Source: Tetracentron sinense (Eukaryota; Streptophyta; Magnoliopsida; Trochodendrales; Trochodendraceae). Taken from it: a DNA stretch of 64,000 nt. The position numbers were made by a program, and so were the translations under genes. Shown one piece after another: positions 1 to 64,000 of this stretch. The stretch covers positions 15,962,041-16,026,040 of the forward strand of contig CM026562.1 in the NCBI GenBank assembly GCA_015143295.1, written 5' to 3'. A model generated the notes under the pieces. It made no database searches. It saw only the letters and a program-made list of their open reading frames with translations, and was not told the origin of the DNA. Position 1 is the first letter of the stretch. Every line of letters starts with the position of its first letter.

Positions 1-2
1 AC

Positions 3-404
3 CAGTTCTCTGGACATACACAGGTGCAGAGCCATTCTCTTACACCCCAGGCCCCTCGCCCTACTACTATGCAAGTTACTCGACAGGTTCTACCAGCATC
101 TTCTACATCTAAGTTCGGGTTTTGCAATTACTGTAAGAGGAAACACTTAGCTGGGGATTGTCGAGCTCTTACGGGAGCATGTTACCATTGCGGTGACACG
201 GGACACCGGATTAGAGCTTGTCCAAGCCGACGGTCACGCTCTCAAACCCAGGGGACTAGACTCCCAAATCGACTGCCTACGCAACCGGAATCACTCCAAG
301 CTTCGAGGCCCCAACAGCCCATACAGCCTCCACGTCAAACTAATGAGGGTCAAGTTTTTGCTATCTCAAGACAAGGTGCTCAGGCACCTAATGATGTTGC
401 ATGA
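3..404 (+). pseudogene. gag: Gag C-terminal part with two zinc knuckles (Ty3/gypsy, gag-only element)
   Basis: This is the 3' end of a Ty3/gypsy gag frame, open from the window edge to a TGA at 402-404. Two CCHC-type knuckles are visible: C-N-Y-C..H..C in CNYCKRKHLAGDC, which has the shortened C-x2-C-x3-H-x4-C spacing, and CYHCGDTGHRIRAC with the classical C-x2-C-x4-H-x4-C spacing. The same pair occurs in elements C and E. Gag coats and packages the genomic RNA. The tail ending in ..QAPNDVA aligns with the last gag residues before the gag-pol intron in element E (..LASDDVVQ). The sequence then stops matching, so pol is absent and the LTR follows about 300 bp later. The upstream capsid part lies outside the window. 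Confidence 0.85.
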
Positions 405-698
405 ATGCCAAGAGATAGAAATTTTGGTTGTCAAGGATGACTTACTGTTGTGTTTAACTATGTTGCGTACATGTATAACCATATTATGTTATGTTAAGGA
501 ACTTTCCTCATTTTTCGTGGGTGAGTAGTGACTTGAAAAGTCTAAGTGCCTTGCCAACAAGCAAGTGTCTGGTCTTGTGTCAATTGAGGGAAGATTCGTG
601 TGTCCTTAGTATAACTAGGTGACAGAGTGCAAGTTGTAGTGAGAGAGGTGCCCCCGCCTGATTAGGCATCATCCAAATTTCGAGGACGAAATTTTTGT
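405..698 (+). other. Non-coding remnant between gag and the polypurine tract
   Basis: About 290 bp separate gag from the polypurine tract. I see no protease, RT, RNase H or integrase motif on either strand, although a complete relative carries several kilobases of pol here. Only the last ~30 bp (from 672, ATTTCGAGGACGAAATTT) match the sequence preceding the PPT of elements A, B and D. This shows a large internal deletion, or replacement by unknown sequence. Confidence 0.7.
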
Positions 699-711
699 AA
701 GGGGGGGAGAA
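699..711 (+). promoter_or_regulatory. Polypurine tract (plus-strand primer)
   Basis: AAGGGGGGGAGAA directly precedes the TGTAGCACCC start of the LTR. The RNase H-resistant polypurine tract primes plus-strand DNA synthesis. Elements A, B and D have nearly the same tract in reverse complement next to their LTRs, which fixes the LTR boundary at 711/712 and the element's orientation as plus. Confidence 0.9.
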
Positions 712-923
712 TGTAGCACCCCGAACTTTTTCATCTTTAATGAATGGCACTCTCGTAGCTAATTGGCCGTTTTCGTAGTGTCATTAATAAATAAGGGAGA
801 AATCGGCAATTCCGAAACGTCAGAAAGGTTCGTTTTCGAAAGACGGATCCAACGCAAGTTGAATCGTCGAAATCCGACGAGCGAGTCAAAAGATATGGTC
901 AAAACATTCCAGACATACAGAGC

Positions 924-1108
924 ACCGATCGCTCGGTCCAGTCAGCGATCGATCGGTCCATAACCGATCGATCGGTAGCTATCGCACGGTCAGAAAATTT
1001 GTATGGGGAAATTTTCCAGAGAGTGAGTTTTTGACCGGTCGATCGGTCAATAACACCGATCGCTCGGTAGGCAACCGATCGATCGGTCATTAACACCGAT
1101 CGCTCGGT
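924..1108. repeat. U3 array of ~14-bp palindromes (ACCGATCGATCGGT type)
   Basis: Seven copies of ACCGATCG(A/C)TCGGT-like palindromes lie at about 924, 944, 963, 1034, 1055, 1073 and 1095. A spacer with a TTTGTATGGGGAAA core (near 1000) interrupts them, and a related spacer is also present in the LTRs of D and C. The array ends about 60 bp upstream of the TATA box, where an enhancer would sit. Dyad-symmetric sites in tandem suggest a dimeric DNA-binding protein; this is inference. Confidence 0.85.
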
Positions 1109-1170
1109 CTTCGCGTTTTTGCAGAAATTTCAGTAAGGGCTTTTTCGTCATTTGGGCATTTCACCCTTGC

Positions 1171-1178
1171 TTTATAAG
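1171..1178 (+). promoter_or_regulatory. Probable TATA box of LTR1
   Basis: TTTATAAG lies just upstream of the block GCACGAGCCTAAGGGTTTC. That block aligns with the 'GCCCGAGCCTTTAGGGCTC' block found immediately downstream of the TATA boxes of D and E. Conserved placement in three LTRs supports a core promoter, with transcription starting near 1200. Confidence 0.65.
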
Positions 1179-2110
1179 CCTTGCACGAGCCTAAGGGTTT
1201 CATAAACCCTTAGGGCAGATATTTGAGAGAGAGTGGGAGAGGAGAAAGGGGTTCTAACCTAGGGTTTCATCTTGAGAGTGAATCAAGGGTTTAAACACCC
1301 AAGATCATCCCAAAAAGGGCGTGGATTCATCAAATCCAACCTCAAACTCGTGTGGCATTCCCATTCCAAGCTAGGGCAGCGATCCTACGGCATTTTGAAA
1401 GGGGTTTCTTCCCCAAATCAAGCCTTCTTCAAGTAAGGGTTCTTCCCTACCATTTGAGGTTCGATTTCAAGGTTTCTTCAAGGTCAAGCCTTGATTTCAA
1501 GGTTAGTACACTCTACTAACTTCATTAGTGATAACCTTGATTTTTCTTCCTCAAATATGATGATTTTATATGTTGTTTGTCCCTTTTTATTGAGTTGTGA
1601 TGAAATCCCTATAATAAATAAGATAAATGGATAGAGATGTGGGAATGTGTGAATGGATGGTGGATTGTGGCGAATGGGTGCCGTGTGGGGTGATGTATGT
1701 AATGGGATGGATAATGGTGGAAGGGCATTTTCAACATAATGAACATACCTTTGTGATGGATGAAAAACATGCACTAAGCAACTTAAATAAAAAGGCTATC
1801 ATAGTGATGCTTACCAAGTGTTTGAGAAAATGTTTAAATGATGATTTAAATGAGTGAACTTGAATTATAAAAGCATGCATTGAGTTATTCTTTCTAAAAT
1901 GCCTATCTTGATCAAATGTGCTACATGTCATTTACATTTCCATATGCTCATATTAAGAATTGAAATGCTATGCTCATGTGACCATCATACTCAAGTATGT
2001 CCTCATGCCTACCACAATTTCTACACACACGCACGCATGCTTGCATGAACTGGGTTTATTTCACGAGTATTAGTGCATGAGAAATAAAACGAGAAACAAG
2101 CATATGTCAA

Positions 2111-2557
2111 GGAGGTTGGTAGCCCAGGGATGTGCGGGTGCTAGCCTCTGGCTCACAAGTTAAACGAACATGAATATCAAGGGTAGGGCATATCCCTAGG
2201 ATATGTCATACCTGGCTCACAAGAAAACACAACGAGCAAGGATCAAGAAACATGGAAGGGTGTTAGTGTACTAAGACCAGGTACGGGCACTAACATCTGT
2301 TCCCCAACACGCATGAAAGTATGCTAGTGTACTAAGACCAGGTACGGGCACTAGTGTATGTTTCCAAGACAAGCATGAAAGGATGTTAATGTACTAAGAC
2401 CAGGTACGGGCATTAACATCTGTTTCCAACAAGTATGAGAGGATACTAGTATACTAAGACCAGGTACGGGTACTAGTATCTGTCTCCAAGCGATAATCAA
2501 GAAATATGGAAGGGTGATGATGTACTAAGACCAGGTACGGGCATTGTCATCTGTTCC
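2111..2557 (+). repeat. Array of five (plus one divergent) hairpins with an invariant 19-nt loop and covarying stems
   Basis: Five units of about 61-71 bp carry the loop TACTAAGACCAGGTACGGG at 2269, 2330, 2392, 2452 and 2523. Each loop is enclosed by an 11-bp stem, then one bulged G on the 3' side, then 4 more pairs. The stem sequences differ between copies, yet every one of the 75 pairs is Watson-Crick or G-T. At least seven columns change on both sides. For example, the outer arm is GGAA/TTCC in units 1 and 5, GAAA/TTTC in 2 and 3, and GAGA/TCTC in 4. A divergent sixth unit at 2111-2149 also forms 11 pairs with a 17-nt loop ending CGGG. All wobbles are G-U in the element's sense RNA. It lies in the transcribed leader about 1 kb from the presumed start site. 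The function is unknown. Confidence 0.9.
2182..2212 (+). promoter_or_regulatory. Conserved leader hairpin (GCATATC..GATATG)
   Basis: GGTAGGGCATATCC and GGATATGTCATACC pair over 14 positions with one mismatch around a CTA loop. A homologous hairpin occurs beside the variable repeat slot in the A/B, D and E LTRs. It marks a fixed structural element of the leader. Confidence 0.7.
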
Positions 2558-2891
2558 CAGGCAAACAAGAAAACTCACGAGCAAGTCAACAAGAACATAC
2601 GCATAATACTCACTCACGAGACAAGAACCGGGCAAGAACCTAGTACGTCCGTCCAGTTCATAGTTCGGGTACTAGCTAAACCAGAACAAAACAAGGCAGG
2701 TGTGATTTCCACGATACGAGAACAAGTCATGACTTTTGGATACGAATTTACAATGCATGAGTTGATGTTCATGATTCACTTACGTGGTTATGTTGTTTTA
2801 GCTTCCGCGCTCTGAATTTGTATCTCTTGGGTGAACTGTATCATGTATTACATGTTATGCTGTTGTTATTACTATTGTTAGTTAGTAGCTT

Positions 2892-2923
2892 GTACTCGCT
2901 GAGTATTCCATGCTCAGCCGTAC
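2892..2923 (+). promoter_or_regulatory. Conserved leader hairpin (GCTGAG..CTCAGC) next to a possible splice acceptor
   Basis: GTAC-tc-GCTGAG, a 9-nt loop and CTCAGC-c-GTAC form an interrupted stem. The same structure is kept in A, B, D and E. It is followed by TTATGTCGGCAG|GT, which resembles a plant 3' splice site. In A, B, D and E a 38-39-codon ORF starts at this ATG; in LTR1 it is closed after 9 codons. Confidence 0.55.
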
Positions 2924-3305
2924 TTTTATGTCGGCAGGTACATTATGCAGCATATGAACTCTTGCCCCTTGGATCGAGGCAGCTCGGGGTGAGCAGGAGA
3001 TTCTTCGGATGGTTACCTAGATATTAGGAGACGTGGCATATGGCCAACGGTTGGGATGAGCGAGAGAGAGAGAGACATGTATTTTGGGTTTTTATTTCTA
3101 GGGATATTGCCTCACTTGAGTGGGTAACTCAGGTTAAGGATTTCTTGTATATGTTTTGGCTTATGTTCAGTTATTGTATACAGTTGTACTTGGGATACTG
3201 TTAAGTTATTAAAGAAAATTTCAATATACTCTTGCAGGATGGTTTTAAGTGTGAGTGACGTCGCCAAAGTCTCATCTCTCCTAGGTGGGATTTTGGGGCG
3301 TTACA

Positions 3306-3652
3306 CCAGAGGTTTTAAGCACATAAGAAAGAATGAGGCTCTTTCAGGCCTCCTCTTGCTGCTGAAAAGTCGTTGCTTGCACCTTCAAGCCTACCAGAAA
3401 CAAGCGAGGTATTCTCCTGTACTCGCTTAAGCAAGCGGTCCCTTTGAGTCCACTAGGAAGCCCCTACTGAACGGCTGCATTCAGAACCTTGCCTACTCTA
3501 ATTGTTCTAGCTAATGAACGGAGAGGAGAGTCAAGAATTCTTAGCCTGTATTAAATGATTGAAAGAAGTTCATACCTTATTCAATGATTTCCCTAGAACC
3601 ACCAGACATGCTGAGATGCCGATAAAACCTACTGAGATGAGAGTAGTTGGCC
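3306..3652. other. Non-satellite insert inside the satellite, copy 1 (interrupted by LTR1)
   Basis: About 350 bp here do not match the satellite and recur at 6481-6842 with modest divergence. I find no ORF of note, no terminal inverted repeats and no poly(A). Copy 1 begins at the equivalent of the fifth base of copy 2, exactly where LTR1 ends, so the gypsy element inserted into this segment. Identity unknown; a piece of organellar DNA is one possibility. Confidence 0.75.
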
Positions 3653-6480
3653 TAAAAGCGTGGGAATTTGTTTCGATGGAATCCAAGGTCGCTAGCTCGA
3701 TTTAGGGACCGAGAAGCCGAAATTCATACTTAGAAAGTAAACTTCCGCCTAAACACAAAAAAGCGCAGCAATTCGAAATCGGGGATCAGATATCGATGTC
3801 ATGTCTTCTAACACCTGTATTTCGACCAAAGCTGAATGTGGGAATTGGTTTCGATGCAATGCGAGGTCGTTTCTCCAATTTGGGCACCGAGAGGTTTGAC
3901 ATCCATACTTCAAAAGTATACTTCGGCCTAAACCTACATATGTGCACCAAATCAAAACCGAGGGTCAGATTTCGATGTCGTTTCTTCTAACGCATGTATT
4001 TCGACCAAACCTAAGTGTGGAAATTCGTTTCGATGGAATCCGAGATCGTTTGCCCGTTTTTGGCATCGAAAGGCTCAAAATCCGTACTTAGAAAGAAACC
4101 TTGGCCTAAACCTACAAACGTGCACAAAATCCAAACCCGTGATCGCATTTCGATGTCATTTCTCCTAACTCGTGTATTTTGATCCAACCTAAGTTTGGGA
4201 ATTCGTTTCGATAGAATCCGAGTTCGTTTGCCCGATTTTCGCACCGAGAGGCCGAAATCTATACTTAGAAAGTATACTTCGTCCTAAACCTAAAAAAGTG
4301 TACCACATCCAAACCGGGGGTCGGATTTCGATGCCGTTTCTTCTAACGCGTGTATTTCGACCCAATCTAACTGTGACAAATCGTTTTGATGGAATCCGAG
4401 TTCGTTTGCCCGATTTGGGCTCCGAGAGGCCGAAATCCATACTTAGAAAGTATACTTCGGTATAAACGTAAAAAAGCTTACCAATTCCTAATCAGGGGTC
4501 GGATTTTGATGCCGTTTCTTCTAACGCCAGTATTTCGACAAAACCTGAGTTTTGGAATTCGTTTTATTGGAATCCGAGTTCGTTTGCCCGATTTGGGCAC
4601 CGAGAGGCCCAAAATTCATGCGTACAAATTATACCTCGGCCTCAACCTAGAAACACGCACAAAATCCAAACCATTGATAAGATTTTGATGTCATTTCTTC
4701 TAACGCGTGTATTTTAATGCAACCTAAGTATGGGAATTTGTTACGACAAAATCCGAGGGCGTTTGCTTGATTTGGGAACTGAGAGGCCCGAAATTCATAA
4801 CTAGAAAGCATACTTCGGTCTAAACCTAAAACGCTGATTAAATCTAAACCTGTGATCGGATTTCGATGCCGATTCTTCTGAAGCGCGTATTTCGACCCAG
4901 CCATATTATGGGAACTAGTATCAATGGAATCTGGGGTCGTTTGCCCGATTTGGGCACTGAGACGCCTGAAATTCATATTTAGAAAGTCCACTTCGGCCAA
5001 AACCTACAAACACGCACCAAATCTAGACCTGTGATCGGATTTCGTTGTCATTTGTTCTAATGCCAGTATTTCGACCAAACCTGAGTGTGGGAATTCGTTT
5101 GGATGGAATGCCTGAAATTCATATTTAGAAAGTCTACTTCGGCTAAAACCTAAAAACGCGCACCAAATCTAAACCTGTGATTTGATTTCGATGTCATTTG
5201 TTCTAACGCCAGAATTTCGACCAAACCTGAGTGTGGGAATTCATTTGGATGGAATCAGAGGTCATTAGCCCGATTTGGGCACTGAGAGGCTCGAAATCCA
5301 TACTTAGAAATTATACATCGACCTAAACCTAAAAACGCGCACGAAATGCAAACAGGGGATCGGATTTCGATGTCGTACTTCTAACGTGTGTATTTTGACC
5401 CAAACTAAGTGTAGGAATTCGATTAAAGGGAATCCGTGGTCGTTTACCCGATTGGCGCACTGAGGAGCCGAAATCCATACTTAGAAAGTATACTTCGGCC
5501 TAAACATAAAAAAGCACTCCAATTCCGAACCGGAAGTCGGATTTTGAGGTTCCTTCTTCAAACGTACATATTTTGACCAAACCTATGTGTGGGAATTCGT
5601 TTCGATGGAATCCGAGGACGTTTGCCCGATTTGGCCATCGAGAGGCTCAAAATCCATACTTAGAAAGTATACTTCAGCCTAAAACAACGAACAAAGCGCA
5701 AGGAATCAAAAACCTGTGATCAGATTTCCATGTAATTTCATCTAACTCGTGTATTTCGATCCAACGTGAGTGTGAGAAGTCGTATCAATAGAATCCAAGG
5801 CCGTTTGCCCGATGTGCGCACCAAGTGGCTGACACTCAGGCTTACAAAGTATACTTCGTCCTAAACCTAAAAAAGTGCACCGCATCCAAACCGGGGGTCA
5901 GATTTTGATGCCGTTTCCTCTAATGCGTGTATCTCGACCCAACCTAAGTGTAAGAATTCGTTTCGATAGAATCCGAGTTCGTTTCCCCGATTGGGGCTCC
6001 GAGAGGCCCGAAATTCATACTTAGAAAGTAAACTTCGAACTAAACATACAAACGCGCACCAAATCCAAGCCTGTGATCAGATTTCGAAGTCATTTGTTCT
6101 AACTCGTGTATTTCAATCAAACCTGTGTAGGAATTCGTTTCGATAGTATACGAGGTTGTTTTCCCGATTTACGCACCGAGAGGCCGAAATCCATAGTTAG
6201 AAGGTATACTTCGGCCTAAAAGTAAAAAAGCGCACTAATTCCAAACTGGGGCTCGGATTTTGATGTCGGTTCTTTTAACGCCTATATTTCGACCAAACCT
6301 GAGTCTAGGAATTCGTTTGGATGGAATCCGAGGTCTTTTCCCTGATTTGGGTACTCAAAGACTCAAAATCCATATTTAGAAAGTATACTTCAGCCTAAAC
6401 CTACAAACGCGGCCCAAATTCAAATCGGGGCTCGGATTTCGAAGCCGTTTCTTCTAACGCTTGTATTTACACCAAACCTA
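3653..6480. repeat. ~179-bp satellite array, first 3.18-kb higher-order unit
   Basis: About 16 tandem monomers. Spacings between successive copies of the core AGAAAGTATACTTC at 4271, 4449, 4628, 4807, 4985, 5310, 5488 and 5667 are 178-179 bp apart from one short 146-bp monomer near 5131. Monomers are divergent and differ in diagnostic words, for example the CACCAATTCC, CACCAAATCC, CACCACATCC and GCAAGGAATC types. The same order of types returns in 6843-9360 at an offset near 3180 bp. Short ORFs exist in all frames because the period is not a multiple of three; none is a gene. Confidence 0.92.
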
Positions 6481-6842
6481 CGCTCCAAAGGTTTTGAGCA
6501 CTTAAGAAAGAATGAGGTAGTTTCAGGCCTCCTCCTCTTGATGCTGAAAAGTCGTTGCTTGAACCTTCAAGCCTACCACAAACAAGCAAGGTATTCTCCC
6601 GTACCTCCTTAAGCAAGGGGTCCCTTTGAGTCCACTAGGATGCCCCTACTGAACGGCTGCATTCAGAACCTCGCCTACTCTAATTGTTCTATCTAACGAA
6701 CGGAGAGAAGGGAAGTCAGGAAGCCCCTACTGTTCACCTACTCTAAATGACTGAACGAAGTTCATACCTTATTCAATGTTTTCCCTAGAACCACCAGACA
6801 TGCTGAGATGCCGATAAAACCTACTGAGATGAGAGTAGTTGG
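6481..6842. other. Non-satellite insert, copy 2 (~362 bp)
   Basis: Homologous to 3306-3652 and uninterrupted. It splits a monomer that is intact in the right-hand array (around 58030-58060, ACCAAACCTAAGCGTGGG). CCTA is present on both sides (6477-6480 and 6843-6846), which could be a 4-bp target duplication. No terminal repeats, poly(A) or coding potential are seen. It was amplified together with the surrounding satellite. Confidence 0.75.
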
Positions 6843-9360
6843 CCTAAAAGCGTGGGAATTCGTTTCGATGGAATCCAGGTTCGCTAGCTCGATTTGGGGA
6901 CCGAGAGGCCGAAATTCATACTTAGTATACTTCGGCTTAAATGCAAAAAAGCGCAGCAATTCGAAATCGGGGATCGAATATCGATGTCGTTTCTTCTAAC
7001 ACCTGTATTTCGACCAAACCTGAATGTGGGAATTGGTTTCGATGCATTGCGAGGTCGTTTCTCCGATTTGGGCACCGAGAGGTTTGACATCCATACTTCA
7101 AAAGTATACTTCGGCCTAAACCAACATATGTGCACCAAATCAAAACCGAGGGTCAGATTTCGATGTCGTTTCTTCTAACGCATGTATTTCGACCAAACCT
7201 AAGTGTGGGAATTCGTTTCGATGGAATCTGAGATCATTTGCCTGATTTTGGCATCGAGTGGCTAAAAATCCGTACATAGAAAGTAACCTCGGCCTAAACC
7301 TACAAACGCTTACAAAATCCAATCCCGTGATCGCATTTTGATGTCATTTCTCCTAACGCGTGTATTTCGATCCAACCTAAGTGTGGGAATTCGTTTCGAT
7401 AGAATCCGAGTTCGTTTGCCCGATTTCGCACCGAGAGGCCGAAATCTATACTTAGAAAGTATATTCGTCCTAAACCTAAAAAAGTGTACCACATCCAAAC
7501 CGGGGGTTAGATTTCGATGCCGTTTCTTCTAACGCGTGTATTTCGACCCAATCTAACTGTGATAAATCGTTTCGATGGAATCCGAGTTCGCTTGCCCGAT
7601 TTGGGCTCCGAGAGGCCGAAATCCATACTTAGAAAGTATAATTCGGTATAAACGTAAAAAAGCTTACCAATTCCTCATATGGGGTCGGATTTTGATGTCG
7701 TTTCTTCTAACGCCTGTATTTCGACCAAACTTGAGTGTTGGAATTCTTTTCATTGGAATCTGAGTTCGTTTGCCCGATTTGGGCACTGAGAGGCCCAAAA
7801 TTCATGCTTACAAATTACACCTCGGCCTCAACCTACAAACACGCACAAAATCCAAACCTGTGATAAGATTTCAATGTCATTTCTTCTAACACGTGTATTT
7901 CAATCCAACCTAAGTGTGGGAATTCGTTTCGACAGAATCCGAGGGCGTTTGCTTGATTTGGGAACCGAGAGGCCCAAAATTCATTACTAGAAAGCGTACT
8001 TCGGTCTAAACCTAAAACGCGCATTAAATCTAAACCTGTGATCGGATTTCGATGCCGATTCTTCTAAAGCGCGTATTTCGACCCAGCCTTAGTATGGGAA
8101 ATAGTATCAATGGAATCTGGGGTCGTTTGCCCGATTTGGGCACTGAGACGCCTGAAATTCATATTTAGAAAGTCCACTTCAGCCAAAACCTACAAACACG
8201 CACTAAATCTAGACCTGTGATCGGATTTCGTTGTCCTTTGTTCTAATGCCAGTATTTCGGCCAAACCTAAGTGTGGGAATTCATTTCGATGGAATGTCTG
8301 AAATTCATACTTAGAAAGTCTACTTCGGCTAAAACCTAAAAACGCGCCCCAAATCTAAACCTGTGATTGGATTTCGATGTCATTTGTTCTAACTCCAGTA
8401 TTTTGACCAAACCTGAGTGTGGGAATTCGTTTTGATGGAATCCGAGGTCGTAACCCCGACTTGGGCACTGAGAGGCTCTACTTAGAAATTATTCTTCGAC
8501 CGAAACCTAAAAATGGGCACCAAATGCAAACAGGTGGTCGGATTTCGATGTCGAACTTCTAACGTGTGTATTTCGACCCAAACTGAAAGTCGATTAGAAA
8601 GAATCCGTGGTCGTTTACCCGATTGGCGCACAGAGGAGCCGAAATCCATACTTAGAAAGTATACTTCCGCCTAAACGTAAAAAAGCACTCCAATTCCGAA
8701 CTGGGGGTCGGATTTCGATGTTCCTTCTTCAAACGCACATATTTCGACCAAACCTAGGTGTGGGAATTCGTTTCGATGGAATCCGAGGTCGTTTGCCCGA
8801 TTTTGCCATCGAGAGGCTCGAAATCCATACTTAGAAAGTATACTTCAGCCTAAAACAACGAACAATGCGCAAGGAATCAAAACCTGTGTTCAGATTTCGA
8901 TGTGATTTCTTCTAACACGTGTATTTTGATCCAACGTGAGTGCGAGAAGTGTTATCAATAGAATCGAAGGCCGTTTGCCCGATTTGCGCACCAAGAGGCT
9001 GACACTCAAGCTTAGAAAGTATACTTCGTCCTAAACCTAAAAAAGTGCACCACATCCAAACCGGGGGTCGGATTTTGATGCCGTTTCCTCTAATGCGTGT
9101 ATCTCGACCCTCCCTAAGTGTAAGAATTTGTTTCGATGGAATCCGAGTTCGTTTCCCCAATTGGGGCACCGAGAGGCCCGAAATTCATACTTAAAAAGTA
9201 AACTTCGGCCTAAACCTACAAACGCGCACCAAATCCAAGCCTATGATCAGATTTCGATTTTATTTGTTCTAACTCGTGTATTTCGATCAAACCTAAGTGT
9301 AGGAATTCATTTTGATAGAATACGAGGTCGTTTGCCCGATTTACGCACCGAGAGGCCCAA
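6843..9360. repeat. ~179-bp satellite array, second 3.18-kb higher-order unit (truncated by the gypsy nest)
   Basis: Monomer types follow the same order as in 3653-6170, including the short 146-bp monomer near 8290 and the GCAAGGAATC type near 8870. The array stops inside a monomer at GAGAGGCCCAAA. The satellite resumes beyond the nest at 29726 with CGCACCAAATCC, which is about 55 bp further along a monomer, so only a little satellite was lost on this side. Confidence 0.9.
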
Positions 9361-10160
9361 AGTGTAGGAACACGTTGTGCTGTGAATAGTGCCAAACACG
9401 TTGTGCTGTGTATAGTGTCGAACACGTTGTGCTGTGAATAGTGCCGAACACGTTGTGCTGTGAATAGTGTCGAACACGTTGTGCTGTGAATAGTGCCGAA
9501 CACGTTGTGCTGTGAATAGTGTCGAACACGTTGTGCTGTGAATAGTGCCGAACACGTTGTGCTGTGAATAGTGCCGAACACGTTGTGCTGTGAATAGTGC
9601 CAAACACGTTGTGCTGTGAATAGTGCCGAACACGTTGTGCTGAACTCGTTGTCCGTTGTGTTGTGCATAGTGCTGAGCTCATTGTCCGTTGTCTTATGTA
9701 CAACGTGCCCATCGTGAGCTGTACAACGTACACGTTGTCTACTGCACGACGTATCCGTTGTCTGTTGCACAACGGATGCACAACGTATACGTTATCAGAG
9801 CTAGAGCTACGTTATCAGAGTACGTTGTCTATGCGTTGTCTGTGCCTTATCAGAGCACGTTGTCAGAGCTACGTCCTTAGTGCCTTCCGAGCTACGTCCT
9901 TAGTGCCTCTCCAGAGCTCGTCCTCAAGTGCATAACCGAGCGATCGATTTCCTGCAGGTCCAGACTATTTTGGCCATATCTTTTGACTCGTTCGTCCGAT
10001 TTTGACGATTCAACTTGCGTTGGGTTCGTACTTCGAAAATGAACATTTCTGACCTTTTGAAATTTCCAATTTCTTCCTTATTTATTAATTATACATCTTT
10101 AAAGGCAAAATGGCAACGAAAGTGTCATGCATTAAATGTGAAAAGGTCCGGGGCTCTACA
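9361..10160 (-). mobile_element. Truncated 3' LTR of element A
   Basis: Reading on the minus strand, the LTR starts TGTAGAGCCC at 10160 next to the PPT and matches the complete LTR at 12669-15515 almost base for base. It breaks off inside the minisatellite near 9366 and abuts satellite DNA. Only about 800 of 2847 bp remain, so the TATA-equivalent region, leader and 3' terminus are lost, together with the left flank that would have shown a target duplication. Confidence 0.88.
9366..9643. repeat. 26-bp minisatellite in the U3 of LTR A, 11 copies
   Basis: Eleven tandem copies of a 26-bp unit containing CACGTTGTGCTGTGAATAG. Copies vary at GCCGAA / GCCAAA / GTCGAA. Compared with the middle LTR this array has one extra GTC/GCC pair of units. 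Reading frames stay open in all three minus-strand phases because the unit has no stop in any of them. This is an artefact of the repeat and not a protein. Confidence 0.95.
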
Positions 10161-10174
10161 TCCTCCCCCCCTTA
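10161..10174 (-). promoter_or_regulatory. Polypurine tract of element A
   Basis: TAAGGGGGGGAGGA on the minus strand directly precedes the LTR start TGTAGAGCCC. It is preceded by the same AAATTTCGAGGACGAAATTT context as in LTR1. Confidence 0.9.
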
Positions 10175-10262
10175 CAAAAATTTCGTCCTCGAAATTTAGA
10201 CGCTACTTGCATTAACAAACCAAAAAGAAAATTACAAGTCATATACAAACTTATACAAAAAC

Positions 10263-11040
10263 TCATTCAATTAATTCTGGGTACTTTGCTTTGACTTCGG
10301 CTTCACGCTCCCATGCAGCTTCTTCCCGAGCATGGTGTTGCCATTGCACTAGAACCAAAGGGATAGTCTTGTTGCGAAGAACTTGATCTCTTCGATCCAA
10401 AATCTGAACCGGCTTTTCAATCAAAGTGAGGTCCTCTCGAATCTCCAACGGTTCCAAGTCTATAACATGCGAAGGATCCGCAATGTACTTCCGAAGCATA
10501 GACACATGGAAGACGTTGTGAACTGCGGTCATGTGAGGTGGGAGAGCTACCCTGTAAGCAACCTCACCAACTCGCGTGATAATCTCAAAAGGCCCAACAT
10601 ACCGAGGACTGGGCTTGCCTCGCTTGCCAAATCTCATGATCCCTTTGCTAGGAGATACTTTCACAAAGACTCGATCCCCTACTTGAAATTCCAAGTCCCT
10701 ACGGCGCGTGTCCGCATAACTTTTCTGGCGATCGTGAGCGGCTTTCAATCGATCCCGAATGATCTTAACTGTGCCTGCAGTTTGCTCAATCAACTCCGGA
10801 CCAAGTACTTTCCTTTCTCCTACCTCATCCCAATAGAGAGGAGACCTACAACTTCGCCCATACAAGGCCTCAAATGGTGCCATTTGGATACTCGCCTGAT
10901 AGCTGTTATTATAGGCGAATTCAACCAAAGGCAAGTGCTCTTCCCAACTGCCTCTGAAATCCAACATACAAGCCCGAAGCATGTCTTCAATGACTTGGTT
11001 CACTCTCTCGGTTTGTCCATCCGTCTGTGGATGAAAAGCG
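10263..11040 (-). pseudogene. pol: Integrase C-terminal part with GPY/F module and chromodomain (element A)
   Basis: The frame begins right after the deletion junction with [14 protein letters not shown], which carries the Glu of the integrase DDE triad. It continues through the C-terminal domain, with the GPY/F signature YVGPFEIITRVGEVAYRV, and ends with a chromodomain-like segment (PVQILDRRD..LVLVQWQHH..ATWERE type, here EEAAWERE). This domain order marks the chromovirus Tekay/Del-like group. Chromodomains direct integration to modified chromatin. The zinc-binding HHCC region and the first two Asp residues of the catalytic core are missing, so no active integrase can be made. The segment is out of frame with the RT part across the junction. 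Confidence 0.92.
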
Positions 11041-12333
11041 GTGCTGCAAGGCTAGAGAAACCCTCCACGAATCTCCTGTAGTAGCCTGCCAACCCAAGAA
11101 AGCTGCGTATCTCGGTAACACTCTTGGGCCTCGCCCAACTCATAATTGCTTCGATCTTCTTTGGATCTACCGAGATACCTTCTGCAGAAACAACGTGGCC
11201 TAGGAATGCCACCTCTTCCAACCAAAACTCACACTTGCTAAGTTTGGCGTATAGCTTGTGCTCTCTTAGCATTTCCAAAGCAAGGCATAGGTCGCGTGTG
11301 TGATCTTCCCGTGTCTGGGAATAGACTAAAATGTCATCAACGAATACAATCACGCACCTATCAAGATATGGCCGGAACACCCGGTTCATCAAATCCATAA
11401 AGGCTGCCGGCGCGTTCGTGAGTCCAAAAGGCATCACCAAGAACTCGTAGTGTCCATACCGAGTCCTGAAAGCAGTTTTGGGAACATCTTCCACCTTAAT
11501 CTTCAACTGGTGATAACCCGATCGAAGGTCTATCTTCGAGAAAAATCTCGCTCCCTTCAACTGATCGAACAAGTCATCAATCCTAGGCAAGGGATACCTA
11601 TTCTTTATAGTGACTTTGTTCAATTGCCTGTAATCGACGCACATCCGCATCGAGCCATCTTTCTTCTTAACAAACAACACCGGGGCACCCCACGGTGAGA
11701 CACTTGGTCGAATGAAACCAAGACCTTGTAATTCTTCCAACTGGGTCTTTAACTCTTTGAGTTCAATAGGGGCCATTCTATACGGAGCCCTGAAAACAGG
11801 AGCTGTGCCTGGTGCAAGCTCGATCACAAACTCAATCTCCCTGTCTGGAGGCAATCCTGGCAACTCCTCTGGAAATACATCCAGGAACTCACTCACAACC
11901 GGAATAGTCGATGAGTCCTTTGCCTCGGGGTTAGCTAAGCTCAACGCCACAAAACGAGCAATATATCTACTTTTCAACCCTCGAAAGTGGAATGGTTTTC
12001 CTTCTACTGGCTTGAAGAGTGCCATTTTCTCAAAGCAAGCTAGATGCCCATGATGTGCTGCTAAGCAATCCATTCCCAATATAACATCAAAGTCTTGGAA
12101 TCCAAGGACGATGAGATCAACCGCCAACTCGTGGCTTCCAACTTGGACCACACAATTTCTGTACACTTTATCTGCCAATACTGTTTTGTCGAGAGGAGTC
12201 GAAATGGCTAACTCCGGTTCTAGCTGACTTGGCTCTACAGAAAAGCCTTCTGAAAAACTCGGCGAGACAAATGAATGAGTAGACCCGGTATCAATCAACA
12301 CTCGAGCCAAATACTTATTGACTAGTAGGGTTC
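11041..12333 (-). pseudogene. pol: Protease - reverse transcriptase fragment (element A)
   Basis: Translation from the conserved 3' splice site (12334) gives a retropepsin with the active-site motif DTGSTHSF and the flap-side ILGMD. In this copy the following Trp is Cys (GMDCL). The RT follows with [27 protein letters not shown] and the catalytic FVDDILVYS. The frame runs cleanly to ..[16 protein letters not shown] and then crosses the deletion junction at about 11040, stopping 13 codons later. RNase H and the integrase N-terminus and core are deleted. The 30 codons that precede the splice site are read-through of intron sequence and not protein. Confidence 0.92.
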
Positions 12334-12652
12334 CTGAAATTTTAACCAGCGGAGTTAATCCATGCATCAACAGTGTATACATGTAGGTATATATACATAT
12401 ATAACATGCCAAGTACGTACACAATCAATTAATACTTAACAGTTTAATTTACGGATAATTAAATAAGCTACAACTGCGTTCCTAGGACCGTACTTGGTTA
12501 GAGCAACCATTTTAGACTAAGACTAAAGTTTAGTCTTAAACTTGGAACCAGACTCGTTCCCGACTCACTTCCTTCCTAACTTGTTTCCTAACATATGCTC
12601 TTGTCAAGCCGTGGTATAAGATTCTAAGTGACCCTAGAGACCTAAAGCCTAA
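12334..12652 (-). other. Leader and intron remnant of element A, gag deleted
   Basis: On the minus strand this holds the 5' untranslated leader after the primer site, joined to the 3' part of the gag-pol intron ending AAAATTTCAG. The leader part matches 39340-39520 of element E. The intron part matches 37785-37870. The ~1.2-kb gag exon and the 5' splice site that lie between these in E are gone. Confidence 0.8.
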
Positions 12653-12664
12653 GCTTTGATACCA
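12653..12664 (-). promoter_or_regulatory. Primer-binding site of element A (tRNA-iMet)
   Basis: TGGTATCAAAGC on the minus strand lies four bases (GAAG) after the LTR end CGCGACA. It matches the complement of the plant initiator tRNA-Met 3' end (TGGTATCAGAGC) at 11 of 12 positions. Confidence 0.88.
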
Positions 12665-12967
12665 CTTCTGTCGCGGCCCAAAACCCACCCTAGGAGTTAG
12701 AGTGAACTTTGGACGACTAATCATTGCTTACATGACTTGCTTGACAAACCAACCTGCAAAAACGCACAGAGCATATACAATAGAGGATGACAGCGGAAAC
12801 ATAACTATAAAACACAGCGGAAGTCTAACAACCTCTAAGTATATACACATGGTCCAAGTTTAATACAAAGAAATCAAAACAAAGAAAGTGCGGACATGCC
12901 CGCCAAAATACATGGATATAATCACTCATGCTCACCCACAGCTAACCCACTCAGAATCTAACACCAC

Positions 12968-13087
12968 CTACTGATAACCCTCTACGGGAGGTTCCTCAAA
13001 AGGCTCCTCGACGTACTCCTCCTCCACCCATGGACCAGGAGCACAAACATCAAATGGAGCAGCAGCTCCCTCAGAACCTGCCGACAT
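12968..13087 (-). CDS. Small acidic ORF in the LTR leader (39 aa), conserved in four LTRs
   Basis: An ATG in the CTTATGTCGGCAGGT block opens a 39-codon frame that begins MSAGSEGAAAPF and has a very acidic centre (VEEEYVEEPFEEP). The frame is also open in the LTRs of B, D and E. It begins beside the GCTGAG/CTCAGC hairpin and a possible splice acceptor. C has a related acidic frame without an ATG at the same place. Caution: the few differences seen between copies (Val/Ala, Ala/Gly, Phe/Leu, Gln/stop) all change the protein, so there is no sign of selection on it. Whether it is translated is unknown. Confidence 0.35.
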   Translation of the reverse strand: MSAGSEGAAAPFDVCAPGPWVEEEYVEEPFEEPPVEGYQ

Positions 13088-13426
13088 AAGAAGTACGGCT
13101 GAGCATGGAATACTCAGCGGGTACTAAATACTAACCAACAGTCATAGTATACAGATAGCATACATCGAGTAGGAAGCAAGTTGCATATATAGAACAGGAA
13201 CAATTTATATCATACAAGGAAGTAAAGCAATTTATATTCACGCTTGCGTTCAGAAAGACTGATAAAGCCCTTGAAAACATCGTGCACTTGACTTGACTTG
13301 AAATACCCTTTGCGTGATTGGGAACTTGTTAACCGTGTCATGCTTTCATCATGCGTGTCATGTCATGTCATGCGTGTCATGCGAGTATCATGCTTGCTTG
13401 TTCATAATTTAAACATGTTCACATGC

Positions 13427-13620
13427 CTAGTTGCCGTTCATAGCCTGTCGCAACCAGTACCCTGTACACTGAATGATATGCCTAGTTGCCGTTCATAGTC
13501 CGTCGCAACTAGTACCCTATATACAGATGGGTATGCCTGGTTGCCGTTCATAGCCCGTCGCAACTAGCATCCATGCAGAATGTGAATGCCTAGTTGCCGT
13601 TCATAGCCCGTCGCAACTAG
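13427..13620. repeat. Four tandem inverted repeats CTAGTTGC..GCAACTAG in the leader slot
   Basis: Four units at 13427, 13482, 13537 and 13590 have an 8-bp stem (CTAGTTGC/GCAACTAG) and a 15-nt loop (CGTTCATAGCCCGTC type). This slot corresponds in position to the hairpin array of LTR1 but has unrelated sequence. One stem has a pair that is G-U in sense and one has a pair that is A-C, so strand polarity is not informative here. Confidence 0.85.
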
Positions 13621-13792
13621 CATCCATGCGTGTCATGCCATGCAGAGTTATGCGAGTCATGTGATGCTATGCTATGCGTGTCATGCCATGCTATGCTATG
13701 CGTGTCATGCGATGCTATGCATGTCATGCGAGGGGATGGGAGACCTTTCCCTATGCAATGCATGATTGTCTTGCCCTTGTCAAAAGCGAAGT

Positions 13793-13816
13793 GAAACATA
13801 TCTTAGGATATGCCCC
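13793..13816 (-). promoter_or_regulatory. Conserved leader hairpin (GGGGCATATC..GATATGTTTC)
   Basis: On the minus (sense) strand GGGGCATATC and GATATGTTTC form ten pairs, three of them G-U, around a CTAA loop. On the opposite strand the three would be A-C. Homologous to 2182-2212. Confidence 0.7.
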
Positions 13817-14670
13817 ACCTCTACGTCCCATACTTAAAACATCGGTAAATCACGTCATTTCATGCGTGCTCGTGAGATCGTGTGCATACTTGCATTTGGA
13901 ATTAAATATGGCAATTTGGGGTAATTCACAAAGCATAGCATATAACAATTTAAGTGAGTAATAATCTACACATTTTAAGAAATGTAAGAAACACACTATC
14001 ATGAACCCTAACAAATTTCAAGAGCAATTAAGCATGGGTTCCCTTAATTTATCATTTATTTTGTTCACCTTGGCATTTCATCAAACATGGGGTGTGTTCA
14101 TTATTCACTTAAACCTAGATCATGCTTTCCTAGGTGGGTTATGCTCCCATCACACTTGTATGTTCATTATTAGTACAATGCCCTTTCCCATTCGTTCATC
14201 ACATCGTCCACACGGCATCCATTCGCCAACATCCATCTCTCCATTCACCATTCATACTACCAATCTCATAACACATATATAAGTGAAGGAAAACAAGGAG
14301 AAACAAAGGAAAAAGGGAAGCTATAACTAGGAGGGTAGTAAGAAGTACCGACCTTGAAGAAATGAGGAAGAACCCCTTCCAAAAACGACCGTGAGGTGCT
14401 GCCCTAGCTTGGGGAACGCTCTCCACGAGTGCTTGAGCCGTGATCTTGGAGAAAAACCGGACTTGAAGTGATCTAGGGTCTCAAAACCCCTTTGATTCTT
14501 CTCCAAAAGCAAAACCCTAGCTTAGGAAACCCTTTCTCATCTCTTCTAATCCCCCAAATCCTCTAAGTGTTGAGAATGAGCCCTAAAGGCTCGGGTTAAA
14601 CTCTTAAGGTAAGAGTGAACCGACCAAAAGACCATAATACCCTTACTGAAATTTCTGCAAAAACACGAGT

Positions 14671-14974
14671 GCCGAACACGTTGAGCTGTGAATAGTGCCA
14701 AACACGTTGTGCTGTGAATAGTGCCGAACACGTTGTGCTGTGAACAGTGCTGAACACGTTGTGCTGTGAATAGTGCCAAACACGTTGTGCTGTGTATAGT
14801 GTCGAACACGTTGTGCTGTGAATAGTGCCGAACACGTTGTGCTGTGAATAGTGTCGAACACGTTGTGCTGTGAATAGTGCCGAACACGTTGTGCTGTGAA
14901 TAGTGCCGAACACGTTGTGCTGTGAATAGTGCCAAACACGTTGTGCTGTGAATAGTGCCGAACACGTTGTGCTG
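14671..14974. repeat. 26-bp minisatellite in the shared A/B LTR, 12 copies
   Basis: Twelve copies of the CACGTTGTGCTGTGAATAG-containing unit, occupying the place that CGATCGATCG palindromes occupy in LTR1, C, D and E. Next to it (14975-15230) lie shorter, degenerate ACAACGT / ACGTTGT inverted repeats. Confidence 0.95.
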
Positions 14975-15515
14975 AACTCGTTGTCCGTTGTGTTGTGCAT
15001 AGTGCTGAGCTCATTGTCCGTTGTCTTATGTACAACGTGCCCGTCGTGAGCTGTACAACGTACACGTCGTGAGCTGTACAACGTACACGTTGTCTGCTGC
15101 ACGACGTATCCGTTGTCTGTTGCACAACGGATGCACAACGTATACGTTATCAGAGCTAGAGCTACGTTATCAGAGTACGTTGTCTATGCGTTGTCTGTGC
15201 CTTATCAGAGCACGTTATCAGAGCTACGTCCTTAGTGCCTTCCGAGCTACGTCCTTAGTGCCTCTCCAGAGCTCGTCCTCAAGTGCATAACCGAGCGATC
15301 GATTTCCTGCAGGTCCAGACTGTTTTGGCCATATCTTTTGACTCGTTCGTCCGATTTTGACGATTCAACTTGCGTTGGGTTCGTACTTCGAAAATGAACA
15401 TTTCTGACGTTTTGAAATTTCCAATTTCTTCCTTATTTATTAATTATACCTCTTTAAAGGCAAAATGGCAACGAAAGTGTCATGCATTAAATGTGAAAAG
15501 GTCCGGGGCTCTACA

Positions 15516-15529
15516 TCCTCCCCCCCTTA
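15516..15529 (-). promoter_or_regulatory. Polypurine tract of element B
   Basis: Identical to the tract at 10161-10174 and adjacent to the LTR start at 15515. Confidence 0.9.
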
Positions 15530-15617
15530 CAAAAATTTCGTCCTCGAAATTTAGACGCTACTTGCATTAACAAACCAAAAAGAAAATTACAAGTCATATA
15601 CAAACTTATACAAAAAC

Positions 15618-16395
15618 TCATTCAATTAATTCTGGGTACTTTGCTTTGACTTCGGCTTCACGCTCCCATGCAGCTTCTTCCCGAGCATGGTGTTGCCATT
15701 GCACTAGAACCAAAGGGATAGTCTTGTTGCGAAGCACTTGATCTCTTCGATCCAAAATCTGAACCGGCTTTTCAATCAAGGTGAGGTCCTCTCGAATCTC
15801 CAACGGTTCCAAGTCTATAACATGCGAAGGATCCGCAATGTACTTCCGAAGCATAGACACATGGAAGACGTTGTGAACTGCGGTCATGTGAGGTGGGAGA
15901 GCTACCCTGTAAGCAACCTCACCAACTCGCGTGATAATCTCAAAAGGCCCAACATACCGAGGACTGGGCTTGCCTCGCTTGCCAAATCTCATGATCCCTT
16001 TGCTAGGAGATACTTTCACAAAGACTCGATCCCCTACTTGAAATTCCAAGTCCCTACGGCGCGTGTCCGCATAACTTTTCTGGCGATCGTGAGCGGCTTT
16101 CAATCGATCCCGAATGATCTTAACTGTGCCTGCAGTTTGCTCAATCAACTCCGGACCAAGTACTTTCCTTTCTCCTACCTCATCCCAATAGAGAGGAGAC
16201 CTACAACTTCGCCCATACAAGGCCTCAAATGGTGCCATTTGGATACTCGCCTGATAGCTGTTATTATAGGCGAATTCAACCAAAGGCAAGTGCTCTTCCC
16301 AACTGCCTCTGAAATCCAACATACAAGCCCGAAGCATGTCTTCAATGACTTGGTTCACTCTCTCGGTTTGTCCATCCGTCTGTGGATGAAAAGCG
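15618..16395 (-). pseudogene. pol: Integrase C-terminal part with GPY/F module and chromodomain (element B)
   Basis: Practically identical to the element A segment 5355 bp to the left; its translation is the same over the 246 codons downstream of the GTG. It carries the same truncated start at [14 protein letters not shown], the same GPY/F module and the same chromodomain tail. The identical deletion junction shows that A and B descend from one already deleted element. Confidence 0.92.
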
Positions 16396-17688
16396 GTGCT
16401 GCAAGGCTAGAGAAACCCTCCACGAATCTCCTGTAGTAGCCTGCCAACCCAAGAAAGCTGCGTATCTCGGTAACACTCTTGGGCCTCGCCCAACTCATAA
16501 TTGCTTCGATCTTCTTTGGATCTACCGAGATACCTTCTGCAGAAACAACGTGGCCTAGGAATGCCACCTCTTCCAACCAAAACTCACACTTGCTAAGTTT
16601 GGCGTATAGCTTGTGCTCTCTTAGCATTTCCAAAGCAAGGCATAGGTCGCGTGTGTGATCTTCCCGTGTCTGGGAATAGACTAAAATGTCATCAACGAAT
16701 ACAATCACGCACCTATCAAGATATGGCCGGAACACCCGGTTCATCAAATCCATAAAGGCTGCCGGCGCGTTCGTGAGTCCAAAAGGCATCACCAAGAACT
16801 CGTAGTGTCCATACCGAGTCCTGAAAGCAGTTTTGGGAACATCTTCCACCTTAATCTTCAACTGGTGATAACCCGATCGAAGGTCTATCTTCGAGAAAAA
16901 TCTCGCTCCCTTCAACTGATCGAACAAGTCATCAATCCTAGGCAAGGGATACCTATTCTTTATAGTGACTTTGTTCAATTGCCTGTAATCGACGCACATC
17001 CGCATCGAGCCATCTTTCTTCTTAACAAACAACACCGGGGCACCCCACGGTGAGACACTTGGTCGAATGAAACCAAGACCTTGTAATTCTTCCAACTGGG
17101 TCTTTAACTCTTTGAGTTCAATAGGGGCCATTCTATACGGAGCCCTGAAAACAGGAGCTGTGCCTGGTGCAAGCTCGATCACAAACTCAATCTCCCTGTC
17201 TGGAGGCAATCCTGGCAACTCCTCTGGAAATACATCCAGGAACTCACTCACAACCGGAATAGTCGATGAGTCCTTTGCCTCGGGGTTAGCTAAGCTCAAC
17301 GCCACAAAACGAGCAATATATCTACTTTTCAACCCTCGAAAGTGGAATGGTTTTCCTTCTACTGGCTTGAAGAGTGCCATTTTCTCAAAGCAAGCTAGAT
17401 GCCCATGATGTGCTGCTAACCAATCCATTCCCAATATAACATCAAAGTCTTGGAATCCAAGGACGATGAGATCAACCGCCAACTCGTGGCTTCCAACTTG
17501 GACCACACAATTTCTGTACACTTTATCTGCCAATACTGTTTTGCCGAGAGGAGTCGAAATGGCTAACTCCGGTTCTAGCTGACTTGGCTCTACAGAAAAG
17601 CCTTCTGAAAAACTCGGCGAGACAAATGAATGAGTAGACCCGGTATCAATCAACACTCGAGCCAAATACTTATTGACTAGTAGGGTTC
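16396..17688 (-). pseudogene. pol: Protease - reverse transcriptase fragment (element B)
   Basis: Same structure as element A: DTGSTHSF protease site, [19 protein letters not shown], then the out-of-frame junction with integrase. It differs from A at two residues, both in the protease region: Gly instead of Asp after STPL, and Trp in GMDWL where A has Cys. B keeps the family residue in both, so A carries the newer changes. Confidence 0.92.
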
Positions 17689-18023
17689 CTGAAATTTTAA
17701 CCAGCGGAGTTAATCCATGCATCAACAGTGTATACATGTAGGTATATATACATATATAACATGCCAAGTACGTACACAATCAATTAATACTTAACAGTTT
17801 AATTTACGGATAATTAAATAAGCTACAACTGCGTTCCTAGGACCGTACTTGGTTAGAGCAACCATTTTAGACTAAGACTAAAGTTTAGTCTTAAACTTGG
17901 AACCAGACTCGTTCCCGACTCACTTCCTTCCTAACTTGTTTCCTAACATATGCTCTTGTCAAGCCGTGGTATAAGATTCTAAGTGACCCTAGAGACCTAA
18001 AGCCTAAGCTTTGATACCACTTC
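17689..18023 (-). other. Leader, intron remnant and primer site of element B (gag deleted)
   Basis: Copy of 12334-12668. The 3' splice site ends the intron remnant at 17689. The primer-binding site TGGTATCAAAGC lies at 18008-18019, four bases from the LTR. No gag sequence is present. Confidence 0.85.
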
Positions 18024-18322
18024 TGTCGCGGCCCAAAACCCACCCTAGGAGTTAGAGTGAACTTTGGACGACTAATCATTGCTTACATGACTTGCTTGAC
18101 AAACCAACCTGCAAAAACGCACAGAGCATATACAATAGAGGATGACAGCGGAAACATAACTATAAAACACAGCGGAAGTCTAACAACCTCTAAGTATATA
18201 CACATGGTCCAAGTTTAATACAAAGAAATCAAAACAAAGAAAGTGCGGACATGCCCGCCAAAATACATGGATATAATCACTCATGCTCACCCACAGCTAA
18301 TCCACTCAGAATCTAACACCAC

Positions 18323-18442
18323 CTACTGATAACCCTCTACGGGAGGTTCCTCAAAAGGCTCCTCGACGTACTCCTCCTCCGCCCATGGACCAGGAGCACA
18401 AACATCAAATGGAGCAGCAGCTCCCTCAGAACCTGCCGACAT
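18323..18442 (-). CDS. Small acidic LTR ORF (39 aa), copy in element B LTR
   Basis: Same frame as 12968-13087, with one visible substitution that turns Val to Ala in the VEEEY segment. Start context and stop are conserved. Evidence for translation is lacking. Confidence 0.3.
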   Translation of the reverse strand: MSAGSEGAAAPFDVCAPGPWAEEEYVEEPFEEPPVEGYQ

Positions 18443-18790
18443 AAGAAGTACGGCTGAGCATGGAATACTCAGCGGGTACTAAATACTAACCAACAGTCAT
18501 AGTATACAGATAGCATACATCGAGTAGGAAGCAAGTTGCATATATAGAACAGGAACAATTTATATCATACAAGGAAGTAAAGCAATTTATATTCACGCAT
18601 GCGTTCAGAAAGACTGATAAAGCCCTTGAAAACATCGTGCACTTGACTTGACTTGAAATACCCTTTGCGTGATTGGGAACTTGTTAACCGTGTCATGCTT
18701 GTCATGCTCTCATCATGCGTGCCATGTCATGTCATGCGCGTCATGCAAGTATCATGCTTGCTTGTTCATAATTTAAACATGTTCACATGC

Positions 18791-18984
18791 CTAGTTGCCG
18801 TTCATAGCCCATCGCAACTAGTACCCTGTACACTGAATGATATGCCTAGTTGCCGTTCATAGTCCGTCGCAACTAGTACCCTATATGCAGATGGGTATGC
18901 CTGATTGCCGTTCATAGCCCGTCGCAACTAGCATCCATGCGGAATGTGAATGCCTAGTTGCCGTTCATAGCCCGTCGCAACTAG
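18791..18984. repeat. Leader inverted-repeat array in LTR B (four units)
   Basis: Counterpart of 13427-13620. The third unit has drifted to CTGATTGC, which weakens its stem. The related leader hairpin lies at 19157-19180. Confidence 0.8.
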
Positions 18985-20035
18985 CATCCATGCGTGTCAT
19001 GCCATGCAGAGTTATGCGAGTCATGTGATGCTATACTATGCGTGTCATGCCATGCTATGCTATGCGTGTCATGCGATGCTATGCATGTCATGCGAGGGGA
19101 TGGGAGACCTTTCCCTATGCAATGCATGATTGTCTTGCCCTTGTCAAAAGCGAAGTGAAACATATCTTAGGATATGCCCCACCTCTACGTCCCATACTTA
19201 AAACATCGGTAAATTACGTCATTTCATGCGTGCTCGTGAGATCGTGTGCATACTTGCATTTGGAATTAAATATGGCAATTTGGGGTAATTCACAAAGCAT
19301 AGCATATAACAATTTAAGTGAGTAATAATCTACACATTTTAAGAAATGTAAGAAACACACTATCATGAACCCTAACAAATTTCAAGAGCAATTAAGCATG
19401 GGTTCCCTTAATTTATCATTTATTTTGTTCACCTTGGCATTTCATCAAACATGGGGTGTGTTCATTATTCACTTAAACCTAGATCATGCTTTTCTAGGTG
19501 GGTTATGCTCCCATCACACTTGTATGTTCATTATTAGTACAATGCCCTTTCCCATTCGTTCATCACATCGTCCACACGGCATCCATTCGCCAACATCCAT
19601 CTCTCCATTCACCATTCATACCACCAATCTCATAACACATATATAAGTGAAGGAAAACAAGGAGAAAGAAAGGAAAAAGGGAAGCTATAACTAGGAGGGT
19701 AGTAAGAAGTACCGACCTTGAAGAAATGAGGAAGAAACCCCTTCCAAAAACGACCGTGAGGTGCTGCCCTAGCTTGGGGAACGCTCTCCACGAGTGCTTG
19801 AGCCGTGATCTTGGAGAAAAACCGGACTTGAAGTGATCTAGGGTCTCAAAACCCCTTTGATTCTTCTCCAAAAGCAAAACCCTAGCTTAGGAAACCCTTT
19901 CTCCTCTCTTCTAATCCCCCAAATCCTCTAAGTGTTGAGAATGAGCCCTAAAGGCTCGGGTTAAACTCTTAAGGTAAGAGTGAACTGACCAAAAGACCAT
20001 AATACCCTTACTGAAATTTCTGCAAAAACACGAGT

Positions 20036-20260
20036 GCCGAACACGATGAGCTGTGAATAGTGCCAAACACGTTGTGCTGTGAATAGTGCCGAACACGTTG
20101 TGCTGTGAATAGTGCCGAACACGTTGTGCTGTGAATAGTGCTGAACACGTTGTGCTGTGAATAGTGCCAAACACGTTGTGCTGTGAATAGTGCCGAACAC
20201 GTTGTGCTGTGAATAGTGCCAAACACGTTGTGCTGTGAATAGTGCCGAACACGTTGTGCT
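20036..20260. repeat. 26-bp minisatellite in LTR B, nine copies
   Basis: Nine copies of the same 26-bp unit as at 9366 and 14671. It lacks the GTCGAA variants seen in the other two arrays, so the copy number and order of units have changed since the LTRs separated. Confidence 0.95.
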
Positions 20261-20804
20261 AAACTCGTTGTCCGTTGTGTTGTGCATAGTGCTGAGCTCG
20301 TTGTCCGTTGTCTTATGTACAACGTGCCCGTCGTGAGCTGTACAACGTACACGTCGTGAGCTGTACAACGTACACGTTGTCTGCTGCACGACGTACCCGT
20401 TGTCTGTTGCACAACGGATGCACAACGTATACGTTATCAGAGCTAGAGCTACGTTATCAGAGTACGTTTTCTGTGCCTTATCAGAGCACGTTTGTCAGAG
20501 CACGTTATCAGAGCTACGTCCATAGTGCCTTCCGAGCTACGTCCTTAGTGCCTCTCCAGAGCCCGTCCTCATGTGCATAACCGAGCGATCGATTTCCTGC
20601 TGGTCCAGACTGTTTGGCCATATCTTTTGACTCGTTGGTCCGATTTTGACGATTCAACTTGCGTTGGGTTCGTACTTCGAAAATGAACATTTCTGACGTT
20701 TCAAAATTTCTAATTTCTTCCTTATTTATCAATTATACCTCTTTAAAGGCAAAATGGTAACGAAAGTGTCATGCATTAAATGTGAAAAGGTCCGGGGCTC
20801 TACA

Positions 20805-21600
20805 CTGACCAACGAGCTCGGGACCCAAAAGCTTCCTCTCGCCAACTTCATCCCAACACAAAGGTGAACGATAACTCCTCCCGTAAAGTGCCTCAAATGG
20901 TGCCATCTGAATGCTAACTTGAAAGCTATTGTTGTATGCAAACTCAACCAATGGCAAGTGATCAACCCAACTACCCTGAAAGTCTAACATGCAAGCTTGT
21001 AGCATGTCCTCTATGATCTGGTTCACCCTCTCAGTTTGCCCATTTATCTACGGATGAAATGTCGTACTAAAATCCAAATGGGAACCCATGGCCTGCTGAA
21101 AACTCTTCCAGAATCTGGATGTAAATCTCGGGTCTCGATCGGAAATAATACTGACTGGCACTTCATGCAAAAACAGAATATTTCCTTGATATAAAGGTTA
21201 GCCAACTGGTTGGAATTAAATGTGGTCCGATATGGAAGAAAATGAGCTGATTTAGTCAATCGGTCAACCACAACCCAAATGGCATCAAAGTTTTTGGTCG
21301 TCTTTGGCAAACCAACAACGAAATCCATGGAGATATTTTCCCACTTCCACTCGGGAATAGAAAGTGACTGAAGAAGTCCTGCCGGTCTCCTGTGTTCGGC
21401 CTTCACTTGCTGACACACCAAATACTTAGATACAAAGGTAGCCACATCCTTCTTCATACCTTTCCACCAAAAATACTTCTTGAGGTTCTGGTACATCTTA
21501 GTACCTCCCGGATGCACGGTGTACTTGGACTTGTGTGCTTATTCAGAATCTCCCTTCTTAAATCCTCATCATCTGGAATACAAAGTTTACCCTTGAAACA
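20805..21600 (-). pseudogene. pol: Integrase of element C, frameshifted and cut by the A/B insertion
   Basis: On the minus strand the zinc-binding region begins with HPGGTKMYQNL and the pair LVCQQVKAEH, where the first Cys of the usual CLVC is Tyr. The core follows with the first catalytic Asp in MDFVVGLP and the WVVVDRLTKSAHF segment. A frameshift occurs near 21170, before the second Asp (seen as a shifted RDPRFTSRF-like stretch). A stop lies near 21050, then SWVDHLPLVEFAYNNS and WDEVGERKLLGPEL. The sequence ends at 20805 at LTR B. Integrase joins the cDNA to host DNA; this copy cannot work. Confidence 0.88.
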
Positions 21601-21648
21601 AACTCCACCATCTCTCTAAGAGAAATCCTCAAACCCGCTACTAAGCGA

Positions 21649-22413
21649 CTAATCCATGGCAGCGTGAAGTTCTCCATCATTACATTGCAGGTCTTTAATC
21701 CTGTCCAATAAGGTTGGCCTGACCATAATGTTAGCCAACAAGGCTCCAGACGCTCCAATACTGAAACCCGCATCAAGGCTAGACACCTCTTCAAGTAGAT
21801 TCCATTCTTGGACCATCAAGTGTGCCAAAAACCCAGTCGGTCGCCCACTTAGCGTATCTGCCACCACGTTTGCTTTTCTCGGGTGGTACTGGATAGAGCA
21901 ATCATAATCCTTGAGGAATTCCACCCAGCGACGCTATCTCAAATTAAGCTCTTTCTGCGAGAACAAATACTTTATGCTTTTATGGTCAGTGAAAACTTCA
22001 AACTGCATACCGTACAAGTAATGTCTCCAGAACTTGAGAGCAAAAACTAAGGCTGCCAAGTCCAAATCATGGGTGGGATAATTCTTCTCGTGGTCTTTCA
22101 ACTGCCGAAAAGCATAAGGAATAACTTTCCCGTGTTGTATGAGGACACAACCTAACCCAATGAGTGAGGCGTCACTGTACACCACAAAACCTTCACTACC
22201 AGATGGAACAGTCAAAATCAGAGTGATGGTGAGACGCTTCTTCAACTCAAGAAAACTCTTCTCACATTTCTCATTCCACTCGAATTTGTCGTTCTTTCGA
22301 GTTAGGTGAGTGAGTGGAGTTGTCAAACTGGAAAATCCTTCTACAAATCTTTGATAATTGGAGCTAGGCCCAAGAAGCTTCGTACCTTTGTAACACTCTT
22401 TGGCCTTCTCCAT
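21649..22413 (-). pseudogene. pol: RNase H domain of element C
   Basis: On the minus strand the order is [30 protein letters not shown] (first catalytic Asp), [14 protein letters not shown] and [18 protein letters not shown], then a stop. A separate segment contains [17 protein letters not shown] and ADTLSGRP (last Asp of the ADALSR-type motif). The usual Glu of THDLELAA is Asp here, which would impair catalysis. It removes the RNA strand and generates the PPT primer. It lies between RT and integrase as in all Ty3/gypsy elements, but the frame is broken in at least two places. Confidence 0.88.
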
Positions 22414-23610
22414 CCTTCCACTGCTTCTATCTTGGAAGGGTCCACAGAAATCCCTTCTCCAGACACCACATGACCTAGAAATGCTATATTTTTTCTAGCC
22501 AAAACTGGCACTTGCTAAGCTTAGCCTATAGCTTATGCTCACGAAGTGTCTTCAGTGTGATCTGGAGATGCATCTCATGCTCCTTCTGTGTCTTGGAGTA
22601 CACCAGAAGGTCATCCACAAACACGATCACAAAGCGGTCCAGAGTCGGCTTGAAGATCCTGTTCATGAGATCCATGAATGCTGCCGGGGCATTTGTCAAA
22701 CCGAACGGCATGACTAGGAATTTAAAATGCCCATATCTGGTCCTGAAAGCAGACTTACGCACGTCTTCCACCTTTATCTTCAACTGATGATAGCCTGACC
22801 TTAAATCGATCTTGGAGAAATACTTAGCTCCTTGCAACTGATAAAACAAGTCATCGATCCTAGGTAAAGGATATTTGTTCTTGATAGTGACCTTGTTCAG
22901 TTGCCGATAGTTGATGCACATCCTTATCGAACCATCCTTCTTCTTCACAAATAAAACTGGAGCTCCCCAAGGTGATACACTTGGGCGGATAAACCCAAGA
23001 CCAAGCAATTCATCAATCTGCTCCTTAAGCTCCTTCAACTCTGCTGGAGCCATCCTATATAGCGCTTTAGAGATGGGTGCCGTACCCGGAGCTAATTCAA
23101 TTGCAAACTCTACTTCTCTATCCGACGGTAAACCCGTAAAGTCTTTAGGAAAGACATTCATGAATTCCTCTACAACAGGGATACTTGAGGAATCTGATGC
23201 TTCCGAGGTAGTAAGACTCAATGCCTCAAAACGAGCTAAGTCTTTCTTCTTCAACCCTTGGAAACGAAAAGGAGGCTCACTGATTGGTCTAAAGTTGACT
23301 ACCTTCCCAAAACAGTCAACATGCCCTTGGTATTTGGAAAGCCAATATATGCCTAGTATGACGTCGAAGTCTTGAAACTCAAGGACAATTAGATCAACCG
23401 ACATCGCTCTCTGACATACTCGAATATCACAATTTCGATAGACCTTATCAGTGATGACTAAACTACCAACAGGAGTAGCGATAGACAATTCACGATCTAA
23501 CAGACTTGGCTCAATCAGAAACTCTCGTGCAAAACTAGGTGTGACAAAGGAGTGAGTGGAACCAGTATCGACCAATACATGAGAGAGAAAATCATTTATC
23601 AACAATGAGC
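22414..23610 (-). pseudogene. pol: Protease and reverse transcriptase of element C
   Basis: Open from the 3' splice site at 23611 to a TAG at 22526. The protease site is DTGSTHSF; the ILGMDW segment reads ILGIYW. The RT has [27 protein letters not shown] and the catalytic FVDDLLVYS. The TAG replaces the Tyr of the conserved [12 protein letters not shown] motif, and the thumb region beyond it (22414-22525) is frameshifted. The catalytic residues are intact but the polyprotein is closed early. Confidence 0.9.
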
Positions 23611-23741
23611 CTGAATTAAATACACAAAGCCAATTTTGTCAAATTATGAATGCATACATACATCATACTACATAATATTCAATATCACACGCATAGCATC
23701 AGAACAATATTTTAATTAATTAAAAACACAAATAGACGTAC
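23611..23741 (-). other. Intron between gag and pol in element C (131 bp)
   Basis: On the minus strand the gag exon ends CAGG and is followed by GTACGTC. An AT-rich stretch ends TTTAATTCAG, and pol begins with GCTCATTG. GT-AG removal joins the gag and pol frames without a stop. The position is the same as in element E (37785-37927), and the 3' half is recognisable in A and B. Confidence 0.8.
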
Positions 23742-24167
23742 CCTGTACAACGTCGTCGGATGCCTGTGCATCCTGCTCTGAGGTAGCAAACACTCGACCC
23801 TGAGCTGGCTGGCGAGGCTGCTAAGGTCTAAGGCCCTGTGGTGGCCTCTGCTACATGGACTGCCTGCCTGGGGGCCTGACTCCCTGTGGCTGAGTCGGCT
23901 GAAGCCCCTGCTGAATGCGGAGTGGGCAATCTCGGATCCGGTGTGAGACATCTCCACAATGAAAACAACCTCCAGTAATTGCCCTACACTCTCCCACTTT
24001 ATGCCTCTTCCCGCACTGGCCGCTTGCATCATACAACTGGGTACCAGCAGTAGGCAGAGTAACCTGAGATGCTCGAGGGGTTTCCTGAGTACACCTCTGA
24101 TACGGGGTAGGCCTGGCAATTGGCATAGGACCTGACATCCTCGGCCTCTTGTCATGGGAACCAAACC
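23742..24167 (-). pseudogene. gag: Gag C-terminal part of element C with zinc knuckles
   Basis: Contains the shortened knuckle CGKRHKVGEC, preceded by SGQ where the first Cys pair is incomplete, and the classical CFHCGDVSHRIRDC. A TAG follows GRQSM. The exon ends ..DAQASDDVVQ at the 5' splice site, as in E. The upstream part is cut at 24167 by the LTR of element D; the N-terminus is found at 26712-26888. Confidence 0.85.
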
Positions 24168-24467
24168 TGTCGCGACCCAAAACCCACCCTAGGAGTTAGA
24201 GTGAATCGTGGACGACTAAATCATGACTTACATGACTTGCTTGACAAACCACCTGCAAAACACCCACAGAGCATATACAATAGAGGATAATAGCGGAAGC
24301 ATAACTATAAAACACAGTGGAAGTCTAACAACCTCTAAGTATATACACATGGTCCAAGTTTAATACTAAGAAATCAAAACAAAGAAAGTGCGGACATGCC
24401 CGCCAAAATACATGGATATAATCACTCATGCTCACCCACAGCTAATCCACTCAGAATCTAACACCAC

Positions 24468-24587
24468 CTACTGATAACCCTCTACGGGAGGTTCCTCCAA
24501 AGGCTCCTCGACGTACTCCTCCTCCACCCATGGACCAGGACCACAAACATCAAATGGAGCAGCAGCTCCCTCAGAACCTGCCGACAT
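24468..24587 (-). CDS. Small acidic LTR ORF (39 aa), copy in LTR D
   Basis: Same ATG, frame and stop as 12968-13087. It differs by Ala to Gly after VC and by Phe to Leu in the EEPFEEP segment. Translation unproven. Confidence 0.3.
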   Translation of the reverse strand: MSAGSEGAAAPFDVCGPGPWVEEEYVEEPLEEPPVEGYQ

Positions 24588-24908
24588 AAGAAGTACGGCT
24601 GAGCATGGAATACTCAGCGGGTACTAAGCACTAACCAACAGTCATAGCATACGGATAGCATACATAAAGCAAGAAACAATTCACGCATATAAAGCAGGAA
24701 TGATTCATATCATGACAATAAAGTAAAGCTATATAATTCATCATGTTGCATTTATAAAAGCCGGTAAAACCCTTGAAATCTTGTGCACTTGACTTGACTG
24801 AGATTACCCTTTTTATGCTTGAAACCTTGTCTACCGTGTCATGCGTATCATGCTTGTATCATGCGTGTATCATGCTTGCTTGCTCTGAAAAGTAATCTAC
24901 TTGTGAGG

Positions 24909-25055
24909 GAAGGGAGACCCTTCTTCTTAGAATGCTCATGCTTGTCCTTCCACTTGTGAGATTCACTTGTGAGATGTCCTTGTGAGATGCACTTGCGAGG
25001 GAAGGGAGACCCTTCTTATGATATGTATGCACTTGCGAGGGAAGGGAGACCCTTC
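24909..25055. repeat. Three GAAGGGAGACCCTTC inverted repeats in the leader slot of LTR D
   Basis: Copies at 24909, 25001 and 25041 have a perfect 6-bp stem around a 3-nt loop and share the flank CTTG(T/C)GAGG. Same slot as 13427-13620 and 2258-2552. The conserved leader hairpin follows at 25098-25121, where one stem pair is lost. Confidence 0.8.
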
Positions 25056-25897
25056 TTATGAAATGCATGATTGTCTTGTCCTTGCCAAAAGCGAGGTGAA
25101 ACATATCGTAGGATATCCCCCACCTCTAAATCCCATTCTTGAAAACCTCGGTAAATCATGTCATGTATGCGTGCTCATGAGGTCGTGTGCATACTTGCAT
25201 TTAGAATTAAATATGGCATTGAGTAATTCATAACACATAACATCAATGATTTGAGCAATTTAGTATTCATATCATTTAGGGAAAGCGAATAATCACACTA
25301 TCATGACCCTAGCAATTTCCATAAACCTTAGACATGCAATCTCTTAATTTATCATTCATTTCATTCACCTTGGCATTTCATCAAACATGGTGCATTCATT
25401 ATTTATTAACCCTACAACATGCTTTTCTAGGTGGGTTATGCTCACATCATACGTGTTTGTTCATTATGGATACAATGCCCTCCCCATTTCATTCATCACA
25501 TCATTTCACACGGCATCCAATCGCCAATTCCGTCTCCGTTCACCATTCACACCCATCCATCTCATATCACACGTGTAAATGAAAGAAAACAAAGAGAAAT
25601 AAAGTAAAAGAAGGAACTATAACTAGGAGGGTAGCAAGAAGTACCGACCTTGATCAAGTGAGGAAGAAATCCTCTTCCAAAAACGACCGTGAGTTGCTGC
25701 CCTAGCTTGAGGAGATGCTCCTCACGAGCTTGTGCCTTGATCTTGAAGAAAAATGGGCTTGAGATGAGTGTGGGTTCACAAACCCCTTGATTTCTCTCCA
25801 AAATGGAAACCCTAGGTTTAGGAATCACCCTCTCCTCTCTTCTTATCTCCCAATCTCTCTAAGTGTTGAGAATGAGCCCTAAAGGCTCGGGCGATCC

Positions 25898-25905
25898 TAT
25901 ATAAG
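25898..25905 (-). promoter_or_regulatory. Probable TATA box of LTR D
   Basis: CTTATATA on the minus strand lies just upstream of the GCCCGAGCCTTTAGGGCTC block. Confidence 0.65.
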
Positions 25906-25971
25906 AAAGGGTATTATAACACCCGAATGCCGAAAATGCCCTTAGTGAAAATTCTGCAAAACGCGAGGACC

Positions 25972-26152
25972 GAGTGATCGGTGTTTATGACCGATCGATC
26001 GATTGCCTACCGAGCGATCGGTGTGTTGACCGAGCTCTCGACCAAAAATCAACTCTCTGGAAAATTTCCCCATACAAAAATCTTCACCAGTCGATAGCTA
26101 CCGATTGATCGGTTTTGGACCGATCGATCGCTCTATGGACCGAGCGATCGGT
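25972..26152. repeat. U3 palindrome array of LTR D (ACCGAGCGATCGGT type)
   Basis: About seven degenerate copies in a layout like LTR1 and C, with the same non-palindromic spacer (GGAAAATTTCCCCATACAAA) in the middle. Confidence 0.8.
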
Positions 26153-26363
26153 TGCCTGCAGGTCCAGACTGTTTTGGCCATATCTTTTGACTCGCTCGTC
26201 GGATTTTGACGATTCAACTTGCGTTGGGTTCGTACTTCGAAAATGAACATTTCTGACGTTTCGAAATTTTCAATTTCTTCCTTATTTATTAATTGTACTA
26301 CTTTAAAGGCAAAATGGCTATGAAGTGTCATGCATTAAATGTGAAAAGGTCCGGGGCTCTACA

Positions 26364-26377
26364 TCCTCCCCCCCTTA
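26364..26377 (-). promoter_or_regulatory. Polypurine tract of element D
   Basis: Same tract as in A and B, next to the LTR start at 26363. Confidence 0.88.
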
Positions 26378-26464
26378 CAAAAATTTCATCCTCGAAATTT
26401 AGACGCTACTTGCATTACAAACCAAAAACAAAATTACAAGTCATATACAAACTTATACAAAAAC

Positions 26465-26669
26465 TCATTCAATTAATTCTGGGTACCTCGCTTTGACTTC
26501 GGCTTCACGCTCCCATGTAGCTTCTTCCCGAGCATGGTGTTGCCATTGCACAAGAACCAAAGGGATTGTCTTGTTGCGAAGCACTTGATCTCTTCGATCC
26601 AAAATCTGAACCGGCTTTTCAATCAAGGTGAGGTCCTCTCGAATCTCCAACGGTTCCAAGTCTATGACA
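26465..26669 (-). pseudogene. pol: Chromodomain end of integrase, element D (truncated)
   Basis: About 65 C-terminal residues remain, beginning EPLEIREDLTLIEKPVQIL and containing LVLVQWQHH and EEATWERE, where A and B have EEAAWERE. This is the chromodomain tail and stop. The rest of D's coding region is replaced at 26670 by scrambled filler and then by element C gag. Confidence 0.9.
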
Positions 26670-26711
26670 TGCGAAGCACTTGATCTCTTCGATCCAAAAC
26701 CAAAGGGATTG
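26670..26711. other. Templated filler at the D/C breakpoint
   Basis: 26670-26699 is an exact copy of 26575-26604 (30 bp). 26698-26711 is an exact copy of 26555-26568 (14 bp). The first switch occurs at the shared word TGCGAAG and the second at CCAAA. Both sources lie within 120 bp in the same orientation. Confidence 0.9.
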
Positions 26712-26888
26712 CCTAGCTTGACCTGCCGCTAGTAATGCAGTTTTCTGAGCCATAATTTCAGCCTGCCTCTCCATGGCTGTAGCAATAGCTTCCATAGCCC
26801 GATCCACATTAGTCTGGGGGCTACCATTTGGAGTATCTCCATCAGTCACACTACCTCAATTTCTATTATTTCTTCCACCCCTTCTCAT
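26712..26888 (-). pseudogene. gag: Gag N-terminal fragment of element C
   Basis: The frame opens with MRRGGRNNRN, meets a TGA at codon 11, then continues GSVTDGDTPNGS and AMEAIATAMERQAEIMAQ. This resembles the start of gag E (basic MRRNTRGRG followed by an acidic and helical stretch). It lies correctly after the C LTR and primer site. The central capsid domain is lost between here and 24167. Confidence 0.7.
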
Positions 26889-27092
26889 GCTTACAATCCT
26901 GAGAAGAAGAAAACAATCCATTTAGAACACACTCACATAAAATTCCTAAGTTTACGCTTAATAAAAACTCAATCCTCAACAATTTTAAAGTCCTGAACTT
27001 GATGTTGCTTCCCTAAGGTTGACATCTTCTTACTGGAATACTTAATATCTTAGCCTTAAGGACTCTAATGCCTTGTGCACTGATACCACCTC
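26889..27092 (-). promoter_or_regulatory. Leader and primer-binding site of element C
   Basis: The primer site TGGTATCAGTGC at 27077-27088 (minus strand) agrees with the tRNA-iMet complement except near its end. It follows the LTR end GTCGTTACA by four bases. The rest is untranslated leader with no feature I recognise. Confidence 0.82.
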
Positions 27093-27787
27093 TGTAACGA
27101 CTCCAAAATCCTACAAGGCTAAAATAGGACTTTGGAATCGTCACATTACTTAAACCTGCTTAAAAACCATGCATACAAGGCTTACCACACGAGTCTCCAA
27201 AAATTAGAGTAATAAAATTCCGATATATAAACTATAACCAACCTGCACAAGTCTACTGTCAACATATACAACCCATTATATAAACCAACAAGTATGAAAA
27301 ATACAACTATAAAAATCTACTGGGCAACATCCTCTAAAAGTCTATTACAAAACTCTCTCAACTAAACAAAGCATAAACTAAGAGGTATAGACACCCAAGC
27401 CTCCGGCTCCTTCCTCGGAAGGCTCACCTTCTCCTGCTTCCTCAATGCAAGCTTCCTCAATCCACGGCTCCGCCGTGTACTCCTGCTCTAAACCTGCCAA
27501 GTCAAAAGTCCAGCTGAGTACAAAAGTACTCGTTGTATATAAAATCTAACTAACAATAATAATATACCTGCACTAAGTTAGAAACATATCCAATAGCATA
27601 ATAACATAATCAAAGTACAGAAGGACGTGTGCGCATATACATCATATCATCACCTTGACTTGTGTATTTGTGAGAATCTTAGACTTAGAAGACAATACAC
27701 TTATGAGTTACTTATGCTCATGCTCATGAGACCACGTGCTTGTGAGATGCTTATGCTTATGCACTTATTCAGATCATACAATGATGT

Positions 27788-27912
27788 AAATGCCTTTCTT
27801 GGCGGATATGGACCATGTTTAAGAAATCATATGGTTGGCATACCGTTCTTGGCGGATACAGAGCATGCTTAAGAATCAAATGGTTGACATGCCGTTCTTG
27901 ACGGATATGGAC
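27788..27912. repeat. Three degenerate ~55-60-bp leader repeats in LTR C
   Basis: Three units share TTCTTG(G/A)CGGATA and ATGGTT / GGACCATG flanks, and have weak CCG..CGG stems with a bulged base. Same slot as the hairpin arrays of the other LTRs. Structure is not convincing in sense orientation. Confidence 0.6.
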
Positions 27913-28013
27913 CATGTCATGCTTATGCTTATTCAGAATGTCATACGTATGCCATGCTCATGCTTATGGTCTACATGTGTGACTTGTGAGACTCCTATCT
28001 TAACAACCAACGG

Positions 28014-28205
28014 GGGTTGGGGCTGATGGCCAGGACCACGCCTCACGAAGCGGAGGTCCTGAGTTCGATTCCCTGCTCTCGTTGGCCACCCTCCGGATTT
28101 ATCTCGGCTTTCCTGGTGCGTGTGGAGAGAGGGCTCTGCACGTGCCCGGGGGAACTAGTCGGGTGCTCTAAGAGGCCCGGATACCCTCGTCATCAAAAAA
28201 AAAAA
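28014..28205 (+). mobile_element. tRNA-type SINE inside LTR C
   Basis: About 190 bp with a perfect-looking pol III box B (AGTTCGATTCC, 28062-28072), a weaker box-A-like region near 28026 and an A11 tail at 28195-28205. It is opposite in orientation to the LTR and interrupts its leader. It is non-autonomous and would depend on a LINE. I could not identify a clear target duplication. A genuine tRNA gene is excluded by the lack of a cloverleaf 3' half and by the poly(A). Confidence 0.75.
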
Positions 28206-28958
28206 CATACAAGTGCATAGGTGCTTAAGTGTCGAAATTAACATCTGAGTTGGTAATTGCTTAGATTCTGATCTCCCATCATGGAAACTCCACTATACTG
28301 TCTCATACCAAATAGTTAGAGAATTCCTGGTTTGAGAGATTTTCCTCTAAGTTCTTACCTTCCCGACTATCAATTTCCATACAAGTAATTAGATATCTTA
28401 TCAAACAATTCATATCATAACTCATAATCAATTTACCACAATTTCATCAGAGTATAATAGCATTTATCCTCTCAAGCATTTTCACAAACACCTTGAGTAC
28501 GCATAATATGAATCCATTGCCCTTCTATATTTTTAAGCATTCATCAAACCATAATCCATCCATACAATCCATTCACCATTCACATCCACATATTAATCCC
28601 ATCCTCCATACATTCTATCCATATTCTAATCCACATTTCCATCCATAATTAGCTTACTTAATAGAAAATTTGGGAAAAATGCATCTAATCTCTATTCTAT
28701 CATTCATATTATATTAACATTCACAAAACATTAACATAGAGTTGATTAGGATAGTATATCGACCTTAGGAATCCTTCCCTTGGATTAAACACGCTCCCGA
28801 GGTGATTTGGGGAAGCTTTCCAAGCTCTCCTTGCAATATCCAAGCTATCTCCTTCTTCCCTAAGAAATCTTTCTCTCAAAACCATAGGTTTTCTCTCCCT
28901 TTTTGCCAAATTAGGTTAGAAATAGGTAGAGTATTCTAATACCCCGAAATAGGATCCC

Positions 28959-28968
28959 TATTTAAAGC
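28959..28968 (-). promoter_or_regulatory. Probable TATA box of LTR C
   Basis: CTTTAAATAG on the minus strand occupies the place of the TATA boxes of D and E, downstream of the palindrome array. Confidence 0.5.
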
Positions 28969-29028
28969 CCCAAGGTCTGAGAACCAAAAGACCAAAAAGT
29001 CCTTATTAAATTCTGCAAAAACACGAAA

Positions 29029-29229
29029 GACCGAGCGATCGGTGCTTATGACCGAGCGATCGGTCGCCTAGCGATCGACCGGAGTTCTTGACCGAGCTCT
29101 CGGTCAAAAACACATTCTCTGGAAATTTTCTCCATACAAAAAAGTTAACCAGTCGATAGCTACCGATCGATCGCTAATTTGGACCGAACGATCGGTTGTG
29201 AACCGAGCGATCCCTAGCGATCGGTGTTT
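29029..29229. repeat. U3 palindrome array of LTR C
   Basis: ACCGAGCGATCGGT, ACCGATCGATCGCT and related degenerate palindromes, with the shared spacer (GGAAATTTTCTCCATACAAA) in the middle. It matches the layout of D and LTR1. Confidence 0.8.
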
Positions 29230-29725
29230 TGCAGATTTTTGACCCATTTTATTGTTTTGGCCATAACTTATGACTCGTTCGTCGGATTTCGACAATTCAA
29301 CTTGTGTTATATTCGTCTTTCGAAAAGGAACATTTCTAGTATATTAGAATTTTCAAATTCCCCATTATTTATGAACCAAATTATCCTGAAAGTTAACTGA
29401 TCTGCAATTCCATCAGACAAAACATCGGAAAACCCACTTTTGACTTAGCTTAGACTAAAAATATGGAAAAATATTAAACATGAACCTCGAAAAAGGTTCC
29501 AATACATTTCTAATGATTCAAGAATCACTCAATTCTGATAAACGGTGCCAAAACTAGAGCTTCTTAAAGTTCAGGGTGTGATATGACATCCCTCCGCTTA
29601 CAAGTTTAATTAAGCCTTAACCACACTACATAATTAGATATAAATACACACGCATTAAAACATGATAAAGACTAAAATACCTTCATACTTGCATAAAAAG
29701 CATGAAAAAGATTCGGGTCTCTACA

Positions 29726-31075
29726 CGCACCAAATCCAAATTAGGGGTCTAATTTCGATGGCCTTTTTCTAACGCTTGTATTTTGACCCAACCTAAGTGT
29801 GGGAAATCGTTTTGATTGAATCCGAGGCCGTTTGCCCGATTTGGGCACCAAGAGGCCCGAAAACCTAGAAAGTATACTTCGGCCTAAACCTACAAACGTG
29901 GACAAAATCAAAACCTGTGTTCGGATTTCGATGTCATTTGTTGTAACGCGTGTATTTCGATCCAACCTAAGTGTGATAATTCATTTCGATTGATTTGGAG
30001 GTCGTTTGCTCGATTTGCACACCGAGAGGCCAAAATCTATACTTAGAAAGTATACTTCGGCCAAAACGTAAAAAAGCTCACCAATTCCAAACCGGGAGTT
30101 GGACTTCGATGTCGTTTCTTCTAACACCTGTATTTCGACCAAACCTGAGTGAGGGAATTCGTTTCGATGGAATCCGAGGTCGTTTCCCTGATTTGGGCAC
30201 CGAGAGGCCCAAATTCATGCTTACAAAGTATACTTCGGCCTAAACCAACAAACGTGCACCAAATCCAAACCTGCGATAAGATTTCGATGTCATTTCTTTT
30301 AACGCGTGTATTTCGATCCAACCTAAGTGTGGGAATTCGTATTGATAGAATCCGAGGGCGTTATCCCGATTTCGGAACCGAGAGGCCCCGAAATTCATAA
30401 TTCTTCGCATACTTCGTTCTAAACCTACAAACATGCACCAAATCTAAACCTGTGATCGGATTTCGATTTCGATTCTGATTCTTCTAACGCGGGTATTTCG
30501 ACCCTACCTTAGTGTGGGAAATCATTTCAATGGCATCCAGGGAGTCGTTTGCCCGATTTGGACAACGAGACGCCTGATATCGAAAGTATACCTCGGCCTA
30601 AACCTACAAACGCGCACAAAATCCAAACCTGTTATCACATTTCGATGTCATTTCTTGTAACGCGTGTGTTTCGATCCAACCTTTGTGTGGGAATTCGTTT
30701 CGATAGAATCAGAGCTCGTTTGCCCGATTTGCGCACCGAGAAGCGGAAATCCATTCTTAGAAAGTATACTTCGGCCTAAACGTAAAAATGCGTACCAATT
30801 CCAAACCGGGGGTTGGATATTGATGTCGTTTCCTCCAACGCCCGTATTTCAACCAAACTACGTGTGGGAATTCTTTTCGATGGAATCCGAGGTCGTTTCC
30901 CCAATTTTGGCACCGAGAGGTTCGCATGATGTCGTTTCTTCCTACAAAGGCGCACCAAATCCAAACCGAGGGTCGCATTTCGATGCCATTTCTTCTAATG
31001 CCTTAATTTCTACCGAACCTAAGTGTGGGAAATCGGTTCGATGGAATCCATGGTCGTTTGCCCGATTTGCGAACC
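29726..31075. repeat. ~179-bp satellite between the gypsy nest and the LINE
   Basis: About seven and a half monomers, starting at CGCACCAAATCC and ending GATTTGCGAACC where the LINE begins. Its last ~100 bp match 50450-50575 closely, including the hybrid monomer with TTCGCATGATGTCG (30922). Confidence 0.92.
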
Positions 31076-31103
31076 CATTTACGTTTGTGGTTCTCGGTTC
31101 TAG

Positions 31104-32905
31104 TTGAATGCAGTAGTTCCTTGGCCAGTGTTCTTTGTTCCAGGGGACGGTCGTTTCGTCTTCTTCTCCGGCCTTTGGCCGGAGGTCCTTGGTCCCTTCT
31201 TCGCAGGGGTTTTCCGTTTTGTGGGTTTTCTCTTGAGTTTTGCTTCTCAGTCCCTGTTTCCCTCTTCCTCTCTGGATTTTCGGTTCTATTCTCTTAGAGC
31301 CGGTCTATTCGGGCATTCGTCTTCCTGGCTGTTGTGGTGGGCCTGCCTCTTTTTCCCTGGTTCTGCCAACGGTTGCTCTCTGGGCAGGGTTTGTTCTCCC
31401 CCAGTCCTCCTTTTGGTTTCGGCTGGGCTTTTTGTTGTTCATGGTCCTCTTCCCGCATTGGGGTTTTCTTCGGCTAGTGCTGTGCCTTCTGGGTCCCGGG
31501 GTGGCAAGAGGCCTGGCGGTTTGGCAGGGATTGATAGAGACCTTGGACTCCCTTCCATGCTTGAGGTTAGTTTTGCAAAGGTCTCCTCTGCATGTACTGC
31601 CATGGCACATGACGTGTTGGCTATGGATGAGCTTGGGCTTGGTGCACCAGGCTCAAAAGTCTCTAGCATTAATTTGGTTACTTCCGATTTGGGACCTGAG
31701 TACAATGATTTTTCTAAACATACTGAAAAGGTGTCAGACACCTTACCTCATGCAGGGTACATTGGTGAGGGGCAGAGTTCCGAACCTCCACATTTTCGAC
31801 CCTTGATTTCAAACGAGGACATGGGTGAGAGATTGGCTACTGGCCACAAAGGATCAACTTGGAGTTCTCTTTTTGGAACGGTCCAAAAACCTTCTCCAGA
31901 AGCCTCGCTCAAATTTGTTCCTCCAAAGTTTCTGGGTGGAAAGCTTGTTATTCGAAGGTCTGAAGAGGATATTGAGCATGATGTGGCCGAATGGCAAAAC
32001 ACCTTGGTTGGTTACTTCCTAGGGCCGAAACCATCTTACTTTGTCACCAAGAATTCTGTTAATAGAATGTGGAGTCTCAAAGGGGAGGTCGAGGTTGTTG
32101 CCCTAGACTCTGGATTCTTCTTATTTAAACTTAGCTGTGCGGAAGACAAAGCTAAGATCCTCGAGGGCGGACCGTGGAGAATTCGTCAAGCTATGTTGAT
32201 ACTTCGTGAGTGGAATAGAACCATGAAATTGGACAAGTTGGAGTTTACAAATATTCCTATCTGGGTTAAGATATTCAACCTCCCACTCTTTATGTGGAAA
32301 CCTAGCTACCTCAGCACAATTGGAAGTCAGATCGGCAAACCCCGCCTTATAGACGAGCCAACATTAACTCGTTCAAGATTGAACTATACGCCTATCTCAA
32401 TTGAGGTAAATGCGGATTTGGATCTGCCGAAGGAACTTACGTTCACATTGAATGGTCAGCAAGAATGTACCATTCAGTTTGGCTATACTCACCATTGAGA
32501 TGTTCGAAGTGCCGTGTGTTTGGCTATACAATTGATAGTTGCGAACCGGCTCAGTCAAAACACCGGAGAGAACCAGAAAATCATAGAACTCGGGGTATTC
32601 TAACTCAAGAGCGTCGTGGCCGTAGTAGAAGTAGGCGAACCGAACACAAGTCAAAATATGCAGCAGCAAACCACATAAATGGTACCCTTTGGCACTCACC
32701 TACTGAAGTGGGTGAACCTAGTAGCAGAATCTCAAGCATTAGCCGCGACCAGTCATTGATGTCCATCCTTGAAGAGACCCTGAACTCTCGTACTGAACCA
32801 GACCAAGATTGGGAAGTGGTGAGAGCCAAGAGAGATAACCTCCACTACTTAACCTCAATACAACCAAATGGGATTGGGTCCAAGATCAATAGCCCAAACC
32901 GATGA
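31104..32905 (+). pseudogene. LINE ORF1 protein (DUF4283 + zinc knuckle), frameshifted
   Basis: A 464-codon frame begins near the element start; its first ~150 codons are low-complexity and may be 5' UTR. From about residue 265 it shows the DUF4283 domain (KFVPPKFLGGKLVIRR, LVGYFLGPKPSY, LEGGPWRIRQAMLILREW, IPIWVKIFNLPLFMW), followed by the linker usual in plant L1 ORF1. The frame stops at 32498. The zinc knuckle continues in another frame (CSKCRVFGYTIDSC), where the His is Tyr. After it comes a basic stretch (RRGRSRSRR). ORF1 proteins bind the LINE RNA; this one is inactive. Confidence 0.85.
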
Positions 32906-33184
32906 TGAGGTCCCAGAATTGAGGGAACCTATCACCAGAAACCATGAGCAGCACTTGGAGTCGTCGTTGCCACCTACAGGAGATTTAGCTCTTGAATCTG
33001 TTTAGCCTTCAGAGCCTCCTAAGTTTGCAGCAACCCTTGCTAAGGCCATGGAGAGTCGGCAGAAACAGGGGAATCCTCTCCTATCGTTCTTGAAAACTCA
33101 GAGTCCTGAGAAGGAGCTCCATTGACATCGTAGTGACAAAGGTGGGGGCCCTCAAACTGGGAACCACTAGGTGGAGTTTGGCTG

Positions 33185-33920
33185 GTGTCGTTCTTTTTCT
33201 TAATGTTTGTTGGATTTTGGAATGTCCGTAGGCTCAATTGTGGAGCTCGTCAACGAGATGTTCGTGACTTTGTGAGAGTAAATAAGCTTAGTTGTGTGGG
33301 GTTAGTTGAAACAAAAGTTCGGAATCTCAATACAGATAGGACCTTGAAGCTTATAGTTGGTCATTGGAGTATGCTTGATAACTCTACCTACATGTTAATT
33401 GGGAGAATTTGGTTCTGTTGGGACCCCCTAAAGCTTGCTGTTAACCTGCTGGAAGCAAATGATCAAGCTATTCATTGTTTAGTTCATGCAAAGGAGTGGG
33501 CTTCACCCATTGTAATATCCACCATCTATGGATCTAACGTAGCAAACCAAAGGGAGTGCCTGTGGAGGAATATTACTACTTGTGCTCAGCTGCACACTTT
33601 GCCGTGGCTGGTTCTTGGGGACTTTAACTCAGTTTTATCTCCGTCTGATAAACGAGGTGGGAAGCCTATCAGCCACAATGCCCTGCGTAGTTTCGGTGAT
33701 TGCCTATTTGATGCTAGTCTTTCAAACCTGAGATGGAAAGGCCCTATGTATACCTGGTCGAATGGTATGGTGGGGCCAAGACGCATTGAAAGTAAACTGG
33801 ATAGATGCTTAACGAACCTTGAGTTGGTGCAAGCTTTTCCTAGCTTGATCTGGATCTTCTAGTACATCAGACCATCGTCAAATTGTTGTGGGCCTAAACA
33901 TAAAAAGCAAAGGTAAGCCT
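33185..33920 (+). pseudogene. LINE ORF2 endonuclease domain
   Basis: AP-endonuclease (EEP) domain: FWNVRRLN (usual WNVRGLN), VGLVETKV with the catalytic Glu, STIYGSN, WLVLGDFNSVL with the GDFN motif, and GPMYTWSN. The frame ends at 33862. The terminal SDH motif is read in another frame just before VGLNIKSK (33888). It nicks the target DNA to prime reverse transcription. Confidence 0.87.
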
Positions 33921-34530
33921 CGGCATTTTAAATTCTACAATTATTGGACCTCAGCTCCTAATTTCTTGGATGTAGTTAGAAATGCTTGGTCTCTGCAAAT
34001 CAGGGGTTCGCATATGATTCAGCTCATGGGAAAACTCAAAAACACTAAGAGAGCACTCAAATCTTGGAGTGATCAACGGTTTGGCAATGTGTCCTCTTGG
34101 GTGAATCAAGTGCGTGATGAGCTTATGGGCAGCCTCACTAGGCTTGATCTGGATCCACATAATTGTGTGATTCAACAGGAAGTAGCTTCTAATAAACTAG
34201 CTTTCTCAGCTATTGACCATAGAGGAAGCCACTTTCCGACAACGTTCACGTGTACAATGGCTTCAGCTTGGTGACAATAACAATGCATTTTTCCGCAGTG
34301 CAATCAATGCACGAAATCACCACAACAGCATTACTTCCATGAAAGATGAAAATGGGAATCAGATTTCAGATCAACGGGATATTTCGAAGCAAGCCGTCGA
34401 ATTCTTCACCTCTCTTTTAGCTTGCCCCAGGAATCAGAATAATAGCTCTTGTACACTCCCTCCCACTTGTGAGCTGGATGAGAATGACCGTGGGCTTGAG
34501 AGAGGATTTCTCAGCAGAGGATGTTAAAGA
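33921..34530 (+). pseudogene. LINE ORF2 linker between endonuclease and RT
   Basis: Contains the conserved pre-RT region FRQRSRVQWLQLGDNNNAFF and ..FFTSLL, split over two frames (33888-34274 and 34213-34527). Typical of plant L1 ORF2. Confidence 0.75.
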
Positions 34531-35600
34531 GGCAGTGTTCAGCTCAAATGGAGACAAGGCGCCAGGGCCGGATGGTTTCAATGCAAAATTTTTCGAGGTT
34601 TGTTGGGACATCATCTCTGCAGATTTAACAAAAGCCATACTTAGTTTCTTCTCAAGCTCCAAATTACTTGGTGAAGTCAATGCTACCCTTATTTCCTTGA
34701 TTACTAAGACAGAGAGGCCTGATACCTTTGCTGATTTTTCACCTATATCTGTCTGCAACGTTATCTATCGCTTTATCTCCAAAATGTTGGTCACAAGGAT
34801 CAAGCTGATTATGGGCAACCTTGTTAGTGACAACCAATCTACTTTTGTGAAAGGGAGGCGTATTTTTGATAATATCTTACTTTGTCAAGAGCTGCTCCAT
34901 AACTATCACTCTCCAGGGGGTACTCTGAGAATGGCCATTCAAGTCGACATCAAGAAGGCATATGACTCAGTCTCTTGGCAATTTTTAGAGATGATAATGA
35001 TCAAATATGGCTTGCCAAAAAGATTTATTGACTGGATTATGGTGTGTATTTCTGGGGCGAGATATTCTCTTATGATAAACGGAGATAGAGTGGGCTACTT
35101 CAAAGGTACTCGTGGGCTGAGGAAAGGAGACCCCATCTCTCCCTACCTATTCATGTTAGTGATGTAGGTTCTCTCCTCTATGCTTGACAAGGAAGCCCAG
35201 GAGGGTAACCTGACCCCTCACCCCTGATGCTCCAACCCCTCACCCCTGATTTTCTCTTCGGCAAATCTCCAGTCTATCACTACTATTGATACCACCTTGA
35301 AAGAGTTCACCAAGTCTGGGCTAGAGATAAACCTTGATAAGTCCCTGATTTTCTTTGGAAGTGTTAATAGGAGAAATTGCACCCGGTTCCAAAATCGGAT
35401 TGGTCTCCGGAGAGGTACTCTTCCTATAAATTACCTAGGGCTTCCTTTGACTACTACCAGGCTTACAAAGGCTGATTGCAGCGTGCTTGTTGATAAAATT
35501 GTGAATCGCATTGCCTCTTGGAAAAATCGATGGCTGTCTTATGGTGGTCGGGTTGAGCTGATTAAAACTATGCTTCATAGTTTCTAGCTATATTGGTGTA
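34531..35600 (+). pseudogene. LINE ORF2 reverse transcriptase, catalytic box lost
   Basis: Conserved blocks follow in order: DKAPGPDGFNAKFF, SPISVCNVIYRFISKML, SDNQSTFVKGRRIFDN, MAIQVDIKKAYDSVSW (first Asp) and GLRKGDPISPYLFMLVM. A stop follows at 35165. The (F/Y)ADD box that should come next is missing. In its place lies a 16-bp direct repeat (35213-35228 and 35235-35250), after which LIFSSANLQS and SGLEINLDKS resume, then GLPLTTTRLTKADC. The enzyme is dead. Confidence 0.88.
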
Positions 35601-36448
35601 GTGTGTTCTTACTGCCAAAAGGGATTACCAATACTATTGAACGACTACTTGCTCGTTTCCTTTGGTCTGGGCTTGATCTCCACCGTGGCCTTCATAAGGT
35701 TGCTTGGAATAATGTCTGTAAAACACATGATGAGGGAGGCCTTGGGCTTCGATGTGTGGTTGACTGGAACTATAGTGCCTTACTCAAGCGTGTGTGGGAG
35801 ATTGCTTCAAAGGATGCGTCCTTGTGGGTCCGATGGTTTCGAAGCAGATACCTAAAGGATAACTCAATTTGGACAATGAAAATTCTTGCCACGCCGTCTT
35901 GGAGCATACGAAGCATTATCAAAGCCAGAATCTATGCTAATGGAACCATTCGCCACTTAATTGGGAATTGGTAAGACAACCTTGCTCTGGCTAGACCATT
36001 GGCACCCTAGAGGAGTCCTTTTGCATGAATGTCGTAGGAATGCTTCTCTTATTCATGGAGTTGACACTCAAGCTGTAGTTGAAACAATTCGTCAAGGGCA
36101 AGGATGGCATCTTGATTTCCCTAGCCTTCCTGAGCTGATTGAAGTATGGGAGGAAATCAAGCTCATTAAAGTGCTGGATGACTCAGAGGATATTATTGTG
36201 GGCAAGGATGGCATCTTGACATCCGCTTGGATCCATCTTCGAACTCCTAGTCCTAAGGTCAGATGGGCAGCGCTATTATGGTTTCCTCAAAAGATCCCTA
36301 AGCATGCGCTGATTGCATGGATGGCCCATAGGCATGCGCTATCTACTAAAGACAAGATGCTGCGATTAGGTATTGTGGCAAATAACCGTTGTGCTCTTTG
36401 TAGAAGTAATCCCGAGAGTCATGATCACCTATTCGCCCAGTGCTCTTT
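35601..36448 (+). pseudogene. LINE ORF2 C-terminal region with zf-RVT
   Basis: Thumb-side segment (YWCSVFLLPKGIT, RFLWSG, WNNVCKTHDEGGLGLR), then after a frame change WLDHWHPRG and the zf-RVT zinc-binding region (KVRWAALLWFPQKIPKHALIAW, CALCRSNPESHDHLFAQCSF). It breaks off into filler at 36449. Confidence 0.85.
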
Positions 36449-36485
36449 CCCGAGAGTCATGCTCTTTGTAGAAGCTCATTAAAGT
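36449..36485. other. Templated filler at the LINE / element E breakpoint
   Basis: Three overlapping exact copies of nearby LINE sequence: 36449-36461 copies 36411-36423 (13 bp), 36460-36474 copies 36392-36406 (15 bp), and 36472-36485 copies 36159-36172 (14 bp). Each join falls in a shared 2-3-bp word. Element E RT sequence starts directly after. Confidence 0.9.
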
Positions 36486-37784
36486 AAGTGAGCGGCGCTG
36501 CAAGGCTAGAGAAACCCTCTACGAATCTCCTATAGTAGCCTGCCAACCCAAGAAAGCTGCGTATCTCCGTGACACTCTTGGGCCTCGCCCAACTCATAAC
36601 TGCCTCTATCTTCTTTGGATCCACCGAAAAGCCTTCTGCAGAAACAACGTGGCCTAGGAATGCCACCTCTTCCAACCAAAACTCACACTTGCTAAGTTTG
36701 GCGTATAGCTTGTGCTCTCTTAGCATTTCCAAAGCAAGGCGTAGGTCGCGTGTGTGATCTTCCCGTGTCTGGGAATAGACCAAAATGTCATCAACAAATA
36801 CAATCACGCACCTATCAAGATATGGCCGGAACACCCGGTTCATCAAATCCATAAAGGCTGCCGGCGCGTTCGTGAGTCCAAAAGGCATCACCAAGAACTC
36901 GTAGTGCCCATATCGAGTCCTGAAATCAGTTTTGGGAACATCTTCCACCTTAATTTTCAACTGGTGATAACCCGATCGAAGATCTATCTTCGAGAAAAAT
37001 CTCACTCCCTTCAACTGATCGAACAAGTCATCAATCCTAGGCAAGGGATACCTATTCTTTATAGTGACTTTGTTGAATTGCCGATAATCGACGCACATCC
37101 GCATCGAGCCATCCTTCTTCTTAACAAACAACACCGGGGCACCCCACGGTGAGACACTTGGTCGAATGAAGCCAAGGCCTTGCAATTCCTCCAACTGAGT
37201 CTTCAACTCCTTGAGTTCAATAGGGGCCATTCTATATGGAGCTCTGAAAACAGCAGCCGTGCCTGGTGCAAGCTCGATCACAAACTCAATCTCCCTATCT
37301 GGAGGCAATCCCGGCAACTCTTCTGGAAATACATCCAGGAATTCACTCACAACCGGAATAGTCGATGAGTCCTTTGCTTCAGGGTTATAGCTCAACGCCG
37401 CAAAGCGGGCAATGTCTCTACTTCTCAACCCTCGAAAATGAAATGGTTTTCCTTCTACCGGCTTGAAGAGTACCATCTTCTCAAAGCATGCTACATGCCC
37501 ATGATGTGCTACTAACCAATCCATTCCCAATATAACATCAAAGTCTTGGAATCCAAGGATGATGAGATCAACCGCCAACTCGTGGCTTCCAACATGGACC
37601 ACAGTAATTCTATACACTTTATTTGCCAATACAGTTTTGCCGAGAGGAGTCGAAATGGCTAACTCCGGTTCTAGCTGACTTGGCTCCACAGAAAAGCCTT
37701 CTGAAAAACTCGGCGAGACAAACGAATGAGTAGACCCGGTATCAATCAACACTCGAGCCAAACACTCATTGACTAGTAGGGTCC
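36486..37784 (-). pseudogene. pol: Protease - reverse transcriptase of element E (3' part deleted)
   Basis: Open from the splice site to the breakpoint: [51 protein letters not shown], and the thumb to SSLAAPLTY. Close to A and B. There is no internal stop, so this part could still be translated. RNase H, integrase, PPT and the 3' LTR are deleted at the filler junction. Confidence 0.92.
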
Positions 37785-37927
37785 CTGAAATTTTTGCTAA
37801 TCACGTCAATTCAAGCATCAACAGTGTATACACATAGGTATATATAAATATAGCATACCAAGTACGTACACATGGAATAAAACATAACATAACAATCACG
37901 AATAAAGAAATAACTCCAAACGCGTAC
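37785..37927 (-). other. Intron between gag and pol in element E (143 bp)
   Basis: On the minus strand GTACGCG begins after the exon end CAAG. An AT-rich, T-rich stretch ends AAAATTTCAG, followed by GGACCC. Unspliced RNA stops ten codons into the intron, while GT-AG removal keeps gag and pol in one frame. Same position as in C. Confidence 0.82.
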
Positions 37928-39176
37928 CTTGCACCACATCGTCAGATGCAAGTGCATCACCCTCTGTCAAGGCAAAAACTCGCCCTTGGTTTGCCTGGCG
38001 AGACTGAGGTGTAGACCGGGTAGTCTGAGATGACGCCTGGTATGATCCTGCTGGGTGTGCTGGGGGCCTACTACCCTGAGACTGGCCTGGTAAATGCCGG
38101 CTAGGGCAATCCCTGATCATGTGGCCCTGGCGACCGCAATGATAACATCCACCAGATGCTCTTCGGCAATCTCCTGCCGGATGCCTTTTACCGCATGAAG
38201 TGCAGACCTCATATGTGTAGGCCGGAGGGACCGAAGGTGGCGTATACCTCGCTGCCTGAGGGGTAACTGGCCGTGGGACCGGAAGAGCCTGAGGTCGAGG
38301 TGCCTGTGGCACGTACTGCCGGGGTGCTGGAAGAGCATAAGTCGGCCTCATCTGTGGTGCTGGCCATGTATACTGATAAGGACCAGTTCAGGCCCGCCTC
38401 TCTAAAGGTACCGAACCACTAGATTGGCCTCTCGCCAATTCTCTCTTCTTGGACACGGTCTCTAAATTGGTCTCAACCAACAAGGCTTTATCCACTACTT
38501 CGGCGTAAGTGGCGTGCCTGAAGACCGACACTTTCTCCATGATGACATCCTTGAGCCCTTGCTCAAACCTCCTCGCCTTCATTGCCTCGGTGGCAATCAT
38601 ATGTGTCGCGAAGCGTGATAGCTCCGAGAACTTGGCCTCATAAGCGGCCACCGACATCGAACCTTGCTCAAGGTTGATGAATTCTCTCTCTTTCTTTTCC
38701 CGAGCTCCAACTGGGAAATACTTCTTATAGACCGTGTCCTTAAACTCCTCCCAAGTCCACGGTTGACTTTGCATGGTCAAGTCCCATGTCCTCAATGCGG
38801 ACAACCACCAATGGTGGGCTTCGCCCTCTAGCATAAAAACTGCCCATGCCACTTTCTCTTCCTCTGTAGGAGAGAGCACCGCAAATATCTTCTCAACCTG
38901 GAGGATCCAAGCCTCCGCAGTAAGAGGGTCCACACTCCCGTGGAAGGATGGAGGCCTCAATCTCCGGAATGCCTCAACTCCAGCTGTACGATGTACTGGA
39001 GCTGCAGGCGGTGGAGTAGGTGCCACTGGTGCCGGTATAGTTTGTCGAGCCGCCAGGATGGCGAGTGTGTCAGCAATAGAGCCTAAGACCTGAGAGAGGT
39101 CCGGCTGCTCATCCTCATCCCGTGAAGAAGAGGAAGCTCTGGTATGTGGCCCACGACCCCGTGTGTTCCGTCTCAT
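37928..39176 (-). pseudogene. gag: Gag of element E, one in-frame stop
   Basis: The N-terminus is MRRNTRGRGPHTR and is followed by an acidic stretch. The capsid-like Retrotrans_gag domain is at residues ~75-215 (FHGSVDPLTAEAWILQ, HHWWLSALRTW, KKYFPVGAREKKEREF, LEQGSMSVAAYEAKF). The proline-rich tail then carries the shortened knuckle CTSCGKRHPAGDC and the classical CYHCGRQGHMIRDC. One TGA (38388-38390) interrupts the same frame after SVPLERRA; otherwise the gag is complete. The start is the first ATG after the leader. Confidence 0.9.
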
Positions 39177-39537
39177 GACTAAAGTCCTGAGAATAATAAC
39201 ACTACATGAGTCTAACTTGAAACCACAGTTTATTTCAATGCCATTTCACAATAATTCAATTTGTATTAGTTGTATAATACTAATACACCTCACATCAAGT
39301 CATCAGAGTATTCATCACATTATACTTATACTTTAGTGTTCTAGCGTACCTAGGACCCGTACTTGGTTAAAGCAACCATTTTAGACTAAGACTAAAGTTT
39401 AGTCTTACACTTGGAACCAGATTCGCACCCGACTCACTTCCTTCCTAACTCGTTTCCTAACATATGCTCTTGTCAAGCCGTGGTATAAGATTCTAAGTGA
39501 CCCTAGAGACCTAAATCCTAGGCTCTGATACCACTTC
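39177..39537 (-). promoter_or_regulatory. Leader and perfect tRNA-iMet primer site of element E
   Basis: The primer site TGGTATCAGAGCC (39521-39533, minus strand) matches all 13 bases of the plant initiator tRNA-Met complement. It lies four bases after the LTR end CGCGACA. The leader to the gag ATG is about 345 bp with no other feature. Confidence 0.92.
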
Positions 39538-39841
39538 TGTCGCGACCCAAAACCCACGCTAGGAGTTAGAGTGAATCTTGACGACTTAATCATGACTTAC
39601 AGGACTTGCTTGACGAACCAACCTGCAAAACCCACAGAACATATACAATAGAGGGTAACAGCAGAAGCATAACTATAAACCACAGCGGAAGTCTAACAAA
39701 CCTCTAAGTATATACACATGGTCCAAGTTTAATACAAAAGAAAACAAAACAAAGAAAATGCGGACATGCCCGCCAAAATACATGGATATAATCACTCATG
39801 CTCACCCACAGCTAAATCCACTCAGAATCTAACACCACCTA

Positions 39842-39958
39842 CTAATAACCCTCTACGGGAGGTTCCTCCAAAGGCTCCTCGACGTACTCCTCCTCCACCC
39901 ATGGACCAGGAGCACAAACATCAAATGGAGCAGCAGCTCCCTCAGAACCTGCCGACAT
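39842..39958 (-). CDS. Small acidic LTR ORF (38 aa), copy in LTR E
   Basis: Same ATG and frame as in A, B and D. The last Gln codon has become TAG, so it ends one residue early. Translation unproven. Confidence 0.3.
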   Translation of the reverse strand: MSAGSEGAAAPFDVCAPGPWVEEEYVEEPLEEPPVEGY

Positions 39959-40267
39959 AAGAAGTACGGCTGAGCATGGAATACTCAGCGGGTACTAAAT
40001 ACTAACCAATAGTCATAGCATGAGATAGCAATGCACACATATATATATATATAAGATAGGAACAGTTCATATCATACAAGGAAGTAAAGCTGTTTGTAAT
40101 CATGCTTGCATTCAGAAAAGCCGATAAAACCCTTGAAGACCTTGTGCACTTGACTTGACTGGAAATACCATTTCCGTGCTTGAAAACTTGTCATGTTTGT
40201 CTTATCTTGTCATATCATGCGTGTCATGCCATGTCATGCTTGCTTGGAAAGTAAACTACTTGTGAGG

Positions 40268-40514
40268 GAAGGGAGACCCTTCTTCCTAAATGCCCATGCT
40301 TGTCATGTCATGCATCATGCTTGCTTGTTCGGAAAAGTAATCTACTTGTGAGGGAAGGGAGACCCTTCTTCCTAAATGCTCATGCTTGTCATGCCGTGTC
40401 ATGTCCTTTCACTTGTGAGATGTCCTTGTGAGATGTCCTTGTGAGATGTATTTGCGAGGGAAGGGAAACCCTTCTTATGATATGTATGTACTTGCGAGGG
40501 AAGGGAAACCCTTC
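40268..40514. repeat. Four GAAGGG(AGA/AAA)CCCTTC inverted repeats in the leader slot of LTR E
   Basis: Copies at 40268, 40354, 40460 and 40500. The 6-bp stems are invariant and the 3-nt loop is AGA in two copies and AAA in two. The conserved leader hairpin follows at 40557-40581. Confidence 0.8.
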
Positions 40515-41337
40515 TTATGATAATGCATGATTGACTTGTCCTTGTCAAGAGCGAGGTAAAACATATCGTAAGATATGCCCCACCTCTAAATCCCATTCTT
40601 GAAAAACGTCGGTAATCCATGTCATGCATGCGTGCTCGTGAGATCGTGTGCATACTTGCATTTGGAATTAAATATGACAATTTGGGTAATTTACAAAGCA
40701 TAGCATATCACGATTTGAACAAGTAATAATTCGCACATTTTGAGAAATGTAAGAAACACACTATCATATGCCCTAACAATTTCATGAGTACTTAAGCATG
40801 TATTCCCTTAATTTATCACTCATTTTATTCACCTTGGCATCTCATCAAACATAGTGTATTCATTATTTATTAACCCTACAACATGCTTTTCTAGGTGGGT
40901 TTTACTCACATCACATATGTATGTTTATTATGGGTACAATGCCCTCCCCGTTCATCCATCACATCAATACACACGGCATCCAATCGCCCACATTCATCTC
41001 CATTCATCATTCACCATTCGCAACCCATCTCATAATACATGTGTAAATGAAAGAAGACAAAGAGAAATAAAGTAAAAGAAGGAACTATAACTAGGAGGGT
41101 AGCAAGAAGTACCGACCCGAATAGGGAAGAAGACCTTTGCAAAAACGTGCGTGAGATGCTACCGAGCTTGGAGAACGTGGTCCTCCCGAGCTTGACCGAA
41201 GCTTGGGGTGATCTAGGGTATCAAACCCTTGATTTCTCCTTCAAGAACAAACCCTAGGTTAGGATCCCCTTCTCCTTTCTCTCTAACTCTCAAAAATACT
41301 CTAGGTGTGTGAATGAGAGCCCTAAAGGCTCGGGCAA

Positions 41338-41347
41338 CCTTTATAGG
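41338..41347 (-). promoter_or_regulatory. Probable TATA box of LTR E
   Basis: CCTATAAAGG on the minus strand immediately upstream of GCCCGAGCCTTTAGGGCTC. Confidence 0.65.
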
Positions 41348-41395
41348 TAGTGAAGAAACCCTAAAAATCCGATTAAAATTTCTGGATTCGCGATC

Positions 41396-41595
41396 TACGA
41401 TCGATCGTAACCTGTCTACGATCGATCGTAAGTTGTACTACGATCCATCGTAAATTATCCACGATCGATCGTATATCGACCCGAAACTTTTGTCAATTCC
41501 TGAGATTCTACGATCGATCGTAACCTCTACGATCGATCGTAACTCACCTACGATCGTTCGTAGGGTGTGTACGATCGGTTGTAACTTGCAGCGAA
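41396..41595. repeat. U3 palindrome array of LTR E (TACGATCGATCGTA type)
   Basis: About eight copies of TACGATCGATCGTA or one-base variants in the same slot as the ACCGATCGATCGGT arrays. Both outer half-sites have changed symmetrically, so the dyad is retained. Confidence 0.88.
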
Positions 41596-41810
41596 ATTCC
41601 ATATTTTTCCTCCTTGTTTCGGCCATAACTTTTGACTCGCTCGTCGGATTTCGACGATTCAACTTGCGTTGGGTTCGTACTTCGAAAAGGAACATTTCTG
41701 ACATTTCGGAATTTCCAATTTCTTCCTTATTTATTATTTGCACTACTACTTTAAAGGAAAAATGGCTACGAAAGTGTCATGCATAAATGTCAAAAGTTCG
41801 GGGCTCTACA

Positions 41811-42194
41811 ACAACTATGGTGGCTATTGCCGGGGGTCAAGCTGGGGGGTCAGTTATCTTTAGTGAACTATTTGCGATAAAGAGGGGCCTTGAGCTAGCG
41901 CTTGATTTGCATTTTCACCGAATTCTTGTTGCCTCCGACTCCATGTGGGCCATTAAATGTGTGTTGCAACAGTGTATATGCCCGTGGAAGTGTGCCTACA
42001 TCCTATCCGACATTAAGCGGTTACGGTCCGGGTTTCTCAATTTTGAGATCTGCCATACTCCTCGTGAAGGAAATATGGCAGCTGACTTCTTGTCTAAATA
42101 TTGTAACACAATAGGTGAACTTTCTTTTATTCCTTCAGTTTTTCCCCCTACCTTATTGCAAATCATGCATAAGGACTCGCAAGGGTCCGCCTAA
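41811..42194 (+). pseudogene. LINE RNase H domain (C-terminal part of ORF2)
   Basis: Continues the LINE after element E. SELFAIKRGLELAL holds the catalytic Glu, LVASDSMWAI the Asp, and HTPREGNMAADFLSK the last Asp. This is the RNase H (RVT_3) domain that some plant L1 elements carry. The first Asp and the stretch back to zf-RVT are missing at the E junction. It ends in a normal stop at 42192-42194, followed by the 3' UTR. Confidence 0.87.
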
Positions 42195-42273
42195 CCTCGT
42201 ATCTCTTGGTTTTGTTAATTCTATCTGGTCGGGGTCTGCCTAACCCCAGCTTTCATTTTTCCAAAAAAAAAAA
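42195..42273 (+). other. LINE 3' UTR and poly(A) tail
   Basis: A short 3' UTR contains a repeated word (GGGTCCGCCTAACC / GGGTCTGCCTAACCCC) and ends in A11 at 42263-42273, directly followed by satellite. Confidence 0.85.
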
Positions 42274-45200
42274 TACAGAAAGTACACTTCGGCCTAAACC
42301 TATAAACGTGCACCAAATCCAAAACTGTGATCGGATTTCGATGTCATTCGATTTAACGCGTGTATTTTGATCCAACTTAAGTGTAGGGATTCATTTCGAT
42401 GGAATCCATGGGCGTTTACCCGATTTGGGCATCGAGAGGCCAAAACATACAAAAGCGCACCAATTCCAAACCGGGGGTTGCATTTCGATGCCATTTCTTC
42501 TAATGCATGAATTTCTACTGAACCTAAGTGTGGGAAATCGGTTCGACGGAATCCATGGTCGTTTGCCCGATTTGCGAACCGAGAGACTCGAAATTCATAC
42601 AGAAAGTATACTTCGGCCTAAACCTATAAACGTGCACCAAATCCAAAACTGTGATCGGATTTCGATGTCATTCGATTTAACGAGTGTATTTTGATCCAAC
42701 TTAAGTGTGGGGATTCGTTTCGATGGAATCCGTGGGCGTTTACCCGATTTGGGCACCGAGAGGCCTAAACATACAAAAGTGCACCAATTCCAAACCGGGG
42801 GTCGGATTTCGATGTTGTTTTTTCTAATGCCTGTATTTCAACCAAACCTAAGTGTGGGAATTCGTTTTGATGGAATCCATGGTCGTTTACCCGATTTGGA
42901 CACCGAGAGGCTCGAAATCAATACTTACAAAGTATACTTTGGCCTAAACCTACGACGCACAAAATCCAAACCTGGGGTCGGATTTCGACCTAAATGTGGG
43001 AATTCATTTCGATAGAATCCGAGGTCGTTTGACCGATTTTGAGCAACGAGAGGCCGAAATCCATACTTAGAAAGTATACTTCGTCCTAAACCCTAAAAAG
43101 TGCACCACATCCAAACCGGGGGTCGAATTTCGATGCCGTTTCTTCTAACAAGTGTATTTCGACCGAATCTAAGCGTGCGAATTCTTTTCGATGGAATCTG
43201 AGTTCGTTTCCCGATTTGGGCTCCGAGAGGCCGGAAATTTATACTTAGAAACTATACTTCGGCCTGAACCTATTAAGGAGAACCAAATCCAAAGCTGTGA
43301 TCGGATTTCGATGTTATTTGATTTAATGAGTGTATTTCAATCCAACCTAAGTGTGGGAATTTGTTTCGATGGATTCCGAGGTCGTTTGTCCAATTTCTTC
43401 TAGCGCGTGTATTTCGACTCAACCTAAGTGTGGGAATTCGTTTCAATGGAATCTGAGGTTGCTAACCCGATTTGGGAACCGAGAGGCTAGAATTCTTACT
43501 TAGAAATATACTTCGACCTAAATCTAAAAAAGGGCTGCAAAATGCAAACCGCAGGTCGAATTTTGTTGCCGATTCTTCTAACGTGGGTATTTTGACCCAA
43601 ACTTTGTGTGGGAAATCGTTTCGATGGAATCCGAGGTTGTTTGCCCAACTTAGGCACCGAGAGCACCGAAATTCATACTTATAGAAAGTATACTTTGGAC
43701 TAAACCTACAAACGCGCACCAAATCCAAATCGGGGGTCTGATTTCTATGGACTTTTTCTAACGCTTGTATTTTGACCCAACCTAAGTGTGGGAAATCGTT
43801 TTGATTGAATCCGAGGTCGTTTGCCCGATTTGGCCACCAAGAGGCCCGAAAATCATACCTTGAAAGTATACTTCGGCCTAAACATACAAACGTGGACAAA
43901 ATCAAAACCTGTGATCCGATTTCGATGTCATTTGTTCTAACGCGTGTATTTTCGATCAAACCTAAGTGTGATAATTCATTTCGACAGATTCCGAGGTCGT
44001 TTGCCGGATTTGCGCACCAAGAGGCCGAAATCCATACTTAGAAAATATACTTCGACCAAAACGTAAAAAAGCGCACCAATTCCAAACCGAGAGTTGGACT
44101 TCGATATCGTTTCTTCTAATACCTATATTTCGACCAAACCTGAGTGAGGGAATTCGTTTCGATGGAATCCGAAGTCGTTTCCCCGATTTGGGCAACAAGA
44201 GGCCCAAAATTCATGCTTAGAAAGTATACTTCGGCCTAAACCAACAAACGAGCACCTAATCCAAACCTGCGATAAGATTTCGATGTCATTTCTTCTAACG
44301 CATATATTTCGATCAAACCTAAGTGTGGGAATTCGTTTCGACAGAATCCGAGGGCGTTATCTCGATTTGGGAACTGAGAGCCCTGAAATTCATAACTTTT
44401 CGCATACTTCGGTCTAAACCTACAAACATGCACCAAATCTAAACCTGTGATCGGATTTCGATTCCGATTCTTCTAACGCGGGTATTTCGACCCAACCTTA
44501 CTGTGGGAAATCGTTTCAATGGCATCCAGGGTCGTTTGCCCGATTTGGGTAACGAGACGCCTGAAATTCATATTTACAAAATCTACTTTGGCCAAAACCA
44601 ACAAACGCACACCAAATCTAAACCTATGATCGGATTTCGATGTCATTTGTTCTAACGCCCGTATTTCCACTAAACCTGAGTGTGGGAATTCGTTTAGATG
44701 GAATGCCTGAAATTCATATTTAGAAAGTCTACTTCGGCCAAAACCTAAAAACGCACACCAATTCTAAACCTGTGAACCGATTTCGATGTCATTTTTCTAA
44801 CGCCAATATTTCGACCAAACCTGAGTGTGGGAATTCGTTTGGATGGAATCCGAGGTTGTTACCCCGATTTGGGCACTGAGAGGCTCGAAATCCATACTTA
44901 GAAAGTATACTTCGGCCAAAACCTAAAAACGCACAAAATCCAAAACAAGGGGTAGGATTTCGATGTCGTACTTATAAAGCGTGTATTTTGACCCAACCTA
45001 AGTGTAGGAATTCTATTCGAAGGAATCCGTAGTCGTTTACCCGATTCGCGCACTGAGAAGCCGAAATCCATACTTAGAAAGTATAAGTTGGCCTAAACGC
45101 AAAAAAGCGCTCCAATTCCGAACCGGGCGTCGGATTACAATGTTCCTTCTTCAAATGCACATAATTTGACCAAACCTAAGTGTGGAAATTAGTTTCGATG

Positions 45201-48200
45201 GAATCTAATATCGTTTGCCCGATTTGGGCACCGAGAGGCTCGAAATCCATACTTAGAAAGTATACTTCAGCCTAAAAAAAACTAACAGTGCACAAGGAAT
45301 CAAAACCTGTGATCAGATTTTGATGTAATTTCTTCTAACGAATGTATTTCGAGCCAACTTAAGCGTGGGAATTCGTTTCGATGGAATCTGAGTTCGTTTG
45401 CCCGATTTGGGCTCCGAGAGGCTCCATACTCAGAAAGTATACTTCGGCGTAAACGTAAAAAAGCGCACCAATTCAAAACCGGGAGTCAGATTTCGATATC
45501 ATTTCTTCTAATGCCTGTATTTCGACCAAACCTGAGAGAGGAATTCATTTCGATGGAATCTGAGGTCGTTTCCCCAATTTGGGCACCGAGAGATTCGGAA
45601 TCCATTCTTAGAAAGTATACATTGTCCTAAACCTACAAACGCGCACAAAATCCAAACCTGTGATCACATTTCGATATGATTTCTTCTAACGCGTGTGTTT
45701 AGATCCAACCTTAGTGTGGGAATTCGTTTCGATAGAATCCGAGCTCGTTTGCCCAATTTGCGTACCGAGATGCGGAAATCCATTCTTAGAAAGTATACTT
45801 CGGCCTAAACGTAAAAATGCGAACCAATTCCAAACCACGGGTTGGATTTTGATGTCGTTTCTTCTAACCCTCCTATTTCAACCAAACTATGTGTAGGAAT
45901 TCTATTCGATGGAATCCGAGGTCGTTTCCCCGATTTGGGCAACGAGAAGTTCGCATGATGTCGTTTCTTCCTACAAACGCACACCAAATCCAAACCTAGG
46001 TTCGCATTTCGATGCCATTTCTTCTAATGCATAAATTTCTACCGAACCTATGTGTGGGAAATCGGTTCAATGGAATCCATGGTCGTTTGCCCGATTTGCG
46101 AACTGAGATACTCGAAATTCATACAGAAGGTACACTTCGGCCTAAAACCTATAAACGTGCACCAAATCCAAAACTTTGATCGGATTTCGATGTCATTCGA
46201 TTCAACGCGTGTATTTTGATCCAACTTAAGTGTAGGGATTCGTTTCATTGGAATCCGTGGGCGTTTACCCAATTTGGGCACTGAGAGGCCTAAACATACA
46301 AAAGCGCACCAATTCCGAACCGGGGGTCGCATTTCGTTGCCATTTCTTCTAATGCATGTATTTCTACCAAACCTAAGTGTGGGAAATCGGTTTGATGGAA
46401 TCCATGGTCGTTTGCCCGATTTCCGAACTGAGAGACTCGAAATTTATACAGAAAGTATACTTCGGCCTAAACCTATAACGTGCACCAAATCAAAAACAGG
46501 GTTCGGATTTTGATGTCATTTGATTTAACGCATGTATTTTGATCCAACTAAAGTGTGGGGATTCATTTCGATGGAATCCGTGGGTGTTTACCCGATTTGG
46601 GCACCGAGAGGCTCGAAATCCATACATAGAAAGTATACTTCAGCCTAAAAAGACTAACAATGCGCAAGGAATCAAAACCTATGATCAGATTTTGATGTAA
46701 TTTCTTCTAACGCGTGTATTTCGAGCCAACGCAAGTGTGGGAATTCGTATCAATAGAATTCGAGCCTGTTTGCCCGATTTGCGCACCAAGAGGCTGAAAC
46801 ACATGCTTAGAAAGTATACTTCGTCCTAAACGTCAAAAAGTGCACCACATCCCAACGGGGGGTCGGATTTTGATGCCGTTTCTTCTAATGCGTATATCTT
46901 GACCCAACCTAAGTGTAAGAATTCATTTCGATAGAATCCGAGATCGTTTCCCCGATTTGGGCACCGAGAGGCCCGAAATTCATACTTAGAAAGTAAACTT
47001 CGGCCTAAACCTACAAATACGCACCAAATCAAAACCTGTGATCAGATTTCGATGTCATTTGTTCTAACTTGTGTTTTTCGATCAAACCTAAGTGTAGGAA
47101 TTCGTTTCAATAGAATACGAGGTCGTTTGCCTGAATTACGCACCGAGAGGCCGAAATCCATACTTAGAAAGGGTACTTTGGCCTAAAAGTAAAAAAAGGC
47201 ACTAATTCCAAACTGGGGATCGAATTTCGATGTCGTTTCTTTTAACGCCTGTATTTCGACCAAACCTGAGTCTAGGAATTCATTCGATTGAATCTGAGGT
47301 CTTTCCCTAATTTGGGTACCGAGAGGCTCAAAATCGATACTTAGAAAGTATACTTCGGTCTAAACCTAGAAACGTGGCCCAAATTCAAAACGGGGGTCGA
47401 ATTTTGGTGCCGTGTCTTCTAACGCTTGTATTTCAACCAAACCTAAGTGTGGGAATTCGTTTCGATGGAATCCAAGGTCGCTATCTCGATTTGGGCAACA
47501 AGAGGCCGAAATTCATACTTAGAAATTATACTTCAGCCTAAACATAAAATGCACAGCAATTCCAAATCGGGGGTTGGATATTGATGTCTTTTCTTCTAAC
47601 ACCTGCATTTTGACCAAACCTGGGTGTGGGAATTCGTTTCGATGGAATCCGACGTCGTTTCTCCGATTTCGGCACCGAGAGGTTTGAAATCCAAACTTAG
47701 AAAATATACTTCGGCCTAAACCTACAAATGAGCACCAAATCTAAACCGAAGGTCAGATTTCAATGTTGGTTCTTCTAACGCATGTGTTTCGACCAAACCA
47801 ATGTTTGGGAATTCGTTTCGATGGAATCTGAGATCCTTTGCCCAATTTCCGCACCGAGAGGCCGAAATCCACACTTAGTAAGTATACTTCGGGCTAAAAG
47901 TAAAAAAGCGCACAAATTCCGAATTGGGTTCGGATTTCGATGTCGCTTCTTTTAACGTCTGTATTTCGACCAAACTTGAGTCAAGGAATTCATTTCGATT
48001 GAATCCGAGGTCTTTTCCCTAATTTGGGTACCGAGAGGCTCAAATTCCGTACTTAGAAACGTACAAACGCGATCCAAATCCAAACCGGCGGTCGGATTTA
48101 GGTGCCATTTCTTCTAACGGTTGTATTTCAACCAAACCTAAGAGTGGGAATTCGTTTCGATGGAATCCAAGGTTGTGATCTCAATTTTGGCACCAAGAGG

Positions 48201-51200
48201 CCGAAATTCGTACCTAGAAAGTATACTTCAGCCTAAACGTAAAAAAGTGCAACAATTCCAAATCGGAGGTCGGATATTGATGTCTTTTCTTCTAACACCG
48301 GTATTTTGACCAAACCTGAGTGTGGGAATTCATTTCGATGGAATCCGAGGTCGTTTCTCTGATTTGGGCACCGAGAGGTTTGTAATCCATACCTAGAAAG
48401 TATACTTTGGCCTAGACCTACAATTTGGGCACCAAATCTATACCGAAGGTCAGATTTCGATGTTGTTTCTTCTAACACATATATTTCGACCAAACCTAAG
48501 TGTGGAAATTCGTTTCGATGGAATCCGAGATTGTTTGCCCAATTTCCGCACCGAGAGGCCGAAATCCACACTTAGAAAGTATACTTCAGCCTAAAAGTAA
48601 AAAAGCGCACTAATTCCGAACTGGGGGTCGGATTTCGATGACGTTTCTTTTAACACCTGTATTTCGGCCAAACCTGAGTCTAGGAATTTGTTTCGATGGA
48701 ATCCGAGGTCTTTTCCCTGATTTGGGTACCGAGAGGCTTAAAATCCATACTTAGAAAGTATACTTCGGCCTAAACCAACAAACGCGGCCCAAATCCAAAT
48801 CAGTGGTCGAATTTCGACGTCTTCTCTTCTAACACGTGTATTTCGACCCAATCTGAGTGTGCGAATTTGTTTCGATGGAATCTGAGTTCGTTTGCCCGAT
48901 TTGGGCTCCGAGTGGTTGGAAATTTATACTAAGAAAGTATACTTCGGCCTGAACCTATAAACGTGAACCAAATCCAAACCTGTGATCGGATTTCGATATT
49001 ATTTGATTTAATGTGTGTACTTCAATCCAACCTAAGTGTGGGAATTCGTTTCGATGGATTCTGAGGTCGTTTGCCCGATTTCTTCTAATGCGTATATTTC
49101 GACTCAACCTAAGTGTGGGAATTCATTTCAATGGAATCCGAGGTCGCTAGCCCGATTTGGGAACCAAGAGGCCGAAATTCTTACTTAGAAATATACTTCG
49201 ACCTAAATCTAAAAAAGGGACCCAAAATGCAAACCGTGGGTTGGATTTCGATGCCGATTCTTCTAACGTGGGTATGTCGACCCAAACTTTATGTGGGAAA
49301 TCATTTCGATGGAATTCGAGGTCATTTGCTTGATTTAGGAACCGAGAGGCTCGAAATTCATACTTATAGAAAGTATACTTTGGCCTAAACCAACAAACAC
49401 ACACCAAATCCAAATCGGGGGTCTTATTTCGATGGCCTTTTTCTAACGCTTGTATTTCGACCCAACCTAAGTATAGGAAATCGTTTTTATTGAATCCGAG
49501 GTCGTTTGTCAGATTTGGTTACCGAGAGGCCCAAAAATCATACCTAGAAAGTATACTTCGGACTAAACCTACAAAGGTGCACCAAATCCAAATCGGGGGT
49601 TGGGTTATGATTTTATTTCTTCTAACGCTTATATTTCGATCCAACCAATGTGTGGAAATTCGTTTCGATAGAATCCAAGGTCATTTGCCCGATTTCTGCA
49701 CCGAGAGGCCCCAATCCATACTTACAAAGTATACTTTGTCCTAGACCTAAAAAAGTGCAACACATACAAACCGGGGGTCGGATTTTGATGTCGTCTCTTC
49801 TAACGCGTATATTTCGACCCAATCTAAGTGTGAGAATTCGTTTCGATGGAATCGGAGTTCGTTTGCCCGATTTGGGCTCCGAGAGGCTGAAATCCATACT
49901 TAGAAAGTATACTTCGGCGTAAACGTAAAAAAGCGCACCAATTCCAAATCAGGAGTTGGATTTCTATATCATTTCTTTTAATGCCTGTATTTCAACCAAA
50001 CCTGAGCAAGGAAGTCATTTCGAAGGAATCTGAGGTCGTTTCCCTGATTTGGGAACCAAGAGGTTCGAAATCTATTCCTAGAAAGTATACCTCGGCCTAA
50101 ATCAACAAACGCGCACAAAATCCAAACCTGTGATCACATTTCGATGTCATTTCTTCTAACGCGTGTATTTCGATCCAACCTTAGTGTGGGAATTCGTTTC
50201 GATAGAATCCGACCTCGTTTTCTGATTTGCGCACCGAGAAGCAGAAATCCATACTTAGAAAGTATACTTCGGCCTAAACGTAAAAATGCGTACCAATTCC
50301 AAACCGAGGGTTCGATTTTGATGTCGTTTCTTCTAACGCCTCTATTTCAACCAAACTATGTGTGGGAATTCTTTTCGATGGAATCCGAGGTCGTTTCCCC
50401 GATTTGGGCACCGAGAGGTTCGCATGATGTCGTTTCTTCCTACAAACGCGCACCAAATCCAAACCGAGGGTTGCATTTCGATGCCGTTTCTTCTAATGCA
50501 TGTATTTCTTCCGAACCAAAGTGTGGGAAATCGGTTCGATGGAATCCATGGTCGTTTGCCCGATTTGCGAACCGAGAGACCCGAAATTCATACAGAAAGT
50601 ACACTTCGGCCTAAACCTATACATGTGCACCAAATCAAAAATTGTGATCGGATTTCGATGTCATTCGATTTCACACATGTATTTTGATCCAACTTAAGTG
50701 TGGGGATTCATTTCGATGGAATCCGTGGGTGTTTACCCGATTTGGGCACCGAGAGGCCTAAACGTACAAAAGCGCACCAATTCCAAATCAGGGGTCGGAT
50801 TTCGATGTTGTTTCTTCTAATGCCTATATTTCGAACAAACCTGAGTGTGAGAATTCGTTTTGATGGAATCTGTGGTGGTTTACCCGATTTGGACACCGAG
50901 AGGCTTGAAATCAATACTTAGAAAGTATACTTTGGCCTACACCTACAAACAAGCACAAAATCCAAACCGGGGGTCGGATTCCGATAGCCTTTTTCTAATA
51001 CTTGTATTTCGACCCAACCTACATGTGGGAAACCATTTCCATTGAATTCGAGGTTGTTCACTCGATTTGGGCACCGAGAGCCCCAAATTCAAACATAGAA
51101 AAAGTATACTTCGGCCTAAACCTACAAACGCGGACCAAACCCAAACCTGTGATCGGATTTCGATGTCATTTCTTCTAACGCGTGTATTTCGATCCAACCT

Positions 51201-54200
51201 AAGTGTGGGAATTCATTTCGATAAAATCCGAGGTCGTTTGACCGATTTGCACACCGAGAGGCGGAAATCCATACTTAGAAAATATACTTCATCCTAAACC
51301 TTAAAAAGTGCACCACATCCAAACAGGGGGTCGAATTTCAATGCCGTTTCTTCTAACACGTGTATTTCGACCCCATCTAAGCGTGCGAATTTTTTCCAAT
51401 GGAATCTGAGTTCGTTTGCCCAATTTGGGCTCCGAGAGGCCGGAAATTTATACTTAGAAAGTATACTTCGGCCAGAACCTATTAACGCGCACCAAATCCA
51501 AACCTGTGATCGGATTTCGATGTTATTTGATTTAACGCATGTATTTCAATCCAACCTAAGTGTGGGAATTTGTTTCAATGGATTCCGAGGTCATTTGCCC
51601 GATTTCTTCTAACGCAAGTATTTCGACTCAATCTAAGTGCGCGAATTCGTTTCAATGGAATCCGAGGTCGCTAGCCCGATTTGGGAACCAAGAGGTTGGA
51701 ATTCTTACTCAGAAATATACTTCGACCTAAATCTAAAAAAGGGCACCAAAATGCAAATTGCGGGTTGGATTTCGATGCCGTTTCTTCTAACGTGGGTATT
51801 TCGACCCAAACTTTGTGTGGGAAATCATTTCGATGGAATCCGAGGTCGTTTGCTTAGGCACCGAGAGGCCCGAAATTCATACTTATAGAAAGTATACTTC
51901 AGCCTAAACATACAAACGCGCACCAAATCCAAATCGGGGGTCTGATTTTGATGGCCTTTTTCTAACGCTTGTATTTCGACCCAACCTAAGTGTGGGAAAC
52001 CAAAACCTGTGATCGGATTTCGATGTCATTTGTTCTAACGCGTGTAATTCGATCCAACCTAAGTGGGATAATTCATTTCGATAGATTCCGAGGTCGTTTG
52101 CCCGATTTAGGAACTGAGAGGAACGAATTTCATAACTTTTTGCTTACTATGGTCTAAACATACAAACGCGCACCAAATCTAAACCTGTGATCAGATTTCG
52201 ATGCCGATTCTTCTAACGCGGGTATTTCGACCAAACCTTAGTGTGGGAAATCATTTATCTGGGGTCGTTTGCCTGATTTGGGCACCGAGACGCCTGAAAT
52301 TCATATTTAAAAAGTCTACTTCGGCCTGAACCTACAAACGCACACCAAATTCATACATGTGATAAGAATTCGATGCCATTTCTTCTAACGCGTGTATTTC
52401 GATCCAACCGAAGTGTGGGAATTCGTTTTGACAGAATCTGAGGGCGTTTGCTCGATTTGGGAACTGCGAGGCACGAAATTCATAACTTTTCGCTTACTTC
52501 GGTCTAAACCAACAAACGCGCAACAAATCTAAACCTGTGATCAGATTTTGATGCCGATTCTTCTAACGCGGGTTTTTCGACCCAACCTTAGTGTGGGAAA
52601 TCATTTATCCGGGGTCGTTTGCCCGATTTGGGCACCGAGCCGCCTGAAATTCATATTTAATACGTCTACTTCGACCAAAACCAACAAACGCGCACCAAAT
52701 CTAAACCTGTGATCGGATTTCGATGTCATTTGTTCTAACGCCCGAATTTCGAACAAACCTGAGTGTTTGAATTCGTTTGGATGGAATGCCTGAAATTCAT
52801 ATTTAGAAAGTCTACTTCGGCCAAAACCTAAAAACGTGCACCAATCTAAACCTGGGAACGGATTTCGATGTCATTTTTTCTAATGCTAGTATTTCGACCA
52901 AACCTGAGTGTGGGAATTCTTTTGGATTGAATCTGAGGTCGTTACCCCGATTTGGGCATTGAGAGGCTCGAAATCCATACTTAGAAAGTATACTTCGGCC
53001 TAAACCTAAAAACGCACAAAATCCAAACAAGGGGTCGGATTTCGATGTCGTACTTCTCACGCCTGTATTTTCGATTCGATTCGCGCACTCAGAAGCCGAA
53101 ATCCATACTTAGAAAGTATACTTCGGCCTAAACGTAAAAAAGCGCTCCAGTTCCGAACCAGGGGTTGGATTTCGATGTTCCTCCTTTAAACGCACATATT
53201 TCGACCAAACCTAAGTGTGGAAATTCATTTCAATGGAATCTGATATCATTTGCCCGATTTGGGCACCGAGAGGCTTGAAATCCTTACGTAATAAGCATAC
53301 TTCGGCGTAAAAAAAACTAACGGGCAAGGAATCAAAACCTGTGATCAGATTTTGATGTAATTTCTTCTAACGCGTGTATTTCGATCCAACGTAATTGTGG
53401 GAATTCGTTTGAATAGAATCCGAGGCCGTTTGCCCGATTTGCGTACCAAGAGGCTGAAACACATGCTTAGAAAGTATACTTCATCCTAAACCTAGAAGAG
53501 TGCACCACATCCAAACCGGGGGTTGGATTTTGATGCCGTTTCTTCTAATGCATGTATCTCGACCCAACCTAAGTGTAAGAATACGTTTCGATTGAATCCG
53601 AGTTCGTTTCCCCGATTTGGGCACCGAGAGGCCCGAAATTCACACTTAGAAAGTAAACTTCAGCCTAAACCTACAAACACGCACCAAATCAAAACCTGTG
53701 AGCAGATTTCGATGTCATTTGTTCTAACTCGTGTTTTTCGATCAAACCTAAGTGTAGGAATTCGTTTCGATAGAATACGAGGTCGTTTGCCTAATTTACG
53801 CACTGACAGGCCGGAATTCATACTTATGGAAAATATACTTGGGCCTAAACGAAAAAACACGCACCAAATCCAAATCGGGGGTCTGATTTCGATTGCCTTT
53901 TTGTAACGCTTGTATTTCGACCCAACCCAAGAGTAGGAAATCGTTTTGATTGAATCCGAGGTCGTTTGCCCAATTTGGGTACCGAGAGGCCCGAAAATCA
54001 TACCTAGAAGGTATACTTCGACCTAAACCTACAAACGTGGACAAAATCAAAACCTGTGATCGGATTTCGATGTCATTTGTTCTAACGCATGTATTTCGAT
54101 CCAACCTAAGTGTGATAATTCATTTCGATAGATTCCGAGGTCATTTGCCTGATTTGCGCACCGAGAGGCCGAAATCCATACTTAGTAAGTATACTTCGGT

Positions 54201-57200
54201 CAAAATGTAAAAAAGGGCACCAATTCCAAACCGGGAGTTGGACTTCGATGTCGTTTCTTCTAACACCTGTATTTCAACCAAACCTGAGTGAAAGAATTTG
54301 TTTCGATGAAATCCGAGGTCGTTTCCCCGATTTGGGAACCGAGACATCCAAAATTCATGCTTACAATGTATACTTCGGCCTAAATCTACAAACGCGTACC
54401 GAATCCAAACCTTTGATAAGATTTCGATGTCATTTCTTCTAACGCGTTTATTTCAATCCAACCTAAGTGTGGGAATTCGTTTCGACAAAATCCGAGGCCG
54501 TTTGCTCGATTTGGGAACCGAGAGGCCTGAAATTCATAACTTTTCGTATACTTCGATCTAAACCTACAAACACGCACCTAATCAAAACCTGTGATCAGAT
54601 TTCGATGCCGATTCTTCTAACGCAGGTATTTCGACCCAACCTTAGTGTGGGAAATCATTTCAATGGAATCCGGGGTCGATTGCCCGAATAGGGCACCGAG
54701 ATGCCTGAAATTCATATTTAAAAAGTCTACTTCAGCCAAAACCAACAAACGCGCACCAAACCTAAACTTGTAATCGGATTTCGATGTCATTTGTTCTAAC
54801 GCCCGTACTTCGACCAAACCTGAGTGTGGGAATTCGTTTGGATGGAATGCCTGAAATTCATATTTAGAAACTCTACTTCGGCCAAAACCTAAAAACGCGC
54901 ACCAAATTTACCTGTGATCAGATTTCGATGTCATTTTTTGTAGCGCCAGTATTTCGACCAAACCTGAGTGTGGCAATTCGTTTGGATTGAATCCGAGGTC
55001 GTTACCCCGATTTGGGCACTAAGAGGCTCGAAATCCATACCCAATTCACGCACTGAGAAGCCGAAATCCATACTTAGAAAGTATACTTCGGCCTCAACGT
55101 AAAAAAGCACTCTAGTTCTGGACCGGGGGTCGGATATCGATGTTCCTTTTTTAAACGCAAATATTTCGACCAAACCTAATTGTGGAAATTTGTTTCGATG
55201 GAATCTGATATCGTTTGCCCGATTTGCGCACCAAGAGGCTGAAACACATACTTAGAAAGTATACTTTGTCCGAAACCTAGAAAAGTGCACCACAACCAAA
55301 CTAGGGGTCGGATTTTGATGCCGTTTCTTCTAATACGAGTATCTCGACCCAACATAAGTGTAAGAATTCGTTTAGATAGAATCCGAGTTCGTTTCCCCGA
55401 TTTGGGCACCAAGAGGCCCGAAATTCTTACTTAGAAAGTAAGCTTCGGCCTAAACCTACAAACGGGCACCAATTCAAAACCTGCGAGCAGATTTCGATGT
55501 CAATTGTTCTATCTCATGTTTTTTCGATTAAACCTAATTGTAGGAATTCGTTTGGATAGAATACGAGGTCGTTTGCTTGATTTACGCACTGAGTGGCCGA
55601 AATCCATACTTAGAAAGTGCTCTTCGGCCTAAAAGTAAAAAAACGCACTAATTCCAAACTGGGGGTCGGATTTCAAGGTCGTTTCTTTTAACGCCTGTAT
55701 TTCGACCAAACCTCTGAGTCTAGGAATCCGTTTTGCTATCTTTCCTTCTAACAACTGTATTTTGACCAAACCTGAGTGTGGGAATTGGTTTCGAAGGAAT
55801 CCGAGGTCGTTCCTCCGATTTGGGCACCGAGAGGTTTGAAATCCATACTTAGAAAGTATACTTCGGCCTAAACCTACAAATGTGCACCAAATCTGAAACA
55901 AAGGTCAGATTTCGATGTCGTTTCTTCTCACGCATGTATTTCGACCAAACCTAAGTGTGCGAATTCGTTTCGATGGAATCCGAGATCGTTAGCCCAATTT
56001 CCGCACTGAGAGGCCGAAATCTACACTTAGAAAGTATACTTCGGCCTAAAGGTAAAAAAGCGCACTTATTTCGAATTGGGGGTCGGATTTCGATGTCGTT
56101 TCTTTTAACGCCTGTATTTCGAACAAACCTGAGTCTAGGAATTCGTTTCGATGGAATCCAAGGTCTTTTCCCCTATTTTGGTACCGAGAGGCTCAAAATC
56201 CATACTTAGAAAGTATACTTCAGCCTACACCTACAAACGCGGCCCAAATCCAAATCGGGGGTCGGATTTCGTTTTTGTTTCTTCTAACGCGTGTATTTCG
56301 AACCAACCTATGTTTTGAAATTCTTTTCGATAGAATCCGGGGTCATTTGCTCGATTTCCGCACCGAGAGGCCCAAATCCATACTTACAAAGCATACTTTG
56401 TCCTAGACCTAAAAAAAGTGCAACACATCCAAACGGGGGGTCGGATTTTGATGTCGTTTCTTCTAACGCATGTATTTCGACCCAATCTAAGTGCGAGAGT
56501 TCGATTCGATGTAATCCGAGTTTGTATGCCCGATTTGGGCTCCGAGAGGCTGAAATCCATACTTGGAAAGTATACTTTGGCGTAAACGTAAAAAAGCGCA
56601 CCAATTCCAAACAGGGAGTCAGATTTCGATATCAATTCTTCTAATGGCTGTATTTTGACCAAACCGGAGTGAGGAATTCATTTCGATGGAATCTGAGGTC
56701 GTTTCCCCGATTTGGGCACCGTGTCGCCTGAAATTCATATTTAGAAAGTCTACTTCGGCCAAAATCAAATCTAAACCTGTGATCGGATTTCGATGTCTTT
56801 TGTTCTAACGCCCATATTTCGACCAAACCAGAGTGTGGGAATTCGTTTGGATGGATTGCCTGAAATTCATATTTAGAAAGTCTGCTTCGGCCTAAACCTA
56901 AAAACTCACAAAATCCAAACTGGTGGTCGGATTTCGATGTCGTACTTGTAACGCGTGTATTTCGCCCCAACCTAAGTGTGGGAAGTCTATTCGATCGAAT
57001 TTGTGGTCATTTACCCAATTCATGCACTGAGAAGCCGAAATCCATATTTAGAAAGTAAGCTTCGGCATAAATGTAAAAAACCGCTCCAATTCCGAACCGG
57101 GGGTCGGATTTTCATGTTCCTTCTTTAAACGCACATATTTCGACCAAACCTAAGTGTGGAAATTCGTTTCGATGGAATCTGATATCGTTTGCCTGATTTG

Positions 57201-60200
57201 GGCACGAGAGGTTTGAAATCCAAACTTAAAAAGTATACTTCGGGCTAAAAAAACATAACAACGCGCAAGGAATTTCCTATGATCAGATTCTGATGTAATT
57301 TCTTCTAACGCGTGTATTTCGATCCAACGTAAGTATGGGAATTCGTTACAATAGAATCGGAGGCCGTTTGCCCGATTTACGCACCAAGAGGCTTCATGCG
57401 TAGAAAGTATACTTCGTCCTAAACCAAGAAAAGTGCACAACATCCAAACCGGGGGTCGGATTTTGATGTCGCTTCTTCTAATGCATGTATCTCGACCCAA
57501 CCTAAGTGTAAGAATTCGCTTCGATAGAATCTGAGTTCGTTTCCCTGATTTGGGCACCGAGAGGCCCGAAATTCATACTTAGAAAGTAAACTTCGGCCTA
57601 AACCTAAAAACGCGCACCAAATCAAAACCTGTGATTAGATTTCAATGTCATTTGTTTTAACTCGTGTTTTTCGATCAAACCTAAGTATAGGAATTCGTTT
57701 CGATAGAATACGAGGTCGTTTGCCTGATTTACGCACAGAGAGGCCGAAATCCATATTTAGAAAGTGTACTACGGCCTAAAAGTGAAAAAACACACTAATT
57801 CCAAGTTGGGGGTCGGATTTCGATGTCGTTTCTTTTAACGCCTGTATTTCGACCAAACCTCTGATCTAGGAATTCGTTTCGATGGAATTCGAGGTCTTTT
57901 CCCTAATTTGGGTACCGAGAGGCTCAAAATCCATACTTAGAAAGTATACTTCGGTCTAAACCTACAAAAGCGGCCCAAATCCAAACTGGGGGTTGGATTT
58001 CGGTGCCGTTTCTTCTAACGCTTGTATTTCAACCAAACCTAAGCGTGGGAATTCGTTTCGATGGAATCCAAGGTCGCTAGCTCGATTTGGGCACCAAGAG
58101 GCTGAAATTCATACTTATAAAGTATTTTGACTAAACCTGAGTGTGGGAATTCGTTTCGATGGAATCTGATGTCGTTTCTCCGATTTTGGCACCAAGAGGT
58201 TTGAAATCCATGCTTAGAAAGTATACTTCGGCCAAAACCTAGAAATGTGCACCAAATCTAAACCGAAGGCCAGATTTCGATGTCATTTCTTCTAACGCAA
58301 GTATTTCGACCAAACCTAAGTGTGGGAATTCATTTCGATGGAGTCCGAGATCGTTTGCCCAATTTCAGCACCGAGAGGCTGAAATCCACACTTAGAAAGT
58401 ATACTTCGGCATAAAAGTAAAAAAGCGCACTAATTCCGAACTGGGGGTCGGAATTCGGTGTCATTTCTTTTAACGCCTTTATTTCGACCAAACCTGAGTC
58501 TAAGAATTCGTTTCGATGCAATCCGAGGTCTTTTCCCTGATTTGCGTACCGAGAGGCTCAAAATCCATACTTAGAAAGTATACTTCGGACAAAACCTACA
58601 AACGTGGACCAAATCCGAACCAGGGGTCGAATTTCGACGCTGTTTCTTCTAACGCGTGCATTTCGACCCAATCTAAGTGTGTGAGTTTGTTTCGATGGAA
58701 TCCGAGTTCGTTTGCCCGACTTGGGCTCCGAGTGGCCGGAAATTTATACTAAGAAAGTATAGTTCGTTCTGAACCTATAAACGCGCACCAAATCCAAACC
58801 TGTGATCGTATTTTGATGTCATTTGATTTATCGTGTGTATTTCAATCCAACCTAAGTGTGGTAATTCGTTTCGATGGATTCTGAGGTTGTTTGCCCGATT
58901 TCTTCTAACGAGTTTATTTCGACTCAACCTAAGTGTGGGAATTCGTTTCAATGGAATCCGAAGTCGCTTGCCCGATTTGGGAACCAAGAGGCCAAAATTC
59001 TTACTTCGGAATATACTTCGACCTAAACAAAAAAAAGGGCCCCAAAATGCAAACAGCGGGTCGGATTTCGATGCCGATTCTTCTAACGTGGGTATTTCGA
59101 CCCAAACTTTGTGTGGGAAATTGTTTCGATGGAATTCGAGGTCGTTTGATGGAATCCGAGGTCGTTTGCCCGATTTAGGTACCGAGAGGCCCGAAATTCA
59201 TACTTATAGAAAGTATACTTCGGCCTAAGCCCACAAACGCGCACCAAATCCAAATCAGGGGATGGCCTTTTTCAAACGCTTGTATTTCGACTCATCCTAA
59301 GAATGGGAAATCGTTTTGATTGAATCCGAGGTCGTTTGTCCGATTTGGGTACCAAGAGGCCCGAAAATAATACCTAGAAAGTATACTTCGTCCTAAACCT
59401 ACAAACCCGGACCAAATCCAAATCGGGGGTCGGATTTCAATTTTGTTTCTTCTAACGTGTGTATTTCGATCCAACCTATGTGTGGAAATTCGTTTTGATT
59501 GAATCCGGGGTCATTTGCCCGATTTCCGCCCCGAGAGGCCCAAATCCATACTTACAAAGCATACTAAGTCCTAGACCTAAAAAAGAGCAACACATCCAAA
59601 CCGGGGGTTGGATTTTGATGTCGTTTCTTCTAATACCTGTATTTCGACCCAATCTAATTGCGAGAATTCGTTTCGATCTAATCTGAGCTCATTTGCCCGA
59701 TTTGGGCTCCGAGAGGCTGAAATCCATACTTAGAAAGTATACTTCGGCGTAAACGTAAAAAAGCACACTAATTCCAAACCAGGAGTTGGATTTCAATATC
59801 ATTTCTTGTAATGCTTGTATTTCGACAAAACCTGAGTGAGGAATTCATTTCGATGGAATCTAAGGTCGTTTCCCCGATTTGGGCACCGAGAGGTTCGAAA
59901 TCCGTTCTTAGAAAGTATACCCCGGCCTAAATCTACAAACGCGCACAAAATCCAAACCTGTGATCACATTTCGAAGTCATTTCTTCTAACGCGTGTATTT
60001 TGATCCAACCTTAGTGTGGGAATTCGTTTCGAGAGAATTCGAGCTCGTTTGCCCGATTTGCGCATCGAGAAGCCGAAATCCATACTTAGAAAGTATACTT
60101 CGGCCTACACGTAAAAATGCGCACGAATTCTAAATGGGGGGTCGGATTTTGATGTCGTATCTTCTAACGCCTGTATTTTGACCAAACTAAGTGTGGGAAT

Positions 60201-63200
60201 TCTTTTCGATGGAATCCGGGGTCGTTTCCCCAATTTGGACACCGAGAGGTTCTCATGATGTCGTTTCGTCCTACAACCGTGCACCAAATATCAACCGAGG
60301 GTCGAATTTCAATACCGTTTCTTCTAACGCATGTATTTCGACCGAACCTAAGCATGGGAAATCGGTTCGATGGAATCCATGGTCGTTTGCCTGATTTGCG
60401 AACCGAGAGACCCGAAATTCGTACCTAGAAAGTATACTTCGGCCTAAACCTATAAACGTGCACCAAATCCAAAACTGTGATCGGATTTCGATGTCATTCG
60501 ATTTAACGCGTGTATTTTGATCCAACCAAAGTTTGGGAATTTGTTTCGTTGGAATCAAAGGGCGTTTACCCGATTTGGGCGCCGAGAAGCCTAAACGTAC
60601 AAAAGCGCACCAATTCCAAACCGGGGGTCGGATTTCGAAGTTGTTTATTCTAATGCCTGTATTTCGACCAAACCTGAGTGTGGGAATTCATGGTCGTTTA
60701 CCCGATTTGGATACCGAGAGGCTCAAAATCAATACTTAGAAAGTACTCTTCGGCCTAAACCTACAAACGCGCACCAAATCCAAATCGGGGGTCTGATTTC
60801 GATTACCTTTTTGTAACGCTTGTATTTCGACCCAACCTAAGTGTAGGAAATAGTTTTGATTGAATCCGATGTCGTTTGCCCGATTTGGGCACCAAGAGGC
60901 CGGAAAATCATACTTAGAAAGTATACTTCGGCCTAAACCTACAAACGTGGACAAAATCAAAACCTGTGATCGGATTTCGATGTCATTTGTTCTAACATGT
61001 GTATTTCGATCCAACCTAAGTGTGATAATTCATTTCGGTAGATTCCATGGTCATTTGCCCGATTGGCTCACCGATAGGCCGAAATCCTTACTTAGAAAGT
61101 ATACTTCGGTGAAAACGTAAAAAAGTGCACCAATTCCAAACCGGGAGTTGGACTTCAATGTCGTTCCTTCTAACACCTATATTTCGACCAAACTTGAGTG
61201 AGGGAATTCGTTTCGATGGAATCTAAGGTCGTTTCCCCGATTTGGGCACCGAGAGGTCCAAAATTCATGCTTACAAAGTATACTTCGGCCTAAACCTACA
61301 AACGCGTACCAAATCCAAACCTATGATAGGATTTCGATGTCATTTCTTCTAACGCGTGTATTTCGATCCAACCTAAGTATCGGAATTCGTTTCGACAGAA
61401 TCCGAGGACGTTTGCTCGATTTGGGAACCGAGAGGCTCGAAATTCTTCACTTTTCGTCCACTTCGGTCTAAACATACAAACGCGCAACAAATCTAAACCT
61501 GTGATCAGATTTCGATGCCGATTCTTCTAACACGGGTATTTCGACCCAACCTTAGTGTGGGAAATCTTTTCAATGGAATCTGGGGTCGTTTGCCCGATTT
61601 GGGCACCGAGACGCCTGAAATTCATATTTGGAAAGTCTACCTCGGCCAAAACCAACAAACGCACACCAAATCTAAACCTGTGATCGGAATTCGATGTCAT
61701 TTGTTCTAACCCCCGTATTTCGACCAAACCAAAGTGTGGGAATTTGTTTGGATGGAATGCCTGAAATTCATATTTAGAAAGTCTGATTCGGCCTAATCCT
61801 AAAAACGCACAAAATGCAAATAGGGGGGTTGGATTTCGATGTTGTACTTCTAACACGTGTATTTCGACCCAACCTAAGTGTAGGAATTCTATTCGAAGGA
61901 ATCCGTAGTCGTTTACACGATTCGCGGACTGAGAAGCCGAAATCCATATTTAGAAAGTGTACTTCGGTCTAAACGAAAAAAAGCGCTCCAATTCCGAACC
62001 GGGGGTCAGATTTCGATGTTCCTTCTTTAAACGCACATATTTCGACCAAACCTAAGTGTGGAAATTCGTTTCGACGGAATCTGATATCGTTTGGCCGATT
62101 AGAGCATCGAGAGGCTGGAAATCCATACTTAAAAAGTATACTTCGGCCTAAAAAAAACTAACAACGCGCAAGGAATCAAAACTTTCAATCAGATTTTGAT
62201 ACACTTTCCTCTAACGCGTGTATTTCGGTCCAACGTAAGTATGGGAATTCGTTTCAATAGAATCCGAGGCAGTTTGCCTGATTTGCGCACCATGAGGTTG
62301 AAACACATGCTTAGGAAGTATACTTCGTCCTAAACCAATAAAAGTGCACCACATCCAAACCGGGGGTCGGATTTTGATGCCGTTTCTTCTAATGCATGTA
62401 TCTCAACCCAACCTAAGTGTTAGAATTCGCTTCGATAGAATCCGAGTTCGTTTCCCCGATTTGGGCACCAAGAGGCCCGAAATTCATACTTAGAAAGTAA
62501 ACTTCGGCCTAAACCTACAAACGCGTACCGAATCAAAACCTGTGATCAGATTTCGATGTCATTTGTTCTAACTCGTGTTTTTCCATCAAACCTAAGTATA
62601 GGAATTCGTTTCGATAGAATACAAGGTCGTTTGCCTGATTTACGCACTGAGAGGCCGAAATCCATACTTAGAAACTGTACTACAGCCTAAAAGTAAAAAA
62701 AAACATACTAATTCCAAATTGGGCGTCGGATTTAGATGTCGTTTCTTTTAACGTCTGTATTTCGACAAAACCTCTGAGTCTAGGAGTTCGTTTTGATGGA
62801 ATCCGACGTCTTTTCCCTAATTTGGGTACCGAGAGGCTCAAAATCCATTCTTAGAAAGTATACATGGGTCTAAACCTACAAACGTAGCCTAAATCCAAAC
62901 CAGGGGTTGGATTTCGGTGCCGTTTCTTCTAACGCTTGTATTTCAACCAAACCTAATTGTAGGAATTCGTTTCGATGGAATCCAAGGTCTCTAGCTCGAT
63001 TTGGGCACCAAGAGGCCCAAATTCATACTTAGAAAGTATACTTCAGCCTAAACGTAAAAAAGCGCAGCAATTCCAAATCGGGGGTCAGATATTGATGTCT
63101 TCTCTTCTAACAACTGTATTTTGACTAAACCTGAGTGTGAGAATTCGTTTCAATGGAATCCAAGGTCGTTTCTGCGTTTTGAGAACCGAGAGGTTTGAAA

Positions 63201-64000
63201 TCCATACTTAGAAACTATACTTCGGCCTAAACCTACAAATGTGCACCAAATCAAAACTGAAGGTCAGATTTCGATGTCATTTCTTCTAACGCATGTATTT
63301 CGACCAAACCTAAGTGTGGGAGGTCGTTTCGATGGAATCCGAGATCGTTTGCCAAATTTCGGCACCGAGAGGCCGAAATCCACACTTAGAAAGTATACTT
63401 CGGCCTAACAGTAAAAAAGCGCACTAATTCCGAACTGGGGGTCGGAATTCGATGTCGTTTCTTTTAGCGCTTGTATTTCGACCAAACCTGAGTCTAGGAA
63501 TTCGTTTCGATGCAATCCGAGGTCTTTTCCTTGATTTGGGTACCGAGAGGCTCAAAATCCATACTTAGAAAGTATACTTCGGCCTAAACCTACTAACGCG
63601 GCCCAAATCTGAACCGGGGGTCAAATTTCGATTATGTTTCTTCTAACGCATGCATTTCGACCCAATCTAAGTGTGCGAGTTCGTTTCGATGGAATCCGAG
63701 TTTGTTTGCCCGATTTGGGCTCCGAGTGGCCGGAAATTTATACTAAGAAAGTATACTTCGTTCTGAACCTATAAACACGCACCAAATCCAAACCTGTGAT
63801 CGTATTTCGATGTCATTAGATTTAACGTGTGAATTTCAATCCAACCTAAGTGTGGGAATTCGTTTCAATGGAATCCGAGGTCGCTAGCCCGATTTGGGAA
63901 CCAAGAGGCCAAAATTCTTACTTAGAAATATACTTCGACCTAAATCTAAAACAGGGCCCCAAAATGCAAACAACGGGTCGTATTTCGATGCCGATTCTTC
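42274..64000. repeat. ~179-bp satellite array, 21.7 kb uninterrupted, with higher-order variants
   Basis: Roughly 120 monomers continue to the window end. Core spacings of 179 bp are seen at 63392, 63571 and 63750. A typical monomer carries GGGAATTCGTTTCGATGG, AATCCGAGGTCGTTTGCCC, GCACCGAGAGGCC, AGAAAGTATACTTCGGCC and a variable GCGCACC(A)AATCC segment. Variant monomers shared with the left array (short 146-bp monomers at 44700, 52790, 54850, 56860 and 61750; GCAAGGAATC type at 45300, 46670, 53330, 57265 and 62170) show it is one array. No retroelement, RNA gene or coding sequence is seen in it. The many short ORFs on both strands rotate frame with each monomer and are not genes. Confidence 0.93.

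Follow-up and report, generated by a model that had tools for sequence, protein, structure and literature searches.

As far as the accessible portions of the two reports go, Gag chooses the unspliced RNA through leader structures in both HIV-1 (PMC7395439) and MMTV (PMC8096270), and the Gag-binding loop of MMTV is also carried by the spliced RNA, where it is hidden by refolding. The hairpin array described here resembles the MMTV SL4 purine loop and the HIV-1 core encapsidation signal, as these are presented there, in being a leader structure of a reverse-transcribing element's genomic RNA, and would, by our proposal, also share with them the selection of unspliced RNA and Gag as a partner. 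By comparison, each of the MMTV and HIV-1 signals forms one domain that surrounds the dimer site and the splice donor, whereas the array consists of one hairpin repeated five times, with a long invariant loop, inside a candidate intron. For Ty3, the available text describes a palindromic dimerization hairpin near the 5' end of the RNA and states that the packaging sequences are not precisely defined (PMC11381356). The leader RNA of yeast Ty3 shares the superfamily and the RNA end with the array; by contrast, no tandem identical hairpins are described in that text, and the loop of the array did not act as a kissing site in the shuffle test given below.

Dispersed packaging signals of RNA viruses are, in the accessible excerpt (PMC6281560), several motifs with one coat-protein recognition motif, as in the array, but they are spread along the genome, whereas the units of the array are clustered and have identical loops. 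Large plant elements outside the chromoviruses combine long LTRs with tandem arrays in non-coding regions, as found here; unlike the array, these tandem repeats are not described in terms of pairing or covariation in the sections available (PMC6317226). In BARE, a copia-type element, translated and packaged RNAs are kept apart, and conserved dimerization and packaging signals are mentioned in the accessible part of the report (PMC3735527). Neither leader introns nor hairpins come up in the available passages on LORE1 (PMC2832683) and Retrosat2 (PMC3485330). In the open-access literature searched, part of it in excerpt, we recognized no report of such a hairpin array and, for plant Ty3-type elements, met no packaging hairpin that has been defined. 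The marking of genomic RNA for packaging in plant LTR retrotransposons seems poorly known, and a compact hairpin repeated with an unchanging loop provides a concrete packaging candidate that is easily tested in vitro.

Tandem hairpins in the LTR of a Ty3-type element

The window, that is, the whole stretch of 64,000 nucleotides of DNA that was analyzed, holds the array in a long LTR (LTR A) of an element referred to as element A. The following features define the carrier and the array:

123..221, + strand: Gag C terminus carrying two zinc-knuckle-like motifs (CX2CX3HX4C and CX2CX4HX4C), candidate RNA-binding partner
712..3305, + strand: LTR A, 3' LTR of a Ty3-type element, TG...CA, about 2.6 kb, with TGTAGCACCCC from 712 and GGGGCGTTACA ending at 3305
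1173..1177, + strand: TATA-box-like TATAA, a sequence reading
2254..2303, + strand: hairpin unit 1 (fold, pairing count, covariation)
2315..2364, + strand: hairpin unit 2 (fold, pairing count, covariation)
2377..2426, + strand: hairpin unit 3 (fold, pairing count, covariation)
2437..2486, + strand: hairpin unit 4 (fold, pairing count, covariation)
2508..2557, + strand: hairpin unit 5 (fold, pairing count, covariation)

LTR A is directly preceded by a polypurine tract and by AATTTCGAGGACGAAATTT (676-694), the latter common to other elements, and its transcription would start about 30 nt 3' of the TATAA. The Gag frame of element A stops at 402-404, with the polypurine tract within 300 bases and with pol absent there (1-711); these 300 bases are too short to leave room for pol, and element A may be Gag-only or internally deleted. 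Membership of the plant Ty3/gypsy chromoviruses, Tekay-like, was judged by an integrase C-terminal chromodomain together with Ty3-type PR-RT-RH. Because element A has no pol between the Gag end and the polypurine tract, it was classed through LTR homology; protease, reverse transcriptase, RNase H and a sub-cut-off chromodomain match are encoded by other elements in the window. In the related element B, SH3_Tf2-1, RVT_1 and RVP_2 scored above the cut-off and Chromo reached 21.9 bits, below its cut-off of 25.1, and the RNase H match sits in another element of the window, not in element B. Among the best 120 of 7966 matches in a protein search with the PR-RT of element B, the named entries with an organism came from land plants, except for two bacterial ones that are probably contamination. 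Three stretches of the viral contigs collection fitted the pattern for a relative of this PR-RT, and none of them was confirmed. Taken by its sequence features, the array appears to be carried by a plant Ty3-type, chromovirus-like element in its 3' LTR, and the 5' LTR of that element lies beyond the window.

Elsewhere in the window, a satellite of roughly 178 bp forms long arrays in blocks adjoining and between the retrotransposons (3656-9361, 29725-31075 and 42272-63990), and LINE-like genes with DUF4283, endonuclease and reverse transcriptase domains occupy 31104-35167 on the plus strand.

The array spans 2254-2557 with a unit spacing of 60-71 nt, and each unit consists of a 50-nt core with 15 stem pairs, an invariant 19-nt loop (TACTAAGACCAGGTACGGG) and one constant bulged G in the 3' arm. 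A search allowing up to three mismatches found the loop in five exact copies in the 64-kb window, all on the + strand (starting at 2269, 2330, 2392, 2452 and 2523), as compared with a mean of 0.02 matches in 100 shuffles. The earlier note had claimed, from hand alignment, five such hairpins with 75 paired cells and a bulged G, at least seven columns varying on both sides, and eleven wobbles that are all G-U in the plus-strand RNA. Our recount agrees with these counts. Standard pairs occupy 75/75 cells (64 Watson-Crick, 11 G-U, no A-C and no other combination), and the 15 pair columns divide into seven that change on both sides, four that change on one side only, all via G-U, and four that are invariant. 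Moving the bulge to any of 15 other positions left at least five cells unpaired each time. Furthermore, RNA folding of each unit with its flanks returned the same hairpin in 5/5 units, and the alignment fold of the five units contains three extra loop-side pairs that never vary.

Two additional hairpins flank the array:

2111..2149, + strand: divergent sixth hairpin, loop with CCAGG...CGGG
2640..2676, + strand: doubtful seventh hairpin, very divergent, loop CCAG...CGGG, stem CTAGTAC/GTACTAG, repeat family D4

The sixth unit had been proposed as a divergent member of the series. Its folding is borne out (z -2.36 for 2105-2155), while its kinship to the five units is marginal: scanned against the 1.8-kb leader, the covariance model gave it 9.2 bits (E 0.12), and antisense matches of the units themselves score 9.8 and 8.6 bits, so the sixth unit does no better. 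In the whole-window search with default filters, the five-unit model retrieved those five units and one chance match, and the sixth unit was missing from its matches. The hairpin at 2640-2676 (z -1.59 alone) adopts another fold when placed in a longer stretch and gave no match to the covariance model in either the window or the leader. An Rfam search of 500-3600 at E <= 1 listed three matches, none inside the array and all far below gathering scores, and the exact pattern of a loop 18-mer had no occurrence in the viral contigs collection or in the genome contigs collection.

Covariation of the stems and chance controls

None of 500 column shuffles reached the observed value for cells paired, both-sided pairs, both-sided cells or the covariation score, and only the measure of further pair types was reached commonly (165/500). 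With the 3' arm displaced by one, two or three columns, 36-51% of cells were paired, as compared with 100% in register. In 20,000 simulation runs that started from the majority consensus and applied the same number of arm substitutions with no pairing constraint, a mean of 61.2 pairs and a maximum of 71 were kept, and no run kept all 75. Variable columns account for 18 of the 50 columns of the core, with nine in each arm and none among the 19 of the loop; random placement would leave the loop free of variation with a chance of 1.1e-5.

The 11 wobble cells occupy only six columns, and in one of these every unit has G-U. Counted by independent columns, the preference for G-U over A-C therefore has a chance of about 1/64, not 1/2048, or 1/32 if the fixed column is left out. 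The strand bias reported in the earlier note is thus real as a count but carries less weight than eleven separate wobbles would suggest.

The main non-RNA explanation holds that template switching or gene conversion, such as quasi-palindrome correction in reverse transcription, keeps the units alike as DNA palindromes, with no selection on RNA. In such correction, one arm can serve as the template for the other, and the outcome resembles compensatory change; a tandem repeat region would also be prone to conversion. However, such copying should erase the bulged G, yet all five units have it, and should leave A-C and G-U pairs in equal numbers, whereas G-U occurs in six columns and A-C in none, an imbalance (about 1/64 to 1/32) that is not overwhelming. 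In addition, the invariant and non-palindromic 19-nt loop is left unexplained. Both the bulge, constant throughout, and the lack of any A-C pair oppose this explanation, and we consider it unlikely.

The sense strands form the full hairpin in 5/5 units with energies of -13.9 to -18.1 kcal/mol, and the antisense folds are weaker in 5/5 units (-5.4 to -13.8 kcal/mol). As evidence for the array, folding energy is not exceptional: the per-unit z-scores range from -0.55 to -2.23, and those of the whole array are -0.92 in sense and +1.53 in antisense. Compensatory change beyond chance, together with a wobble bias toward the sense strand, the features by which a structured RNA was to be recognized, was found on one copy with five units. 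The observation is therefore confirmed, and its case lies in covariation inside one LTR copy, with unexceptional folding energy. The five units of this LTR A copy may also share a recent history. Within that scope, the covariation and the stronger sense folds give good support to a selected RNA structure on the + strand over a DNA palindrome.

A separate set of tandem palindromic ACCGATCGATCGGT-like motifs lies near the start of LTR A (924-1109) and reaches z down to -6.8 in sense and -5.0 in antisense. Since these motifs fold on both strands, they point to a symmetric DNA-level feature, unlike the hairpin array; GATCGATCG-bearing repeats, as at 924-1109, are also present at 26100-26150 and 41394-41562.

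The candidate leader intron and the slot in sister LTRs

BLAST and motif searches identified four LTRs with a homologous leader, all on the minus strand (B1, B2, C and D). Comparison of the five LTRs delineates the following features in LTR A, with a slash at the putative splice points:

1502..2937, + strand: candidate leader intron, 1436 nt, containing the whole array, AAG/GTTAGT ... GTCGGCAG/GT
2181..2213, + strand: hairpin H2, bordering the slot upstream, found in 5/5 homologous LTRs
2892..2923, + strand: conserved hairpin around CTGAGTATTCCATGCTCAG, just 5' of the acceptor-like site, with CTGAGTATTCCATGCTCAGCCGTACTT identical in 5/5 LTRs

The donor-like sequence is AAG/GTTAGT in A, AAG/GTCGGT in B1, B2 and C, and CGG/GTCGGT in D, and its GT and the block that follows align in 5/5 LTRs. 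On the acceptor side, GTCGGCAGGT and GTCGGCAG/GT are identical in 5/5 LTRs, giving candidate introns of 1.07-1.44 kb. These splice-like signals suggest an intron that holds the array, a proposal reasoned from sequence. The earlier note had placed the array in an LTR leader; its position agrees, but the same signals suggest that it belongs to a removable segment of that leader.

The candidate intron of LTR A contains 63 ATGs, as compared with none in the 300 nt before the donor. Across the five LTRs, the candidate introns contain 56-71 ATGs, and in none of them did any of 200 dinucleotide shuffles reach the observed number. The 300 nt before the donor contain 0-2; dinucleotide shuffles give no significance to this scarcity (0.08 to 0.93), and 9-10 ATGs are still present in the 367-409 nt of LTR after the acceptor. 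The G+C content of the candidate introns lies 3-7 points below that of the flanks, and their T content, near or between those of the flanks, is not clearly raised.

Several minor observations concern the same segments. GCATG is over-represented in the candidate introns of A, B1, B2, C and D (7-18, as compared with shuffle means of 1.9-3.9), although the highest of the 200 shuffles for LTR C also reaches 7. The region around the candidate donor (1434-1553) folds better than shuffles on either strand (z -4.45 in sense and -4.06 in antisense), by way of repeated TTCAAGG/CCTTGA motifs noticed by eye. In LTR B1, a short acidic open frame ending in TAG, noticed by eye, follows GTCGGCAG/GT (13075-12968, minus strand), and a second acceptor-like TTTTTGCAG/GT occurs about 85 nt from the LTR end.

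Hairpin H2 and the downstream CTGAGTATTCCATGCTCAGCCGTACTT and TATGTCGGCAGGT are common to the five LTRs, and LTR A 1760-2863 has no BLAST match to the other LTRs. In H2, 96.6% of cells are paired (four distinct rows) and one pair is changed on both sides; 248/500 column shuffles do as well, and H2 was therefore set aside as evidence of covariation. In the hairpin at 2892-2923, the inner stem folds in 5/5 LTRs and the outer GTAC/GTAC stem in 4/5, A being the exception. The exact pattern of a 25-mer from this acceptor-side hairpin gave no match in the viral contigs collection, and a 19-mer from it matched two bacterial records in the genome contigs collection; their best similarity to two LTR pieces (19 and 23 nt) hardly extends beyond the 19-mer, and they were dismissed as chance.

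Between the shared H2 and the shared acceptor-side hairpin, the slot of the four homologous LTRs holds other repeats. The B1 and B2 slots contain four units each, with the loop GACGGGCTATGAACG or a loop one base off, and the C and D slots contain three and four copies, respectively, of GAAGGG-TYT-CCCTTC. None of the eight B units, which have an 8-bp stem, shows a both-sided change; an A-C pair breaks the stem in two of them (one also with G-U), a third has G-U, and the loop is changed in 4/8. The seven C and D stems are invariant and thus give no information on compensation. Upon folding, one of the four B1 units is strong (z -4.80), and the others range from -0.92 to -2.31. A sixth LTR (E) has slot repeats of its own, two of three of which fold poorly.

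LTR E (29400-27093, minus strand) is more distant, with 49-nt slot repeats, a short hairpin GAGTACTTTTGTACTC before the acceptor-like CTTGGCAG/GT, and an insertion-like stretch, judged by eye, at about 28180-28000. The stretch 9362-20805 contains three family B LTRs, one of them shortened, with two internal regions between them in the order LTR-internal-LTR-internal-LTR; the listed ORFs of the two regions have equal lengths and lie 5355 bases apart, and the LTR copies are 94.9-96.1% identical.

Possible roles of the array

Stem pairing in the array is kept via compensatory change, and the loop, the bulged G and the adjacent G-U are fixed, a pattern that would reflect selection. A fixed loop, a fixed bulge with its G-U, and stems that are free to change but stay paired have the look of protein binding, which suggests docking sites; a protein-binding site is our best guess for the array. 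Five loop-plus-bulge docking points in a row could bind a protein multivalently, as the repetition of the hairpin suggests, and the likeliest ligand would be the element's own Gag, with its two zinc-knuckle-like motifs. As the array lies between donor-like and acceptor-like sites shared by five LTRs, splicing would remove it from the translated RNA and leave it on full-length RNA alone, and Gag binding could mark the unspliced genomic RNA for packaging. We infer that the array forms tandem RNA hairpins in the sense transcript, kept by selection, that act as a multivalent Gag-binding packaging signal of unspliced RNA, and we assign this reading a probability of about 0.38. Its presumed loss on splicing makes packaging by Gag our first choice, although the analogy with MMTV does not demand such a loss, given that the MMTV loop is in the spliced RNA too and is hidden there by refolding. 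The ATG surplus of the candidate introns speaks in its favor. The sister slots count against the packaging reading, for they hold different repeats without compensatory change; so do the T content of the candidate intron, the non-significant ATG scarcity ahead of the donor, the ATGs that persist beyond the acceptor, the unexceptional folding energy and the restriction to one LTR copy.

Nuclear export or splicing control comes second. Here, the hairpins would recruit a host factor, through which intron-keeping RNA is exported or intron retention is regulated. The location in a candidate intron, with an acceptor-like site adjoining the conserved hairpin, suits such a role, the covariation is fitted equally well, and RTE and MTE elements are described in a review as exporting full-length retroelement RNA (PMC12786077). 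However, the analysis yielded no pointer to a host factor. One would also expect sister families to have such a site in common, yet their loops are not the same. We regard an export or splicing element as possible but doubtful.

Extending the packaging reading, a removable leader intron of plant chromovirus-like LTRs might contain a modular slot in which family-specific hairpin arrays, each with many copies of one docking hairpin, barcode the unspliced RNA for the family's own Gag, with swaps changing the specificity. This elaboration is speculative, and we hold it to be somewhat less probable than an export or splicing element. If sister families truly swap arrays in one slot, they would provide a natural system for the coevolution of RNA signals and their reader proteins.

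The conserved loop had also been taken as a possible kissing site. It contains the near-palindrome ACCAGGU, and its CCAGGU could pair with the T arm of initiator tRNA-Met, so that dimerization or capture of the primer tRNA might be envisaged. The self-duplex of the loop reaches -7.6 kcal/mol, a value equalled or bettered by 67% of shuffled loops, which speaks against kissing; the loop-tRNA duplex (-13.4 kcal/mol) is matched by 31% of shuffled loops and by 34% of dinucleotide shuffles. Pairing of the loop with three other stretches of the element was rejected likewise (14%, 80% and 71% of shuffles as good), as was pairing of the B loop with initiator tRNA-Met (25-31%). Dimerization or tRNA capture by the loop is the least probable of the roles considered.

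A translation element is improbable as well, if less so than loop kissing, and slightly less probable than the DNA palindromes discussed above. In this reading, ribosomes would stall or shunt at mini-ORFs (ATG, 2-3 codons, stop), one of which starts at the foot of every hairpin. The mini-ORF at unit 1 is as follows:

2252..2266, + strand: mini-ORF, ATG, three codons and stop, overlapping the 5' arm of unit 1

Its counterparts start at 2313, 2375, 2435 and 2506, the last being one codon shorter. The ATG is invariant at the base of the five stems, with its G forming the first stem base, and the stop of the short ORF falls inside the 5' arm in 5/5 units. With 63 ATGs in the 1436-nt segment, however, the five ATGs of the array are not special. 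In caulimovirus shunts, the short ORF stops before the stem, whereas in the array the stop lies within it.
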